Of a stretch of DNA of 64,000 nt, positions 1 through 64,000 are shown piece by piece. How positions within the stretch are numbered: position 1 is the first letter of the stretch; every line of letters begins with the position of its first letter. This stretch comes from Polytrichum commune. Taxonomy: Eukaryota > Streptophyta > Polytrichopsida > Polytrichales > Polytrichaceae. Location: NCBI GenBank assembly GCA_950295325.1, contig OX485806.1, positions 45,627,169 to 45,691,168 on the forward strand, read 5' to 3'. The position numbers were made by a program, and so were the translations under genes. The notes beneath the pieces were generated by a model, which was not told where the DNA came from, searched no databases, and was given only the letters and a program-made list of their open reading frames with translations.

Positions 1-530
1 GTGCACATGTGTGAACGGGCCGGTTGATTGGATAGGTTAGTATCCTTTTGTGATGTATACAATCAATTTAGTTGGCACCTGATTTGGTGCGAGTTTTGTG
101 AGTTTTGGCATGGTTATGCACATGTGTCAGCAGATTGGTTTATTGCATAGGTTAGTATCATTTTCTGATGCATACATGTAGTTTAGTTGATACTTGAGTT
201 GGTGTGAGTTTCAGCTGGGTTGTGCACATGTGTCAGCGGGTTGGTTTATTGCAAAGGCTAGTGTCATGTTGTCTTGCATACAGTCACTTTAGTTGCTTGG
301 TGCGAGTTTTGTGAGTTGTGGCCTGGTTATGCACATGTGTTAGCTGGATGGTTTATTCCATAGATTAGTATCTTATTCTAATGCATACAGGCAGTTTAGT
401 TGCCACCTAAAGTGGTGTGATTTTGTGTCGGATTATGTACATGTGTTGGCAGGGTGGTTTATTGCATAAGTGAGTATACTCTTATGAAGCGGTGTGATTT
501 TGAGTCGATGTCTGGTTGGTTGGGTGATAT
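1..530. repeat. Tandem array, about 107-bp unit (5 copies)
   Basis: Five degenerate copies of a unit of about 105-115 bp. Each copy carries a marker close to ATGCACATGTGT (starting near 2, 116, 222, 329 and 435) followed by a stretch like GGTTTATTGCATAGGTTAG. Copies diverge by substitutions and small indels. The same unit returns at 2.83-3.27 kb and 3.68-4.09 kb, so the array is one part of a dispersed family. No coding potential is evident. Confidence 0.85.
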
Positions 531-928
531 ATACTCAAGGAAACAATTACAATGTCCTAAATCAAAAGAAGGGACACCAGTTTAAAGTATTTGTTAGTCA
601 CTGTTGCAAGCATGCACATGCACCTGGGTGGCCTGAATCATAGAATGTGCACAACATATATGAAAGTCTTATGGAAGTCATATGAAAGTCCACAACATAT
701 ATGCAGATATGGAAGTCCATAGATATGGCGGAATATGTTTGAACAATTGAAATTGGGTCAGTAGCCTACGTGACAGGTTGTAATGTGGAATCAATCCATA
801 CCTTCCCATGTGGTGTTGTGGCCAGATTGTTTGGGGCATTCAATTCCTCGTAGAGAAACGGGGACAAAACATGCTTTAAATTGTCATTGTTGTTGTGCAT
901 TACTGGAACTGCATGTTTATGTATGTGA
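531..928. other. Unassigned non-coding stretch
   Basis: I see no gene, tRNA or clear element here. A short local duplication of GGAAGTCCATA-like and ACAACATATATG-like words lies at 655-725. Confidence 0.4.
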
Positions 929-1664
929 ATGCATGTGGTAAATCCATGTGTGGATAGGTCCAAAGGGAGGTATTTGTCTCTAAATTTGGAACCACTTTGT
1001 CCAGAACTTGTCTGCAAGCGTGGCGACATGCTTGAAAACACTGAAGAGAATAAGCTCGACGGAGAATCGTTGGGGGTGGATTTTGCTGTTTTTTTGCAAG
1101 AATTGTCTGTGCTGAACTCAAATGTTAAAGCTTTGACAGACGCAATGATATCTAATTTGAAACAAACTCAAGATGCAACCCAACATCATTCAAAGCAAGA
1201 TGGAGAGAAGACTCTTGCATCCAGTACACCAGATGGGAAGACAAACAAGGAAATCCTAGGTGCCTCACTCAGTCCATGCACAAAAAAACATGGATCACAA
1301 AAGGGAAATGGGAGCTGCGAGATTGGCCCGCAAATATCAGAGCGCACTCGCTCAAACCCGCAGCAAAGAGATAGTTAGGCCAGGGAGCCTCCCACGTGGC
1401 ATCATTCATGTGCAAGCAATGGTGCCCATCAATGTGCCATCTTCATCCACTGAGGACGACGAGGATGCAACTACAGTGGAGGAAAAGAGGCATGGCTCTA
1501 CGTCACCCGGTTCAGATGGTGTTTTTGCACCAACACACGCGAAGGTTAAGGCAACACAGAAACCAAGGAAAAGGACAACCTCAAACGCCCAAGGGAAAGC
1601 TATAGCAAAGGAGATAGCATTGAATGCAAAAAGGAAGCTGGTAGGGAAGCCGCATTGGGCATGA
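929..1664 (+). CDS. Unassigned coding-like remnant, two overlapping frames
   Basis: Two open frames on the plus strand overlap: ATG at 929 to a stop at 1378 (149 codons), then another frame from 1260 to 1664. The second is rich in Lys, Arg, Ser and Asp/Glu, with a run like EDDEDATTVEEKRHGS, and looks like a disordered basic tail. A frameshift or a short intron between 1260 and 1375 would join them. I do not recognise the family. It may be the 5' part of whatever is represented by the exon-like block at 2221-2511. It could also be chance open frame, since the codon pattern is not strong. Confidence 0.22.
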
Positions 1665-2220
1665 CCACAACTCCTTCAAGAAAGGTATGTTCAGATGTGT
1701 AGCATGGGTCATTTACAAATTGTCACCATGACCAACCCAGCCCCGTAGTCCATAAAACCATTGAGCGGTACATAGAACAATAGTAATACAGTTGAGCATT
1801 GAAAACACTTGCAGGTGAGAGTCCTACGGTTGTCCATAGCTGGAGTGGGGGCAAGCAGGTTCATGAAGGTCAAGGCCAACCCAATTTTTAGACTGTTGAA
1901 TTGGTGCAACACATTATGGGAGGGTTGCACATGTGATGTTTATGATACTAGTGTGCACTCAAAATTGGCAACTACTCGAGATGATACATTTATTTGTGTG
2001 CGCAGAATATTGCAAGAGGGAGAAGAAGGGGCGATGTCAGGTCTTCTGGCTGCGCATGCAAGCCAACAACAAAGGTAGCCTTAAACATGGCAAATCTCCC
2101 CCCAAAGAAAGTTTTTTATGTAAGAATTACAACTACATTCCTCCACCTATTGGATGATGTCCACATAGCAATCCAACTTGAATCCAACATTGACTATGTT
2201 TGGGTTGCTCATGCATGCAG

Positions 2221-2511
2221 GGAACATGGTCGGAAGGGGAGCTAGTAGATCTGTACCACCTTGAGGTCCCGGATTCCAAAGTTGCCGAATGCTGCACGGT
2301 ATCTGGGTTTGCTTGGGAGCCATTCCACGGGTTGAATATTGCTGAGGGCATGTTCAAAGTAAATGTCAGACGTGTATTTGACGAAACATGCCCGCTATTT
2401 GTCACAGTCGAGGACGACATGCCTCCCCAGCTCACCCTTCTTAATGTTAAACGCGGGATGATTGTTTGGCCGGGATCCCATCTACGTGCATATGAAAAAA
2501 ACTCCAAGTGA
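2221..2511 (+). CDS. Unassigned exon-like block
   Basis: An acceptor-like ATGCATGCAG precedes a frame starting around GTWSEGELVDLYHLEVPD and running to a stop at 2509-2511, about 97 codons. Composition is protein-like, with hydrophobic residues spaced regularly and segments such as VRRVFDETCPLFVTVEDD. I cannot name a family. No strong donor is seen before the stop, so it may be a 3' terminal exon of a gene beginning upstream. It lies 320 bp before the second tandem array. Confidence that it was once coding is moderate; its function is unknown. Confidence 0.3.
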   Translation, partial: GTWSEGELVDLYHLEVPDSKVAECCTVSGFAWEPFHGLNIAEGMFKVNVRRVFDETCPLFVTVEDDMPPQLTLLNVKRGMIVWPGSHLRAYEKNSK

Positions 2512-2829
2512 GCGTTGAAACCATAATAATTTCAAATAACCATTATATATGGAAGGGAAGGTGCGCTCCCTCTAGGCTTTGAGGAGTAGTTACAACAAAG
2601 GGGCAATTTTGATAGTGCAAATTGTTATTACGGAAGGTATACAGGAGTATTATATAGCAAGATTACATGGTTTTTGTGCAAGGGTATTTGTTGTCAACCC
2701 GTACATGCAACACATCTGGGCATTGCACCATTTTTGGATGTTGAATTCGATAATATAGGGATATGTCCTTTGTTCTGTGGTATTGCTGGAACGACCACAT
2801 GGCATGCAAATGAGGCAACTGTATTTTTT

Positions 2830-4230
2830 GGGTTGTGCACATGTGTTAGCTGGGCTGTTTTATTGCATAGGTTAGTATCCTATTCTGATGCGGACAATGG
2901 GATTAGTTGCCACCTGATTTCGTGTGAGTTTGAGTCGGGTTATGCGCATGTGTCAGCGGGTTGGCTTATTGCATTGGTTAATGTCCTATTCTGATGCGTA
3001 CATGCAGTTTAGTTGCCACATGATGTGGTGTGAGTTTTAGCCGAGTTATGCACATGTGCTAGCGGGCTAGGTTATTGCTTAGGTTAGTGTCCTCTTGTGT
3101 TGCATGCAGTCAGTTTAGTTGCCATTTGATTTGGTGTGATTTTCAGGCGGGTTATGCGCATGTGTTGGCGGGCTGGTTTGTTCCATAGGGCAGTGTCCTC
3201 TTCTGATGCACACAATGTTATAGTTGTCACCTGATGTGGTGTGAGTTTTAGGCGAGTTATGCACATGTACATCAAAATTGTTGGATTTCATTAAGGTATG
3301 AGGTGTTGTACATATGTTGGGCCCACTTAGAACATTGACTGTGGGGTGGTGACCCTCCACACGGAATTGAGGAGGCCTATGAGGCAACTCCCAGATGACA
3401 AGGTACACATTCTCAAAACACTAGAATATTTAGAGAGAAAGAATTTTTTTTACTTTCACCTTTTGCATCGCTACTTTGATTGTTGAAACTCGAAGTGATA
3501 GCCCGCAAGATTCACAATTGCTATTTGGATGAGATTAATTCCCACGCTGTTCCAACAGTTAAAGTGCATGTGGAGTTGGAAGTGTCCACATTAGGGCCAC
3601 ATGCCCGATGCACAGTGGATCACTTTGTCTCTGGTGGTGAACAAGGATGCTAACCTCGCCTGCTTGAAAAGAAATGTCAGGTTATGCGCATGTGTTAGCA
3701 GGCTACTTTGTTGCATAGGTTAGTACCCTCTTGTGTTGTATACAGTGAGTTTGGTTGCCACCTAATTTGGTGAATCAATTTAACCGGGTTATGCGCATGT
3801 GTTAGCGGGTTGGTTTATTGCATAGGTTGGTTGCCACCTGATGAGGTGAATCAATTTAGCCGGGTTATGCGCATGTGCTAGAAGGCTGGGTTATTGCATA
3901 GGTTGGTATCCTCTTGTGTTGCATACAGTCAACTTAGTTGCGACCTGATTTGGTGATTCAATTTAACCGGGTTATGCGCATGTGTTAGCGGGTTGGTTTG
4001 TTGCATAGGTTGGTATCCTCTTCTATTCCAAACAGTGAGTTTGGTTGCCACCTCATTTGGTGTGATTTTTAGCCGAGTTATGTACATGTACATCAAAATT
4101 GTTGGATTCTATTAATCTACGAGGTGTTGTGTGTGTGTTGGGCCAACTTAGAAGATTGTGTGTGGTGTGTAGATCATATACATGGAATTGAGGAGGCCTT
4201 TGAGGCATTGATGCCATTAAGTTAACAAAT
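2830..4230. repeat. Second and third copies of the 107-bp array inside a larger duplication
   Basis: Marker copies related to ATGCACATGTGT recur near 2,835, 2,942, 3,047, 3,156 and 3,258, and again near 3,684, 3,790, 3,866, 3,976 and 4,080. Both blocks end in the same unique sequence: TACATCAAAATTGTTGGATT occurs at about 3,267 and again at about 4,088, each followed by a GAGGTGTTGT and a TTGGGCC stretch. So a unit of array plus flank was duplicated, about 820 bp apart. The stretch between (3.42-3.66 kb) shows no gene. Confidence 0.8.
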
Positions 4231-5400
4231 GCTCCATGAGAAGTTTTTTACATCAAGACTCTCAAAAGGAGAGCCATGTTGATATGTTGATTCCTCTTGC
4301 AAGGAAGTTTTTTGCAGTCAATTAGTGTTTAATCTATCATCCACAGACAATGTGTTGGGAAATAACAAGTGGATAATAACATCCAGAGGAAAAAATTGCG
4401 CTTGAATCACATGACCATTTAATAACTAGTAACTATGGGCATTGCTTGTTGTAGAAGTTGCCATTCTTAATAGTGGTTCACTCCTTGTACTTGCAGGTGG
4501 CAACGAGCACCAACCATCGAGGACAGGACCGTACTAGAAGGATTGCTATCTTCATGTCCTCATGGACGATGTCGCTCATCACAAAATAGTATGGTGAGTT
4601 TCCCACCATAATGCCATGCGGGTTCCCCAAATCAAATTATGGCAGCCATCATTTATGTTGCGCAAATGGGAATGGACGGGGTTTTGGATTGCAATATTGC
4701 AAATTATGTTATATGCAATCGATTCACATATCTTATTACAATAAAATCTCTGCCGATGATGGCCATGTCCAATCTACATTGCACACTGATATAACAGAAG
4801 GTACTTATTGCAAAATAGTTGGGCATGGGCATTATATGCCACATCAGAGGTGTGGTCGCCAAATGATGAGGCGGCAATGTCCGCAACCTCCTCTGATAGG
4901 AAGCCTTCCAATCACATATGCAAGGCATATGTGCAATTGGTGGATGCATTATGGTACCCCGAGCTGGTGCGTGTTGAAACCCACACCTTCTTTTCCTCTA
5001 GTTTTCCACACAGATTGCTGCAAGTTTGTTGTAATGTGTGGGTTGCATATAACAGGGGTTCTAGTTGTCTTCCTGGGTGTATTGCAATTATGATGGGATT
5101 GGTACACACGGAAGATGGGATCACACAAATGATGAATAGGAGTTTTTTGTGGGCATTTGGATCTTATATGATATTGACTGTAGACTATATTGGTAGCAGG
5201 ATGGTTGTGCCATTTGCAGTAAAATATGTGTTGAAGTCAAAAACATGCATCCTACCCAAATGATTGGTGAAGTTTTGTTTGTGCTAACCTCCATGGGCAT
5301 TGAAATTGTAGGAGTCATTGTTTGTGGCTGGGTGTGGCTAACCAGGGTGGGGAATGCCCAGGCCAACCATATACAATGGAGGCACTTGTATTGGACCTCG
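4231..5400. other. No gene recognised
   Basis: Several open frames exist (for example 4,611-5,093) but their translations are Cys/His/Met-rich and lack recognisable domains, so I treat them as chance. The interval may hold introns or 5' exons of the F-box-like remnant that follows. Confidence 0.35.
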
Positions 5401-5414
5401 ATGAAAATGCGTAG

Positions 5415-5876
5415 TTGGAGGTGCTTGTTCTGAACTTGCTGGTGGGTGCCACAAAAGTGAATTTGGGTGCAGAAACACCAGCAAACACACTGCTTCGTTT
5501 GCAAGCAATGCACAAGATGAGGTTTTCTTGTAAAACATGGAAAGCAGTGGTTGACAAAAGCACCGAGTACAATGCACTACGCCTGGCTGAATACGAGTGC
5601 GCAATGTGGCCCAATGACTAGGGAAAAAGGTACATGACACGTGAATACAACATTGTGACACAATTTCAGGAGAATATGATGTGGTTTTCTAAGAGCCGGC
5701 ATCTAACTACACGAGTTTCTCGGAAGATTCTTCGAGCGACGTTGGAGGAATTGAAATTGCCGGAGCTGGATGGGCTGAGGGAAGCACTAGAGATGTCATT
5801 TTATGCAGTGGAGTTTTACGGCATGAGTTTTCATCCACTTGCACCATATTGGACATGCCCGGCCGATAGGGGGTAG
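5415..5876 (+). pseudogene. F-box-like protein fragment with in-frame stop
   Basis: One frame runs from 5,415 to 5,876 with a single TAG at 5,619-5,621. Upstream of the stop the translation contains MRFSCKTWKAVVDKSTEY followed by NALRLAEYE. This resembles the C-terminal half of an F-box motif (the V-C-K-x-W-x-x-V-V segment), the part that helps bind SKP1 in SCF ubiquitin ligases. After the stop the same frame continues GKRYMTREYN and then a helical, Leu/Arg/Glu-rich segment. The N-terminal half of the F-box (L-P-x-D/E) is not seen, so a 5' exon is missing or decayed. What is seen is the motif and the stop; the F-box assignment is by family resemblance. The fragment is too short to name a subfamily. 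Confidence 0.4.
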
Positions 5877-6284
5877 TTGGAAATGTATTTGACTACACAA
5901 ACATGGACTTGGCGTTGGAATTCACATTTCAGTTGTTGAACAATTTTTCTTCGCATCTTTGGCCATCTGACAAGGCTTGTATATATCTTATAGTTAATCG
6001 GCTTGTAAATACCTTATAGTCAATCGGCTTGTTATTAGTTGTATGTGCCCATAAAGGTTTTTTGTTGCTTTCATTGAGTTAAACCTCAAAAACAAAATTC
6101 AACACAAACGCCTAAACACAACGTGAACACTCTAAACTGCCATATATTATTCGAATCGCACCCAAAAGACTCCGAAGTGCACCCTTCGATGCAGAAACAT
6201 ACACAACAAAACTCAAATCCAACATAAAACACTGAATGGTATTAAACAATCACCAAGTTCCACCCTAATGACACTTTAACGACA
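5877..6284. other. No gene recognised
   Basis: AT-rich spacer. A short tandem repeat of about 30 bp occurs at about 5,978-6,040 (CTTATAGTTAATCGGCTTGT-like, twice). Nothing else supported. Confidence 0.4.
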
Positions 6285-6530
6285 CTTGAACCCACCGCAG
6301 GTGCACCCGAAACTCACCCAGACCTTGAACACACCCCTGAACCCAATCGCCACCCAACCCAGTAACACACACCCGACCCAAACCCCACCCAACATACCCA
6401 ACCTCGACCCGCTCTTGGGTACATGCGCACTGCACATACACTCAGCTGCACACCCGGTGTACACCGGGGCCACCATTACTGTCCCCAAACCCTCAGACGC
6501 CGCAAACCCACCCTACGAGGGTGACCCACC
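6285..6530. repeat. CA-rich minisatellite (left arm of an inverted pair)
   Basis: C/A-only-like sequence built from ACCCAACC, CACCCGACCC and CACCCAACATACCC words. It is, in type, the reverse complement of the GT-rich minisatellite at 8.15-8.37 kb (GTTGGGT, GGTTGGGTTAGTGTTGGG). Open frames across it (6,286-6,615) are Pro/Thr/Asn low-complexity artefacts. The two minisatellites face each other across about 1.6 kb. Confidence 0.6.
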
Positions 6531-8150
6531 CCACCCCATCCATCATTGCAACAACATGGCCTCAACCGATTCGTCATCACCGTGCGAGGTCACCGACAAA
6601 CGACTACACCATTGAGGGTGACTCATGCGCACTCCTTAAAACCCATTCCCGGACCGCATCACCAAGGAGGGTTACGAGGTGATTAAATCCGACACCCATA
6701 TTCGGTACACTAAACCCTGTAACGCCCATTGGGTGTGCATCACCCCAAGCGGGCAAGCCCCCACCCATACATTATTCACGTGGCACCCAACAACGACATT
6801 GGAGCCAGCACCCGGCCTTTGACCTGGCCATGGGGACTGCACCCAGTATTGGCAACCACCAGCCACCGGTGACCGCATCCACTGTTATTTGTGCAATCCT
6901 GCACGGTTCATTTGGACAGGTTTTGCTCTAGTGATACACCCAATGATGTTCTTTTCAACCCCTTGGGGCTTCTGTGGGTGACAATCCCCATCCTATGGGT
7001 GAAGCATACCCTTTGCCCATTCTACCACAATGGGTGGGGTGGATTGGGTTTTGGGTGATTCGGTGCCTTCTAGGTGACGTGCGTGGGAATTGGGTACTTT
7101 GTGGTGCGCACCATCCACGGGTAGATCACTCTAAGGCATTTTTGTGCACCAATTTTGTGCGGCCAAGGTTTTTTATTTTGGGGTTATTTACCTTCAAGGG
7201 CTGAATTAAAACCTCCCTATAAATACTTAAATTTCAAAAATGGCCCATTTGTTTGTACCCTTCCAATACCTTATATTGTCCGAGTCACTGCAATTTTTGG
7301 TACTCTATATTTTTTTTAAGTAATAAAAACTAATCTACTTCCTAACGCAATTGACGAGTGTTGATGGAAAGCATAGAAACAAAGAAAGGTGCAAACAGTA
7401 ATACCATTGCAAATAAAGTTATGAAGAAAGCACATAGGAGACCATAGCAAAGTAATACCATTGCAAACATTGTTATGATGAAAACGCATAGGAGATGCCA
7501 GCACAAATACCATAGCGGTCATTATCATACTAAACATACCTTATAGGATCCTTATCTTTAGCCCCTATATTAATTTTACAAAAAAATAATGGCCCACATT
7601 TTGTGTCCGTCTAACTTACTTATAATGGGATTGTCTACATTTAATGGCCCCTTCATTATTTGGAATTCCTTTATAATTTTTATTTCAGATGATTTTAATC
7701 CTCTCTATAATATGCCACACGTCTTTTTTTAAATGCACTAAGTGATCTACCCTTGGCACCATCTACCCGCATCGGTGGACATACCAAGATGGCCACCGTT
7801 GTTAATGCACACATGCCATTCACCTATCATGTGTTGACACGTCCCACATTGGAGTATATTTAGGGTATGACAAGTAATCCGTCCACAGGTGGTGCATACC
7901 AGTCACCGACCAATCTGATTGAGGATGGACATATTGGGCGGCATGATGCACTAGCATAAATAGGGTTGGGTGTCGGGTCGGGTATAGGGTACTTGCGGAG
8001 GTGGCATTCGGGTACATACTCACCCACATGGTCACCACTACCGGATTTACTTCCAATTGGCATATCCACGCATGCCACGTCAATCCATAAGTGACCAAAA
8101 ATGTGTCATGTCTTACCCATGAGTGGGTGGCGTTCAATGGGTGAGGGTGG
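6531..8150. other. Spacer between inverted minisatellites; small tandem repeat at about 7.39-7.53 kb
   Basis: No gene recognised. At about 7,390-7,525 a unit of roughly 55 bp with AATACCATTGCAAA and TTATGA(A/T)GAAA and CATAGGAGA words occurs about 2.5 times. The remainder includes T-rich stretches and further short CA-rich and GT-rich words near 6.97-7.15 kb and 7.74-8.15 kb, consistent with degraded inner parts of a fold-back element. Confidence 0.4.
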
Positions 8151-8366
8151 GTCGGTGTTGACTTGGGCTTGGGTGGGCGTTATCGGCGGATGGGTAAGGG
8201 TCGGGTAGGTGTTGGGTGGGCGTTATCGGTGGATGGGCAAGGGTCAGGTGGGCGTTGGGTTAGTGTTGAATTAATGTTGGGTATGTGTTGGGTGTGTCTT
8301 GGGTGGTTGTTGGGTGGTTGTTGGGTTAGTGTTGGGTGGTTGTTGGGTTAGTGTTGGGTGAGTGTA
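8150..8366 (+). repeat. GT-rich minisatellite (right arm; interrupted by the composite element)
   Basis: Repeats of GTTGGGT(T/G)AGT and GGGCGTTATCGG(C/T)GGATGG words. The array stops at 8,366 with GTTGGGTGAGTGTA and resumes with the same 14 bp at 27,741. That is what is expected if the sequence from 8,367 to 27,740 inserted into this array. Because the target is itself repetitive, part of the 14-bp match could be chance. Confidence 0.7.
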
Positions 8367-8373
8367 CAGGAAT

Positions 8374-8396
8374 GCTACGATGTGAGCGGTGAGCAG
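8374..8396 (+). repeat. Left terminal inverted repeat of composite element
   Basis: GCTACGATGTGAGCGGTGAG continues into CAG at 8,396. It pairs in inverted orientation with the right end at 27,694-27,737. The core ATGTGAGCGGTGAGC also resembles the arms of a 109-bp hairpin at 47,018-47,126. Confidence 0.55.
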
Positions 8397-8617
8397 ATCT
8401 TGTGAGCCGAAAATCAAAATTTAAAACTCCATTTAACGAAAGGTAGGACCCCTATGACCGTGGGTTTTGCACATATTTCAAGTTTAATTTTGGAATTATG
8501 AGGCCAATATTTATGGAGTGCCTAATTTTTAGGACCAAAAGTTTATTAAAATTACCAACGAGTCCCTATGGCCGTGGGAAAATTCAGTGTGGTTGAGAAG
8601 ATGGTGGACCTATGGGA

Positions 8618-8918
8618 AGAGGCCTCGGATCCGAGGCCTCTTAGTTGTGGGTAGCTTATGCTTGAAAATCAAAATGTTATGTATATTTGAGTTGGCTACT
8701 TGTCTTTGCATTTTGCCATTTCTTGTATGTTCTAGCATGAGGAGGAGGTTTGGAAAAAGGCCTCGGATCCGAGGCCTCTTTTTTGTGGGTAGGATATGCT
8801 TGAGAAATCAAAATGTTATGTATATTTGAGTTGGCTACTTGTTTTTGCATTTGGCCATTTCTTGTATGTTCTAGCATGAGGAGGAGGTTTGGAAAGAGGC
8901 CTCGGATCCGAGGCCTCT
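8618..8918. repeat. Three tandem units of about 138 bp, each centred on a long palindrome
   Basis: A unit of about 138 bp occurs 2-3 times (8.59-8.98 kb). Each begins with a perfect or near-perfect palindrome: 24 bp at 8,618-8,641, a slightly mutated copy at about 8,756-8,779, and 24 bp again at 8,895-8,918. The inner core of each is GAGGCCTCGGATCCGAGGCC. The intervening unit (TTGAGTTGGCTACTTGT, TCTAGCATGAGGAGGAGG) is nearly identical between copies. Placed about 240-540 bp inside the left end of the composite element, these have the layout of subterminal protein-binding sites. That role is inference. Confidence 0.85.
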
Positions 8919-9127
8919 TTTTTGTGGGTAGGATATGCTTGAGAAATCAAAATGTTAGGTGTATTTGGTTTGGCTACTTGTCTTTAGATTGTCTACTAGT
9001 TGACGACCACAAAAGTGTAGTGTTATTTGAGAACAATGACAAGATGCATTCAACAAGACAATTGGAATATTAAAAACCACACCACACTTTATAAATCCAA
9101 ATACCAATCAATCAAACCAAAAATCAA

Positions 9128-9696
9128 TCAACAATGAGGTTCCCTACTTCCAAAGATACTTCCCTCATGGCTGCCCTCATCTGAAGTGGAATCTAAGGTA
9201 TGGCATTCATTATCCACCTCTGCAAGAAGCTCGAAGAAGTCTAAGGCACGGGGGTCATAACGTGGAGACGGGGTACTAGCTTTGCTAGTAGAAGGTTGTG
9301 CCGCTAATACCATCGCCATATCATGGGCATAGATTGGCAAAGTGAATCCCTTGGTAGGCGTACCAAACACATCTGCTCCAAGGCCAAGTCTGAAAACAAG
9401 CATGAAAATTGTAAGAAAGAGGATGGAAAGTGTAAAAGCTGAGTGGACAAGGAAAAGAAGCAACTTAGAAGGTCATCATACTCACTTACTGCGAGGACTC
9501 TGGCCTCGATCGCTTCAAGGCCGGCGGCCTCTTCTGCGTGCCTTGTGAAGCCTGTGTGGAAGCAACAACAATGGATGGAGCCTTCACCGGATGCTTAACA
9601 CTCTGAAGTGGCTTAAGGACACGGTTGAAGATGTCCTCGTCCTCCTCGAGAGCAACGATATGGCGCCCAAGTTGCCTGCATGCATGGATAGAAGTC
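9128..9696 (-). CDS. Last two exons, methyltransferase motif I/II-like
   Basis: Exon 9,696-9,490 encodes TSIHACRQLGRHIVALEED and IFNRVLKPLQ. Together with DVNADVG of the preceding exon this matches the order FxGxG-type motif I, helix, G-R-x-x-V-x-x-E/D (motif II) seen at the C-terminal end of beta-class (N4-cytosine/N6-adenine) methyltransferases, where motif IV precedes motif I. The glycine loop is reduced (ADVG). The join between the two exons is out of phase as I read it, another possible lesion. Exon 9,389-9,128 is an acidic tail ending SREPHC and a TGA stop. Class assignment is inference from motif order. Confidence 0.5.
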
Positions 9697-9786
9697 CTTG
9701 TTGCGGAGGAATGGTTAGCAAACATAAATAAAAGCAAAGGTAGAAAATGAAAACCAAGATATGATGGCAAGTGAAGTAGGACATAC

Positions 9787-11070
9787 CAACGTCTGCATTA
9801 ACGTCAACCACGATCTGCCCAATGTCAGTAATTGTCATGATCAAGGAGGGCATGAAAGAAATATCTTTCTCACGGGGACCACACCAAGCTTTGGAGCCAT
9901 CCATGAGAGGGGTTGTGGTATAATTCATAATGGCATCATCCATGTCTAGCTCAATGCCAAGAGCCTTGAGCTCATTGGCATCGCGAAGGCGAAATGACGA
10001 GTGCGGGTCCGCTTATATAGGTCGGATCCAATTGTTTTCGTGGCACGAACAAGTAGCACAACTTGGAAGAGGTTAGTGGTCTTGTCCACATGTTTAGCTG
10101 AATGAAGGTGAAGACGGTTGACTCCCAGCCACTCCTTAAAGATGGTGAAGCCAAAAGCAGCGAAGTGGTCTTGAATGCTCTCCTTGAAGTCACCATTGTC
10201 ATCTGGATGAAAGAAGAGGAGAGCTCCATCATCATGCAGGATCTCATCCGCAAAATCGAAGAGCTCACCTAGAAAATCGGTATCCAATGCATTCCAGGAA
10301 GGTACACTATAGGAAGGATCGGAGACATTGGGTACAGGCAGGTTCTTAGGGATGTCGGCAATGACAAAATCAGCCATGCCCACATCTGACCTCGCAACGC
10401 CTAGAGCTCTCCGCGGATAGGAGGGTGGAAGAGAAAGAATGAAGTTGGAAACCTCCTAAAAATGACGACGTTGATGAAGGATAGAGGCATTCAAGATGCA
10501 TTCTAAAACAACGGGAAGACGCCTAGCAGATGAAAGAATGGGCGGAGGAGGCGGCCTGGATAGAGTAGGAACTTGACTAAGAGATGGAGTAGATGCCACA
10601 GCCGCCTCAGGTGAAGCAGGGGGAGGGGGATCATCCTCCACAGTCTTCAGCTTCTTCGCGCGTTTCTTCAGTGATGACTGGTCTTGGGTTGCACGCTTCC
10701 TCCTCTTGGACTTCTGTGTGGTGGCCTCATCGATAGTCGCAACTACCTCATCCGCCTCCGGAAGTTGACTGTCAAGGACAACAACCTCATCGCTTTGAGA
10801 AGGAGGCAGTGGAGGCTCTCCACCGGAGAGTCGAATCTTCAACTCCGCCTCCTCATCCGGTTGCCACGTCCTCTTACATTCCAAGTACCAGCAACACTCG
10901 CGGAGATGCGGGAGGGAGAAGTTGCGCTTTTGAGCCGGGGGAAAAATGAAAGTGGGCGAAGAGGAATCAAACCATGCGTCTAGAAATGGAGGGAGCTTCT
11001 TCAAAGCCTTCTTCTTGAAAAGCTCGTGCTTGATGTACCTTGACAACAAAGGAGTGAGGCCATTCAGCAA
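9787..11070 (-). CDS. Exon with lysine-rich linker and methyltransferase motif IV-like segment
   Basis: After the acceptor TTTCTAAG the frame encodes LLNGLTPLLSRYIKHELFKK, a Cys/Trp-containing segment (ECCWYLECKRTW), then a Pro/Ser-rich tail with a nuclear-localisation-like KSKRRKRATQDQSSLKKRAKK. An in-frame TAG follows (10,456). The same frame then gives GMADFVIADIPKNLPVP (ADIPKN at 10,342-10,359) and DDGALLFFHPDD. Amino-methyltransferases carry (D/N/S)-P-P-(Y/F/W) as motif IV, followed by a strand ending in a G-G-x-L-type turn; here the site reads D-I-P-K, so catalysis is doubtful. Near 10,015 the frame shifts to LRDANELKALGIELDMDD and reaches a GTATGT donor after IVVDVNADV. Confidence 0.5.
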
Positions 11071-11127
11071 CTTAGAAATAAAATGGTTTGAAATAAATGA
11101 AGACAAAAGATGTCCCAAGTAACTTAC

Positions 11128-11354
11128 CGAAAAATTAAGCGCTTGACAATGTTGTTAGCGCCTTTGACATCCTTCCACCACGTCCCCTTTCCGTAGATAT
11201 CTGACCCAGAGAAGTGACCAATGAACGCCTTATCCCAAAGGCAGATTCGCCACTTCTCCAAGTAATCCGGCAACGAATCAACTTCCATGTCTCCATCAAG
11301 CCCACCCAATGCAGTAAGTATATCGGGTAACTCCTTGACCGCAACATACTCTAG
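11128..11354 (-). CDS. Exon after the satellite-filled intron
   Basis: Acceptor TTCACAG/CTAGAG at 11,354, donor TTTTTCG/GTAAGT at 11,128. The 75-codon translation includes ELPDILTALGGLDGDMEVDS and WRICLWDKAFIGHFSGSDIY, followed by WWKDVKGANNIVKRLI. It is compact and protein-like. The preceding intron is about 3 kb and consists almost entirely of satellite monomers, so the gene must be spliced across the array if it is expressed. Confidence 0.5.
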
Positions 11355-11359
11355 CTGTG

Positions 11360-14250
11360 AACAAATTCGAGGCCAAATCAGATTTCACAAAAATTGAAGC
11401 TATATGGCCTCTTTTCAGACCCCTTACAGGCACGCTCAAATCCCAAAAATCTAAAATGTAAACCTACATGGCCTCAAATAAGACCCCTACCAAGCATACC
11501 CCTTGCGAGAATTCTCAAAAATCTAAACCTACATGGCCTCTAATCAGACCCCCAACAAGCATACCACTTCCAAGAATTATCAAAAATCTAAACCTACATA
11601 GCCTCAAATCAAAACCCTTACAAGCCAGCCTCAATCTTTGAAATAAAAAAATAAATATATATGGCCTTAAATCAGACCCCTTACAAGCATGCCCGAATCC
11701 AACAAATCACAAAATGTAAACATATGTGAGGACCCGAGTACTGAAACTAAGGGCCTGTCGGATCAGACACCCCCCCTTTGCCTCAAATCATAAATCAGAC
11801 CCCTAACAAGCCTCACCCTTCAAGGAATTCCCAAATATTAAAGCTATATGGCCTCTTTTCAGACCCCTTACAAGCCTGCCCCAATCTTAGAAAACAAAAA
11901 ATAAAGCTATATGGCCTATTTCAGACCCCTTACAAGCACACCCAAAACCCGAAAATAAAAAATCATACCCCATACGAGAATGTTTAAAAATCTAAAGCTA
12001 CATAACCTCAAATCAGACCCCTTACAAGCCTCCCCCAATCCTAGAAATCAAAAAACAAAGATATATGGTCTCTTTTCAAACCCCTCACAAGCATGCCCGA
12101 ATCCAACAAATTACAAAATGTAAACATATGTGAGGTCCCGAGTGCAGAATCTAAGGGCCTGTCGGATCCGACATACCCCTCCTTGCCTCAAATCACAAAT
12201 CACACCCCTTACAAGCCTGCCCCAATTTTAGAATTCAAAAATTAAAGGTATATGGCCACTTTTCAGACCCCTTACAAGCATGCCCCTTCAGAGAATTCTC
12301 AAATAATTAAGCTATATGGCCTCAAATCAGGACCCTTATAAGCCTGCCCCAATCTTAGAAAATAGAAAATAAAGCTATATGGCTTATTTTCAGACCCCTT
12401 ACAGGCACTCCCAAAACCCGAAAATCAAAAATCTAAACCTACATGGCCTCAAATCATACCCCCAACAAGCATACCCCTTACGAGAATGTTTAAAACTCTA
12501 AAGCTACATAACCTCAAATCAGACCCCTTACAAGCCTCCCCCAATCTTAGAAATAAAAAACTAAAGATATATGGCCTCAAATCAGACCCCTTAAGAGCAT
12601 GCCCGAATCCAACAAATTACAAAATGTAAACATATGTGAGGTCCCGAGTTAAGAACCTAAGGGCCTGTCGGATCCGACAAACCCCCCCCCCTTCCCTGAA
12701 ATCACAAATCACGCCCCTTACAAGCCTCACCCTTCAAAGAATTCCCAAATATTAAAGGTATATGGCCTCTTTTCAGACCCCTTACAAGCATGCCCCTTAA
12801 GAGAATTCTCAAATAATTAAGCTATATGGCCTTAAATCAGGACCCCTTATAAGCATGTACCAATCTTAAAAATCAAAACTAAAGATATATGGCCTCAAAT
12901 CAGACCCCTTAAGAGCATGCCCGAATCCAACAAATCACAAAATGTAAACATATGTGAGGACCCGAGTACTGAAACTAAGGTCCTGTCGGATCCAACATAC
13001 CCCCCCACCCTTGCCTCAAATCACAAATCACGCCCCTTACAAGCCTCACCCTTCAAAGAATTCTCAAATAATTAAGCTTGCCCCAATCTTAGAAATCAAA
13101 AAATAAAGCTATATGGCCACTTTTCAGACCCCTCACAAGCATGCCAAAATCCAACAAATTACAAAATGTAAACATTTGTGAGGTCCCGAGTTCAGAACCT
13201 AAGGGCCTGTCGGATCCGACATACCCCCCCCCCTTGCCCCAAATCACAAATCACACCCCTTACAAGCCTGCCCCAATCTTAGAAATCAGAAATTAAAGCT
13301 ATATGGCCTCTTTTCAAACCCATTACAAGCATGCCCCTTCAGAGAATTCTCAAATAATTAAGCTATATGGTCTCAAATAAGGACCCCTTATAAGCCTGCC
13401 CCAATCTTAGAAAATAAAAAATAAAGCTATATGGCTTATTTTCAGACCCCTTAAAGGCACTCCCAAAACCCGAAAATCACAAATCTAAACCTACATGGCC
13501 TCAAATCATACCCCCAACAAGCATACCCCTCATGAGAATGTTTAAAAAGCTAAAGCTACACAACCTCAAATCAGACCCCTTACAAGCATACCCCTTCAGA
13601 GAATTTTCAAATAATTTAGCTATATGGCCTGAAATCAGAACCCCTTATAAGCCTGCACCAATCTTAAAAATCAAAAACTAAAGATATATGGCCTCAAATC
13701 AGACCCCTTAAGAGCATGCCCGAATCCAACAAATTACAAAATGTAAACATATGCGAGGACCCGAGTACTGAAACTAAGCTTCTGTCGGATCCGACAAGCC
13801 CCCCCCCCCTTGCCTCAAATCTCAAATCACACCCTTTACAAAACTCACCCTTCAAAGAATTCCCAAATATTAAAGATATATGGCCTCAAATCATACCACT
13901 TATAACCCTGCCCCAATCTTAGAAAACAAAAAATAAAGCTATGTGGCCTCTTTTCAGACCCCTTACAATCATGCCATTTCAAAGAATTCCCAAATATTAA
14001 AGCTATGTGGCCTCTTTTCAGACCCCTCACAAGCATGCCATTTCTGAGAATTCTCCAATATTAAAGCTATATGGCCTCAAATCAGACCACTTACAAGCCT
14101 GCCCCCATCTTAGAAATCCAAAAATAAAGCTATATGGTCTTTTTTTAGACCCCTTACAAGCATGGCAAAATCCAACAAATTACAAAATTTAAACATATGT
14201 GAGGTCCCGAGTTCTGAATCCAATGGCCTGTCGGAACCGACATACCCCCC
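11360..14250 (+). repeat. Satellite block A, about 60-bp monomers with periodic palindrome
   Basis: Degenerate monomers of about 60 bp built on ATGGCCTCAAATCAGACCCC, TTACAAGCATGCCC and AATCTTAGAAATCAAAA. Every 500 bp or so a distinct linker appears: AACATATGTGAGG(T/A)CCCGAG, then GGCCTGTCGGATCCGACA, then a run of 6-10 C and CTTGCCTCAAATCA. Intact palindromes are seen near 12,168, 12,665, 13,207 and 13,785; mutated ones near 11,757, 12,983 and 14,229. The block occupies an intron of the ParB-like/methyltransferase gene and stops within tens of bases of the exons on both sides. Confidence 0.9.
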
Positions 14251-14334
14251 TTTGCCTCAAATGAGACCTAAATCAAGGCCAAGATAAGTAATGAAGAGTT
14301 GAAAGGTAAGTAAGGATAAGGAGGATAGACGTAC

Positions 14335-15138
14335 CCCTGCCCAGAACGCTGCTTTATTGAGCCAATGTTTCAAGTTGTCCTCGCTTGCATGACTTTTGGG
14401 AAACCGGATAGCTTCACGATTGAATCTTCCACTGTTCCACCACTTTAGCCAACGAACTTTATACTCTGGCTCCACAGCAGCTGTAGCAATGAGTTGCAAT
14501 TTCTCCAATGTCATCTCAATCTTTTGAGAATGGTGGGCGCTATAATGCTTAATAACCTGAAACAAATGACATCAAAATTGAAGGCGGAGTAAATTTCATA
14601 ACTACTCAAGCAATGAATGCGAGCAATACCGAAGGTATAATTCCGAAGGTGGTGACAAAGAAATTACCTCCTCCAGGAACTCTTTTCCAAGGGCCGGGTT
14701 TGCAATTGATTGTTGCTTGTTAAACTTATGCCCAAGTTCCTCAGTCGTCTTCTTTATTACAACGTCCAATACATCACTCAACCCCTTCTCTGACTGCTCC
14801 TCTAGAGGCACGTCCTCCTTGTAGATTTGGGTAGCCTCATCTACCGCATCGGCTATCTCTTGCTGTACATATACTCTCAATTGTTATATCATGACTAAGA
14901 ATAATGAATGTGAAGGAGAAGGTTGAGGAATTTGGAGTGACTTACATTGAAAATGAAAGACACCATAAGATCCTGAGTCAGTGGGTACCAAGGGCTCTTG
15001 GGGCCTCTGCTCTTGCACGCTTGGAATTGCTCGTGGGTCAATAATGGCTGGTAGTAGCTAAGATCATACGAACCGTATTTTTGAATGCGGTGTAGAGTGT
15101 GTACGAGGCTAGTTTCAACGTGTGCGGTCTTGTTAGCC
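14335..15138 (-). CDS. Three linking exons of the ParB-like/methyltransferase gene
   Basis: Exons 15,138-14,946, 14,862-14,668 and 14,556-14,335, with donors GTAAGT, GTAATT and GTACGT and acceptors ending AG. Translations include TSLVHTLHRIQKYGSYDLSY, QEIADAVDEATQIYKEDVPL and WLKWWNSGRFNREAIRFPK. The first is rich in aromatic and basic residues, the second is acidic and helical, the third has several Trp. No known domain is recognised. The open frames and consistent splice borders argue that they belong to one transcription unit with the neighbouring exons. They lie in a 1.7-kb island between two blocks of the same satellite. Confidence 0.5.
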
Positions 15139-15215
15139 CTGTTGCGGTTGAGACAAATGCCATTAGATTCCAATCAAAAAATGAAGGAAAAATAGATTTG
15201 AAAAACTATCATACT

Positions 15216-15965
15216 TACTTGTTGATGTCGTGCATTGCGTTAAAGACATCTCCACGCCCACCCGTTGTATCGAAGACGACACATTCTGGGCAACCATGCT
15301 TCTCGTACCAGAGTGCATTGTCCTTGTGATCTGATTCGATGCACTCTTTCCACGCAAGCAAGCGGTGGTTACCATCATACACGAAGAACATACATCCACT
15401 GAGGCTCATCAAGTCCTTATCCGCGCGCAAAAGAGACTCAAACTTATCATTTTCTGCACACCAAAGCTCTTCCCATTCACGCATGTCTTTCGCAGAAATG
15501 AATCGATTTTCTCCAGACTCATTTGTAGTAGACACATACAAAGTGGCAGACCCAGCTCGGTATCCAAATTGAAAAGCCGCCATGAGCTTTGTAACGTCGT
15601 TGCGTAGGGTTGGACGAACCAATGGCATGTGAATCAACCTGCAGAGGAGGATTCTCATAGAGGACTTTTCTACCGGTTGTATCCTCATGCCCTCAACAAC
15701 TGAGAAACTATCTTTCTTTAAATTGTGGCGAATCCGATACTCCATTGCACGAACACCCACATCCGGCTCTGGAAGAGAGCCGCATAATGGCATCACTGGT
15801 GTATGCGGTTCGCTACTACCTGGTGTAAGAACACTATTTCCAGCATATGAGAATGAAGACCCTTGCTCCCTCTGTTCCTCCCCACTAAAAGATGACCCAC
15901 CGCCAATGGGAACCCCAACATCCAATAACTCTCCATCCGCATCCATCTGAACGATCTGCTGAAAC
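15216..15965 (-). CDS. Exon with ParB-like DGNHR segment
   Basis: About 250 codons follow the acceptor CTGTTTCAG. The first ATG in frame starts MDADGELLDVGVPIGGG. The N-terminal 70 residues are Ser/Gly/Pro-rich and look disordered. A globular part follows: VEKSSMRILLCRLIHMP, then VTKLMAAFQFGYR, and near the end FFVYDGNHRLLAWKECI (DGNHR at 15,350-15,376). A D/G-G-N/x-H-R-x-x-A arrangement is the core of ParB-type nuclease/CTPase and sulfiredoxin folds, where it binds a nucleotide. The rest of the ParB family signature is not obvious, so the assignment is by one motif and its predicted strand-helix context. The exon ends at a GTAAGTA donor. It is immediately flanked upstream by satellite. Confidence 0.5.
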
Positions 15966-16009
15966 AGAGGAGAAGCAGTCAAAAAACTTGCAAACATGAA
16001 AACAGTCAA

Positions 16010-18530
16010 ATCAGACCCCTAACAACCATACTCCACTCCGAGAATTCTCAAAAATTAAAGCTAGATGGCCTCATATCAGGCCCCTCACAAGCATGCCCGA
16101 ATCTAAAAAATCTAAAATCTAAACCTACATGGCCGCCAATTAGACCCCTAATAAACATACCCCACTCCGAGAATTCTCAAAAATTGAAGCTATATGGCCT
16201 TAAATTAAACCCCTTACAAGAGTGCCCGAATCCCATAAATCAAAAATCAAAGCTATATGGCATCAAATTGGACCCCTTACAAGCATGCCTCAATCCCACA
16301 AATCACAATCCTAAGCCTACATGGCCTCATATTAGGCCCCATAGAGGCACGGCCAAATCTCAAAAATGCACAAAATTATAACAAATGTGAGGTCCCGAGA
16401 TGTGAGCCCAAGGGCCTGTCGGATCCGACACCCCCCCCCCTTGCCTCAAATCAAACCTCTACCTACAAGACCCCAATCCTAAAATTCCCAAAATTTCAAC
16501 CTAAATGGCCTCAAATCAGAGCCTTCATAAGCATACCCCACTACTTGAATTCATAAATCTAAACCTACATGGCATCTCACTAGGCCCCCCTCAGGCACTC
16601 CCCAATCTCAAAAATATGATATTTATACCAAATGTGAGGAGCCCTGTTCTGAACCAAAGGGCCTGTCGGGTCCGACACCCCCCCCCCTTGCCTCAAATCA
16701 AACCTCTACCTACAAGACCCCAAACCTAAAATTCCCAAAATTTCAACCTAAATGGCCTCAAATCAGAGCCTTCATAAGCATACCCCACTACTTGAATTCA
16801 TAAATCTAAACCTACATGGCATCTCACTAGGCCCCTCTCAGGCACTCCCCAATCTCAAAAATATGATATTTATACCAAATGTGAGGAGCCCTGTTATGAA
16901 CCAAAGGGCCTGTCGGGTCCGACACCCCCCCCCCTTGCCTCAAATCAAACCTCTACCTACAAGACCCCAATCCTAAAATTCCCAAAATTTCAACCTAAAT
17001 GGCCTCAAATCAGAGCCTTCATAAGCATACCCCACTACTTGAATTCATAAATCTAAACCTACATGGCATCTCACTAGGCCCCTCTCAGGCACTCCCCAAT
17101 CTCAAAAATATGATATTTATACCAAATGTGAGGAGCCCTGTTCTGAACCCAAGGGCCTGTCGGGTCCGACCCCCCCCCCTTGCCTCAAATCAGACCTCTA
17201 CCTACAAGACCCCAAACCTAAAATTCCCAAAATTTCAACCTAAATGGCCTCAAATCAGAGCCTTCATAAGCATACCCCACTACTTGAATTCATAAATCTA
17301 AACCTACATGGCATCTCACTAGGCCCCTCTCAGGCACTCCCCAATCTCAAAAATATGATATTTATACCAAATGTGAGGAGCCCTGTTATGAACCAAAGGG
17401 CCTGTCGGGTCCGACACCCCCCCCCCTTGCCTCAAATCAAACCTCTACCTACAAGACCCCAATCCTAAAATTCCCAAAATTTCAACCTAAATGGCCTCAA
17501 ATCAGAGCCTTCATAAGCATACCCCACTACTTGAATTCATAAATCTAAACCTACATGGCATCTCACTAGGCCCCTCTCAGGCACTCCCCAATCTCAAAAA
17601 TATGATATTTATACCAAATGTGAGGAGCCCTGTTCTGAACCCAAGGGCCTGTCGGGTCCGACCCCCCCCCTTGCCTCAAATCAGACCTCTACCTACAAGA
17701 CCCCAAACCTAAAATTCCCAAATTTTCAACCTAAATGGCCTCAAATCAGAGCCTTCATAAGCATACCCCACTACTTGAATTCATAAATCTAAACCTACAT
17801 GGCATCTTACTAGGCCCCCCTCAGGCACTCCCCAATCTCAAAAATATGATATTTATACCAAATGTGAGGAGCCCTGTTCTGAACCAAAGGGCCTGTCGGG
17901 TCCGACACCCCCCCCTTGCCTCAAATCAAACCTCTACCTACAAGACCCCAATCCTAAAATTCCCAAATTTTCAACCTAAATGGCCTCAAATCAGAGCCTT
18001 CATAAGCATACCCCACTACTTGAATTCATAAATCTAAACCTACATGGCATCTCACTAGGCCCCTCTTAGGCACTCCCCAATCTCAAAAATATGATATTTA
18101 TACCAAATGTGAGGAGCCCTGTTCTGAACCAAAGGGCCTGTCGGGTCCGACACCCCCCCCCTTGCCTCAAATCAAACCTCTACCTACAAGACCCCAATCC
18201 TAAAATTCCCAAATTTTCAACCTAAATGGCCTCAAATCAGAGCCTTCATAAGCATACCCCACTACTTGAATTCATAAATCTAAACCTACATGGCATCTCA
18301 CTAGGCCCCTCTCAGGCACTCCCCAATCTCAAAAATATGATATTTATACCAAATGTGAGGAGCCCTGTTCTGAACCAAAGGGTCTGTCGGGTCCGACACC
18401 CCCCCCCCCTTGCCTCAAATCAGACCTCTACCTACAAGACCACAATCCTAAAATTCCCAAATTTTCAACCTAAATGGCCTCAAATCAGACCCTTCACAAG
18501 CATACCCCACTACTTGAAATCAACAAACTA
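16010..18530 (+). repeat. Satellite block B with 246-bp higher-order repeats
   Basis: After about 400 bp of divergent monomers, eight units of 244-247 bp follow, with ATGGCCTCAAATCAGAGCCTT starts (words up to 20 bp) at about 16,504, 16,751, 16,998, 17,243, 17,490, 17,734, 17,980 and 18,225. Units are more than 95% alike by eye and each ends in GGGCCTGTCGG(G/A)TCCGACA plus a C run of 7-11. The repeated open frames (MASNQSLHKHTPLLEFI...) are products of the repeat and not genes. Most copies carry GTCGGGTCCGAC, one base off the palindromic form seen at 16,417. Confidence 0.95.
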
Positions 18531-21500
18531 ATCCTACATGGCCTCTTATTAGCCCCTGTCAAGCATGTCCAAATCAAAATATTTTCAAAAATCAAAGTTA
18601 ATTGACCTCAAATCAGACCCCTCACATGCATTGCCACCTACCTGAAATCAACAAACTAACCCTACATGGCCTCTTATTAGCCCCTTCCAAGCATCACCAA
18701 ATCAAAATATTCTCAAAAATCAAACATAAATGGCCTCAAATCAGACCTCTTACAACCATACCCCACTACCTGAAATCAACAAACTAATCCTACATGGCCT
18801 CTTATTAGCCCCTGTCAAGCATGTCCAAATCAAAATGTTCTCAAAAATCAAAGCTAATTGACCTCAAATCAGACCCCTCACATGCATTGCCACCTACCTG
18901 AAATCAACAAACTAACCCTACATGGCCTCTTATTAGCCCCTGTCAAGCATGACCAAATCCAAATATTCTCAAAACTCAAAGCTAAATGGCCTCAAATCAG
19001 ACCCCCCACATGCATTCCCCCCTACCTAAAATCAACAAACTATGCCTACATGGCCTCTTATTAGCCCCTTTCAAGCATGACTAAATCCAAATATTATCAA
19101 AAATCAAAACCAAATGGCCTCAAATCAGACCCCTCACATGCATGCCTCAATCGCACAAGTCACAGATTAAACCTACATTGCCGCTTATTAGGCCCCTCTC
19201 AGGTACTCCCCACTCCCAAAATTTTGAAATTCATACCAATTGTGAGGTCCCCAGTTTGGAACATAAGGGCCTGTCGGATCCGACACCCCCCCCCTCACCT
19301 CAAATCATACCTCTACCTACAAGACCCCAATCCTAAAATTCCCAACATTTCAACCTAAATGGCCTCAACTCAGACCCTTCACAAGCATACCCCACTACCT
19401 GAAATCAACAAACTAACCCTACATGGCCTCTTATTAACCCCTCTCAAGCATGTCCAAATCAAAATATTCTCAAAAATCAAACATAAATGGCCTCAAATCA
19501 GACCTCTTACAACCATACCCCACTACCTGAAATCAACAAACTAATCCTACATGGCCTCTTATTAGCCCCTGTCAAGCATGACCAAATCCAAATATTCTCA
19601 AAAATCAAAGCTAAATGGCCTCAAATTAGACCCCTCACATGCATTCCCCCCTACCAAAAATCAACAAACTAAGCCTACATGGCCTCTTATTAGCCCCTTT
19701 CAAGCATGACTAAATCCAAATATTCTCAAAAATCAAAACCAAATGGCCTCAAATCAGACCCCTCACATGCATGCCTCAATCGCACAAGTCACAGATTAAA
19801 CCTACATTGCCGCTTATTAGGCCCCTCTCAGGTACTCCCCACTCCCAAAAATTTGAAATTCATACCAATTGTGAGGTCCCCAATTTGGAACATAAGGGCA
19901 TGTCGGATCCGACACCCCCCCCCCTCGCCTCAAATCAGACCTCTACCTACAAGACCCCAATCCTAAAATTCCCAACATTTCAACCTAAATGGCCTCAACT
20001 CAGACCCTTCACAAGCATACCCCACTACCTGAAATCAACAAACTAACCCTACATGGCCTCTTATTAGCCCCTGTCAAGCATGTCCAAATCAAAATATTCT
20101 CAAAAAACAAAGCTAATTGACCTCAAATCAGACCCCTCACATGCATTGCCCCCTACCTGAAATCAACAAACTAAGCCTACATGGCCTCTTATTAGCCCCT
20201 TTCAAGCATGACCAAATCCAAATATTCTCAAAAATCAAAACCAAATGGGCTCAAATCAGACCCCTCACATGCATGCCTCAATCGCACAAGTCACAGTCTA
20301 AACCTACATTGCCGCTTATTAAGCCCCTCTCAGGTACTCCCCACTCCCAAAAACCTGAAATTCATACCAAATGTGAGGTCCCCAGTTTGGAACCGAAGGG
20401 CCTGTCGGATCCGACACCCCCCCCCCTCGCCTCACATCAAACCTCTACCTACAAGACCCCAATCCTAGAATTCCCAACATTTCAACCTAAATGGCCTCTT
20501 ATTAGCCCCTTTCAAGCATGTCCAAATCCAAATATTCTCAAAAATCCAAGCTAAATGGCCTCAAATCATACCCCTCACATGCATTCCCCCCTACCTGAAA
20601 TCAACAAACTAAGCCTACATGGCCTCTCATTAGCCCCTTTCAAGCATCACCAAATCAAACTATTCTCAAAAATCAAACATAAATGGCCTCAAATCAGACC
20701 TCTTACAACCATACCCCACTACCTAAAATCAACAAACTAACCCTACATGGCCTCTTATTAGCCCCTTTCAAGCATGTCCAAATCCAAATATTCTCAAAAA
20801 TCCAAGCTAAATGGCCTCAAATCATACCCCTCACATGCATTCCCCCCTACCTGAAATCAACAAACTAAGCCTACATGGCCTCTCATTAGCCCCTTTCAAG
20901 CATCACCAAATCAAACTATTCTCAAAAATCAAACATAAATGGCCTCAAATCAGACCTCTTACAACCATACCCCACTACCTGAAATCAACAAACTAACCCT
21001 ACATGGCCTCTTATTAGCCCCTTTCAAGCATGTCCAAATCCAAATATTCTCAAAAATCCAAGCTAAATGGCCTCAAATCATACCCCTCACATGCATTCCC
21101 CCCTACCTGAAATCAACAAACTAAGCCTACATGGCCTCTCATTAGCCCCTTTCAAGCATCACCAAATCAAACTATTCTCAAAAATCAAACATAAATGGCC
21201 TCAAATCAGACCTCTTACAACCATACCCCACTACCTGAAATCAACAAACTAATCCTACATGGCCTCTTATTAGCCCCTTTCAAGCATGACTAAATCCAAA
21301 TATTCTCAAAAATCAAAACCAAATGGCCTCAAATCAGACCCCTCACATGCATGCCTCAATCGCACAAGTCACAGACTAAACCTACATTGCCGCTTATTGG
21401 GCCCCTCTTAGGTACTCCCCACTCCCAAAAACCTGAAATTCATACCAAATGTGAGGTCCCCAGTTTGGAACCCAAGGGCCTGTCGGATCCGACACCCCCC

Positions 21501-21950
21501 CCCTCGCCTCAAATCAGACCTCTACCTACAAGACCCCAATCCTAAAATTCCCAAAATTTCAACCTTTATGGCCTCTAATCAGACCCCTCACAAGCATACC
21601 CCACTATCTGAAATCAAACATGTAAACCTACATGGCCTCTTTTCGGACCCCTTTCAACTATACCCTAATCCAACATTTCACAAAAATCTTATATATATTG
21701 CGTTAAATCAGACCCCTTTCAAGCATGCCTCAATCCCACAAGTCACAAACTAAACCTACATTGCCTCTTATTAGGCCCCTCTCAGGCACGACCCAATTCC
21801 ATAAATCTGAAAATTATAACAAATGTGAGGTCCCAAGTTATGGACCCAAGGGCATGTCGGATCTGACATACCCCCCCTTGCCTCAAATCAGACCCCTAAC
21901 TACCATGCCGCTCTCCCAGAAGTTGAGAATCTAGCAATTAGCAAACAAAA
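18531..21950 (+). repeat. Satellite block C with 128-bp dimers
   Basis: Built on 64-bp monomers (AATCAACAAACTAA(C/T)CCTAC, ATGGCCTCTTATTAGCCCCT, TCAAGCATG(A/T)CCAAATC) arranged as 128-bp dimers. Repeat starts at 20,555, 20,683, 20,811, 20,939 and 21,067 are exactly 128 bp apart. Linkers with TGTCGGATCCGACA and a C run occur near 19,270, 19,902, 20,402 and 21,481; a mutated one lies near 21,857. The pattern shows a recent local amplification at 20.5-21.3 kb. Confidence 0.95.
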
Positions 21951-23476
21951 ACATCATATTAAACCTCTATCATGATAACCCCAAGACCAGAAAGCAAAAA
22001 AATAGGCCTTTGCGAGGTTCTGAAGCTGGCTCACAATTGTCTCTCACCTCAGACCTCTCCACAGGGCGACCACTGCCCTTCCCTCCAGTCACTCCCCCTC
22101 TCCAAATCGTGGCTGCAACCCTGTGCGCTGAGTGAATTCCTTGTATGCGGTGCAAGACCCTAGTTCTGATTTCCGTTGTAATTCGGTGGACGACGGTATG
22201 TTACTGCTGTGGCAGTCTTGTTCCCTTCCGACTAGCTCATTGTGACCACCCGTTGGATGGTGAGTTCTTTTACGGGCCCACTCTTGCTGCCTTCTCTATC
22301 TCACAAAGACAACCCCTAAATTCTAGTGCATATATGTATACATCGACTTGAGGTCCATACCTGTGTCTCGGAAATTCTCGATAGTTCATGTGATATTTGG
22401 ACCTCCACTTTTCTGGTCGTACCCACTCCAGCTTCCCTCCTAGCTATGTCTTCACCACGATTACTCTTCTTGTCATAATTCTAGACCTTGATCGTGTGCG
22501 GTTTGGGGAGAATTCCAATGCCTTGACTGTGATGTTTAAGCCATCATATTGTTGTTTTTGTTGTCTCATCCTAGAAACCCTTATTTGTTTCCTGCTTGAG
22601 AAAAGTGCCTTCCTCCTCCTCTTTGCCTTTGGTTTCACTAACTCTAGCGGCGAAGACCCTGTCATGTAACTGAATCCACTTCGCAAATTCTACACTACCC
22701 TCCTTTGTGAACATCGCTATATCAATGTATGTGTCTCGCCTGGATTACATCTACACTAATATTCCATCTCATAATCTCCTTCCCATAATGTCGATGTATT
22801 TTGATTACAATCTAATTGCTATATACATATAAGGAATCATCGAAAGGAACACTTATAGAATGAACACAAATGTTTAATAACATTTATTGAAATAATCCAG
22901 TGCAAATCTAAATATGAGGAGCATCATGCGTTATAAAAATACATATTTTATTACAAATGATAATACATAATTCAAGCTAAACAACAAGAAATAAATAATT
23001 TGTATAGCCATAAATTGACGAGACTCTTCCCACTAAACTAACCTATTCTTGCTTCTCCTTAAATTTGAATGCTCTGCCCTTTCCCATTTGAAGCCTCCAC
23101 TAAAAAATTAACACTTTCCTTTAGGGTGTCCCTTACATCCACTAAATGGTTCACGTGGTCTCTGGTGTATTTATAATTACGGCACTCGGCATTCAGCCTC
23201 ATGTTTGTTCTTAATATATCTACATTGGATTGGCATTTGTTCATGACTAACTTAAGTAATTGTTGCATTGCATTTTCAGTTCTTAATCATGTTGCTATCA
23301 TGAGTCCGCTTATTATTCCACTACTAATCCAAGTCTGCGCCGTCTTTCATAGATTCCATCTTGCCATGACCTTCTAACCACATCACTATATACACCGCCC
23401 CACTTTCTACTCAACTTAAGTCCATTGCCCATTTGGCCACTCCCTTCTGTGTACTTGCATTTACATTCCTTCTACA
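21951..23476. other. Spacer between satellite and transposase gene
   Basis: No domain recognised. It would contain the promoter and 5' leader of the rightward transposase gene and possibly the missing 5' exon of the leftward gene. The satellite ends at about 21,940 in unique sequence. Confidence 0.4.
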
Positions 23477-26400
23477 ATGGCCACCATCCGAGCACTGCAC
23501 CATTCCATCCCCCTTATGATCCCTCTTGGAGATGATGGTCTAGCCAAAGTCGCGGAGTCGTTCCTTAGTCTGAGGTTTAGATTCCACCCAGACTCAATTC
23601 ATGTCGAGGAAGAGGTCTTTGATGACAACGGTGACTTGAGTCACACTGTCCTTCAGATGTCCTTTCGCATTGACGATGGTAGGGTTTGGTTCTTTCTCCC
23701 TGCAAAGTACAAGGCCATAGGTGTCACTGAGTCGGAAATGGCCACCACTACTGTGTTGCTAACACCAGGCGTGTCCCTCACGTCCACCACGCAGGCTCCT
23801 CTTCTGGCGACGGTCAAAAAGGAGCCCGGCATCCAAGAGGTTACCTTGCTCAGTGATGACTCTGATGATATGTGCCACCTGCCTATGACTTTGCCTCACT
23901 TAACCCACCTCCATCGCAGGATCAGCCCTTCATCAATCCTCTCAGGATTCCACACTCGCCTACTGTGAGTCAACCACCTACTTCCAGACCCCCAGTTCAC
24001 CCAGGTGTCTCCATAGATCGTCCCAGTGTTGTCCAGCAATTGAAGTTGCTTGCAACCCGACCAGGGTCCAAGAACATCCTCAAGAGTATTGATTATGAAT
24101 CTGTTAGGCATGAGAAGGTTGACTTCCTCCCATCTGTTTTTGACGGCGACGTCATCTTTGAGTTCCCTCCTCTGGGAGCTCATGCTCCCCATTCCCATGC
24201 TAGACTCATGTTCGGAATGGACAAGCGTTTCGACGGTTATGCTTGGTGTAGGACAAAGACGTCTAACATTACCAATGATCTCGGCTTGACCTTCTGGTTT
24301 TCATGTTGTGTTGGCCATCTCTGCTATCATAACGAGGGATGTGATTATCTCAACCGCCCCAATTGAGCCATTGACGTCAACAAGACCGAATGGGAAGGTT
24401 GTACCGCCTCACCCTTCACCGCAGATGCTGATCCCCCAGCTGGGTCATCTCTCGTTTGTAAGGTCTGTAAAACACCACCCTATTGTCTTGATACTTGCCA
24501 GGCTAAGATGTACAATGTTCTTGGCAGAGGTGACATGACCCGTGCATGCATCCATATGGGTCATCACCATCACCCTGTTTCGCAAGGTGTCTGTAGAGAG
24601 TCTAAGGTCAAAATTCATGATCTCATTGGTAGAGAGGTTGAGAGGACTCCCACCGCCACCAACTCTGCCATTGCATTGGCTACTAGTAAAGAGTTCCTGG
24701 CCAAGTATCTTCTACGCACGGGATATGATCCCAATAAAGTTATGGACCTGGAGTCCATGAAGTTTGTCATGGACATGTACCAACACCTCAGCACCCAGAG
24801 TATTCGAAACACTATCACTTCCTTCAAGCGCATTGGGCGAGGGGGGATCATTGACAGCATCACCGGACTCAGAGGTCATAGCAGTTGGCCCTATGTGCAA
24901 GAAAACAAATTCCCAGGCCAAGGAAAATTGTTGGAGAAAGTCTATGTGTTCAAGATGTCCGAGGTGGGCCCTGGGTCTGGAGTTGACCTTGTCAGGAGAA
25001 TGCAACCACACGGTGATTTGCAGGATGCTTGGGTCATGTTTGACCATGTCAAACGTGTCAAGGGGTGGACAACCATGGCTTGCCATGTCTATGACTCGGC
25101 CTACTGCCGGGTTATGACTATTGCAGTATGTGATATGCAGTCTGAGGATGTCACGGCGCAGAGCCTTCTTTGGCATGGGCTCAATGAAGTTATGCTCAGA
25201 CATGGCATTGCTAAAGTTAACTTCAAAGGGTTCATGGCGGACAGTGCACAGGCCAATTGGAATGCAGTTAGGATTATCTATGGCAGCGGTGATCCCAAGG
25301 TTCCTATGGAGTCTCGCGAGAGGACATGTCTATTGCATTGGACAGTGTCTATGGAGCGCCACACCGCCACCCACATCAAGCCCGACCTCCAACAACAACA
25401 CAAGTTGTTATGCAAGCAGTACAAGGATGCCAAGACTCCCGAGCAGTCCGAGTCCCGTTATCTTGCCATCCGGGCATGGTGGCTTTCCTCTGGAGCTGCA
25501 TCCGAGGAAGGAATCAAGGACCTTGATACATGGCTTGCATTCTGGCATTTTCGTTACCGTCAATGGGGTGGTTTCATGCAACTAATGAGTACCCACCGAC
25601 TTTCTATTTCATTTTTTGGGGTCAACTTTTTTTTTGGTTTTTTTTGGTTTTTTGGTGTCAGTTTTGGCTTTTAGCGTGTTTTTGTGCAAAGCGTATTCAC
25701 TACATTTTATTGACTTCTCTCAGAATTTCACAGATTCTGAGTTGGCAGAGATGCCATCTTGCAACCTCTCTGAGACAGTCCATAACAAATGGCTTCAGCA
25801 GTCTGGAAACCGTGGCTCTGATCTATATGTTGCGACCGTGGATGATTTTGTGAGGGCGTTCATGCAATGTGCAAACTACTACGCCTACTTGAAGGGTGAA
25901 CGGTCTGGCACTGGCCTAGGAAAAGAAGAACTCCGCCTTCGTGCTGCACAACGATCCGGTGACGCCAAGAGAATTGTACGTTGCAGCCCTCAAGCACATG
26001 CCTGGAGCAGAGCATTGGTGCACCCGCAAACCCCAACTCGAAGGAGAGGAGGTCTTTGGCACCACCAAGCGCAAACTTGATATACCCCCTGGTTCTGAGC
26101 AGGATTCACATAGACCCGACAAGGTCAGCTTCTCTCATCCACGAGTGAGCACTAGGTCAACCAAGGCACGCACTGATTCCGCCACACCATCAAACCTGCC
26201 CCTAACACAATCCCCCGAGAAATCGATTCCACAACGGGTCACCCACGTCAATAACATTCAGGAGACCCACTGCGATGTCTCCGAGTGGCACATTTCTAGA
26301 CTGCCCAAGACTTCCGCCAAGGCTTGCTTCGCCATGCAAGCTCGCACAAAGACCAAGTGCACCCAGAAGATCGTTCGGCATGGTAAAAGTACTCCAGCTC

Positions 26401-27136
26401 CTACGTACACCGGCTACATGCGCGACTACAAGAAGAACAAGGAATTATTGACACAGTTCTTCTTCTGCAACGACGACATTGAGAGATGTGTCAAAAGCAC
26501 TAGGAGGAAGTGGGTGCAGCACCGTCCGGATGTCCCGGACGTCTGGCCTGTCCTCACTGGGACAAACCTCACTCTCCAAGAGGTTTTGGCCCTTGAAGAA
26601 GGGGGATTCCAACTTCAGCAGCGTCAAGATGTGTCACCCGGAAGACTCTTCGGCGACTCCTCCAATGTTGCTTCATCCATGGCCGAACTCCCTACCCCGG
26701 CCCAAGCCGATCAATACCCTACGCTGAGGTTTGGAAAAAAGATCCGACGCAGTAACAACGGACCATGCGTCCAACAACGCAACAAGTGGGAGTCAGCCCT
26801 CAACGTCGACGGTCAAATCACCTCCGTCACAATGATACCTCACCCAGGGATCGGGTGCATCATTCTGTTCCAATCCCGAAAGAAGGCTTAGGTTGAAGAG
26901 TACCGTATCACTATCAGCACCTTCCCGTCGTGCACGTGCCTGGATTTCGTGGAGATGTCAGCAAGAGCACTTGGGAAGCGGCGCCCTTGGGTGAACTGCA
27001 AGCACTTGTACTTCATCTTCCGTGTGACCTGCAACTTGGATCAATACCAAGACACTTTCATCCATGCTCCGAGCCTTAGTTTCAATGAAGTGAAGCACAT
27101 CCTCGAAAGTGGCATCATGAAGCATGTGGGACCTTA
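23477..27136 (+). pseudogene. MULE-type transposase with SWIM zinc finger, decayed
   Basis: Frames join into one long product. N-terminal part from ATG 23,477 (acidic, SDDSDD linker). A Cys-rich part at 24.2-24.5 kb (WFSCCVGHLCYHNEGCDY, then CKVCKTPPYCLDTCQAK) may bind zinc. The core at 24.5-25.57 kb has WVMFDHVKRVKGWTTMACH, KGFMADSAQANWNAVRIIYG and FWHFRYRQWGG, which matches the MULE transposase layout (acidic residues D in VMFD and MADS as candidate catalytic residues). The C-terminal SWIM-like motif is CTC at 26,931-26,939 and CKH at 26,998-27,006 (CxC...CxH). Such enzymes cut and paste Mutator-like DNA elements in the nucleus. Lesions: frame change near 23,868, TGA at 24,364, frame change near 25,955, TAG at 26,889. 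A T-rich insert at 25.6-25.7 kb looks like an intron. As it stands it is unlikely to be functional. Confidence 0.7.
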
Positions 27137-27693
27137 GCGTGGATACCTATAGGAGCTAGGCTGCCCCCCCTTATTTATAAGTTGTCGCTAAGTATTATTG
27201 CGTTGAGTATACTATAGTATGAGTGCACATTTTCCGAAAATATCGTTGATATATCAGACCTATCATTATCTACATGATGTAAATTGTATTTGTTTTTAAA
27301 TATCTATAAAGGTTTCTAAATATTTATGGGTCTCTCCTTCCAACAGTAGTTTTAGATGTTATTGAATGGTACGAGTTTTGCTACTTTGCTTGAATGCTTG
27401 AATGCTTGAATTTTTTGACTTAGAATTTTCTCTTACGTTGTGACCATAGCCTATGATTAACCGGCTCTCACCATAATATGGACAGTCAAAAGTTCCCTGG
27501 TTTAAGTAAATCATGTCAACTAGTCTCTCTGAAAGGTACCCTAAAACCAAGTCTCTGTCCTGAAAGCCCTCAAAATTTGCACGGAAATAGGTCCATCATT
27601 GTTACTAAAAAAAGAGGCCCCACGATTTTTTCTATTTATTTTTTCTAAAATTGGAAATTTTATTACTATAATTGGAAAGCGTTGACTTTTTTT
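27137..27693. other. 3' flank of transposase, subterminal region
   Basis: No gene. AT-rich, with a short CTTGAATG tandem at about 27,388-27,412. The words AAATTTGCACGGAAATAGGTCC at 27,572-27,593 (here read up to 20: TTTGCACGGAAATAGGTCC) weakly mirror GGACCCCTATGACCGTGGG at 8,448-8,466 near the left end. Confidence 0.35.
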
Positions 27694-27740
27694 CTGCTCA
27701 CCGCTCACCGCTCCCGTCCCAGCGCTCACACGGTAGCGTC
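27694..27740 (-). repeat. Right terminal inverted repeat of composite element
   Basis: On the minus strand from 27,740: GACGCTACCGTGTGAGCG, a GC-rich insert, then GAGCGGTGAGCGGTGAGCAG. This pairs with the left end at 8,374-8,396. The right copy carries an extra GAGCGGT unit. Confidence 0.55.
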
Positions 27741-27870
27741 GTTGGGTGAGTGTAGGGTGAGTGTTGGATTAGTGTTGGGTGGGTGTTGGGTTAGTGATTA
27801 AGGTTGGTGTTCGGTGGGCGTCTTCGATCATGGATTAGTGTCGGGTGGATGTTGGGTGGGATTGTATTAA
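27741..27870 (+). repeat. GT-rich minisatellite, continuation
   Basis: GTTGGGT, GGATTAGTGTTGGGTGGG and GGTGGGCG words, the same family and orientation as 8,150-8,366. It begins with the 14-bp GTTGGGTGAGTGTA that also ends the left part, supporting insertion of the intervening DNA into one array. Confidence 0.65.
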
Positions 27871-28269
27871 TTCAAATGATCCGTGGATAGCAAGTTCATG
27901 ACAAAATCCACAAGCTACATTATCAAAGTCCATCTCGTGCCATTTTTCCCACAGTGCCTCTTCCTGCAAAGGATTTCATCGACGCACTTGTTCACCACAC
28001 CGACACGGTCATTCTCTTGCGAAACATATGCCACTTCATATTTAGGGAAGTCATCGGTGTCATATTATGCATCTTGTTCAATAGGCATGCAAGATCGAAT
28101 TTCACAATTGTGCTTAGAATGAGTAATGTGCCTACAAAATTCAAGTTGTCCACCACCACTGTGGTAAGATACTACGTAGACTCCGACCCAAAAACTAGGC
28201 ATTCTGTATGTGCGCCTAAAATTCACTACTTGGCAATCAAGTTCATGAGCTATTTCAGAAGTTTGTATG

Positions 28270-29008
28270 AATATCCCTGTAGTTTGCACCTCATGTTGCA
28301 CATAGGCGCATTCATAAACATCATAGTCACCATCTAGAGCACGAATGCAAAACTCAACAATTATGGCAGTAGCTTATGCCTGCACAAACCAACAGGAACA
28401 AAACACATCTAATCTCAATACTGCCCACATAGGCACATAGAAGCAACATACTCACAAGTAGAGCATTTCGAGATTGATGCAAAGCAAGGACAGAGGTTAG
28501 CAACATGTGTCTTTCAAAGTATGACCATTGATGTCGGAAGTTGTAAATCATTCAAAACAACCATCTGCCATGAACAAACCTTCACCCTGCTCTACCTATT
28601 TGAAACAATGCACTTGCTTAAAAAAAACCATGATACTCACCATTGATAGGGTAGCAAAACCAACACCAACAGCATTCTGGTTCGCAGAGACAGCTCCTCA
28701 ATCTCTTTGGGGGAAAATTCCACAGTGGGCTTTGTCTTAGAAAGCTAGGGTAAGATGCTAATGCCCGCATGTCCACCAATGATAGGTACATCTACATCAA
28801 TCAGACCCAACTTCTTCTCTGCCACAAAGGTGTTGGCACAAACCACATCTAGAGTTGTCACTCCAAACAACATCCGTGGGTCATACACACCCTTGGACTT
28901 CGCAACCTCAGCAGTGATAGGGATGGTGGAGTTCACTGGGTTGCTGATACATACGTTACAAACCATCTCAAGAGAGTGCTCCTCATCATGCATTGAATGT
29001 GAATACAC
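28270..29008 (-). pseudogene. Malate dehydrogenase fragment (organellar type)
   Basis: Minus-strand frame at 29,008-28,745 reads [40 protein letters not shown] and [16 protein letters not shown]. This is the conserved core of NAD-dependent malate dehydrogenase (malate to oxaloacetate; mitochondrial/glyoxysomal/chloroplast class), including GGHAG with the catalytic His. TAG at 28,746-28,748 interrupts LP-x-LSKTKP. The frame continues VEFSPKEIEELSLRT, shifts by one, then NAVGVGFATLSM and a GTGAG donor at about 28,640. A likely next exon at about 28,375-28,275 reads RALDGDYDVYECAYVQHEV after a stop. The N-terminal NAD-binding half is absent. At least one stop and one frameshift: a non-processed pseudogene fragment. 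Confidence 0.85.
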
Positions 29009-29149
29009 TTAACAAGATTGTAAATCATACTTTCAAGATATAAAATCCAAAGTTTACACTAAGTTCAAATGAAGCAATAGAAGTCTTTTGAAGTTTATAC
29101 TAGTTGTAGGTATAAAAGCCTTTCAAGTCATGTTGTGATGGGCAAAACC

Positions 29150-30170
29150 TATACCTTGACAACAAACTCAAAAGAAGCATTGCACATTCTTTCTTCCAAG
29201 TTACCCACATCTCGCAGGCATTTGAGCTCTGCCTCCATAAACACCTTTCGTTTGTATTCCTGAATTGCGCATGTTATCATGATAGGCTTTGTAACGCATT
29301 TTGAGGAAATAACATGTACACAGGTTGAAAGCTTAATCAAGTATCTTGGGATTAATTTGAGTGTTCTTCCACCCCTTCAGTTTGTGAAACAAGATAAGAG
29401 GGAAAACTTCCAAAGACAAACTTAAAAGATTTCTTTGAATAAACAACCTCTTGTTTGTTTGCAATGTCAAAATTATCCAGAATCCTAGCAAAGTAATCTC
29501 TCATACAAAAGAAACCACACCAAAGAAAATTCGTACTTACCTCAAAGTGTTTTTTAACAGTTGTATGAAGTTGTCTTTCATACTTCTTCCTTGTTGTTCC
29601 TCCACCCACAGCCTCAGTGTTGAAGATGTTCAATGCTACTTGAAGAGCTTCTTCTTGAGCCTCTTGCATTAACAACTACAACATGCCAACATGTACTCAG
29701 CATTGATAAAAATAGCTCCAATCACATTGAATGATGGAGTGTTTTTCATGTACAAATTCACAAGGAGGTTAATTATACCTCTTCAGGTGAAGTTAATATA
29801 TTGAAGGACGTTGTATAGGTTTCAAATGCCAAGCATAGGTTTGCTGACATTCATTCTCTTCCACATTATGGGCAAACCGCAGCAAGGGCGTAAGATCATG
29901 AAGCTCGAATCAAACCCTGAATGGAAACAATGACTATGCCTAAAATCAACAAGAATGGAAGAGCAGTAGATTGCAAACGCCAACTTGCCAAGAGGTGGCT
30001 ATGGTAGGCACAACCCCTGCATTGATAGCATCTAGAAACGACTTTGTCAAAGTAGCAAACATAGGGCCTGTTAACACAAAAGATCCAAGCTGCTTCGGCT
30101 TTGCCCTCTCATTATATAATTTGCAAATGCATCCATTCCAGCCTTGAATTCAGGCTTTAAATGCTCCATC
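29150..30170 (-). pseudogene. Guanylate-binding protein (GBP) fragment
   Basis: Exon-like pieces in minus-strand order: LKPEFKAGMDAFANYI then, after a frame change, ERAKPKQLGSFVLTGPMFAT and LTKSFLDAINAGVVPTI with SWQ (30,170-29,990). Next NVEENECQQ with a frame change and AFETYTTSF (about 29,870-29,785). Next EAQEEALQVALNIFNTEAVG and TTRKKYERQLHTTVKKHFE (29,675-29,530). Last EYKRKVFMEAELKCLRDVGN (about 29,270-29,155). This is the helical domain of plant GBP-like large GTPases. The GTPase domain is missing. Frameshifts in the first two pieces make it a pseudogene. Introns are retained, so it is not a retrocopy. Confidence 0.8.
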
Positions 30171-30458
30171 TGCAAAATTCACATAATGCACTAACATGTA
30201 GTAAACATCAAATTCCGTCTCTTTTGTCTTCAGATCTATCATCTTGTCCATGATGAATACCGCAGAGTGGTTTCGTCACCTTTTCAATGATCCATTCAAC
30301 CAAGACCAATGAGGCTCATTGTAGATGATAAACTATACAGATTATTCAAGACAGTTCCAACATTGTTAGCAGAAGGCAAGGTTTGAGGTCAAGAAATGAT
30401 ATCACACAGGCATATCGTCCATGTGCTGCAACTTTTTTTCTGCTTCAAGCGGACGTAC

Positions 30459-33400
30459 CAAAGCGGGCGGCCTCAGTTGTAGGTGCAAGAGCACCCACAG
30501 TCAACCCCATGGCAGATGCTGCAAAAGCTTCAGCTGTGACCACACCTGAGAACGTCACAAATCTACCAACAAAAAAATGTAACAAACATAATGAAGGTTA
30601 GGTTACATGATTAAATTATAGATGAAACTTTACTATTTAAGATGGCAAGTAACTCGTTGGAGCTTTACTTTCGAAGACCATTAGCTACTACCACTACTTG
30701 CTTACATACAAAAATATGTCTAGAATTAAAATACAAGAAATGTACACTTCCTAATTCTACAACTCAATTAAGTGATCTTTTTAAATCCTCAAAGCTCATT
30801 AGACACCAAGGTAGGTCATGCCTCTCTACCTTTCAGGTGATGGGTGAAGCCGAGCCATAAGGTACACAACTGCACCGAATACAAGAGGAAATGCAGCACT
30901 AACTGGTGCTTCTCCCACTACCTTGGCAATCGAATATGGGGCCAAAGCGTAGCTACCCTTTGTTTGCTCCCTTTGAAGAATTGACCTCTCCTTTGGAAAT
31001 AAATTTATAGTCGTGGTGAACGCTGCCATTGCTGTGTTGATAGCTTCCACCTGGAATAACAACGTTTGAATAGCATGACAACGCAGGAACAAAACACAGC
31101 ATACGCTACAAATAAACAGAAGGCACACTTAGATTCAGACCTCACTAAACTAGGAAAACCTTGAGTCAGATAACCACCTTTCCAAGTTTGAGCAAATCTG
31201 ACTCTAGAGTTAAATCCAACAATCTCTTCTTTAGCTACTTATACCGACCAAAACTACACAACCACAGTAAACATGTGAAATTGGCAGTCCAATCATATTT
31301 AAGACCATTTTTTAGGAAAAACATGCTAATGCACTCAAAGTGAGGCTATCTTTATCACATTGCAAACATCCTTTGGCGTATGACACAGACAATAACAAAA
31401 CTATGGCAATTTGTTTGTTTGCACCTGGAGTAAGTCCATTCGGTCTGGAATAGAGGTCTGAGATTTGCCCATGCGCTAGAAAATTGATCTGAAGATGAGA
31501 GCAATAGTAATTGACATAGTACCTCGAGTTTGTTTGTTGCTTTGTCTCTTGTTGTCTATTGGGCAATTTGGCATAGGGTAATTGGTAAACTACATCACAT
31601 ACGTCCTACTAAAAAGAGCATACCTTAGCAGTTTGCAGCAACTTTCTACTCAGAAGCATCAAAGCTTTGTGACCTCTTATAATGTAGAGAATCTAAATCG
31701 TTTGCAAGCTGGTTTGGCGTTGAAAGGTGCGGAGATACTTATACTCAGTAAACAAAATGATAGCAATAAACATCGCAAGACAATGACAAGATGATCTATC
31801 AATTTAGAATTCAGCTATAAACAAAATTACGTCATTGGAATACTCAATGTGTGCCACCTTCAACTAGGTAAAAGCTCTTAGTAGACTGGTTTTCCTACAC
31901 TTCACAACAAATTCAATTCATCCATCTTAAATAAAACTTGCAGAAATGACCATTCCAAAAACTTTCCGATTTCAAGGGGAATTGATAATTAATTCAGTTA
32001 GTTCCACCAAGGAAATACATAGCTCATTGATAGTGGTTCACCAGTGCCCATACTCAACAGCAGAAAATTTCCCCTGCCACAATGTCCCCATGTAAGGAAG
32101 TGAAAGAAAAAGTACCTGCATCCATGCTTTTCTGAAGAGCAGCTGAAATTGCCTCCACCACCCTTCCTTATGCGCACAAAGGCAGATGAAGAGAGACTTT
32201 CATTTTTCTCGTACTTTTCATCGTCATCACAAGTCATTTCGGACAACAAATCACTTGTTTTTCTCTGTCTTCTAGCAAACGCCTCTACCATATCAGAGAC
32301 CTTGTGAGAAGCTGCTTCATTTTCATAATAGTTGTAGTCTATAGAGATTAGATCTGCAAAAAATTTAGCAGGGTTTGTGTGCTCTGGACATTTGTACCTG
32401 TATGCAAAGAAAGAATGTGAGCTACGTAGATTACAGAAGTTTCACAGCCGAGAATCGGTAGTCAATGATCCCAATGCATACCACATTTGTTTAGAAAGTG
32501 TTTAGGAAATAGGTCCAAGAAATACCCCAAATTAGCAAAGTAGGCTAGTGCATTTTTGTGAGCAGGACCAACATAGATGACTGCCCCATTTGAAAGGAGG
32601 AGGAGGTCATCAAACTTCAAATAGATAGATCCACGTGGCTGGTGAATGGAACATTCAAATGTGTGACCCTCCTGAGCAAGTTTTCTAAGTGTGTCCATCA
32701 CTTGCTCAGGCTAAAATGCATCCACACCTGTAAACAGAGAGTTTTCATGAATGTGAAATGGTCATAAGGGTCATAACTTGGCCCAACTCTACACTAGCAA
32801 AAAGTATTGGTTGCAGTACAAGAATTTCCATGATACTAATAATTGTTTCCAATAAGAGTATTGATCAAGGTCTAGCCAATTTTCAAACAACTGACAGAAA
32901 ACAACCATAAACCAGAGATGTGCAAGAAAGTAACCAAATGCAAGGTTAAGCTAAGTGAATAAAAGTGTATGATAGTGAGGAAATATATTTGTAGTTGGCT
33001 CATCGGCAAAAATCACAGATGGGCTTGCAATGAGCTCTGAAGCTATGGATAGCCGCTTCTTCTCACCCCCACTTATATCCCGTACCTTGGCATCACCAAC
33101 AATCGTATTTGCACAAGTCACCTGCTCCAAAGTAGATTGCCCACCTTCAGAAACTTTGACCTATATGAGAGGCTTTGAAGAAGTCTTGTGGTATTTCCAA
33201 GGCAAACAATAATGCATATAAAAACAGAGCAAGTCTAACCATGAAGTTAAAATTGAAATTGTGGATATTATATAGGACATGGGCAAACCAATAATGGAAG
33301 GTAAGAAATTACTAACAGTCCCAGTCACAAAGAGGAGTATTGACCAGCTTGGAAGTGGCTGATATTGTGGTGGCAATGGGCATCTCCAAAAATGAGGTTC

Positions 33401-35199
33401 ATTGCTTCTAATAACATATCAGGGAAATTGTGTGAGGAACACACCAGACCAAGGCCATATAACAACTCCTCTTCGTAGCACTCCCTAGCTTTGGATTTCC
33501 AGGTCTTGGGTAATTGGAGCTCTGCTGCAAGGGACAATGTCTCCCTTACTGTAAGTTGTGAGAAGAAAAGATCCTCTTGTCTCACATACGCCACCCTGAT
33601 AAAATAGAACATTGCACCCAACTTGTTGATCAACTTTGTCAAAGATATATGCAACACCGTGCTGGCTGCTGGTAAATGCAAAAATATAACTAAAATGTCA
33701 GCTTTTCATATTGATAATTGTAATAGAATATGCGAGATAACAACCATGGTAAGAATTAACTCTGTTTCAAAGGGTCTTACAGGTGGACAACTTTCCAGCA
33801 ATAAATACTTCCCTTGGAGGTCAGTTTGTTTGAGATTTGTTAACTAACCTTAACCTCATCCAAACCTACATGACTGTTGTAGGACCACGTTTCTAATTAA
33901 AAAGCCACTGAACGTACTACTAACATTTGGGACTGAGATTCGTCATCGACTGAAATTGCTAATATTTTTAAATGATGGCAGATTCAAGTAATACATTATG
34001 GTAAACATAATTCATATTCAAACCTCTGTTTGGATTTCAAAGCGGAATGGCCGTTTGTAGTGAGACATCCAGTAAGAAACAAGCGAGGAGACGCAGATAG
34101 CTGGGCCAGCCAAAATGTTCAGCAGTGTTGTTTTTCCTGATCCAAATGGACCCATGATAGTGAGCAGCTTTCCTACCTTTGCCTTGCCACTAACACCTTG
34201 TAGCAACCTTTTCACCTGCGCCCATTAATGTGAACTTCTAAACCGACACCTTGACACAAATAATGCTTCAATTGGCCATGAGAGAATATCAAATCAATGT
34301 TCTTTAGAAACTCAAACATCATCTCGTACACCAACAGATGTATCAACAGAGATGATATTAACCTCCAAATTTCTTTGAGCTTGCCAATGTAGGACAGACT
34401 TGTAATGAATAGCATGTCAATCTGCAATAGTATTTCTCAATGCCACTACTAAGAGAGTATTTAGTGGGCGGCACCAAATTCAATCAGCTTGGAATGTGGT
34501 CGAGCAAGTTTTAAATATGACTTCTACTTTGACTTCTAAAGTGAAATTTGAAGGATGGTAATTCAAGGACAAACCTTCTATGAGTAGTATGAGAGTCTCT
34601 TAGGAACCCTACTAGCTCGCTATTCCAACAGAAAAATATATGTATTAGTATGCTCTTAACCCAAACTCCGATAAGAACATGATCAAGGAAAAGTCCTTCC
34701 AATGAACTCAAAGTGGGATATAACATACATCACACTGTCTCCTAACGTCCAATAAATTTGCCATTTCTATCCCACTTAAAAAACAATGATTATTTTATTA
34801 CTCCAGCCACTTTCAGCCAGCTCAAGGTCGACACATTTTCCATGTAATGAAATTGTCATCGTGTAGTCTACAGTCCATTTCAGGAAGGGAGTTTGTGTAC
34901 ATTTTTGCCCTTTTGATTGGAAGATACAGATGAGAAATCATTTAAGAATAGAAGGTTTAATAAAAACATACCACATTACCAAACTTGTCACGGACAACAC
35001 ATTGAATGTTATCCCATGCAATTGTAACTGGATAGACACCGATGAGGGCAACAAAAGCATCACCATCCTCGAGCTCTTCATTCTCAGCTTGATCGCCATT
35101 ATTTTTCTGTGCATCGGGTTTCCTTCTGAATGCTACAAACTTCACCGTAAGGGCTGCCATGCCAGCGGCAAGCACGGTTGCCACATTTGGTAGCACCAT
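30459..35199 (-). pseudogene. ABCG7-like: ABCG half-transporter, ABCG7-like, broken
   Basis: Exons with splice borders: 35,199-34,972 (start MVLPNVATVLAAGMAALTVK), 34,215-34,024 (Walker [13 protein letters not shown], usual GPSGSGKT), 33,595-33,445 (VRQEDLFFSQLTVRETLS, Q-loop), 33,121-32,991 (signature [19 protein letters not shown], Walker B VIFADEP), 32,727-32,526 (CSIHQPRGSIYLKFDDLLLL, H-loop), 32,397-32,115 (CPEHTNPAKFFADLISIDYN), 31,050-30,830 (INTAMAAFTTTINLFPKERS and KGSYALAPYSIAKV, start of the membrane domain) and 30,562-30,459 (AEAFAASAMGLTVGALAPTT). The family exports hydrophobic compounds across membranes as dimers. Lesions: TAG at 32,711-32,713 in DAF-x-PEQVMD, a one-base deletion near 32,160 before the WWRQFQLLF-equivalent, and loss of the GT donor at 32,991. 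The last membrane-domain exons are missing. Family assignment is firm; the ABCG7 subgroup is by recollected similarity. Confidence 0.88.
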
Positions 35200-36190
35200 G
35201 CTCCTCTATTGCCAATTCCAAACAAACTAGTGGAAACCAAATTAGTACTAGCAATTTAACCCCTATAATCGTTCTTGGAGCGGTTTTTTAGCTCCTCGTA
35301 TGTATACGATAATTTGAGATTGTACAACATCAATATCCATCCGGATATGATTCTTTGATAGATAGTAATATCATGTTGTATTGCAAGGTGACACTACTTG
35401 ACACCCACACAATGTAACTTAGAAAGAATTGATGAAGGTGATTTCAATTCATCACGTATAAAAAGAGACTACACACTTGATATGAAACTGCCAAGACTCT
35501 CGTTTAGGGGTTAACAAAGTATACCAAACATAAAATTCTCAATCAAGAGTGAATTAAGACTGTTCAGGAACTCCACAAAAGAAAAGAGTAAACAAAAAGA
35601 AAACATGTCATCCCAATCAGTTATTTGCAAAGCAAGAGTTAGTGAACAAACTGTGGAAACCCAAGGATTCAACAGATACATGGCAAGTACCCAAGATCAC
35701 TTGCAGTCCTAGTTCTAGATCAACTTGGCCACATCCAATATTTATTGATGAAGGATACTATAATCTGCTATGATACAAACAATTCAACAATATGACATTC
35801 ACTTGAGGAAAAAATGGCAACTAGTTTTATTGTTTTGCATACAAGTCTTTGCTGAGCTTGAAAGTGATGCGTGTTTGGTTGATGTTGAATGTTGGCCATC
35901 CCTGGGGTCGTTCATGGATACCGTAAGAGTAAAAGCCCACTTGTAAGCGTCACTTGCACTATCCCATTGTCCAACACAACCTATAGTTGCACTTCACCCA
36001 GATTATACTACTTCCAACCTAAAACACATATATCACCCCAATAGCACACCAAATTCACTGGACCATTTCTTGCAAATTAATTGCACAGCTTCCGCCAAAC
36101 CACCATGACTAAGTACAAGATTGAGACAATGTATACACGTTTACATGGCATAGTGTTGATTTCTCATATGAATCAATCAAATAACCAAAG
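35200..36190. other. No gene recognised (5' flank of ABCG remnant)
   Basis: AT-rich sequence with no supported frame. It would correspond to the promoter or former spacer upstream of the ABCG start at 35,199. Confidence 0.35.
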
Positions 36191-36199
36191 CAACAGGCT

Positions 36200-36310
36200 T
36201 ACGTATTTATCTTGCTCAGTCAGCACAACATCTGCAGCATCATCTCTCTTCCCAGGAGGATGTTGTTGGTGGTCCTTCAATATGCCCTCCATCTTCACAA
36301 TCCTGAAACT
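36200..36310 (-). CDS. Isolated exon-like block, unassigned
   Basis: Minus-strand frame reads IVKMEGILKDHQQHPPGKRD then DAADVVLTEQDKY, about 33 residues, polar and helical and unlike the surrounding sequence. It lies 1 kb upstream of the ABCG start, on the same strand. It could be an exon of yet another captured gene or of the CPP1-like gene. I cannot name it. Confidence 0.3.
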
Positions 36311-37188
36311 CAGAATTGAACGATTCCAAATTGAAAAAAACTACAAATTACATATTATATCTACCATCTTCTCTGAGTCCCATTAATCCACTCTTGAACC
36401 TGAGTCAACTTCAGACTCAAATCCTGGGTTTATTGAATATCCTATTTCCAGAGAATGTTTACTTTCAAAACTTGAGCAACCTTGACTCATGCGCTATAAG
36501 CTGGAATTGGGGAAGGCACAAAAGCTACGCATATATGAATGATGACATTCATATATTAGCATAATTGAACATCATAAGATAGATGTGTCTAACTCAATTA
36601 CTTATCTTAATCCGACACCTAGGATATTGTTATGTGATTTGGTGTGATTCCAAGAACATACACCAAAAAAACATGTGATTAAAAGGATTGGACTATGCAA
36701 AATATGTAACTTAACCATTTTAGGCTTGAAAGCCAACATAATAGGGGAGGGGCCCTACATGACCACTTGATGAGCACAATAATCTTCACTTTGAGAATGA
36801 ATAACATATTCATATGAGCTCTGAAAATGATGAGGAAAGTGGCTACAACCATGATTTGGATTCGCTAACCATCTTGTAGTGTGTGTTGTACATTTGGGGA
36901 AGTGGGCTACTTGGAAAAAGTAACCATTCAAGACCCATCTGCTTTATGCGGAATCATATTTTTTTCTTGGTCTCTCTCTTGTGCACAGAATAAAAAACAT
37001 GACAAACATCGTTATACAAATAATGATGTGACATGCAAGGAATAATCAACGAGAATGAACCAAGTGAGAGAATATTGTTGTCACCTTTGACTGCAGCCCA
37101 CACGTCTTTGAGCACCTTCGATTTTCGGGGACCCTATAATTTAATGTAGAGTGATTAGGTAGCTAGGAGTTTAAATGCGGCTCTCTCA
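36311..37188. other. No gene recognised
   Basis: AT-rich spacer up to the LINE target site. Nothing supported. Confidence 0.35.
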
Positions 37189-37203
37189 AAAAGTGGTGCT
37201 ACT
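37189..37203 (+). repeat. LINE target-site duplication, copy 1
   Basis: AAAAGTGGTGCTACT, identical to 42,735-42,749. Together the copies mark the pre-insertion site. Confidence 0.93.
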
Positions 37204-37539
37204 GTGAAGACCTCACCGAGGTTTAAAATGAGAGGTAACAAAATACAAAACCCCCGGGGGGGGAGGGGGAAGGAGCAAAGTCCAACAACCCAAAAGGGGT
37301 AGAGAGGCCAATGAGGCCATCAAAACAATCAAAACAAACTAAAAAAGAAAAACAGAAGGGGGAGAGGCCGTTGGGCCCTGCCCGGCCCCAACGGGGGGCC
37401 AAGTTTCAACTCCCGCGTCGGGGTGATGACCTGGCAGCAGCCACTGGCGGGACCAAGAGGGGGAGAGCCCCTTAGCAGAGTTCGCGAAAACACAAAGCGG
37501 GTCCCAGACGAGGTGCTCCGTTTTGCAACTCCATTGTCG

Positions 37540-38821
37540 CTAGTCGTAAGCATCCAAGATGCTGATGTCGTCCTTGTCGAAGTCGAAGTCAAAGTTGAAC
37601 CTTGTCCTTCCGAGGTCCGCTGCCCAGCGGTAGACCCCGAGAAGGGAGCCAGAGGTGGGGTGGACGTGTGTTCTGAAGTACCGCAGACAATCATCTTTGG
37701 GGAAGGCGGCAGAGGCAGCTGGCGCTTCTGTAGCCTCGGCCATTGGGTGCTTGGACTAACTCCGTGTGTTCTTGTTGATCAGGATGATGCGCAGTTGCTA
37801 GTATTTCCTCTTGCCCATGGATTTGCGGTGAATTGGCCCTTGGCCCTAATGGTTCTCCCTTTCGTATGTTGTTATTCTCCCTTGAGTTGTTGTCGGGTGT
37901 TGGGGGTGGTGTATTAGACTTGGGGGGTTCACGTTCTTCCGGTGGTGGCCTCCAGTTGTTGCCCATAGTCCACAATAAGTTGTCCACCAAGTCTGGGAAG
38001 TCCAGGCGTGCAGCGAATTCTGCTTCTGCATCAGGGGATGGTGACAAGTGGCGTATAAGGATTGGGGGCGCGATCCAAGCTCCCAAATCCCTGGGTAAGA
38101 ATTCTTGCGGTGGAGTGACATTCCATTTAATGGTGGTTCCTTGTAGTCTGCCAAAAATATTAGTCGTGGTCCATATTTTCTGGAAGTAGTCAATCAATTC
38201 TCGACGCTTTTCTTCATTTCTTTTATGGCGGAATAATTCTTTGTAGGCCTCCATGGCACAGTAGATAGTATTCCGCCAAGCATGCCACATGACAACCCCA
38301 AGATGGAAATCGTCTTCTCTAAATGTGTGTGCAACCCGTTGGCACCAGATAGACCAAAGCAGCTGAGCTCGGAGTATGTCCAAGGGGGTCTCCGAGTTGA
38401 TGGAGCAGGCCGAGGTGGTGTCCCATCTCAAGTCCTCATCTACCTGGGGCCCTGGGGGATCCAACATCAGTCCTTGACTGATTTCCGGCCATGAAAGGTA
38501 CGCCGATGGTGGTCTAGCGACGTTCCTTGTATTTCGAAACAACTCCCAGGCTCGACTAAGGTGAGGGCAATCCTTGAGCGCATGTTGGAGGGTTTCCCTT
38601 GCTTGATCCGGACAGAGCTCACATGCACCAGGTAAGCCGATCTTTTCCCTCCAGGCCCCGACCGAAAGCCCTTCAGTGAGTACTAGCCATTGCATGGCTG
38701 ACACTTTTCGAGGTAAGTATGGGTGCCAAATGCGATTGAAATTTTTTGCTCTGCTTTTGCTGTTGAATCCTTGCGCTTCAAGTTCTGCATCCAAGGTCAT
38801 TTGTTGTGTGTTTTGTTTCAT
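37540..38821 (-). pseudogene. LINE ORF2 C-terminal zinc-binding (zf-RVT) region
   Basis: Same reading frame as the RT segment after one in-frame TGA. It contains RIWHPYLPRKVSAMQWLVLT and GACELCPDQARETLQHALKD, followed by CPHLSRAWELF: CxxC...H...C, the zf-RVT motif. A Pro/Glu/Asn-rich tail follows. The frame is open to 37,691, with a possible last stretch in another frame to 37,540. Confidence 0.8.
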
Positions 38822-38836
38822 GGCTATTCTGTAGCC

Positions 38837-41000
38837 TCATTTAGTTGTATAATTCATGATGGATGTGTCGGGAAGGATACCCAACCTTTTCCACTGCCAC
38901 TCCTTGGGGTCCCATTCCATATCACTAATCCATTTATTTCCACATAGCCAGTGCGATTGTTCCGGTTCGGAGTCCTCTTGCGGGTTGTAATCCAAGACCA
39001 TTCTCTTAGGGCCCCCACATCGGAGTACACGAACCTCCTCCATCGGTTCATCTGGCAGAAGTTTATTCAGTTCCCTAAGGTGAAGTAGTTCGGTTTTGTC
39101 CTTCTGATATCTCTTGGCCTCTAAGGGTGTTATGCTATGAAAATGGTAGACCGTTGAGATGGTCCCGTCTTCTTCCTTACTAGCGATCCATTGGCCAATG
39201 CTGGGTGTTGGTCTGGGGCAGGCATCCCAGGGGATGCTGTTTACAACTCGAGCATACAACAGTGGGGCGACGCTGGTTCTTCGGAGGCGGAGCAGCTCTG
39301 CAAAAGTTTTCCAGCCATAGCCGTCGGTTCTTGTGATGTCTTTGAGTGATCCAAACTGTTTCTTTGACCACCATCTCATATTGGATCGGGGCTCTGTACC
39401 CCATTGGGTGCCTACTTCGCTAGTTAGGAATCGATTTCCAAATAATGGTTGTCTAATAATTTCCGACCAGCTTGTTGGATCCTGTTGTTCCAGGCTAGCT
39501 TGAATCGTGCTCCATGCTCGCATGACCCCTTGCCACATGGTTGAGCCTTGCTTTACTAAGTTGGGCGAGTTCATTATCCAATTAGCATGGGCGGGCCAGC
39601 GTCCTCTTCTGGACTGTTTGGTTTGGGCCACCATGTGTCTTACTAACGTTTTCCATGGTTCATATCCTACAGATAATCCCTGGATGAGGAGTTTCACGAG
39701 GAGGACTGAGGCTTGCCATTCCCGGTCCAGGATCTTCACTCCTCCTCGCACAATTGGTAAGACCACAGTGGTCCACTTGACCCTAGCCCTTGCGCGTGAT
39801 TCTCTCTTGCCAGACCACATATAGTTCCTAACTGTGGCCCTTGCAAGTTTCAGGGATTTTCCGGAGAATTCAGTACAGGAGGCAAGATACCAAATAGACG
39901 AAAGCACTACCTGGTTGGAGACCATGATTATTCCTGCCAGGGAGAGTTTGTTGTTGGACCATCGGAGAAGATGCTTTCGAATTTGTCCGAGCATCCTGCC
40001 ATCTTTCTCCTTTTGGGGGATGTTAATGCCAAATGGATAGCCCAAATACCTGGTAACTTCTCCTTCTCCTAGCCATTTGAGACCGGCTTCCTCCCCCCAT
40101 TGCCAGTTCCTTTCCATAGTTGATAGCCAAAGTCCAATTGATTTATGCAAGTTGAGTTTCGCCCCCGATGTTGCTCCGAATCGATGTATTACATTGAGGG
40201 CTATGTCTAGATTTTCCCGGGTACCATCTAAGAGTAGCAAGGTATCATCCGCAAACATTTGATTAGTGATTGTTGTCTTGTCAGGTAGCCGAAGGCCTTT
40301 TACTCGGCATCCCGGGTGTTGAAGCATTTGTCCAAGCACGTCTACTGTGAGGAGAAACAAATATGGGGCTAGCGGACAGCCCTGGCCTACGGAGCGTTGA
40401 AGGTTGAATGTCTTCGATGTCTGTCCATTGACAATGACCAATGCTGATGCGTTCTCGTTGAGAGTCATCACTTGGTTAATCCACGTTTTGTGAAATCCCA
40501 TCCTCTCCATTGCGTGGCGCAGGAAAGTCCAATTCACCCTATCATATGTTTTTTCGAAGTCTAATAATAACATGCTGAGTTCTTGGTGGTTTTCCTTTGT
40601 CCATTCAATGGCCTCAAAGGCCAAGAATATGTTACCTAGTATGCAACAGTTCAGGACGAAACCTGTTTGAGAGGGTAATATCCAGTTATGCAATAGAGGT
40701 TTCATTCTATTGGCATAAACCTTAGCAACTATTTTATATAGTGTGTTAAGGAGGGAGATTGGTCGGTAATTCTGTATGCGGAGTCTATCTTCTGATTTCG
40801 GTAATAAGGCTATTTTGCTAATATTAAGTTCTGCAATGAGTGAGCATTGGCTGATTACCTCAGAGACAAAGTTGAAGATATCAAATTCGATATCTTCCCA
40901 CATCTCCTGGTAAAACTCCGCAGGTATGAGTCCACACCTGGTGACTTCCCTGCGGGAAGTTGTTTCATAGCGTCAGCCATTTCCTCCATGGTTATGGGTC
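38837..41000 (-). pseudogene. LINE ORF2 reverse transcriptase domain
   Basis: A stop in ELL-x-PITMEEM and a frame change around 40,915 (PGVD... then PAEFYQEMWEDIEFD) precede a 688-codon open frame, 40,903-38,837. RT motifs in order: NYRPISLLNTLYKIVAKVYA, PSQTGFV, LLLDFEKTYDRVNW (usual DFEKAYD), VGQGCPLAPYLFLLTVD and the catalytic MFADDTLLLLDG (about 40,242-40,259), then KLNLHKS and RYLGYPFG. It copies element RNA at the nicked target. The frame ends at a TGA (38,837-38,839), in phase with the next segment. Confidence 0.93.
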
Positions 41001-41103
41001 AGAGCAGTTCCGCATTGTGCTCCTCCGTTACTGTTTGTTTGAGGTATTGAAAACACTCCCTTGCCATTGTGTTAGCTTCCACCTCTTCGTCCCTGGTGTT
41101 TAA

Positions 41104-42420
41104 CTATTCATAGAAACTGAGTATGTGTGTTTCAATCTCAACTTGGGACGTAAGCAGCCGATCCCCATCCAACATTTGATGTATGGTGACCGGGCATTGA
41201 ATGCCATTGTGGTGCTCAAAAAATTCCTTGGTGCAGCGATCTCCCACCCTTGCCCATTTGGAAAGGATAGCACTTTCCTGACACTGAAGCTTTTGCTGTC
41301 GGACTTCGTGCAGGGCAGCCTGAGCGTCACTTAGCCGGTTACGCGCCTCTCGGGACCCCCAATTGCGTTGTAATTCCTCCTCCATGGCTATAATGTCTTT
41401 GAACTGTGCTAAGTAAGTTGCCTTCCAGTATTGCTTCTGTTGTTTGGTAAGTTTTGTGGACTTCAGTCGAATTGCTTGATTGGTTGCAACCATTCTTTGG
41501 TTCCATGTGTCCCATGTAGGGTCCTCCATGACTTTCTTCCACGTGGCTAACAAGGCTGATTTGTGTTGTGGGTTCTTCAACAGTCCTTTGTTGAAGGGTG
41601 CATGTCTGGATTTTTGTTTCCCTTTGTCATTGAAATGAACAACGTATCCTGTGTGGTCCGATAGGTCCCGGATGGTAGGGAGGATCTCTGTAGTGCCTCC
41701 TATTCTTTCTATCTGTATTGGTATGTAGATACAGTCAATGCGGGATTGGATCATGGTCTTGTCATTGTGGGCATTTGTCCAAGTGAAAGCCTTATCTGAC
41801 TTCCTGTAAAATGCTCCAAGGTTGAACGCATCACTAACGCCCAACCGAATAAGAAGGTGGGTCCACGCTTCCAATTCTCTGGTGTTAATGCTTGTTTTCG
41901 TCGAGCCACCTTGTTTATCCCTCGGATGTTCTATATTGTTAAAATCCCATGCTAGTATCCAGTGGGCCTCCGGGAGGTCAGCATGCGCGAGGTGATTCCA
42001 CAACATTGCTCTTGGCCCAGTGTGGCTAAAAGCATACACGTTTATTATCCCAATGCGGAGGAGGGGCTGAGTTGGAGGACAACAAATTGTGCTTTGCCCG
42101 GGTACAATATGCCATGATGTATGACTGCGGAGGGCATCCTTTCTGAGAGTATGATGCTTGTACCTCCCTTGAATCGTCCAGATTGGGCGGAGAAAGAACC
42201 TTCGTTCCACAAGCTGGTACCTCCTCGGAATTCAATATATCGAGCTTGTCGAAGGCATGCCTCTTCCGGGAGCTTGGTTTCCTGTAATAGCATAATATAT
42301 GTAGGTGGAGTGGTGAGTTTGAAGATGTTTTTAAGTTCTTTACGTTTCCTTCTTTTGGCTAGGCCTTGGCCTAGCCCTCTCGTGTTTTGCGTGGCAATCG
42401 TTAGTTTGTCACCTTTCATA
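41104..42420 (-). pseudogene. LINE ORF2 endonuclease domain
   Basis: AP-endonuclease-like domain split over two frames. First frame: LTIATQNTRGLGQG (strand with the N-T-R-G-L of EEP enzymes) and TYIMLLQETKLPEE (catalytic E in L-Q-E-T), up to about 42,060. Second frame, joined near 42,060: IGIINVYAFSHTGPR, HWILAWDFNNIEHPRDK (usually G-D-F-N, here W-D-F-N) and DKAFTWTNA, SRIDCIYI, and SDHTGYVVHF (SDH). The domain nicks target DNA to prime reverse transcription. A long helical linker follows (KQYWKATYLAQFKDIIAMEE). The frame stops at TAG 41,104-41,106. Confidence 0.85.
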
Positions 42421-42444
42421 GGAGATTTAGAGGTTAAATCTGGA

Positions 42445-42708
42445 TTACTGCTCCGAGTTGGATTCCTCGTCGAGTAAGGTGGAGAACCGGTTGTGTGAAT
42501 CCGGTGCTGGTTGGTCTCCCTCCCTGGTTCCAGGTAAGCGACCTGCCATTTTCTGCCAGTGGCTCTGATTGGGGTCAATTGCTTGAATGGTGTCTGTCGT
42601 ACGTGAGGCGAGTATGGTCGTTATCTGCATGGGTTCTCTACGCCATCCCAAATTATTCCCTTTCCTCGGCTTGACCTTATGTTCTGGCATGTCAATGCTA
42701 ACATACAA
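42445..42708 (-). pseudogene. LINE ORF1 C-terminal fragment
   Basis: The frame ends DSHNRFSTLLDEESNSEQ and a stop; an N-R-F-x-x-L-x-x-E motif at the C-terminus is typical of plant L1 ORF1 RNA-binding proteins. The N-terminal RNA-recognition and zinc-knuckle parts are lost by 5' truncation at 42,734. The start codon of ORF2 would lie a short distance downstream. Confidence 0.55.
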
Positions 42709-42734
42709 TGTGCATATGTGTCCTTCCTCGCCCG

Positions 42735-42749
42735 AAAAGTGGTGCTACT
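42735..42749 (+). repeat. LINE target-site duplication, copy 2
   Basis: AAAAGTGGTGCTACT, identical to 37,189-37,203. Confidence 0.93.
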
Positions 42750-43117
42750 ATAATGGGGGTGATCTCCCAGTTTTATAGTCAGGGTGCGATGGTATCATCA
42801 CGTGGATTGGAAGTCAAGTCAAATTAAACGTCAGATGCACGTCCGACATGGTGAGGGAGCAATCTGGAAGACGAAGAAATGGGGTTCCAGGTTTTGACAA
42901 AGTTACCACGTTTGGATTGCAATGAAAGTCTCAATTTCATATCAAGTGGTTAGCAATCCAACAAATTTAATCAATATGAGTCAAATGTAAGGTATCGTGC
43001 GACCCTATTGTGGGCACTTCCAACTCCATGGACAATTTCTTGCACCAAATTGGGAATCATCCCTTTTGGTTAGCAATTGTGAATCATGAAGATGGTCACT
43101 CCAAGCCCAAGAATAAC

Positions 43118-43962
43118 TCAACTATAGAAATAGCAATCAAGGAAAACATACCCAAGAATGAATGCTCTGCCAATGTTCTTCAAACGGCCATTGAAGAAGT
43201 AGACACAAGCACCAAGCGTAACAACTACGTACCTGAGGACAAAAGTAGTCTCAGTCTTGATGTATTCATAATGCTTATTTTCAAAAAAACACAAAAATTG
43301 TAGTATTTGCACCTATACTTGAAGGAGATGTTAACATGGTTGTAGACCTAGAAGGTTGGCCCTCCCTCTGTAGGATTGAACACACTCTACACTCCAAGCA
43401 ATGCAAAGAGCGCCGCTCTTTGTCCACTGACTGTGGTGCTAGGAACCTCAACCATGTTGGTCATACTTCTCACCCACGCAGGATACTCCTCCACCTTCTT
43501 CTTCAAGTTGTTCTTCATGTTGATTTTTTATTTCCTCCGATCTCAGAAACTCTCCATGATAGTTTTGTCATATGTTGCCTCAATAGACTCTCAGCTTTTT
43601 ATTTCATTTTTCTCGAACAAAGACCACCCCCATAAACCATGTCTTAATTGAAAGGCATTCAATTATATTTATGCTTCATAACATCCCACATAGAAATAAC
43701 AAATCCCTGTAAGAAGAATGGAGGTGGCAAATAATTCACTGTAATCAAAAGATAATCTGTAATTAACCTGGCTGGAGAGGTATTTGCGGGCTTCTCGAAA
43801 CTCTTCCTCGGAAGCATCTCTGCTGACCACCAACCACTTGAAGGGATCCCGCACATTGAGTCTTGGAAATATGGGTTGAGCTATTACAATCCAAAAGTTG
43901 GCCTCTTTGTAGGCACCTCCAAAATCTCTGTCATAAACCTGGTACAGTATGTCAAAAAACAC
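43118..43962 (-). pseudogene. CPP1-like (chaperone-like protein of POR1) fragment
   Basis: Minus-strand pieces: VYDRDFGGAYKEANFWIVIA and PRLNVRDPFKWLVVSRDASE, then EFREARKYLSSQ (43,962-43,770). The DPF-x-x-L-x-V-S-x-D-A-S-x-x-E pattern is the J-like domain of CPP1/CDF1 proteins. Next ATYDKTIMESF-x-DRRK-x-KI, EEYPAWVRSMTNMVEVPSTT and RAALFALLGV-x-SVFNPTEG (43,620-43,345; x marks stops). Last LGACVYFFNGRLKNIGRAFI (about 43,215-43,135) from the C-terminal membrane region, followed by a GTATGT donor. CPP1 is a plastid membrane protein that stabilises protochlorophyllide oxidoreductase. Three or more stops, including TAG at 43,388-43,390 where Trp is expected, make this a pseudogene. Confidence 0.78.
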
Positions 43963-45256
43963 ACAAAATTGCAGGTTTGTCTATGTGTTGTCACATGGAA
44001 ATCACTTAGCTTTATACTATATCTGCAACATGAAATTCGACATTTGGAAGGTTAGAAGTTTCCAGTATGTGTAAGAACATGGAATAAACAAGATAGATCG
44101 GAGCAAAAACGATTCCTGAAATAATAAGAACATATTTTATTGCCAAGTTCATGTGGCCAATATGAACGCCTCGTACATGATTATACTTGTGCGTCTACTT
44201 ATACTACTTATTCAAAATATTAAAATCGCATTATTTATTCTGAAATTTTCTCGTATGGGCCACACCGTCATCCCACATTTCACATTCAAAAGTGTTTAAA
44301 GAATTTAAAGAACATGATATACAAACCGAATTACACCCACGTACCTTAGCTCAAATCCCTCGCCAAAATGTCAAAAATAAGTGCATCTACCTTATGAAGA
44401 AAGATTCCACATAACATGCAGTGTGTTGCTAGCAAGTCCCACAACTGTAACAACCCACCTGTTAGATACCGGCCATATTACTTCCTCACCTGTCAATTAC
44501 AGAAAATATTGGCAATGCCAATTTGCATGTTGAATATGCTAATTGTAGTCACCAGGCCCATGCGAGGCAAACCACTGCATGAGGTCATGATTTAGTGGGC
44601 AAACTACAATGCTATTATACATTTCTTCACTAGGTTCAGACTTTGCACTGTAGAGCTTGAAAAGTGAAAACAGAAAGGAACCAATCATCTAGAGATTGAC
44701 AAGAGAGTATGTGTTTCACAATCTTCACCAAGTTTCATAGTTTTCTATATAATGTGCTTTGTGCAACTTGGACTCATAAATCCTCTAGATACCCACAGCT
44801 TGTGGGTTAAGAGAACTCACCAACAGGAGTAAATGCAAAAAAATTGTAATCCAAATCTCAATATTGCCTGAGCTCATAATAATTTGCTCACTAACTTATT
44901 GTATCCTGCAAACCACAATAGAAATCGTCCCTCTATGAAGAACCACATGAATTCCAATATCTCTAGACAGTACCACTCCAATCAATGGTTGGTGGACTTG
45001 ATTAGAATTGAATCAAATAACTAGAGATCTGCAACACCTCAGATTCATCTCACAAATTTGTGTTGTTTTCTACAAATCGACGCAATATGCAGGTCAGAGT
45101 CAGGCAATTGATAATCTAGCATCTTTCCAAGCCAAATGAATTCCAACTGTTTGATTCCAACTGATTACTGCAAAAACGGCCTGCTCTTCCCCAAAAAGTG
45201 TGTTTTTAACAAAAAATAATGCAATGTACTAACTTCCAGGATTCAAGCTAGTCTTA
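43963..45256. other. No gene recognised
   Basis: AT-rich spacer between the CPP1-like and EDR2-like remnants. Nothing supported. Confidence 0.35.
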
Positions 45257-45599
45257 TCAAGTAGCATCATCATCACTACTGTTTTGTACAGAAGCACTAG
45301 GCTGCATAAAAGTTGAGAATGACTTCCAGAGCCGCGATTGAAATGAGCTTCCTTCTGCATTAGTGGCAAATTTGGAGATGAATTCCACAGGGATAGCAGC
45401 AGACAAGTCAAGTTTCTTCAATCTTACTGTTCCCTGAATTCGCTCTGGAAGTTCTTCCTCTGCCCATCCTTCAATAAGGAAAGCCATGTCAACAGTGAGG
45501 GAAGTGACGTAGCCGATGGCAACATGCACAATTGCATTGGCTACAATTGAGGAACCAATATCCACATCAGCCTCAAGGAAGTTGGTTCCTTGTGAGTAC
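45257..45599 (-). pseudogene. EDR2-like (DUF1336) last exon
   Basis: Acceptor TTGCAG/GTACTC at 45,599. The translation YSQGTNFLEADVDIGSSIVA then VTSLTVDMAFLIEGWAEEEL and PERIQGTVRLKKLDLSAAIP is the C-terminal end of DUF1336, the lipid-associated domain at the end of EDR2-type proteins (negative regulators of defence and cell death in Arabidopsis). It runs to a stop at 45,257 after an acidic SSDDDAT tail. It continues the exons at 61,835-62,762; the intron between is about 16.2 kb because a CACTA element inserted in it. Confidence 0.85.
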
Positions 45600-45659
45600 C
45601 TGCAATTATGAGGTGTGGATACACTATAAGGAAATGGGTGTTGAAATGACTAAAAGTTG

Positions 45660-47017
45660 ACACAAAAATGTCCAAAATGACAAATGCAACCGCTTTCATC
45701 TCTACTCTTGTCATTTTGATTTGTTTTTTATTTTTTGTCAGCTTTTTGTCAACTTTTGGTTCACATTTATAGAGTGGACTCGCAAATTAGGCTATAATTC
45801 AGAATATATTTGTGTTTTTCATATTGTTTTGCATACGTGGACCTTCTTGTTTACATGTTATATATATGTAACTTGCCATAGTGACTCGGGGGGGACACTT
45901 AGGAAAATTAGTAAACATGGTGCGTTAAAATATAGGGTGTGTTTTATTCATGAGCAATAAAATTAAGAAAATTATTGGATATAACTATGGACTATTTAAA
46001 TTGAAAATCCATATTATAAATAATATTGGGGTATACTAAGTATTGAAATTTATCAAGGTTTTAGATATAATATAGTATAAGGATTTTGATAGAATGAAAA
46101 ATAATATTACAGTCCACCCTCTATAAATGTTAGGCTTTGGAGTAAAATTTTCCTAACATTTATAGTGAGTTAACATTGTAACAATTATAAAGGGAGTTTT
46201 TTGAATGCTTAACAAATATAAATTCATTATAATTATGAAGGGAGAGTTTTGCAAAATTATCATATATATAAAATATGTGTATCAAAATCAATCTTTTATT
46301 TATGAAACAAAATAAGAATCAATAGTCCTTTGGATTGATTCTGAAGCATTTACAATCTTTCGAATGAATGGTTATAGACTAATAGAATGTAAGGTAGTAG
46401 ATTGTAAGGCACTAAATACTTTGGATATATTTTAATAAATAAAAAATCCTCATTATATAGTTACTTGTAAAAACTTTTACTTTATTTTTCAATTTAAAAG
46501 TATTAAAAGTAAATGTAAAAGTGTGTATTCAAAAGTGTGATCCTAAATGTAATAATGTCAATTTAAAAAGTAAAAATGTGTATTAAATTAAGTAGAAAGT
46601 AAAAAACAAAGACCCCAGGTAGTGCAGCTGGGGCCCTCGGGTAGTGCAGTTGGGGTTCATAGGATTCTTAAATCCCAGTAGATTTGGATGAATTGTTGTT
46701 GGATGTCAAATGGATGGCACATGTTTATTTACTGCAACGACATTATCCCATTGAAATGGACTCCGCTCTTGTTCTAGTTCACACTAACAAATAACACCAC
46801 TTCAAGAAAACAACACATAACATATGTACACGCATATTACAAATGTTAATTCCACCAAAATGAGAACATGATCATGAGTACACATAGAGTTAGGGCTCCA
46901 ACTATACCCTGACATGGGAAAAACTATAATATGGTCTAAAAGTCGTATTACAAAGTTGATATTTGTGGCCTATGAGCATGTACCACCCACTTCATTTTGT
47001 AGCAGGGAAACTTAATT
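45660..47017. other. CACTA left subterminal region, no gene
   Basis: AT-rich. Short TTGACA/TGTCAA-type words cluster at 45.63-45.76 kb. A small duplication of GTAGTGCAG(C/T)TGGGG occurs at 46,619-46,651. Nothing else supported. Confidence 0.5.
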
Positions 47018-47126
47018 ATGTGAGCGGAGAGCGGAGATTTGAAATTTTTGTAATAAATTTTGATAGAAAGTGGGCGCTCTCCGCTCTCCAAATCTCTGCT
47101 CTACGCTCTCCGCTCTCACCTCACAT
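47018..47126. mobile_element. 109-bp hairpin (MITE-like) with ATGTGAGCGG ends
   Basis: Left arm ATGTGAGCGGAGAGCGGAGA and right arm, read on minus from 47,126, ATGTGAGGTGAGAGCGGAGA. The arms enclose a 40-bp AT-rich centre and the whole can fold back. The arm start resembles the terminal repeat of the composite element (ATGTGAGCGGTGAGCAG at 8,380-8,396). No clear target duplication is visible. Confidence 0.6.
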
Positions 47127-47139
47127 GCTCATCTTCGGT

Positions 47140-49606
47140 GTGCTCTGAATAAGTGGAAGAAGATTGAGAAGACAAACTCTCATAATAACTCGCTTCTTCC
47201 TCTGAGTTGGTAGCTTCGTTGTTGTGAATGTCTTCCTCTTAATGATGTCTCTGCCGTATGAATATGTTCCCACGGACTTCATTGTGTGACCTCGTTCTTC
47301 TAAGAACTCGTCCAACACTATCAATATTTCCTCTGTACAATCGTTATTCTTCAGCTTGTGGATCCTCTTCACTGCCTGCATTTCCTTCCGGCTCTTCTAC
47401 TGGAGGTCTATGAGGACTGGCACGCCCGCCACGCCTGCCCCTTGTGCCTCCTCGGCTACTACCATGAGCCCTACGTCCTCCTCGTATTCCTCTATTTGGT
47501 CTAAAGATTGGTTCAAGTAACACATCCTCTCTGGTTGCGGTTGGTGCTAGCTCCTGCTCCCCAACTTCCCGATCAGGCCGTAAGCCTTCGAAGTCTTCGT
47601 CTCGGCCCATTTGAAACAATTGAGCATCCTCTCTGCCTTCATTGTTTGGTAATACTCGTTTCCCTCACCTTTTTCCTCAACACCACTCTCCAACCTGGAG
47701 ACTCCCTAGCATTTGAATAAAACACTTGTTCATAGTGCCTTGGAAAAGCAAAACTATCTCTGCAAACTCTACCATATCTTTTGTCGTCGTTCGCTATTGT
47801 GAAGCCCCATTTTTTTTTAATTGTTGCATTTTCCCCAATGTAATTTGCGTTCACAAAATCACACACTAACACTACCAAGAAATGACGTCTATAGTTTAGT
47901 TCCAAAATCTCCTCAATGTGTCCTACATATTCCACATCTGCATTAACTTGGTTACCATCTTGGATATTGTTCCTGCATACTTGTCTTAATGTAGCTGTAA
48001 CTCCACTATCGCATGTTTTCAGGGGTCTCTCCGAGCTTAGAACTCGATAATGGTTCCCAAAAGCAAACATCGATTTATATGCTGTAGCTATATGCAACGG
48101 ACCTCTTGCTGTGTCCACTACCCTTGGATTCACTGCAACATCGGCTTGTTGGCCACGTCTTACCTCTTCTTGGATCCAATCTGCAAACCTGGTACTAGTC
48201 GGAGCTCTCTGGGGAACACAAAACGGGTTCTTCTTCTGCCTCGACGTTGTCCACGTCGGTGTAGTTCTCTTTCATGCTCTCATTCCGTTACTGCCTCCTC
48301 ATATTTCCTATACAACGTCAATGACTAAATGAAATCCGGAATTGCTAATCATTAGATTATAGAGTCCCCAGTATTCCTCTTTATCCAGACACCACCGATA
48401 TGGACCTCCAGTAAACATGTGGTACATTCTGTGACCATAAAGCTCGGTGCATATACATGCCGAACTATATGATTCATATTGATAGACTTCAACAAAGTAA
48501 TGCAATCACTAGCTAAATTGTACAACACACGACTGTAATGCAACACAACATCTTCAGACCACACTTCCTTATCACCTATATTTGTCATCGTTTAATATTA
48601 CGCAGTCTTCAATACTCATATTACGATATTCTGTATTTTATCCATTTTGGTTTATATACATCAGTTATAACATATTTTTACAATATAAAAGGAGAACATC
48701 ATATCATACATTTTGTACGGATCCATGTGTTCTGTGTTGTCTAATACAAATCCATGTATCAACTTCAAGAAATCCGGTGTCATTACTCAGTCTCTTTTCG
48801 CACCTTCCAGGATTTCGTTGTACATGGCAGGTTCCTCCTTATCATCCCATGCACGCTTTGTTGTCGGAGTATACTGAGATAGATATTCATTGAGAAATCC
48901 AATTGACTCTTCCCTCAAATATCCATTTGCCATACTCCCTTCAAGTTTAGCTTTGTTTGTCACAAAGCCTTTCAACCCCTTCATATACCTCTCAAACGGA
49001 TACATCCAACGCGTATGCACCGGACCGCAAATGAATAACTCCTCAACCAAATGTATTAGGAGATGCATCATGATCACAAAAACTGATGGTGGCAACTCTT
49101 TCTCTAAAGAGCAAATGGTTTCAGCAACATTTTCTAGAATAACCACTTTTTGATCGACATCTACCACCTTTGTACAAATGTGCCGAAACAATCTACTCAC
49201 CCGCATGACTGCTCCAACAACTTTGACATTACCTACATTCCTCAAGCACAATGGTATAACTTGTTGGAGGTATATATGAAAGTCATGAGTTTTCAAACCC
49301 CTTAACTTCCCATCCTGAATCCTGCGGCTTAAGGCACCTACATAACCCGATGGAAATTTTAATTCCCTCAAGGTACTCAGAAACTCTTGTCGATGCTCTA
49401 TGGTCAAGACATACGGTGTGTCGGGCTTAAAATACGTATGTCCATCCGGGTTCCGTTGCAAGTGGAGATGGTTGCGGATGCCCCGAGCATGCATGTCCTC
49501 TTGTGATTTCGCACCATCCGTCTCTCCAAACAAAGTTCGTAGCAAATTTTTGCATATGTTCTTCTTACAATGCATTGCGTCCAAGGTGTGTCGTGTTGGA
49601 AGTTTC
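47140..49606 (-). pseudogene. TNP2-like CACTA transposase, C-terminal part
   Basis: Exon from acceptor at about 49,606: KLPTRHTLDAMHCKKNICKN (end of the transposase_21 domain), RGIRNHLHLQRNPDGHTYFK, LRGLKTHDFHIYLQQVIPLC and RWMYPFERYMKGLKGFVTNK with LEGSMANGYLREESIGF (DUF4218). Then at about 48,130-47,640 DTARGPLHIATAYKSMFAFG, DVEYVGHIEEILELNYRRHF and KKKWGFTIANDDKRYG (DUF4216-like). Then a basic Gly/Arg-rich tail (IRGGRRAHGSSRGGTRGRRG) at 47.35-47.62 kb. The catalytic N-terminal half is not found upstream, where the nested CACTA begins at 51,220 to 49,982. TNP2 cuts element ends; this copy looks incomplete. Confidence 0.8.
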
Positions 49607-50299
49607 TGTCCATAGAAAACACAATTTAATTAACAAAACACGTGATGACAGTAGTATGTATGTCCACTGTGATTATGTACAACATTATAAACAAAGAACC
49701 GTGCATTATCATTGATCTGTGTAGAAAACAACATTTGACCATCACAATTATGGTGCACACTTCACTGTCAACAATCCTCGATCGCCTTAGAAAGAACTTA
49801 TTAAATCCTATATTCTACATACATCAGGTATCTGATGCACCCCTTGGGTCGTTCCCTTACAATTTAGCTCAAAAAGACTCATGGTGAGACATCACGTAAA
49901 TTTGTATTCGCTTGAGAACTACCGTGCCTCATTAATATGTTCGGTCTCGAATTAATAATCCCTCTCTTCTCCTTATGATATCATTACAAGGAAATGGGTG
50001 TATAATTGACAAAAATGTGACACTAAAATGTCCGAAGTGACAAAATCAGCTCAAAGCTATGAGTTTTTGTCAATTCGGACATTATTCAAAATTTGTGTCA
50101 ATTTTCTGTCATCAGATTTATATATTTCACGTTTAACTTATTCCCTTCACCTGAGCATGTGTCTCATATTTATTAACAACAAAAGGTGTTACAAAAGGTG
50201 TTACAAAAGGTTTTTAAGTATTGTAATTACTAGTATAAGTAATTAATATAAATAATGTATTTACTATAATTAATGTAATAACTAATTTAATTAATTAAT

Positions 50300-50545
50300 G
50301 TAAATACTGAAATTACCAATTTAAGTAAATACTGAAATTTGCTAATTTAAGTAAATATTGAAATTTGCTAATTTAGGTAAATACTGAAATTTGCTAATTT
50401 AAGTAAATATTGAAATTTTCTAATTTAGGTAAATACTGAAAATTGCTAATTTAAGTAAATATTGAAATTTTCTAATTTAGGTAAATACTGAAAATTGCTA
50501 ATTTAAGTCAATACTGAAAATTGCTATTTTAAGTAAAATACTGAA
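50300..50545 (+). repeat. AT-rich 28-bp tandem repeat
   Basis: Seven to eight copies of a unit like GTAAATACTGAAATTTGCTA followed by ATTTAA, with small variations, within the nested CACTA. Confidence 0.9.
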
Positions 50546-50778
50546 ATTATTGTAATTAATGTAGTTAAAATAATTACAATAATTACTGTAATAATGTTTA
50601 GGAGTATTTTTATAAATTGTTTTTAATACAAATTCAATACGTACTAATTAAAAACAGTAAATACATTAATTCTATGCTTGTTTTTACTTTCACTAATTAA
50701 AAATATATATACATAAGTTTATAAGTCTTATGGCTTCTTCATACAAAACTCTTACATACTTGGCCTATATCATGTAAT

Positions 50779-50960
50779 GAGCGGTGGCTTAGTGGCTAAG
50801 GCCTTCACACTATAGCCAAGAGGTTCAAGGTTCGATCCCCTTGACCCCTCACCCTTGGCTTCGCCTAGGGTAGGTAGGTGGCTTTGTCCATTCGCCTAGG
50901 TTAGGTGAGGTGGCCCTTCGCCCTTAGATCTATGTGAGTAGGCCACGAATGCGAGGGTGG
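50779..50960 (+). mobile_element. tRNA-derived SINE
   Basis: The 5' part resembles a tRNA: A box TGGCTTAGTGG at 50,785-50,795 and B box GGTTCGATCCC at 50,829-50,839, spaced 33 bp apart, for RNA polymerase III initiation. It does not fold as a full functional tRNA with acceptor stem, and a tRNA-unrelated tail with CGCCTAGG(G/T)TAGGT words follows to about 50,960. No CCA or clear target duplication seen. A true tRNA gene was considered and rejected. Confidence 0.75.
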
Positions 50961-51220
50961 ATTACTAATTTAGGATTTTTTTACTAGTATAACTTGGACA
51001 TTAAACCACATCACCATGGGTAAATGACGAAGTAAAGAGAATCCAACATGGCAAGGGGGCCGGAGTAAATGGAATCCTACGTGTATAATTGTCCCAGATG
51101 ACAAAGAAATTGACAGAACTTTGTTAATTATATGACCGAATCAAGGTGCCCTATATGACACCCAAATTAACAGAATTTCGTCACATTTTTGTCAAATAGG
51201 TCATATAAACTCTTGTAGTG

Positions 51221-53588
51221 TATGAATATAATTATTGGAGTGAACACAATCTCATTATCTTAATTCTTACTCTCAATGTAAGGCATCATTGATAATAAGA
51301 ACCATTTAGATTTAAAGAAAACATCAAGATGTGTAACAATATCCTTGATAATAATATAGTGTTCAATAAGTTGTATGAATCCTTAAGGTTAGTAATTCAT
51401 TAACATTAATCATACAAATGATAGTAAACTTATAATGATGAAGAAGATCTAATATTCTTGAGTCTTCCTTTTTAAGCTCAAGTGTTACTACTTATAATAT
51501 TGTAACTTGACATATATGCATATAGTAGTTATAATTTCGTGAATACATCATTGATTGTTTTGCAATGTCACGTTTAACTTCAAAGTGTTTTAATGACAAG
51601 AATAATTATAACTCTCTTGAGGTTTATTCAAGAGATAAACCTTTTTTTTATTGTTAATGACATCCAACAACTCACAAAGTATCTTAAGAGAAGAAACATT
51701 TTTACTACAAAGTGTTTCTTGATGACGAGAAGTAAACCTATCTCTCTTGAGGTTTGCTCAAGAGAGAGAAAGAGATCTTCTTTTGAATAAATAATCCTTC
51801 AAATTGTAATGACATCCAACAACTCACAAAGAAACTTAAAGAAAGAAGTTCCAATAACAATTATAGTAAGTAGAATATCTTATATCAATATTACTTCATT
51901 CATATGTATTCAAACTTTGATGTGAATTAATGTCTTCATCATTCTTGTCAATCATAAGTTCAACAATCAATATGTAGTATAATATGTATAATACTTATAA
52001 GTCAATTGTGTAGTTTTCAATAATAAGCTCATCATCTTTTGAAGGAGTTTGTAATCGTTAAGTGATTTTGCTTTAATCATATAATGCATATAATTCTTCA
52101 ATCATTCAATCACATGTATATTTATAATTCTTTTTTGAGGAGTTCAATGATAAGTTCCACTTTAGAGAGTCAATCATAATTCCGACGTTCAAGTCAAATT
52201 GTCGTCACTACTCACAACAACTACTCTCAAAGTTCCATTGATACTCCAACTCTTCTTGAGCGCTTTGTTCTCACCCTCGCACTAATACTTTGAGTTCTTT
52301 CTCAAAAGAGTCTACTCAATCTACTCTACTCTCGGTTGCTCAATCACTTTAAGTTTCAAGTACCGCTTAACAAACTTGTAAGATAATTTGAGAGAGAGGT
52401 AGAAAGATCACACATATTTGTAGAAAAGATAATGTATTGCAAAAGTGCTCCGAGAGGAGAGATACAAAAGAAACTCAAGTGTTTTTGACACTCAAAATTT
52501 AAGATAACTTAGTTGTGTAGAAAATGAGGTATAGGTCTCCTAAATTGCTTCCCTTATATAGTCTTTTCTTCCTATCCAAAATCTATACTAAGAGTGGTTG
52601 TTAACTTCTACTTTCCTAGATACTAACTATCTTTGATATATGTAGATGATATCTATCATGAAACGGTTATAACCGTTTTACCACCTTAATGTTCCTATCT
52701 CCAAGATCACACTAATTCCTTGTCGTGGCTACATTCTAGTTCCTTTTGAAGACCAATCAAATCTTCATATTGATTGATTAATGATCATGATAGAAGAATG
52801 TACCATATTCCTATATGCTCCTTAATGTCTTCATAATGTCTCTTGAACTTCATATCCAAAATTCCCATATATTCCATAATCGTGCCTCCTCAAAATCCTA
52901 CATTCTATCTATTCCATAATCATGCTTCCTTGGATAGTCATTCATCCTCAAATAAAATCCTAAATACATAATTATGTCTCTTCAATATCCTACCTTCGTA
53001 GTACTTCATAATCATGCCTCAAAATAGTTTTAAAACCTCAAAATCCTACATTTCTAATTTCCCCTATATACCCTTAATACATCCTTAATACACCCCTTAA
53101 TATGCCCCTAATATATCCCTTTAAAGTCCTTTGATCAATACTAAGAATTCCTTTGTAAGCCGCCGACACCCTACTACCGTGGATAAGGGCTCCTAAGACC
53201 GCGTGATTTCCTTGCATTTCCGCGGTAAGGGGGCCTAAACCCGTGGCCGAACTCCATGGCCGAGCTCTAACTCTCTTCGGCGTTCCATTCTTTGTTCGGT
53301 GTTGATCCTCTCCCTCTTGGTGGTGTTCGTCGTTGTTGGTTGCTTCATTGTGCCTTCAATCTCTCTCATAATGTTGTTTCTCAACATTTAACCCCCCCCC
53401 AAGGGTTAGATCCTGCCCTCAGGATCTTAAGAATTCAGGAAAATGCTCTGTTGCTAGATCCTGTAATTCCCTTGCTGCTTCTAGGTTGTATGGCTCTACT
53501 TAGCATTTAAGCATGTGACTAATCTTGGCGGTGATTCTCTCGAACATCTATTTGGTGGTAATTTCTTCTTTTATATCTGCTGGTTTGC
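51221..53588. other. AT-rich CACTA interior, two short hairpin duplicates
   Basis: No gene recognised. A unit with a hairpin (TCTCTTGAGGTTTATTCAAG, then AGA) and a following GACATCCAACAACTCACAAAG occurs at about 51,610-51,690 and again, varied, at about 51,738-51,840. Runs of fragments such as CCTTAATACATCC occur near 53.08 kb. Confidence 0.45.
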
Positions 53589-54750
53589 TTAACCATTGGT
53601 CAAAAGCTTCAAGCTTTGCCAACTCCAAAATCCTCTGGTGATTATCAGTTGAAGTGTGGATCTGTTGTAACCCTTGAAGATGTGCCGCAATCTCTGCGGA
53701 TGTATATTGAAGGAATCCTCTCCTTTCAAAGTTAGAACCATTTGCTTGAGTTGTTGAAGGCTGTCGGAATTCCGTGTGGCAGATTGTTTGTGGGTTTGTA
53801 AGGATCTGTGCAGATCGTCAATCTGCACGAGGTGCTGCTGTTTGGCATTTCGGAGAGATTTTATCTCAGTGGAGTGCTGCTCCTCTATCAGTACCAATTT
53901 TTCTTGCAGGAGGTCTTTTTGGAGCTTCTCTTCTGTTAGTTGGATCTGCAACTTTTGGATAGATCCTTTAATGAGTTCCTGCTCGCCGTGACTCTGCTCA
54001 CTCAACTCCCGCAGATGCTGCTCCTGGAGGAGCCCTAATTTTTCAAGTAACTGTTCCCTCTGTATAGTTATATTTTCAAGTTCCAATTCGAGTTTCTGAA
54101 CTCTGGCATGCTCGGTGGCTCCCTCTGGGTGCCCGTAAGGTGTATCAATTGACTGTTTTGGAAATACCTTGGACCACTGTTGGAGTGTTTTCTCCATGGA
54201 AAAGTTTGTGTGTTCAAACTTTTCCAAAATGACTTGCAATAATTCTGAGGTATTGCATGAATGATGATCCTTTGTCTGAGTCAATACCGGTTAAATCAAT
54301 GCTACTTCTATTGTTGATTGTGGTTGTTGTGCTGAAGACTTCCCCTATTGCGTACCACTGGGCTCAAGTTCCGTTTGAATGAATGTTGCTTTCTGTAATG
54401 ATGATTCTCCTCGTTGTGTAAAACTGGGTTCCAGTTCCGATGTATGCTTCCTCTTCTTGTTGACAGGGAAGACTCAAAAAATGACGGCATCAAGATCCCT
54501 CAATGGCCGCTTCGCCTCTGGTATAGTTCATTCAAAGATTCTTCATGTGCCAGCTTTGCTCCGTGCTTTTTCCAGATCGCTTGGAAAATATCCACCGCTT
54601 TCACCTTCGGCGTTCCTGGCTCCCGCTTTGCTGCAAAAGTTGTCATGACTGCCTTCCCCTTCTCTCTGGAAGCAAATCCCATTGCAAACTATACAATATG
54701 TTCTCCCCGAAATACCATTTTGAACTTCACTAAGTATCCTGGCTACCCGA
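53589..54750 (-). pseudogene. Coiled-coil protein gene remnant carried in the CACTA
   Basis: Minus-strand exon-like frames join: FRGEHIVQFAMGFASREKGK, EPGTPKVKAVDIFQAIWKKH and HEESLNELYQRRSG (54,720-54,500); KKRKHTSELEPSFTQRGESS with two in-frame stops (54,480-54,290); then 231 codons (54,284-53,589) including LLQVILEKFEHTNFSMEKTL, KLELELENITIQREQLLEKL and LQEQHLRELSEQSHGEQELI with heptad Leu spacing, a long coiled coil. I do not recognise the family. It is unlike TNP2 or TNPA, so it may be a host gene fragment picked up by the element. Telo-box-like AAACCCTAAG at about 55,577 and ACCCTAAACCCT at 55,428 lie upstream on the proper side. Confidence 0.5.
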
Positions 54751-56700
54751 GACTGCACTCCTGACAACCTTTAAAAAAAACGATTCGAAAACTCTGCTGA
54801 TGCAATTGCTACTTGGACAGTCTTCTTGTTCACTTCTCCAACCATTCTACAAAGTTCTTGAGATCTGGTTATGGCAAGGTTTCCGTGAATCCGTCATCTC
54901 ATAAGTAATCCGCAGACAAGCATCTTTGGTAATGTGCGCTCATGATATTACAGGAATAATGATTGCACACTTAACCTAGTTAACGTGGAACTGAAGAGGA
55001 AAAACCTGAAAATGTAAGCATCGTGCATTGTGGCAAGTGCAACATGATAATGAACATTGAAAGTGTACCTCAGTTTCATAGTCACATCAAAGATGCTTGA
55101 TTCAGCAGGAAATTGAAAGTGGCCGGAGACAGCAGTGTCTATTCCTTCTAAATGACAGTATACAGTTCACTTCCAACATCTCTGAACACACGTCTGCAAA
55201 CAATCTTCCCTCAATGTTCACAAGTTTAGAAAAGTAACACAATTTTCCACATCAAGAATTTTCATTTTCCTCGAACACGACCATTACAGGCACTTCGGCT
55301 CATTGAACATCGAAAACCCCTAATGCATGGAAGTGGAGGTCACCAAAGACTATGAAGATTGCGCTGTAGGTGCGCTTGAGCAACAAAAGACTGAAGCTGT
55401 GTTGTAAGAGGAACCCCTAACCCCAAAACCCTAAACCCTCACAGGATGGTGACGGAAAAAATCCGCCGTTCAGTAACTCACTAGCTTGTGTCAAACAAAG
55501 TAGGGTTAGTTTTCAAAAAACAAGGTGGTTCAGTAGGAAGACAACAACAGAGTCCTAGTGTCTTCATCAACTTAGGGTTTCATGGATGAAAGTGGGCATA
55601 CAACGTTGAGGTACAAACTTTGAAGTCTGTAGCCTCCCGTCACCTTTGTTGTCAGTTTTAGTAGTATTCTTGCATGCCTTCTGTCAACTGGGTTTCTGTG
55701 GTGGCTGTATACCTCTTGGACGGCGAGGGTTGCAAATGTTGAAGCGTTGTTGGAGGCAAAACCTGCACTTGCTACAAGAGAAATCAACACTCCATCACAA
55801 TGTTCGAAATGGACAGCTGCAAGCTCCGGCAGTGAAGAGGTGACGTTGGAGAGGACGACTTCTGGCTGCAATAGTACTGCATCAAGTAGCAGAGAAGAGT
55901 ACAAGATCAAGCATTGTGAATGCCGAAGCGGCAAAGGGTCCGAGACCATTGAAAACGAAGACTTAGGAGCACGACCGAATACTCGTCATCTACAGACGTC
56001 TGCTCAGAGGTCCGTAATATGCCAGGATTAGGTTCTGTCTGTGGTGTGCATTATTAGGTTTCCTTGTTCAAATTTTCAATTGCTGCGGATTGCCTGCCTA
56101 TTGAAAGGTGAAATCATTGTGGGAATAACGGAGTAACTTCCAAGTAAGTAGTCCGTATTGGAAATGCTTATGAGTCGACGTATACTTGAACAAGTCAAAC
56201 TCTTGGATTGGTCTTTCAATAACTTTTAATCATAGAGTCTTCAAACAATGTCGTCGTTCTTTTGGTGCAATTGATAATCATAACCCAAGGTTAGAATTTC
56301 TTCTTATTAGAAAACAATTAAGATGACTGGACCCAAGTTGCAGGTATTCTCTTAACCCCTAGATGACCAAGGAATCATGGGTTTAAAATGACAAATTCAA
56401 TCAATAATATTGTGCAAAAAATAGCTTAGATGGGATCAAATTGTATATCATTGGAACCATTAAAGAATAAGATTGCGTGTGTTGAAAAAAAAAACATAAA
56501 AAATCTAAAAATGTTTGAAAAAAAACAGGAGGCCCAATTCAGCATTTGGTTGTTAGGGGTTAGCTTATTTTTGCCACATGTTCTAAATGTGACATGCTGT
56601 ACAATGAATGTATTTAAGATGTAGTCGTTTTCATACATAGTATGTATTGGGTGATCAGATATGTAGCTGTTCCTACGAGAGAATTGATGATAGCAATATA
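54751..56700. other. Putative promoter/leader of the captured gene; otherwise unassigned
   Basis: Contains AACCCCAAAACCCTAAACCC at 55,416-55,435 and the reverse form TTAGGGTTTCATGG at 55,572-55,585. Both are plant telo-box sequences common in promoters and leaders of growth-related genes. Frames at 55,572-55,949 are protein-like but unrecognised. Nothing further supported. Confidence 0.35.
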
Positions 56701-56712
56701 CTGTGATGAATC

Positions 56713-58931
56713 TTGCAGGAAATGGTTCGACCCGCAACTTTGGACCGAGGAAATGAAAAATTTGTCCAGTGGAAGGAACCCTTGCAATCAAAGGGAGACA
56801 CAACAAATGTTGGTGGTCATGATTCTACTTCCAGAGTGAGAAAGAAGAAGCTGACAACGAGACAAAATTCTACTCTTACATCGCTTGTAGCGTCAATTCA
56901 GGGGTCAGGGATTGAAGAACGAGGCCATACTAGAAATCCTACTACAAAATTGATTGAAACAGGAGTTGGAACTTTGTCACCAAGTCATGCAGAAATGCAT
57001 TTTGCAGCTCCTCTACCCAGATTCAAGCCGCCTTGACGCGTGCAGAGTACGAGATCCACAGTACTGCTTCCCAGATCAACTGTATCTGAAGGGGCCTCAG
57101 AACAAACACCAAACATGCTACCTAAATTTAATAATCACAGAGCGTCACGAAGTGAATCACTACAACATCAGTGCCCACGGAATTGGATTCACGAACGAAT
57201 CCTGCAACGCAACAGGAAACTAAGTTTATGCAAATTAAAGAGGGAGAACGAAGTCAACAACCTAGTACTCCACGGCGTGTGCATAATGAATTTCCACAGC
57301 GTAGCCCAGCATACGTTAGATCAAGGATCCCGTTTGTCGCAAATGCTCATTGGAGGTCACCGAGTCCAAATATAGCAGGACACAATAATGAAGTTGTTAC
57401 CTAAACCCTTTGACTTGGTTGAATGTGGAACTTTCTTCTACTCTTACTTCGATATTTTCAATAGAACATCTGCATAGACTTTTACCAAGGCATTGGTGAT
57501 GTATATGTATATTGGTAGGAGCATGAAAGGAATGCGTTGAAAGGATTGCAGTTGTTAGATAGTCCTGCAATGTTATAATTGTCTTGTATTTTTTTACTAC
57601 AGGAATGTGGGAGAATTCCAGAAGAATATGTAGAAGGCAGAGTTTGGAGGTCCCATGCTACACGGCAGCAAGAGCCACAGACATACTCCTTTTACAACGC
57701 GAATAATGAAGTAGATAATAGTGATGACAGTGAAAAAGATTATGAAGAAGAAGTCGAGGAAGTAGAGGAGGAACAAAATGAAGATGCAGAGGATTTGGTC
57801 GCAGATGACGTTTACTGTGAAACCAAAGCACAGAAACAAAAAGAGAAGAGACGAGCAAAGGTGGCTCGTGAAAGAGAAGGAGATAGGTGTTGTCGAGAAG
57901 GTCTGCCGAGAAACTATTTACTCATAAATGAGAATACGAAGAAACCTTATGGCGTTGGTGTGAATGATTGGCGGAAAGAGGTGATGCTACTCTCTAGAAA
58001 ACTGGACCCAACCATAGGTTTAATTAATAGACAACCTCATGATGTTGTTAAAGAAATTGCTGACTGGATACAACATACATGGGAATACAGCATCCCAATT
58101 AAGTTTGAGGTCGTGAAGGAAGTTATAGCCCGTGGAGTGTCTTTGAGGCACACAGAGTTGTGGAAAAAAATTCGCAGCAATGAACCAAAACCTGAGGATG
58201 TATCAGATCGAACGTGGCGGTTGCTGAAGAGGGAGTTGGAGAATCCGGCAACGATCAAGAAGTCACAAAATTGCAGCAAGGTTAACGCAAACCGAGTGAA
58301 CTTTGGACGAACCAGTCCATCGGGAGAGGTGGGGGTCCGTGAGAGACTAAGGAAGCGGTTGAGAAGATCCACTGATCCAGATGAGATAAGATTTGAAATG
58401 GCAAGGGACAAAGGATATGGTGGACGTTGAAAACGAATGCAGAACCAAGATAATGTCATGCATGGGAGTCAACATGAGTCACCTGTGTCATTGGGAGTGG
58501 CCCGGGTAACTAACCTTCTTGGAAATCCGTACTTGGACGAAGCTGAAGACGCATGTAATCCTTTGCTAACATGTGGTTCACGTGTTCAAATCAATGACGA
58601 TATCATAAGTGAAGCTAGGCCTGCCACTGGGAATATTGGATCAGGGGGAGTACAAACTATGTCAGAAGAGCAACTTGCATGTAACCCATTTGTAATGAAA
58701 CTAATGGAAAGAATAGCATTACTGGAAGGCCGCCAAAGCACTGTTCCAATTGAAGTTGCAGTCGTGACCAGAGAGAAATTGTCTACAGAAGTCATAGAAG
58801 ATGGCGTGGAACTGGCAGCTGTGGCAGTGCATACTACAGGCATGGAGGTGAGTGAAAAATGTTCATGTTTAAACTGTTTATATACACGAAGAGCCAAATG
58901 GAATTGTTCTTGTACGTACAAATTGTTTTGA
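56713..58931 (+). pseudogene. TNPA/Ptta-En-Spm-like CACTA protein
   Basis: The main frame 57,579-58,430 encodes a very acidic stretch (SDDSEKDYEEEVEEVEEEQN), a basic stretch and then RQPHDVVKEIADWIQHTWEY, SLRHTELWKKIRSNEPKPED and DRTWRLLKRELENPATIKKS, matching the plant transposase Ptta/En/Spm (transposase_24) pattern. A TGA at 58,428-58,430 interrupts; the same frame continues to 58,931 with QLACNPFVMKLMERIALLEG. Upstream pieces at 56,713-57,033 (RKKKLTTRQNSTLTSL) and 57.17-57.40 kb look like earlier exons with acceptor-like borders. Such proteins bind the subterminal repeats. The Lys/Trp-rich core is intact; the whole gene is probably broken. Confidence 0.65.
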
Positions 58932-58959
58932 CAATCAATTGTTAGTGTCATTGGCAAGC

Positions 58960-60640
58960 AAGACGTAGAATAATGAAGTCTTCCATATGATTTGCAGTGT
59001 CTCGCATCGGAATCAGCAGCAGCGGTGGAGCAAATGCGTGATATCCAGGTGTGTCAACACTGATACAAGACACTTGTTGACACACCATTGGTGTGTCTAC
59101 AAGTGTCTCATATCTTTTGTCATAGTTGTGCATGGCAATGTCCATACTTTGTAGGTCACCACATGTACGTGTAAATGATTTGCAATACTTATCATAACAT
59201 ACTGCAGTCATATAAATTGAAAACGTACCATAGGTCGTATAGTTTCCAAGATTATGAAGATGCTCCTGGATAATATCGGCTGCTCTTAGTACTTTTCAAC
59301 ATGCATTGTATTGTCAGGGACATGCCGTGGAGCCGGGACCAGTTGATGATCCCTCTCATCCGAACAGGTGTGTGAGTTAAGGTCACAATAAGGGGAGAGA
59401 GTATGTACAATTTTGGCAAATCCCTGACATGGTCTTACAATATATTGTACTGAAGACCAGTATGGTCATAGTCATTGAAATTACATTTTGGAAAGTGCCA
59501 AAATTGTGACTTTCAAATTCTGTGGACCTGCAAAAATTAAGAGTAGTATACATTTGGGGCTTTGTGCGGGCATCTCACACTGCACCAATTTGAGTGAATT
59601 TTTTCAGTTTAAGCAATATGAAGTTCAATGTAATGTACGTGATTCCGTGGACTGGTGTATAGTTAAGAATGCATGCAGTGGTTTTCGCAGTGTGAGGACG
59701 ATGTTGCTGAACCAGGGAGCAGTCAAGCAATGAGAAGATCAGAACGCGTAAAGAAGAAAGCAATACGGCATTAATTTAAATATCGCCTTCAGTAGTCCGT
59801 AGTCCTCTCTGATCATCTAACCCAACAGCAGAAGACAGTTGATGCGTCCGTCTTCTTTGAATGCAACAATTCCCAATGGTGAGGGAATTAATGGGCATGA
59901 CACTCACTAGATGTATTATATCGACTACATAACATTTGTAGGTTCTACTTGATAGCACACGAGATCCATATTTGTGCATAGCATGTACGATTATACATGT
60001 GAAATACATCGACAATACATAAGGTATATATATATATATATTTGCATGTATTGTGAGGGGCAGTGTATGCTTGAATAGAAACAGACGCGTGTACTACTGT
60101 AATAGTTTTTGGAAAAAATTCAAGAAATAATTTTGTATTTTACAGTTGTATTTAAAACCCTAAACCGTAAATCGCATATGAGAATGTGAATGGTTGTAGG
60201 ATTTCCACGTGCACAGAAGCATGATACTATAATTGGGTGTGTCGATACATGTCCACTTGTAACCGGGAGAGTGGTTCACTATGAAGTTTCCACGAAAGCC
60301 ACGGAATATAAACTCACAGTTCACCCTCAAATCGTGGAGCTTTTAGAAAATTATCTAATGGGATAGTTGCAATTTTATCCAATCTACCAACATTCCAGGA
60401 AATTTAGTATATGTTTTACCCAATTAAAAAATAAGGATTTACATAGATGTAAATACTGACATGGCTGGGAAGATCCAGCGTGGTGTTGAGGAACGGCAAC
60501 AGTGTATCTAACGTGTATCTCTATCCGATATGACAGTGGAACTGACAGAAAGCTGTCAACTAAGTGACCGAATCAAGGTCTCTTAATTGATGAAACAGTT
60601 GACAGTGGTTTGTCAAGTTTCTGTCAATTAAGACACCCAT
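58960..60640. other. CACTA right subterminal region, no gene supported
   Basis: Short exon-like 3' pieces of the TNPA-like gene may lie at 59.0-59.05, 59.32-59.37 and 59.69-59.73 kb, ending MRRSERVKKKAIRH. A TA microsatellite sits at about 60,026-60,042. TGACAG/CTGTCA words cluster at 60.53-60.63 kb. Confidence 0.4.
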
Positions 60641-60652
60641 TTCCTTGTAGTG

Positions 60653-61834
60653 ATAAGTTAGAATAATCAAGATAATTCCACACAGGTGCACCATCGATAA
60701 TCAACTTGGCTTATTATAGAAAAATAGCAAAGGAAATTATACAAATCCTTGACAAAAAGGGAGGAATTTGTACTGAAGAAGTCACATAGTTTCCAGAATT
60801 AGGTTGATCCTTGCGTTGTTTCCAAACATGTGAAAAAAAAGTTGGACTACACATCTCGTAGATGTAGCACGCACTAGTCCAAAATGTTGAATAGATTCCA
60901 GATGAACACTATCTAGATTAGGTTGGTTTCACCACATACATTCACTGTTTAAGAAAACCTTTATCAAAAGTATAGATAAGATATGAAGCATATAATTAGA
61001 GGTCCACATCAAAAATCAGAGCAAGAACGAATATGAATGAAGTGATATTATTATGCCATTGATTATTCAGGTTAATCCAAATTTTTGTCAAAGCACTCTA
61101 AGGCTTCAAAATCCATGAGCCTCATTTCAAGCTTCAGGCTCCAAAACTTGCATTTGCATGTTCTAATTTCTTAGGTTTGACTACTTTAAAAACATATTTG
61201 AGTGCCTTCAGAATTAGTTCCACATGTTGAGAGTGTGACATGATTACCTGAATGAAAGTAAAGTAGCCTTATTATGTTTTCAACACATAATCCCTTATTT
61301 CGTGACTTCACCAAATAGGTCTTCATAATGCATTCAGGAAATTCTGAACTTTCCATTCCCCCTCACCTTCAAATGGGATGTATCTATGTAATTATTGTGT
61401 AAACAACACTAAAAAATATCAGTAATCATGTAACAAAAGACTTAGAAAAAGGAGAGATAACCAGCCCAGAAATTAAATTTTTTTGCAAACTCCATTCAGG
61501 CTCTTTAGTGCTAAAACAGAGGAAAGAGCAATGATCAAAATCTGTACGAATCAACTGCAACAATAATTGAATGCTCCATATAAGAGTCAGCTTTCTTAAC
61601 AGACCTTTCATTCCAAAAGTTGAAGTGTGATCCTTCCTTGCTTTCAGTGTTTATGGGATTTAGATATGAGAAATGTTCCAAGAGTTTAAGCATTTGGATA
61701 AGAGCACCAAAGTTGTGAGGACTACACCTGATAGATCAACATTTTATAAGCATTGTTAGATGATGTGACAATGATCTGAAACTTGTCACTAAAGAACAAC
61801 GCAACAGATTCAAAATCAGAATTTGAGAGTCCAC
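60653..61834. other. Original intron sequence of the EDR2-like gene
   Basis: After removal of the CACTA and one ATA copy, about 1.2 kb of intron remains between the acceptor-side exon at 45,599 and the donor at 61,835. No other element recognised in it. Confidence 0.5.
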
Positions 61835-62762
61835 CTGCAAGTAAGGGATCTTCCAAGAATGCAGATTACCTGCTCTCCAACAGCCGTCTTAACAATCCAT
61901 GGCCCTTCCGATATATTTGCAATGAGCTTTAGTTTTGAGTTCATGTACGTATCATCACCTTTCAAAAATCGATCCCACACAGATTCATCTTCAAATTTGT
62001 TGTACGTTACAAAATATGATACAACATTGAAGTGCTCCTTGCTAGGAACCTGCAAAGAAAAATTTAAGTTAAGTCAGGAGCAAGAGATAAGACCAATAGC
62101 ATAGCATTATTTCCCACTTGCTGATTATAAAACAAAAGTCCACGATTGAATCTCCAAGAAGTTCCCATTTATTTCTTGCACTGCTTGGTATACCACACAC
62201 ACAAGCAAAGACATTCTTGCGAGTCACACCATGCTCCTGAAAAAAACCTGCAACAACCTCAAGATTAAAAGTCTAAAGTGAATCCTTCCACTGCTCACAT
62301 TTTCTATAACCTCTGTCATCTCTTAAATTGTTTTTCCTGCTATAAAACAGAGCACCCTGATTTGGGTTCAGATTGAAATCAAGTGCTGAAGGTAAATTTC
62401 GCTCAATTGATAAATCTAGTGTGGGCAATTTTGGAAAATCTGACAAAGAATGAGATACATACCTGTAAATTGAAGGCCCAAACAAAGGGATCCCCTTTGC
62501 CAAGTGTGCTTGCTCGACCTAGAGCTGTCGTAACCCTGTGATTAGGATTCTCCAGAACGTTATCAATTCGAGATTATTTTTTCAACCAATCAAAGGCAAG
62601 CGGCTTCAAAAGACAATCATCTCTTGGAATCTTCACTTTATCAGCCAAGTAATGAGGGCCTCTTACTGTGAAGAAATCTCCCAGTAGCGATGACCATCCA
62701 GAAGTACTCTCGCCAACATCGGTGCAAATAATGAGCCTCCCTTCTTGAGCTGCTCTATCCAT
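61835..62762 (-). pseudogene. EDR2-like (DUF1336) upstream exons
   Basis: Exon to about 62,464: WSSLLGDFFTVRGPHYLADK, VKIPRDDCLLKPLAFDWLKK, a TAA stop at 62,574-62,576, then in the same frame SRIDNVLENPNHRVTTALGR and GDPFVWAFNLQ with a GTATGT donor. Exon 62,049-61,835: VPSKEHFNVVSYFVTYNKFE, FLKGDDTYMNSKLKLIANIS and GPWIVKTAVGEQVICILGRS, ending at a GTGGAC donor. These match DUF1336 (F-x-V-R-x-x-x-Y, V-P-x-x-x-H, G-P-W-I-V-x-x-x-V-G). The START and PH parts of full-length EDR2 are not seen. The single stop makes it a probable pseudogene, though a base error cannot be excluded. Confidence 0.83.
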
Positions 62763-62798
62763 TCCTCTGCTTCCTCAAATTTACCTTGTATCGATGCC

Positions 62799-63190
62799 TC
62801 ATTCTCCATTACCTATTTGGATGTAAGCATATCCATGTTTTTTTCCAAGCTTGGCGAAAAATTTGTCCTCTCTCCATGAAAATATGTCATACTGAAGCAA
62901 GGGGAGGACGGCCGCACGGAGGTCTGCCATATTCATGTCCAAAACAACAATGGTTGTAAGAAAGGGGAGAGGAGTTACAACGGGGTCAATCCCAGGGGAC
63001 CCCGATGGAGATGGGAAACCCAAACAGTCCAGCATTCCCTCCACCCCCAAAGAAGCCTTGTACCTGTGTATGAGATCTTTCATGGTTTCCAATCGGCTCA
63101 GCAATTTGTGGTTCACAAATGCAAGCTGACGGCTGACAGCCGACAACCACAATCTCATGCTCAATCTTGTCACCCTCGGAGCCAGACATC
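62799..63190 (-). CDS. Unassigned exon(s) upstream of the EDR2-like exons
   Basis: An ATG at about 63,190 begins MSGSEGDKIEHEIVVVGCQP. A second frame (63,173-62,799) then carries a well-behaved sequence: AFVNHKLLSRLETMKDLIHR, YKASLGVEGMLDCLGFPSPS, TIVVLDMNMADLRAAVLPLL and DKFFAKLGKKHGYAYIQIG. A one-base shift near 63,130 would join the two. I do not recognise the family. It may be the 5' part of the EDR2-like gene or another captured fragment. A telo-box-like CCAAACCCTAGATC lies about 220 bp upstream on the minus strand. Confidence 0.45.
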
Positions 63191-63404
63191 ACGAAAGGAG
63201 GACAACAACCAAGGGTTTGAAGAGGTTGTTTGGGTTTGTACACGAAGAACCCACAATTTCCTCCCACAAGCAGATTCTAATTTGACACACATACAACAAT
63301 GCAAGCATCGGCTGCACCTCACACAAAATAGTGGAATGGGGGTTCCCAACCTGCTAGTCCTCCAAAATATGGCGTCGAAACAAATTGCATAAGGGAGAAT
63401 TAGG

Positions 63405-63425
63405 TTTTTAGATCTAGGGTTTGGA
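63405..63425 (-). promoter_or_regulatory. Telo-box-like motif upstream of the 63.19-kb start
   Basis: Minus strand reads CCAAACCCTAGATC. AAACCCTA is the plant telo-box found near transcription starts. It lies about 220 bp upstream of the MSGSEG start, compatible with a promoter or leader position. Confidence 0.3.
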
Positions 63426-63639
63426 GGAGAACAGGCCGGTGTGACTGTGCGAGTGACCATTGAGCACATGCCATGGTTCCAGTTCGGGCGGATGGAAAGA
63501 GAGAACACCCACAACCCAAGAATAACAAAACCCAAGAAATTGATCCAACCCACATGCTGGATTTTGCACTCAATAATAGTTGGAGTCGTTCTTGGACCTT
63601 TGTCACACGTTTGTTATGCTCATCCACGTAGGTGCTTGA

Positions 63640-64000
63640 TTGTTGCACAGCAAAGCCATCTTGAACGCCCCCTCCCTCTTCCACACTCCCTTCCTCCTCT
63701 GTGTTCCCTCCTTCCTACGCGCTACCTCCACAGTCCCTGATGCACTTTATGTCCTCCTTTCCTTCCACAAACACTCGTTTGCGCTTTACCTCCCACTTCT
63801 CCGCCTCCTCTTGCCCCCGGTCGTTCAAGTTGGCCTCCCAATCCCCTATCCCCTGGTAGCAGTTGCTCCCTCCCACCTCTCTTCTTCCCTCATTTGCATG
63901 CCTCAATTCGCATTGCCCTTTCCCTTTGATGCATTGGAATACAGGTTGCAAGCATCCAGCGCCAAGAAACTCGACCTCTCTGCTCGCATGGACAAGTCCA
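63640..64000. other. CT-rich sequence at window edge
   Basis: Pyrimidine-rich on the plus strand (CCCTCCCTCTTCCACACTCC and similar). It could be promoter or leader DNA of a gene extending beyond the window. No frame supported. Confidence 0.3.

Follow-up and report, generated by a model that had tools for sequence, protein, structure and literature searches.

The window analysed here, a stretch of 64,000 nucleotides from Polytrichum commune, contains a 19.4-kb Mutator-like transposon in which a predicted ParB-type clamp may load on the element's own palindromic dyads and shield the element from host silencing. We hold this reading tentatively, being nearly as inclined to accept it as to doubt it. 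Matches to DUF4218 and zf-RVT are in keeping with a plant genome.

A large element inserted as one unit with a 10-bp duplication

The element lies at 8367..27744 of the window (19,378 bp, no strand assigned), its limits being drawn from the alignment to other copies and from the 10-bp repeats that flank them. The target-site duplication GGTGAGTGTA stands on the forward strand at 8357..8366 on the left and at 27745..27754 on the right. An initial sequence-only reading had put the right end at 27740, which comparison with other copies moves to 27744. It had also described a flanking repeat of 14 bp. These 14 letters are indeed shared, but the extra 4 bp are the element's own GTTG abutting identical letters in a GT-rich array; a 14-bp duplication is rejected because the exact length is 10 bp at the window and at other copies, which fix the ends.

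From other copies, the termini are CAGGAATGCTAC... and CAACGACGCTACC... The end next to the ParB gene (8367..8600, + strand, starting CAGGAATGCTACGATGTGAGCGGTGAGCAG...) gave 44 rows genome-wide, namely 40 copies at 91% identity or more, with that of the window included, and 4 short fragments. The end next to the transposase gene (27694..27744, − strand) reads CAACGACGCTACCGTGTGAGCG...GTGAGCGGTGAGCAG inwards and is common to other copies: the same type is present in the second complete copy (copy 2) and in L053, and the identical type was found in 8 of 10 further copies, the other two having no end within the stretch retrieved. The terminal repeats are short and imperfect, with GCTAC..TGTGAGCG and GTGAGCGGTGAGCAG common to both ends. 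Shared inverted end motifs had been pointed out from the window alone. They are present and recurrent, GAGCGGTGAGCAG occurring 342 + 350 times genome-wide as compared to 7 + 6 times for the reversed control, but the best local inverted match in the window is 16 bp long, and its score was equalled by the top one among 200 block shuffles. The end match alone is therefore unconvincing, and support for the inverted ends comes from the genome-wide recurrence of the shared motif and of the ParB end.

Copy 2 (36,969 bp, at C1:32.01 Mb) agrees with the window element in its ends and contains both genes, as the sequence-only reading had proposed to look for. Eleven large copies lie between exact 10-bp duplications: the window copy, copy 2, L052/L053 and 8 of the 10 other large copies retrieved. 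Among the 15 end pairs compared, no clear duplication was seen at L001/L002, L050/L051 and L054/L055. Large copies span 14–69 kb, the longest being 69,299 bp. One could suppose that each end comes from a different, unrelated element and that the unit is accidental, and 2 of the 15 end pairs (L001/L002 and L050/L051) do look so. We give this almost no credence for the window, since the exact 10-bp duplication is found there and at ten other large copies and copy 2 is complete with both genes, which rules the explanation out. The window element is a single inserted unit with a 10-bp duplication, and copy 2 and the 11 duplication-flanked copies bear out the idea of a giant Mutator-like unit whose two genes point outwards from a core of repeats.

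The transposase and the ParB/methyltransferase-like protein

Two oppositely running genes had been recognised from the sequence, a MULE-type transposase to the right and a ParB-like/methyltransferase gene to the left. Both are present, head to head, but both are damaged in the window copy. The transposase gene (23420..27137, + strand, at least 2 exons) is interrupted by stop codons in frame, at about 24364 and about 26889, and its frame breaks near 25970–25980; copies with open frames exist elsewhere in the genome. Its product is predicted from fold and motif to be an IS256/Mutator-type DDE transposase, with a predicted DDE core closest to that of ISCth4 and a WRKY/GCM-like domain. Among 61 relatives, 2 match the Transposase_mut profile, with a best E of 0.034 and below the cut-off; none of the window pieces matches it, and no Pfam Mutator profile matches at its cut-off. 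Target-site duplications of the Mutator (MULE) superfamily are about 8–11 bp long, and the 10 bp found in the copies listed above lie within this range. The element resembles the MuDR/Mutator superfamily and IS256 (ISCth4) in its predicted DDE core, WRKY/GCM-like domain and duplication; it differs in having a divergent ParB-like partner gene, very long elements and curated profile scores below the cut-off.

The ParB/methyltransferase-like gene (9128..16018, − strand) has about 8 or more exons, and its pieces match copies 2 and 3. In the window its reading frame is closed by a stop codon near 10456 and broken near 10010, whereas the spliced model of copy 3 is open over 1100 aa and open ParB exons are present elsewhere in the genome. 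The first long ParB exon gave 144 match rows genome-wide; for comparison with a null that was built from approximate chromosome lengths, 6 of the 144 ParB rows were left out because they were pieces of split copies and would have been counted twice. The exon at 15215..16018 (− strand; DGNHRLLAW) is predicted, likewise from fold and motif, to encode the ParB-type CTPase domain, and the predicted N-terminal CTPase fold has the G-x-x-R motif. Methyltransferase-like exons of the N6/N4 type, with a degenerate motif IV (ADIPKN), lie at 9486..11154 on the same strand, as suggested by Pfam on the copy-3 protein and, for motif IV, by alignment. Specifically, the N6_N4_Mtase profile (PF01555) matches the copy-3 protein over the profile's last quarter only (E 2.2e-5, 25.0 bits against a cut-off of 26.7), and the NCBIfam CcrM profile matches the same C-terminal stretch (E 4e-6, 26 bits against a cut-off of 830). 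The catalytic motif IV of N6_N4 DNA methyltransferases is [DNS]PP[YFW]. At the position that we take to be motif IV, this motif is absent from all 18 aligned sequences; 14 have D-[LI]-P-[EDK] and the other 4 have NIAE, DISD or DISE. Several sequences, but not all, have the string DPSY shortly after that position. We predict that the gene encodes a DNA clamp of ParB type, gated by a nucleotide, in fusion with a degenerate methyltransferase.

An active methyltransferase, guided to its own transposon and adding N6-methyladenine or N4-methylcytosine there, is what has been suggested for the ParB-methyltransferase protein of the Sola1 element of Ectocarpus (PMC12477816). Both profile matches and the DPSY string would suit such an enzyme, but DPSY is not universal, the Pfam score is below the curated cut-off and none of the 18 sequences has the catalytic motif. 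We regard this explanation as improbable, and it was rejected as first choice because of the degenerate motif IV.

Other searches added little. Viral contigs searched with the ParB alignment gave 28 pattern matches and 0 confirmed ones. By tblastn 76 phage records matched; the 20 listed cover 5–20% of the query (best E 2e-4) and are mostly annotated as methyltransferases. Sequence search of solved structures returned no match or chance-level rows only, Pfam on single window ORFs gave nothing useful, and scanning the window for tRNAs and Rfam families gave 0 matches.

The two-gene architecture recurs in two transposase subfamilies. Between copy 3 and the window the longer ParB pieces are 79–89% identical and the transposases 47–56%, and some ParB-gene copies, copy 3 among them, pair with a different transposase and end, which argues that ParB and transposase modules have been exchanged between elements. 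Gene copies with different ends had been named beforehand as grounds for abandoning the unit; they do exist for some ParB copies such as copy 3, but the ends in the window still delimit one element.

Repeat arrays and their palindromic dyads

The "satellite core" seen in the window is real as a repeat core, but it consists of two arrays, one within an intron of the ParB gene and one intergenic. The intron array (about 11385..14190, no strand) has dyads at 12162, 12668, 13210 and 13785, and an extra dyad, TCGGAACCGA, lies just past it at 14231. The array between the genes (about 16006..21903, no strand) has 13 TCGG-NN-CCGA dyads from 16419 to 21483, of which 8 have the TCGGGTCCGA form, in a 247-bp array. 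Near the ParB end, 139-bp repeats (8613..8985, no strand) carry the palindrome AGGCCTCGGATCCGAGGCCT with dyad cores at 8625, 8763 and 8902; the ParB-end part of copy 2, labelled L042, has this palindrome three times as well.

The TCGG-NN-CCGA core is common to the arrays of three ParB clades while its arms are clade-specific: in each array examined the arms of the dyad are those of the respective ParB clade, a statement on presence, not binding. Palindromic, clade-matched parS-like sites are thus present in cis. Array flanks compared between clades are near the shuffled level (0.29–0.32 versus 0.28–0.29). In each of the 3 mixed copies the site type goes with ParB and not with the transposase. 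Co-location of dyad and ParB is shown genome-wide for clade A only, and for the 50 sites listed of 658. What the sequence-only reading overlooked is, judging from these comparisons, a conserved palindrome in the repeat core that follows the ParB clade. A simple filler satellite was rejected, since one and the same dyad core persists in the arrays from clade to clade.

The dyads might instead serve a promoter, a regulator or the transposase, or be carried along passively in a satellite, and not be bound by the ParB-like protein. Some are indeed found upstream of a gene, arrays are linked to the gene and partly alignable within a clade, and tandem arrays copy whatever is inside them. This is hard to reconcile with one core in three clades amid flanks near the shuffled level, with sites following ParB in all mixed copies, and with the off-promoter position of the three sites near the far end and the five in or beside the ParB intron; we consider it slightly less probable even than an active methyltransferase. 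It is very probable that the ParB-like protein binds the dyads.

Besides the three end pairs that have no clear duplication, two results speak against our reading. Arrays within one clade are partly alignable, and of six small nonautonomous copies (about 500 bp) 2 have an intact dyad core, 2 have one with a single mismatch and 2 have none.

If the dyads are bound, the protein could build a partition-complex-like clump that compacts 14–69 kb and joins the ends for transposition. ParB with CTP condenses DNA from parS (PMC8299390). Copies reach the 69,299 bp given above, and 18 of the 21 window dyads lie well inside the element while 3 lie 250–550 bp from one end. Nevertheless, element length varies mostly with the arrays, which would then cause the problem that they solve, and there is no sign here of contact between the ParB-like protein and the transposase. 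Moreover, many transposons are mobile without such a factor. We find this compaction role unlikely, though less so than the two alternatives above.

We prefer a shielding role, in which a ParB-type clamp would load on the TCGG-NN-CCGA palindromes of the element's own arrays and from there would protect the element against host silencing. Whether the protein slides and spreads with CTP is evenly balanced in our judgement. That its purpose is anti-silencing, by analogy with VANC of Arabidopsis VANDAL elements, is possible, with somewhat more doubt than trust.

Known systems and meaning

The closest parallel is Sola1-1_Ec32 of Ectocarpus, a giant transposon of 21.5 kb in which an accessory gene, running against the transposase on the other strand, encodes a ParB-like and N4/N6 methyltransferase-like protein of 1104 aa; the passages on it regard the methyltransferase as active, suggest a self-modifying role and describe no palindromic array (PMC12477816). 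Giant size and the opposite-strand accessory gene with its ParB-like and methyltransferase-like parts are shared by this and related algal transposons, whereas Sola1-1_Ec32 has a Sola1 transposase and a brown alga as host, unlike the Mutator-like transposase here.

VANDAL elements belong to the Mutator group, and VANC is not known to have a ParB fold. VANC is an accessory DNA-binding protein that recognises YAGTATTAY, and its motifs occur in noncoding DNA (introns, intergenic and terminal parts), where many form tandem repeats that vary among related elements (PMC5735166). The moss elements are alike in being of Mutator type, with an accessory DNA-binding protein and short noncoding motifs often in tandem; YAGTATTAY is not palindromic, however, and VANDAL elements measure several kilobases as compared to 14–69 kb.

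Phages carry ParB-N6_N4 methyltransferase fusions, and sulfiredoxin is given as the commonest eukaryotic ParB-fold form in the survey PMC12704722, in whose main text "transpos" and "plant" are both absent. Bacterial ParB-parS and the phage fusions share with our element the ParB CTPase fold, a palindromic site near the gene and an N6_N4 methyltransferase-like part; they differ in that here the host is a eukaryotic transposon and the methyltransferase motif is degenerate. We found no publication linking ParB with Mutator-like elements, transposons and plants, and no cognate arrays for such proteins in the portions of the literature covered.

The ParB-methyltransferase proteins of algal transposons are a noted puzzle, and their DNA target was left open in the account concerned (PMC12477816). 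TCGG-NN-CCGA with clade-specific arms would give a simple rule for which DNA, across many natural copies, with the natural swaps between clades as ready-made controls. We suggest, as tentatively as at the outset, a putative working ParB-parS system in a eukaryotic nucleus, in which a transposon lineage brings its own clamp and its own palindromic loading arrays, which change fast, each clade has a private palindrome, and clamp spreading would mark or shield 14–69 kb of the element's own chromatin. If this is true, eukaryotic transposons have recruited a CTP-gated sliding clamp whose origin is bacterial or phage, and satellite arrays of palindromes would make sense as landing sites rather than junk. 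Such systems may also supply pairs of protein and site, possibly orthogonal, with which proteins could be sent to arrays in eukaryotic chromatin.

Element limits and paired genes

We searched the whole assembly (407.8 Mb, 64 contigs) for the terminal motif GAGCGGTGAGCAG, which occurs 692 times as compared to 13 occurrences of the reversed control; all places listed in this and the other searches fall on seven large contigs, C1 to C7. Comparison of end pairs revealed that the ParB end of the elements starts with CAGGAATGCTA and the transposase end with CAACGACGCTA or CAGCGACGCTA. Among 15 pairs, some of which come from related families whose outer letters differ (GAGGGAAGC/GGGGAGTGC), nine have exact 10-bp target-site duplications, three match at 9/10 positions and three fail, the 10-bp limits being set by eye on script output. 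In the failing pairs both ends are of one type (loci L001/L002), ends from two families are joined (L050/L051) or the copy is truncated (L054/L055). Ten further copies were fetched as a subset of those with ParB end and transposase both listed. Exact 10-bp duplications were found by script in six of them (14,219, 14,681, 14,697, 15,458, 16,417 and 28,512 bp) and by printed flanks plus a second script in two more (69,299 bp on C4 and 14,818 bp on C1); for the remaining two no second end lay within the DNA fetched. Counting the window element, copy 2 (36,969 bp, on C1) and L052/L053 (19,673 bp), eleven large copies carry an exact duplication, which is GGTGAGTGTA at the window element and CACACACAAC at copy 2. 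Because the end pairs and duplications of other copies fix its limits, the window element is 8367–27744, inserted into a GT-rich repeat. Of the 14 flanking bp claimed in the sequence-only reading, 10 are the duplication and the other four are coinciding bases. GT-rich repeats with a period of ~11 bp (GTTGGGTGAGT) at 8166–8366 and 27745–27800 of the window make up the insertion site.

Ends of the same kinds are found in six nonautonomous elements of ~500 bp (L001, L045–L049), five of which have a 10-bp duplication (four exact, 9/10 in L048, none clear at L001). Outside the element, the minus strand of the window carries a LINE-type reverse transcriptase (37691–42578; RVT_1 and zf-RVT domains) and a remnant with matches to DUF4218 and, weakly, DUF4216 (47639–49584), which we take to be probably of En/Spm type. 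DUF4218 and zf-RVT are plant-type transposon domains, consistent with a plant host.

The arrangement of two outward genes recurs across the genome. When 97 listed transposase rows were set against 138 ParB rows (six split-fragment rows dropped), at least 47 transposase copies had a ParB copy within 40 kb, as compared to a mean of 2.7 and a maximum of 8 pairs in 200 trials of random placement. Orientation is divergent in 42 of these pairs, convergent in four and the same in one, and a ParB partner is present for at least 29/57 and at least 18/40 copies of the two transposase groups. At C1:20223855–20260108 two oppositely oriented clade-A ParB copies are separated by 28 kb. The spacing of their sites (12 listed for each copy) is mirrored, representing either a large inverted duplication or two insertions.

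A palindromic core upstream of ParB

A perfect-palindrome scan first pointed to TGTCGGATCCGACA, present nine times inside the window element and nowhere else in the window. The element also contains eight TCGGGTCCGA (six as full TGTCGGGTCCGACA), three AGGCCTCGGATCCGAGGCCT and a single TCGGAACCGA. Taken together with TGTCGGATCCGACA, these give 21 TCGG-NN-CCGA sites in the element versus 0 in the 44,622 bases of the window outside. Copy 2 has 15 exact sites and copy 3 (a clade-A ParB with another transposase type) has eight, in array units other than the window's and often spaced ~170 bp, as compared to 245–247 bp in the window's 247-bp array. The most-shared 8- to 10-mers of the three cores are this same palindrome. 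Several array types (window 12160–21500; copies 2 and 3) have a GAGGT ... ACCTC pair ~25 bp outside the palindrome on both sides, perhaps forming a larger composite site with it.

The common core was derived from six arrays adjoining other ParB clades; to test it, seven further arrays were picked by ParB position alone. It is present in 13/13 arrays, including 7/7 of the latter set, with 2–16 sites each versus a simulated mean per array of at most 0.105 (maximum 2). Clade A has the form TGTCGGATCCGACA, also in L071 (a 60% copy), the 54–55% clade has GGTGGTCGGRTCCGACCACC, and the 41% clade has GTGTCTCGGNNCCGAGACAC and relatives, including GGTTTCGGGACCGAAACC and the imperfect TGTGTCGGGGCCGAGACACC. 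Among the best 30 listed ParB loci (window, copies 2 and 3 included) 28 are orientable, and 28/28 carry sites upstream of the ParB motif; one locus has TATCGGATCCGATA, in which both sides are changed and symmetry is kept.

Genome-wide, TGTCGGATCCGACA occurs at 658 sites and its reversed control at 0. Fifty of the 658 are listed (C1 up to 32.03 Mb, with five known clade-A ParB copies): 45 lie within 10 kb of a clade-A ParB, and the other five lie 36–44 kb from one, within a candidate element whose ParB end and transposase end are 70 kb apart. None of these 50 is beside the eight distant-clade ParB copies on that stretch. The core is intact in two of the six ~500-bp elements.

Arrays of three ParB clades share a stretch of ~830–980 bp at 90–95% identity (L039/L040 of copy 2, L043 of copy 3, L070, L074), possibly a separate element inserting into arrays. 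The palindrome GGGCGCTGTCCCGGGACAGCGCCC is found in L040 and L070, and its inner part in L074. In the ParB intron of copy 2 (L041, L042) there is a second palindrome family around GGTTTGGGTCGATCGACCCAAACC, with 22 dyads GGGTCG..CGACCC and eight GGTCGATCGACC.

Site identity follows ParB

ParB distance and arm distance are correlated across 20 copies (Mantel r 0.84; 0/5000 permutations). Linkage alone would yield some correlation of this kind, and therefore mixed copies matter. Copy 3 carries the clade-A site with its clade-A ParB, its transposase being only 47–56% identical; L068 and L075 have a 41%-clade ParB beside the window's transposase type (93–95%) and both carry the 41%-clade site. Thus the site goes with ParB in 3/3 mixed copies fetched, a subset of those listed. 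Site flanks are near the shuffled level between clades (0.29–0.32 versus 0.28–0.29) and weakly alike within clade A (0.36–0.49); within other clades several arrays are plainly alignable.

Possible role of the ParB-like protein

The published passage on algal transposons (PMC12477816), which includes Sola1-1_Ec32 of Ectocarpus, means that a ParB-like/methyltransferase gene on a transposon is an accessory class already known. In the literature searched we found neither such an accessory on a Mutator-type element nor a cognate palindromic array co-varying with ParB clade. The main text of a MULE survey (PMC6446971) mentions neither ParB nor moss. For the ParB-CTPase fold, a survey from 2025 describes phage ParB-N6_N4 fusions and mostly sulfiredoxin among eukaryotic forms, with no mention of transposons or plants in its main text (PMC12704722).

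ParB proteins are described as nucleating on palindromic parS and needing CTP for spreading by sliding (PMC7053999, PMC8367383). By analogy, the ParB-like protein would load on the palindromes of its own element and then spread by sliding with CTP. The parts for such loading and spreading are here: a predicted fold, a conserved motif and clade-matched palindromes in cis. Self-methylation of the element ranks third among the purposes considered because the methyltransferase motif is degenerate, and compaction for end pairing ranks second. Within the same transposon group, VANC of VANDAL elements is the closest precedent. It is reported to bind short motifs in the noncoding regions of the element that encodes it, often tandem repeats varying between related elements, and to remove DNA methylation over several kilobases (PMC5735166). 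By this likeness, anti-silencing would be the likeliest purpose of the ParB-like protein.
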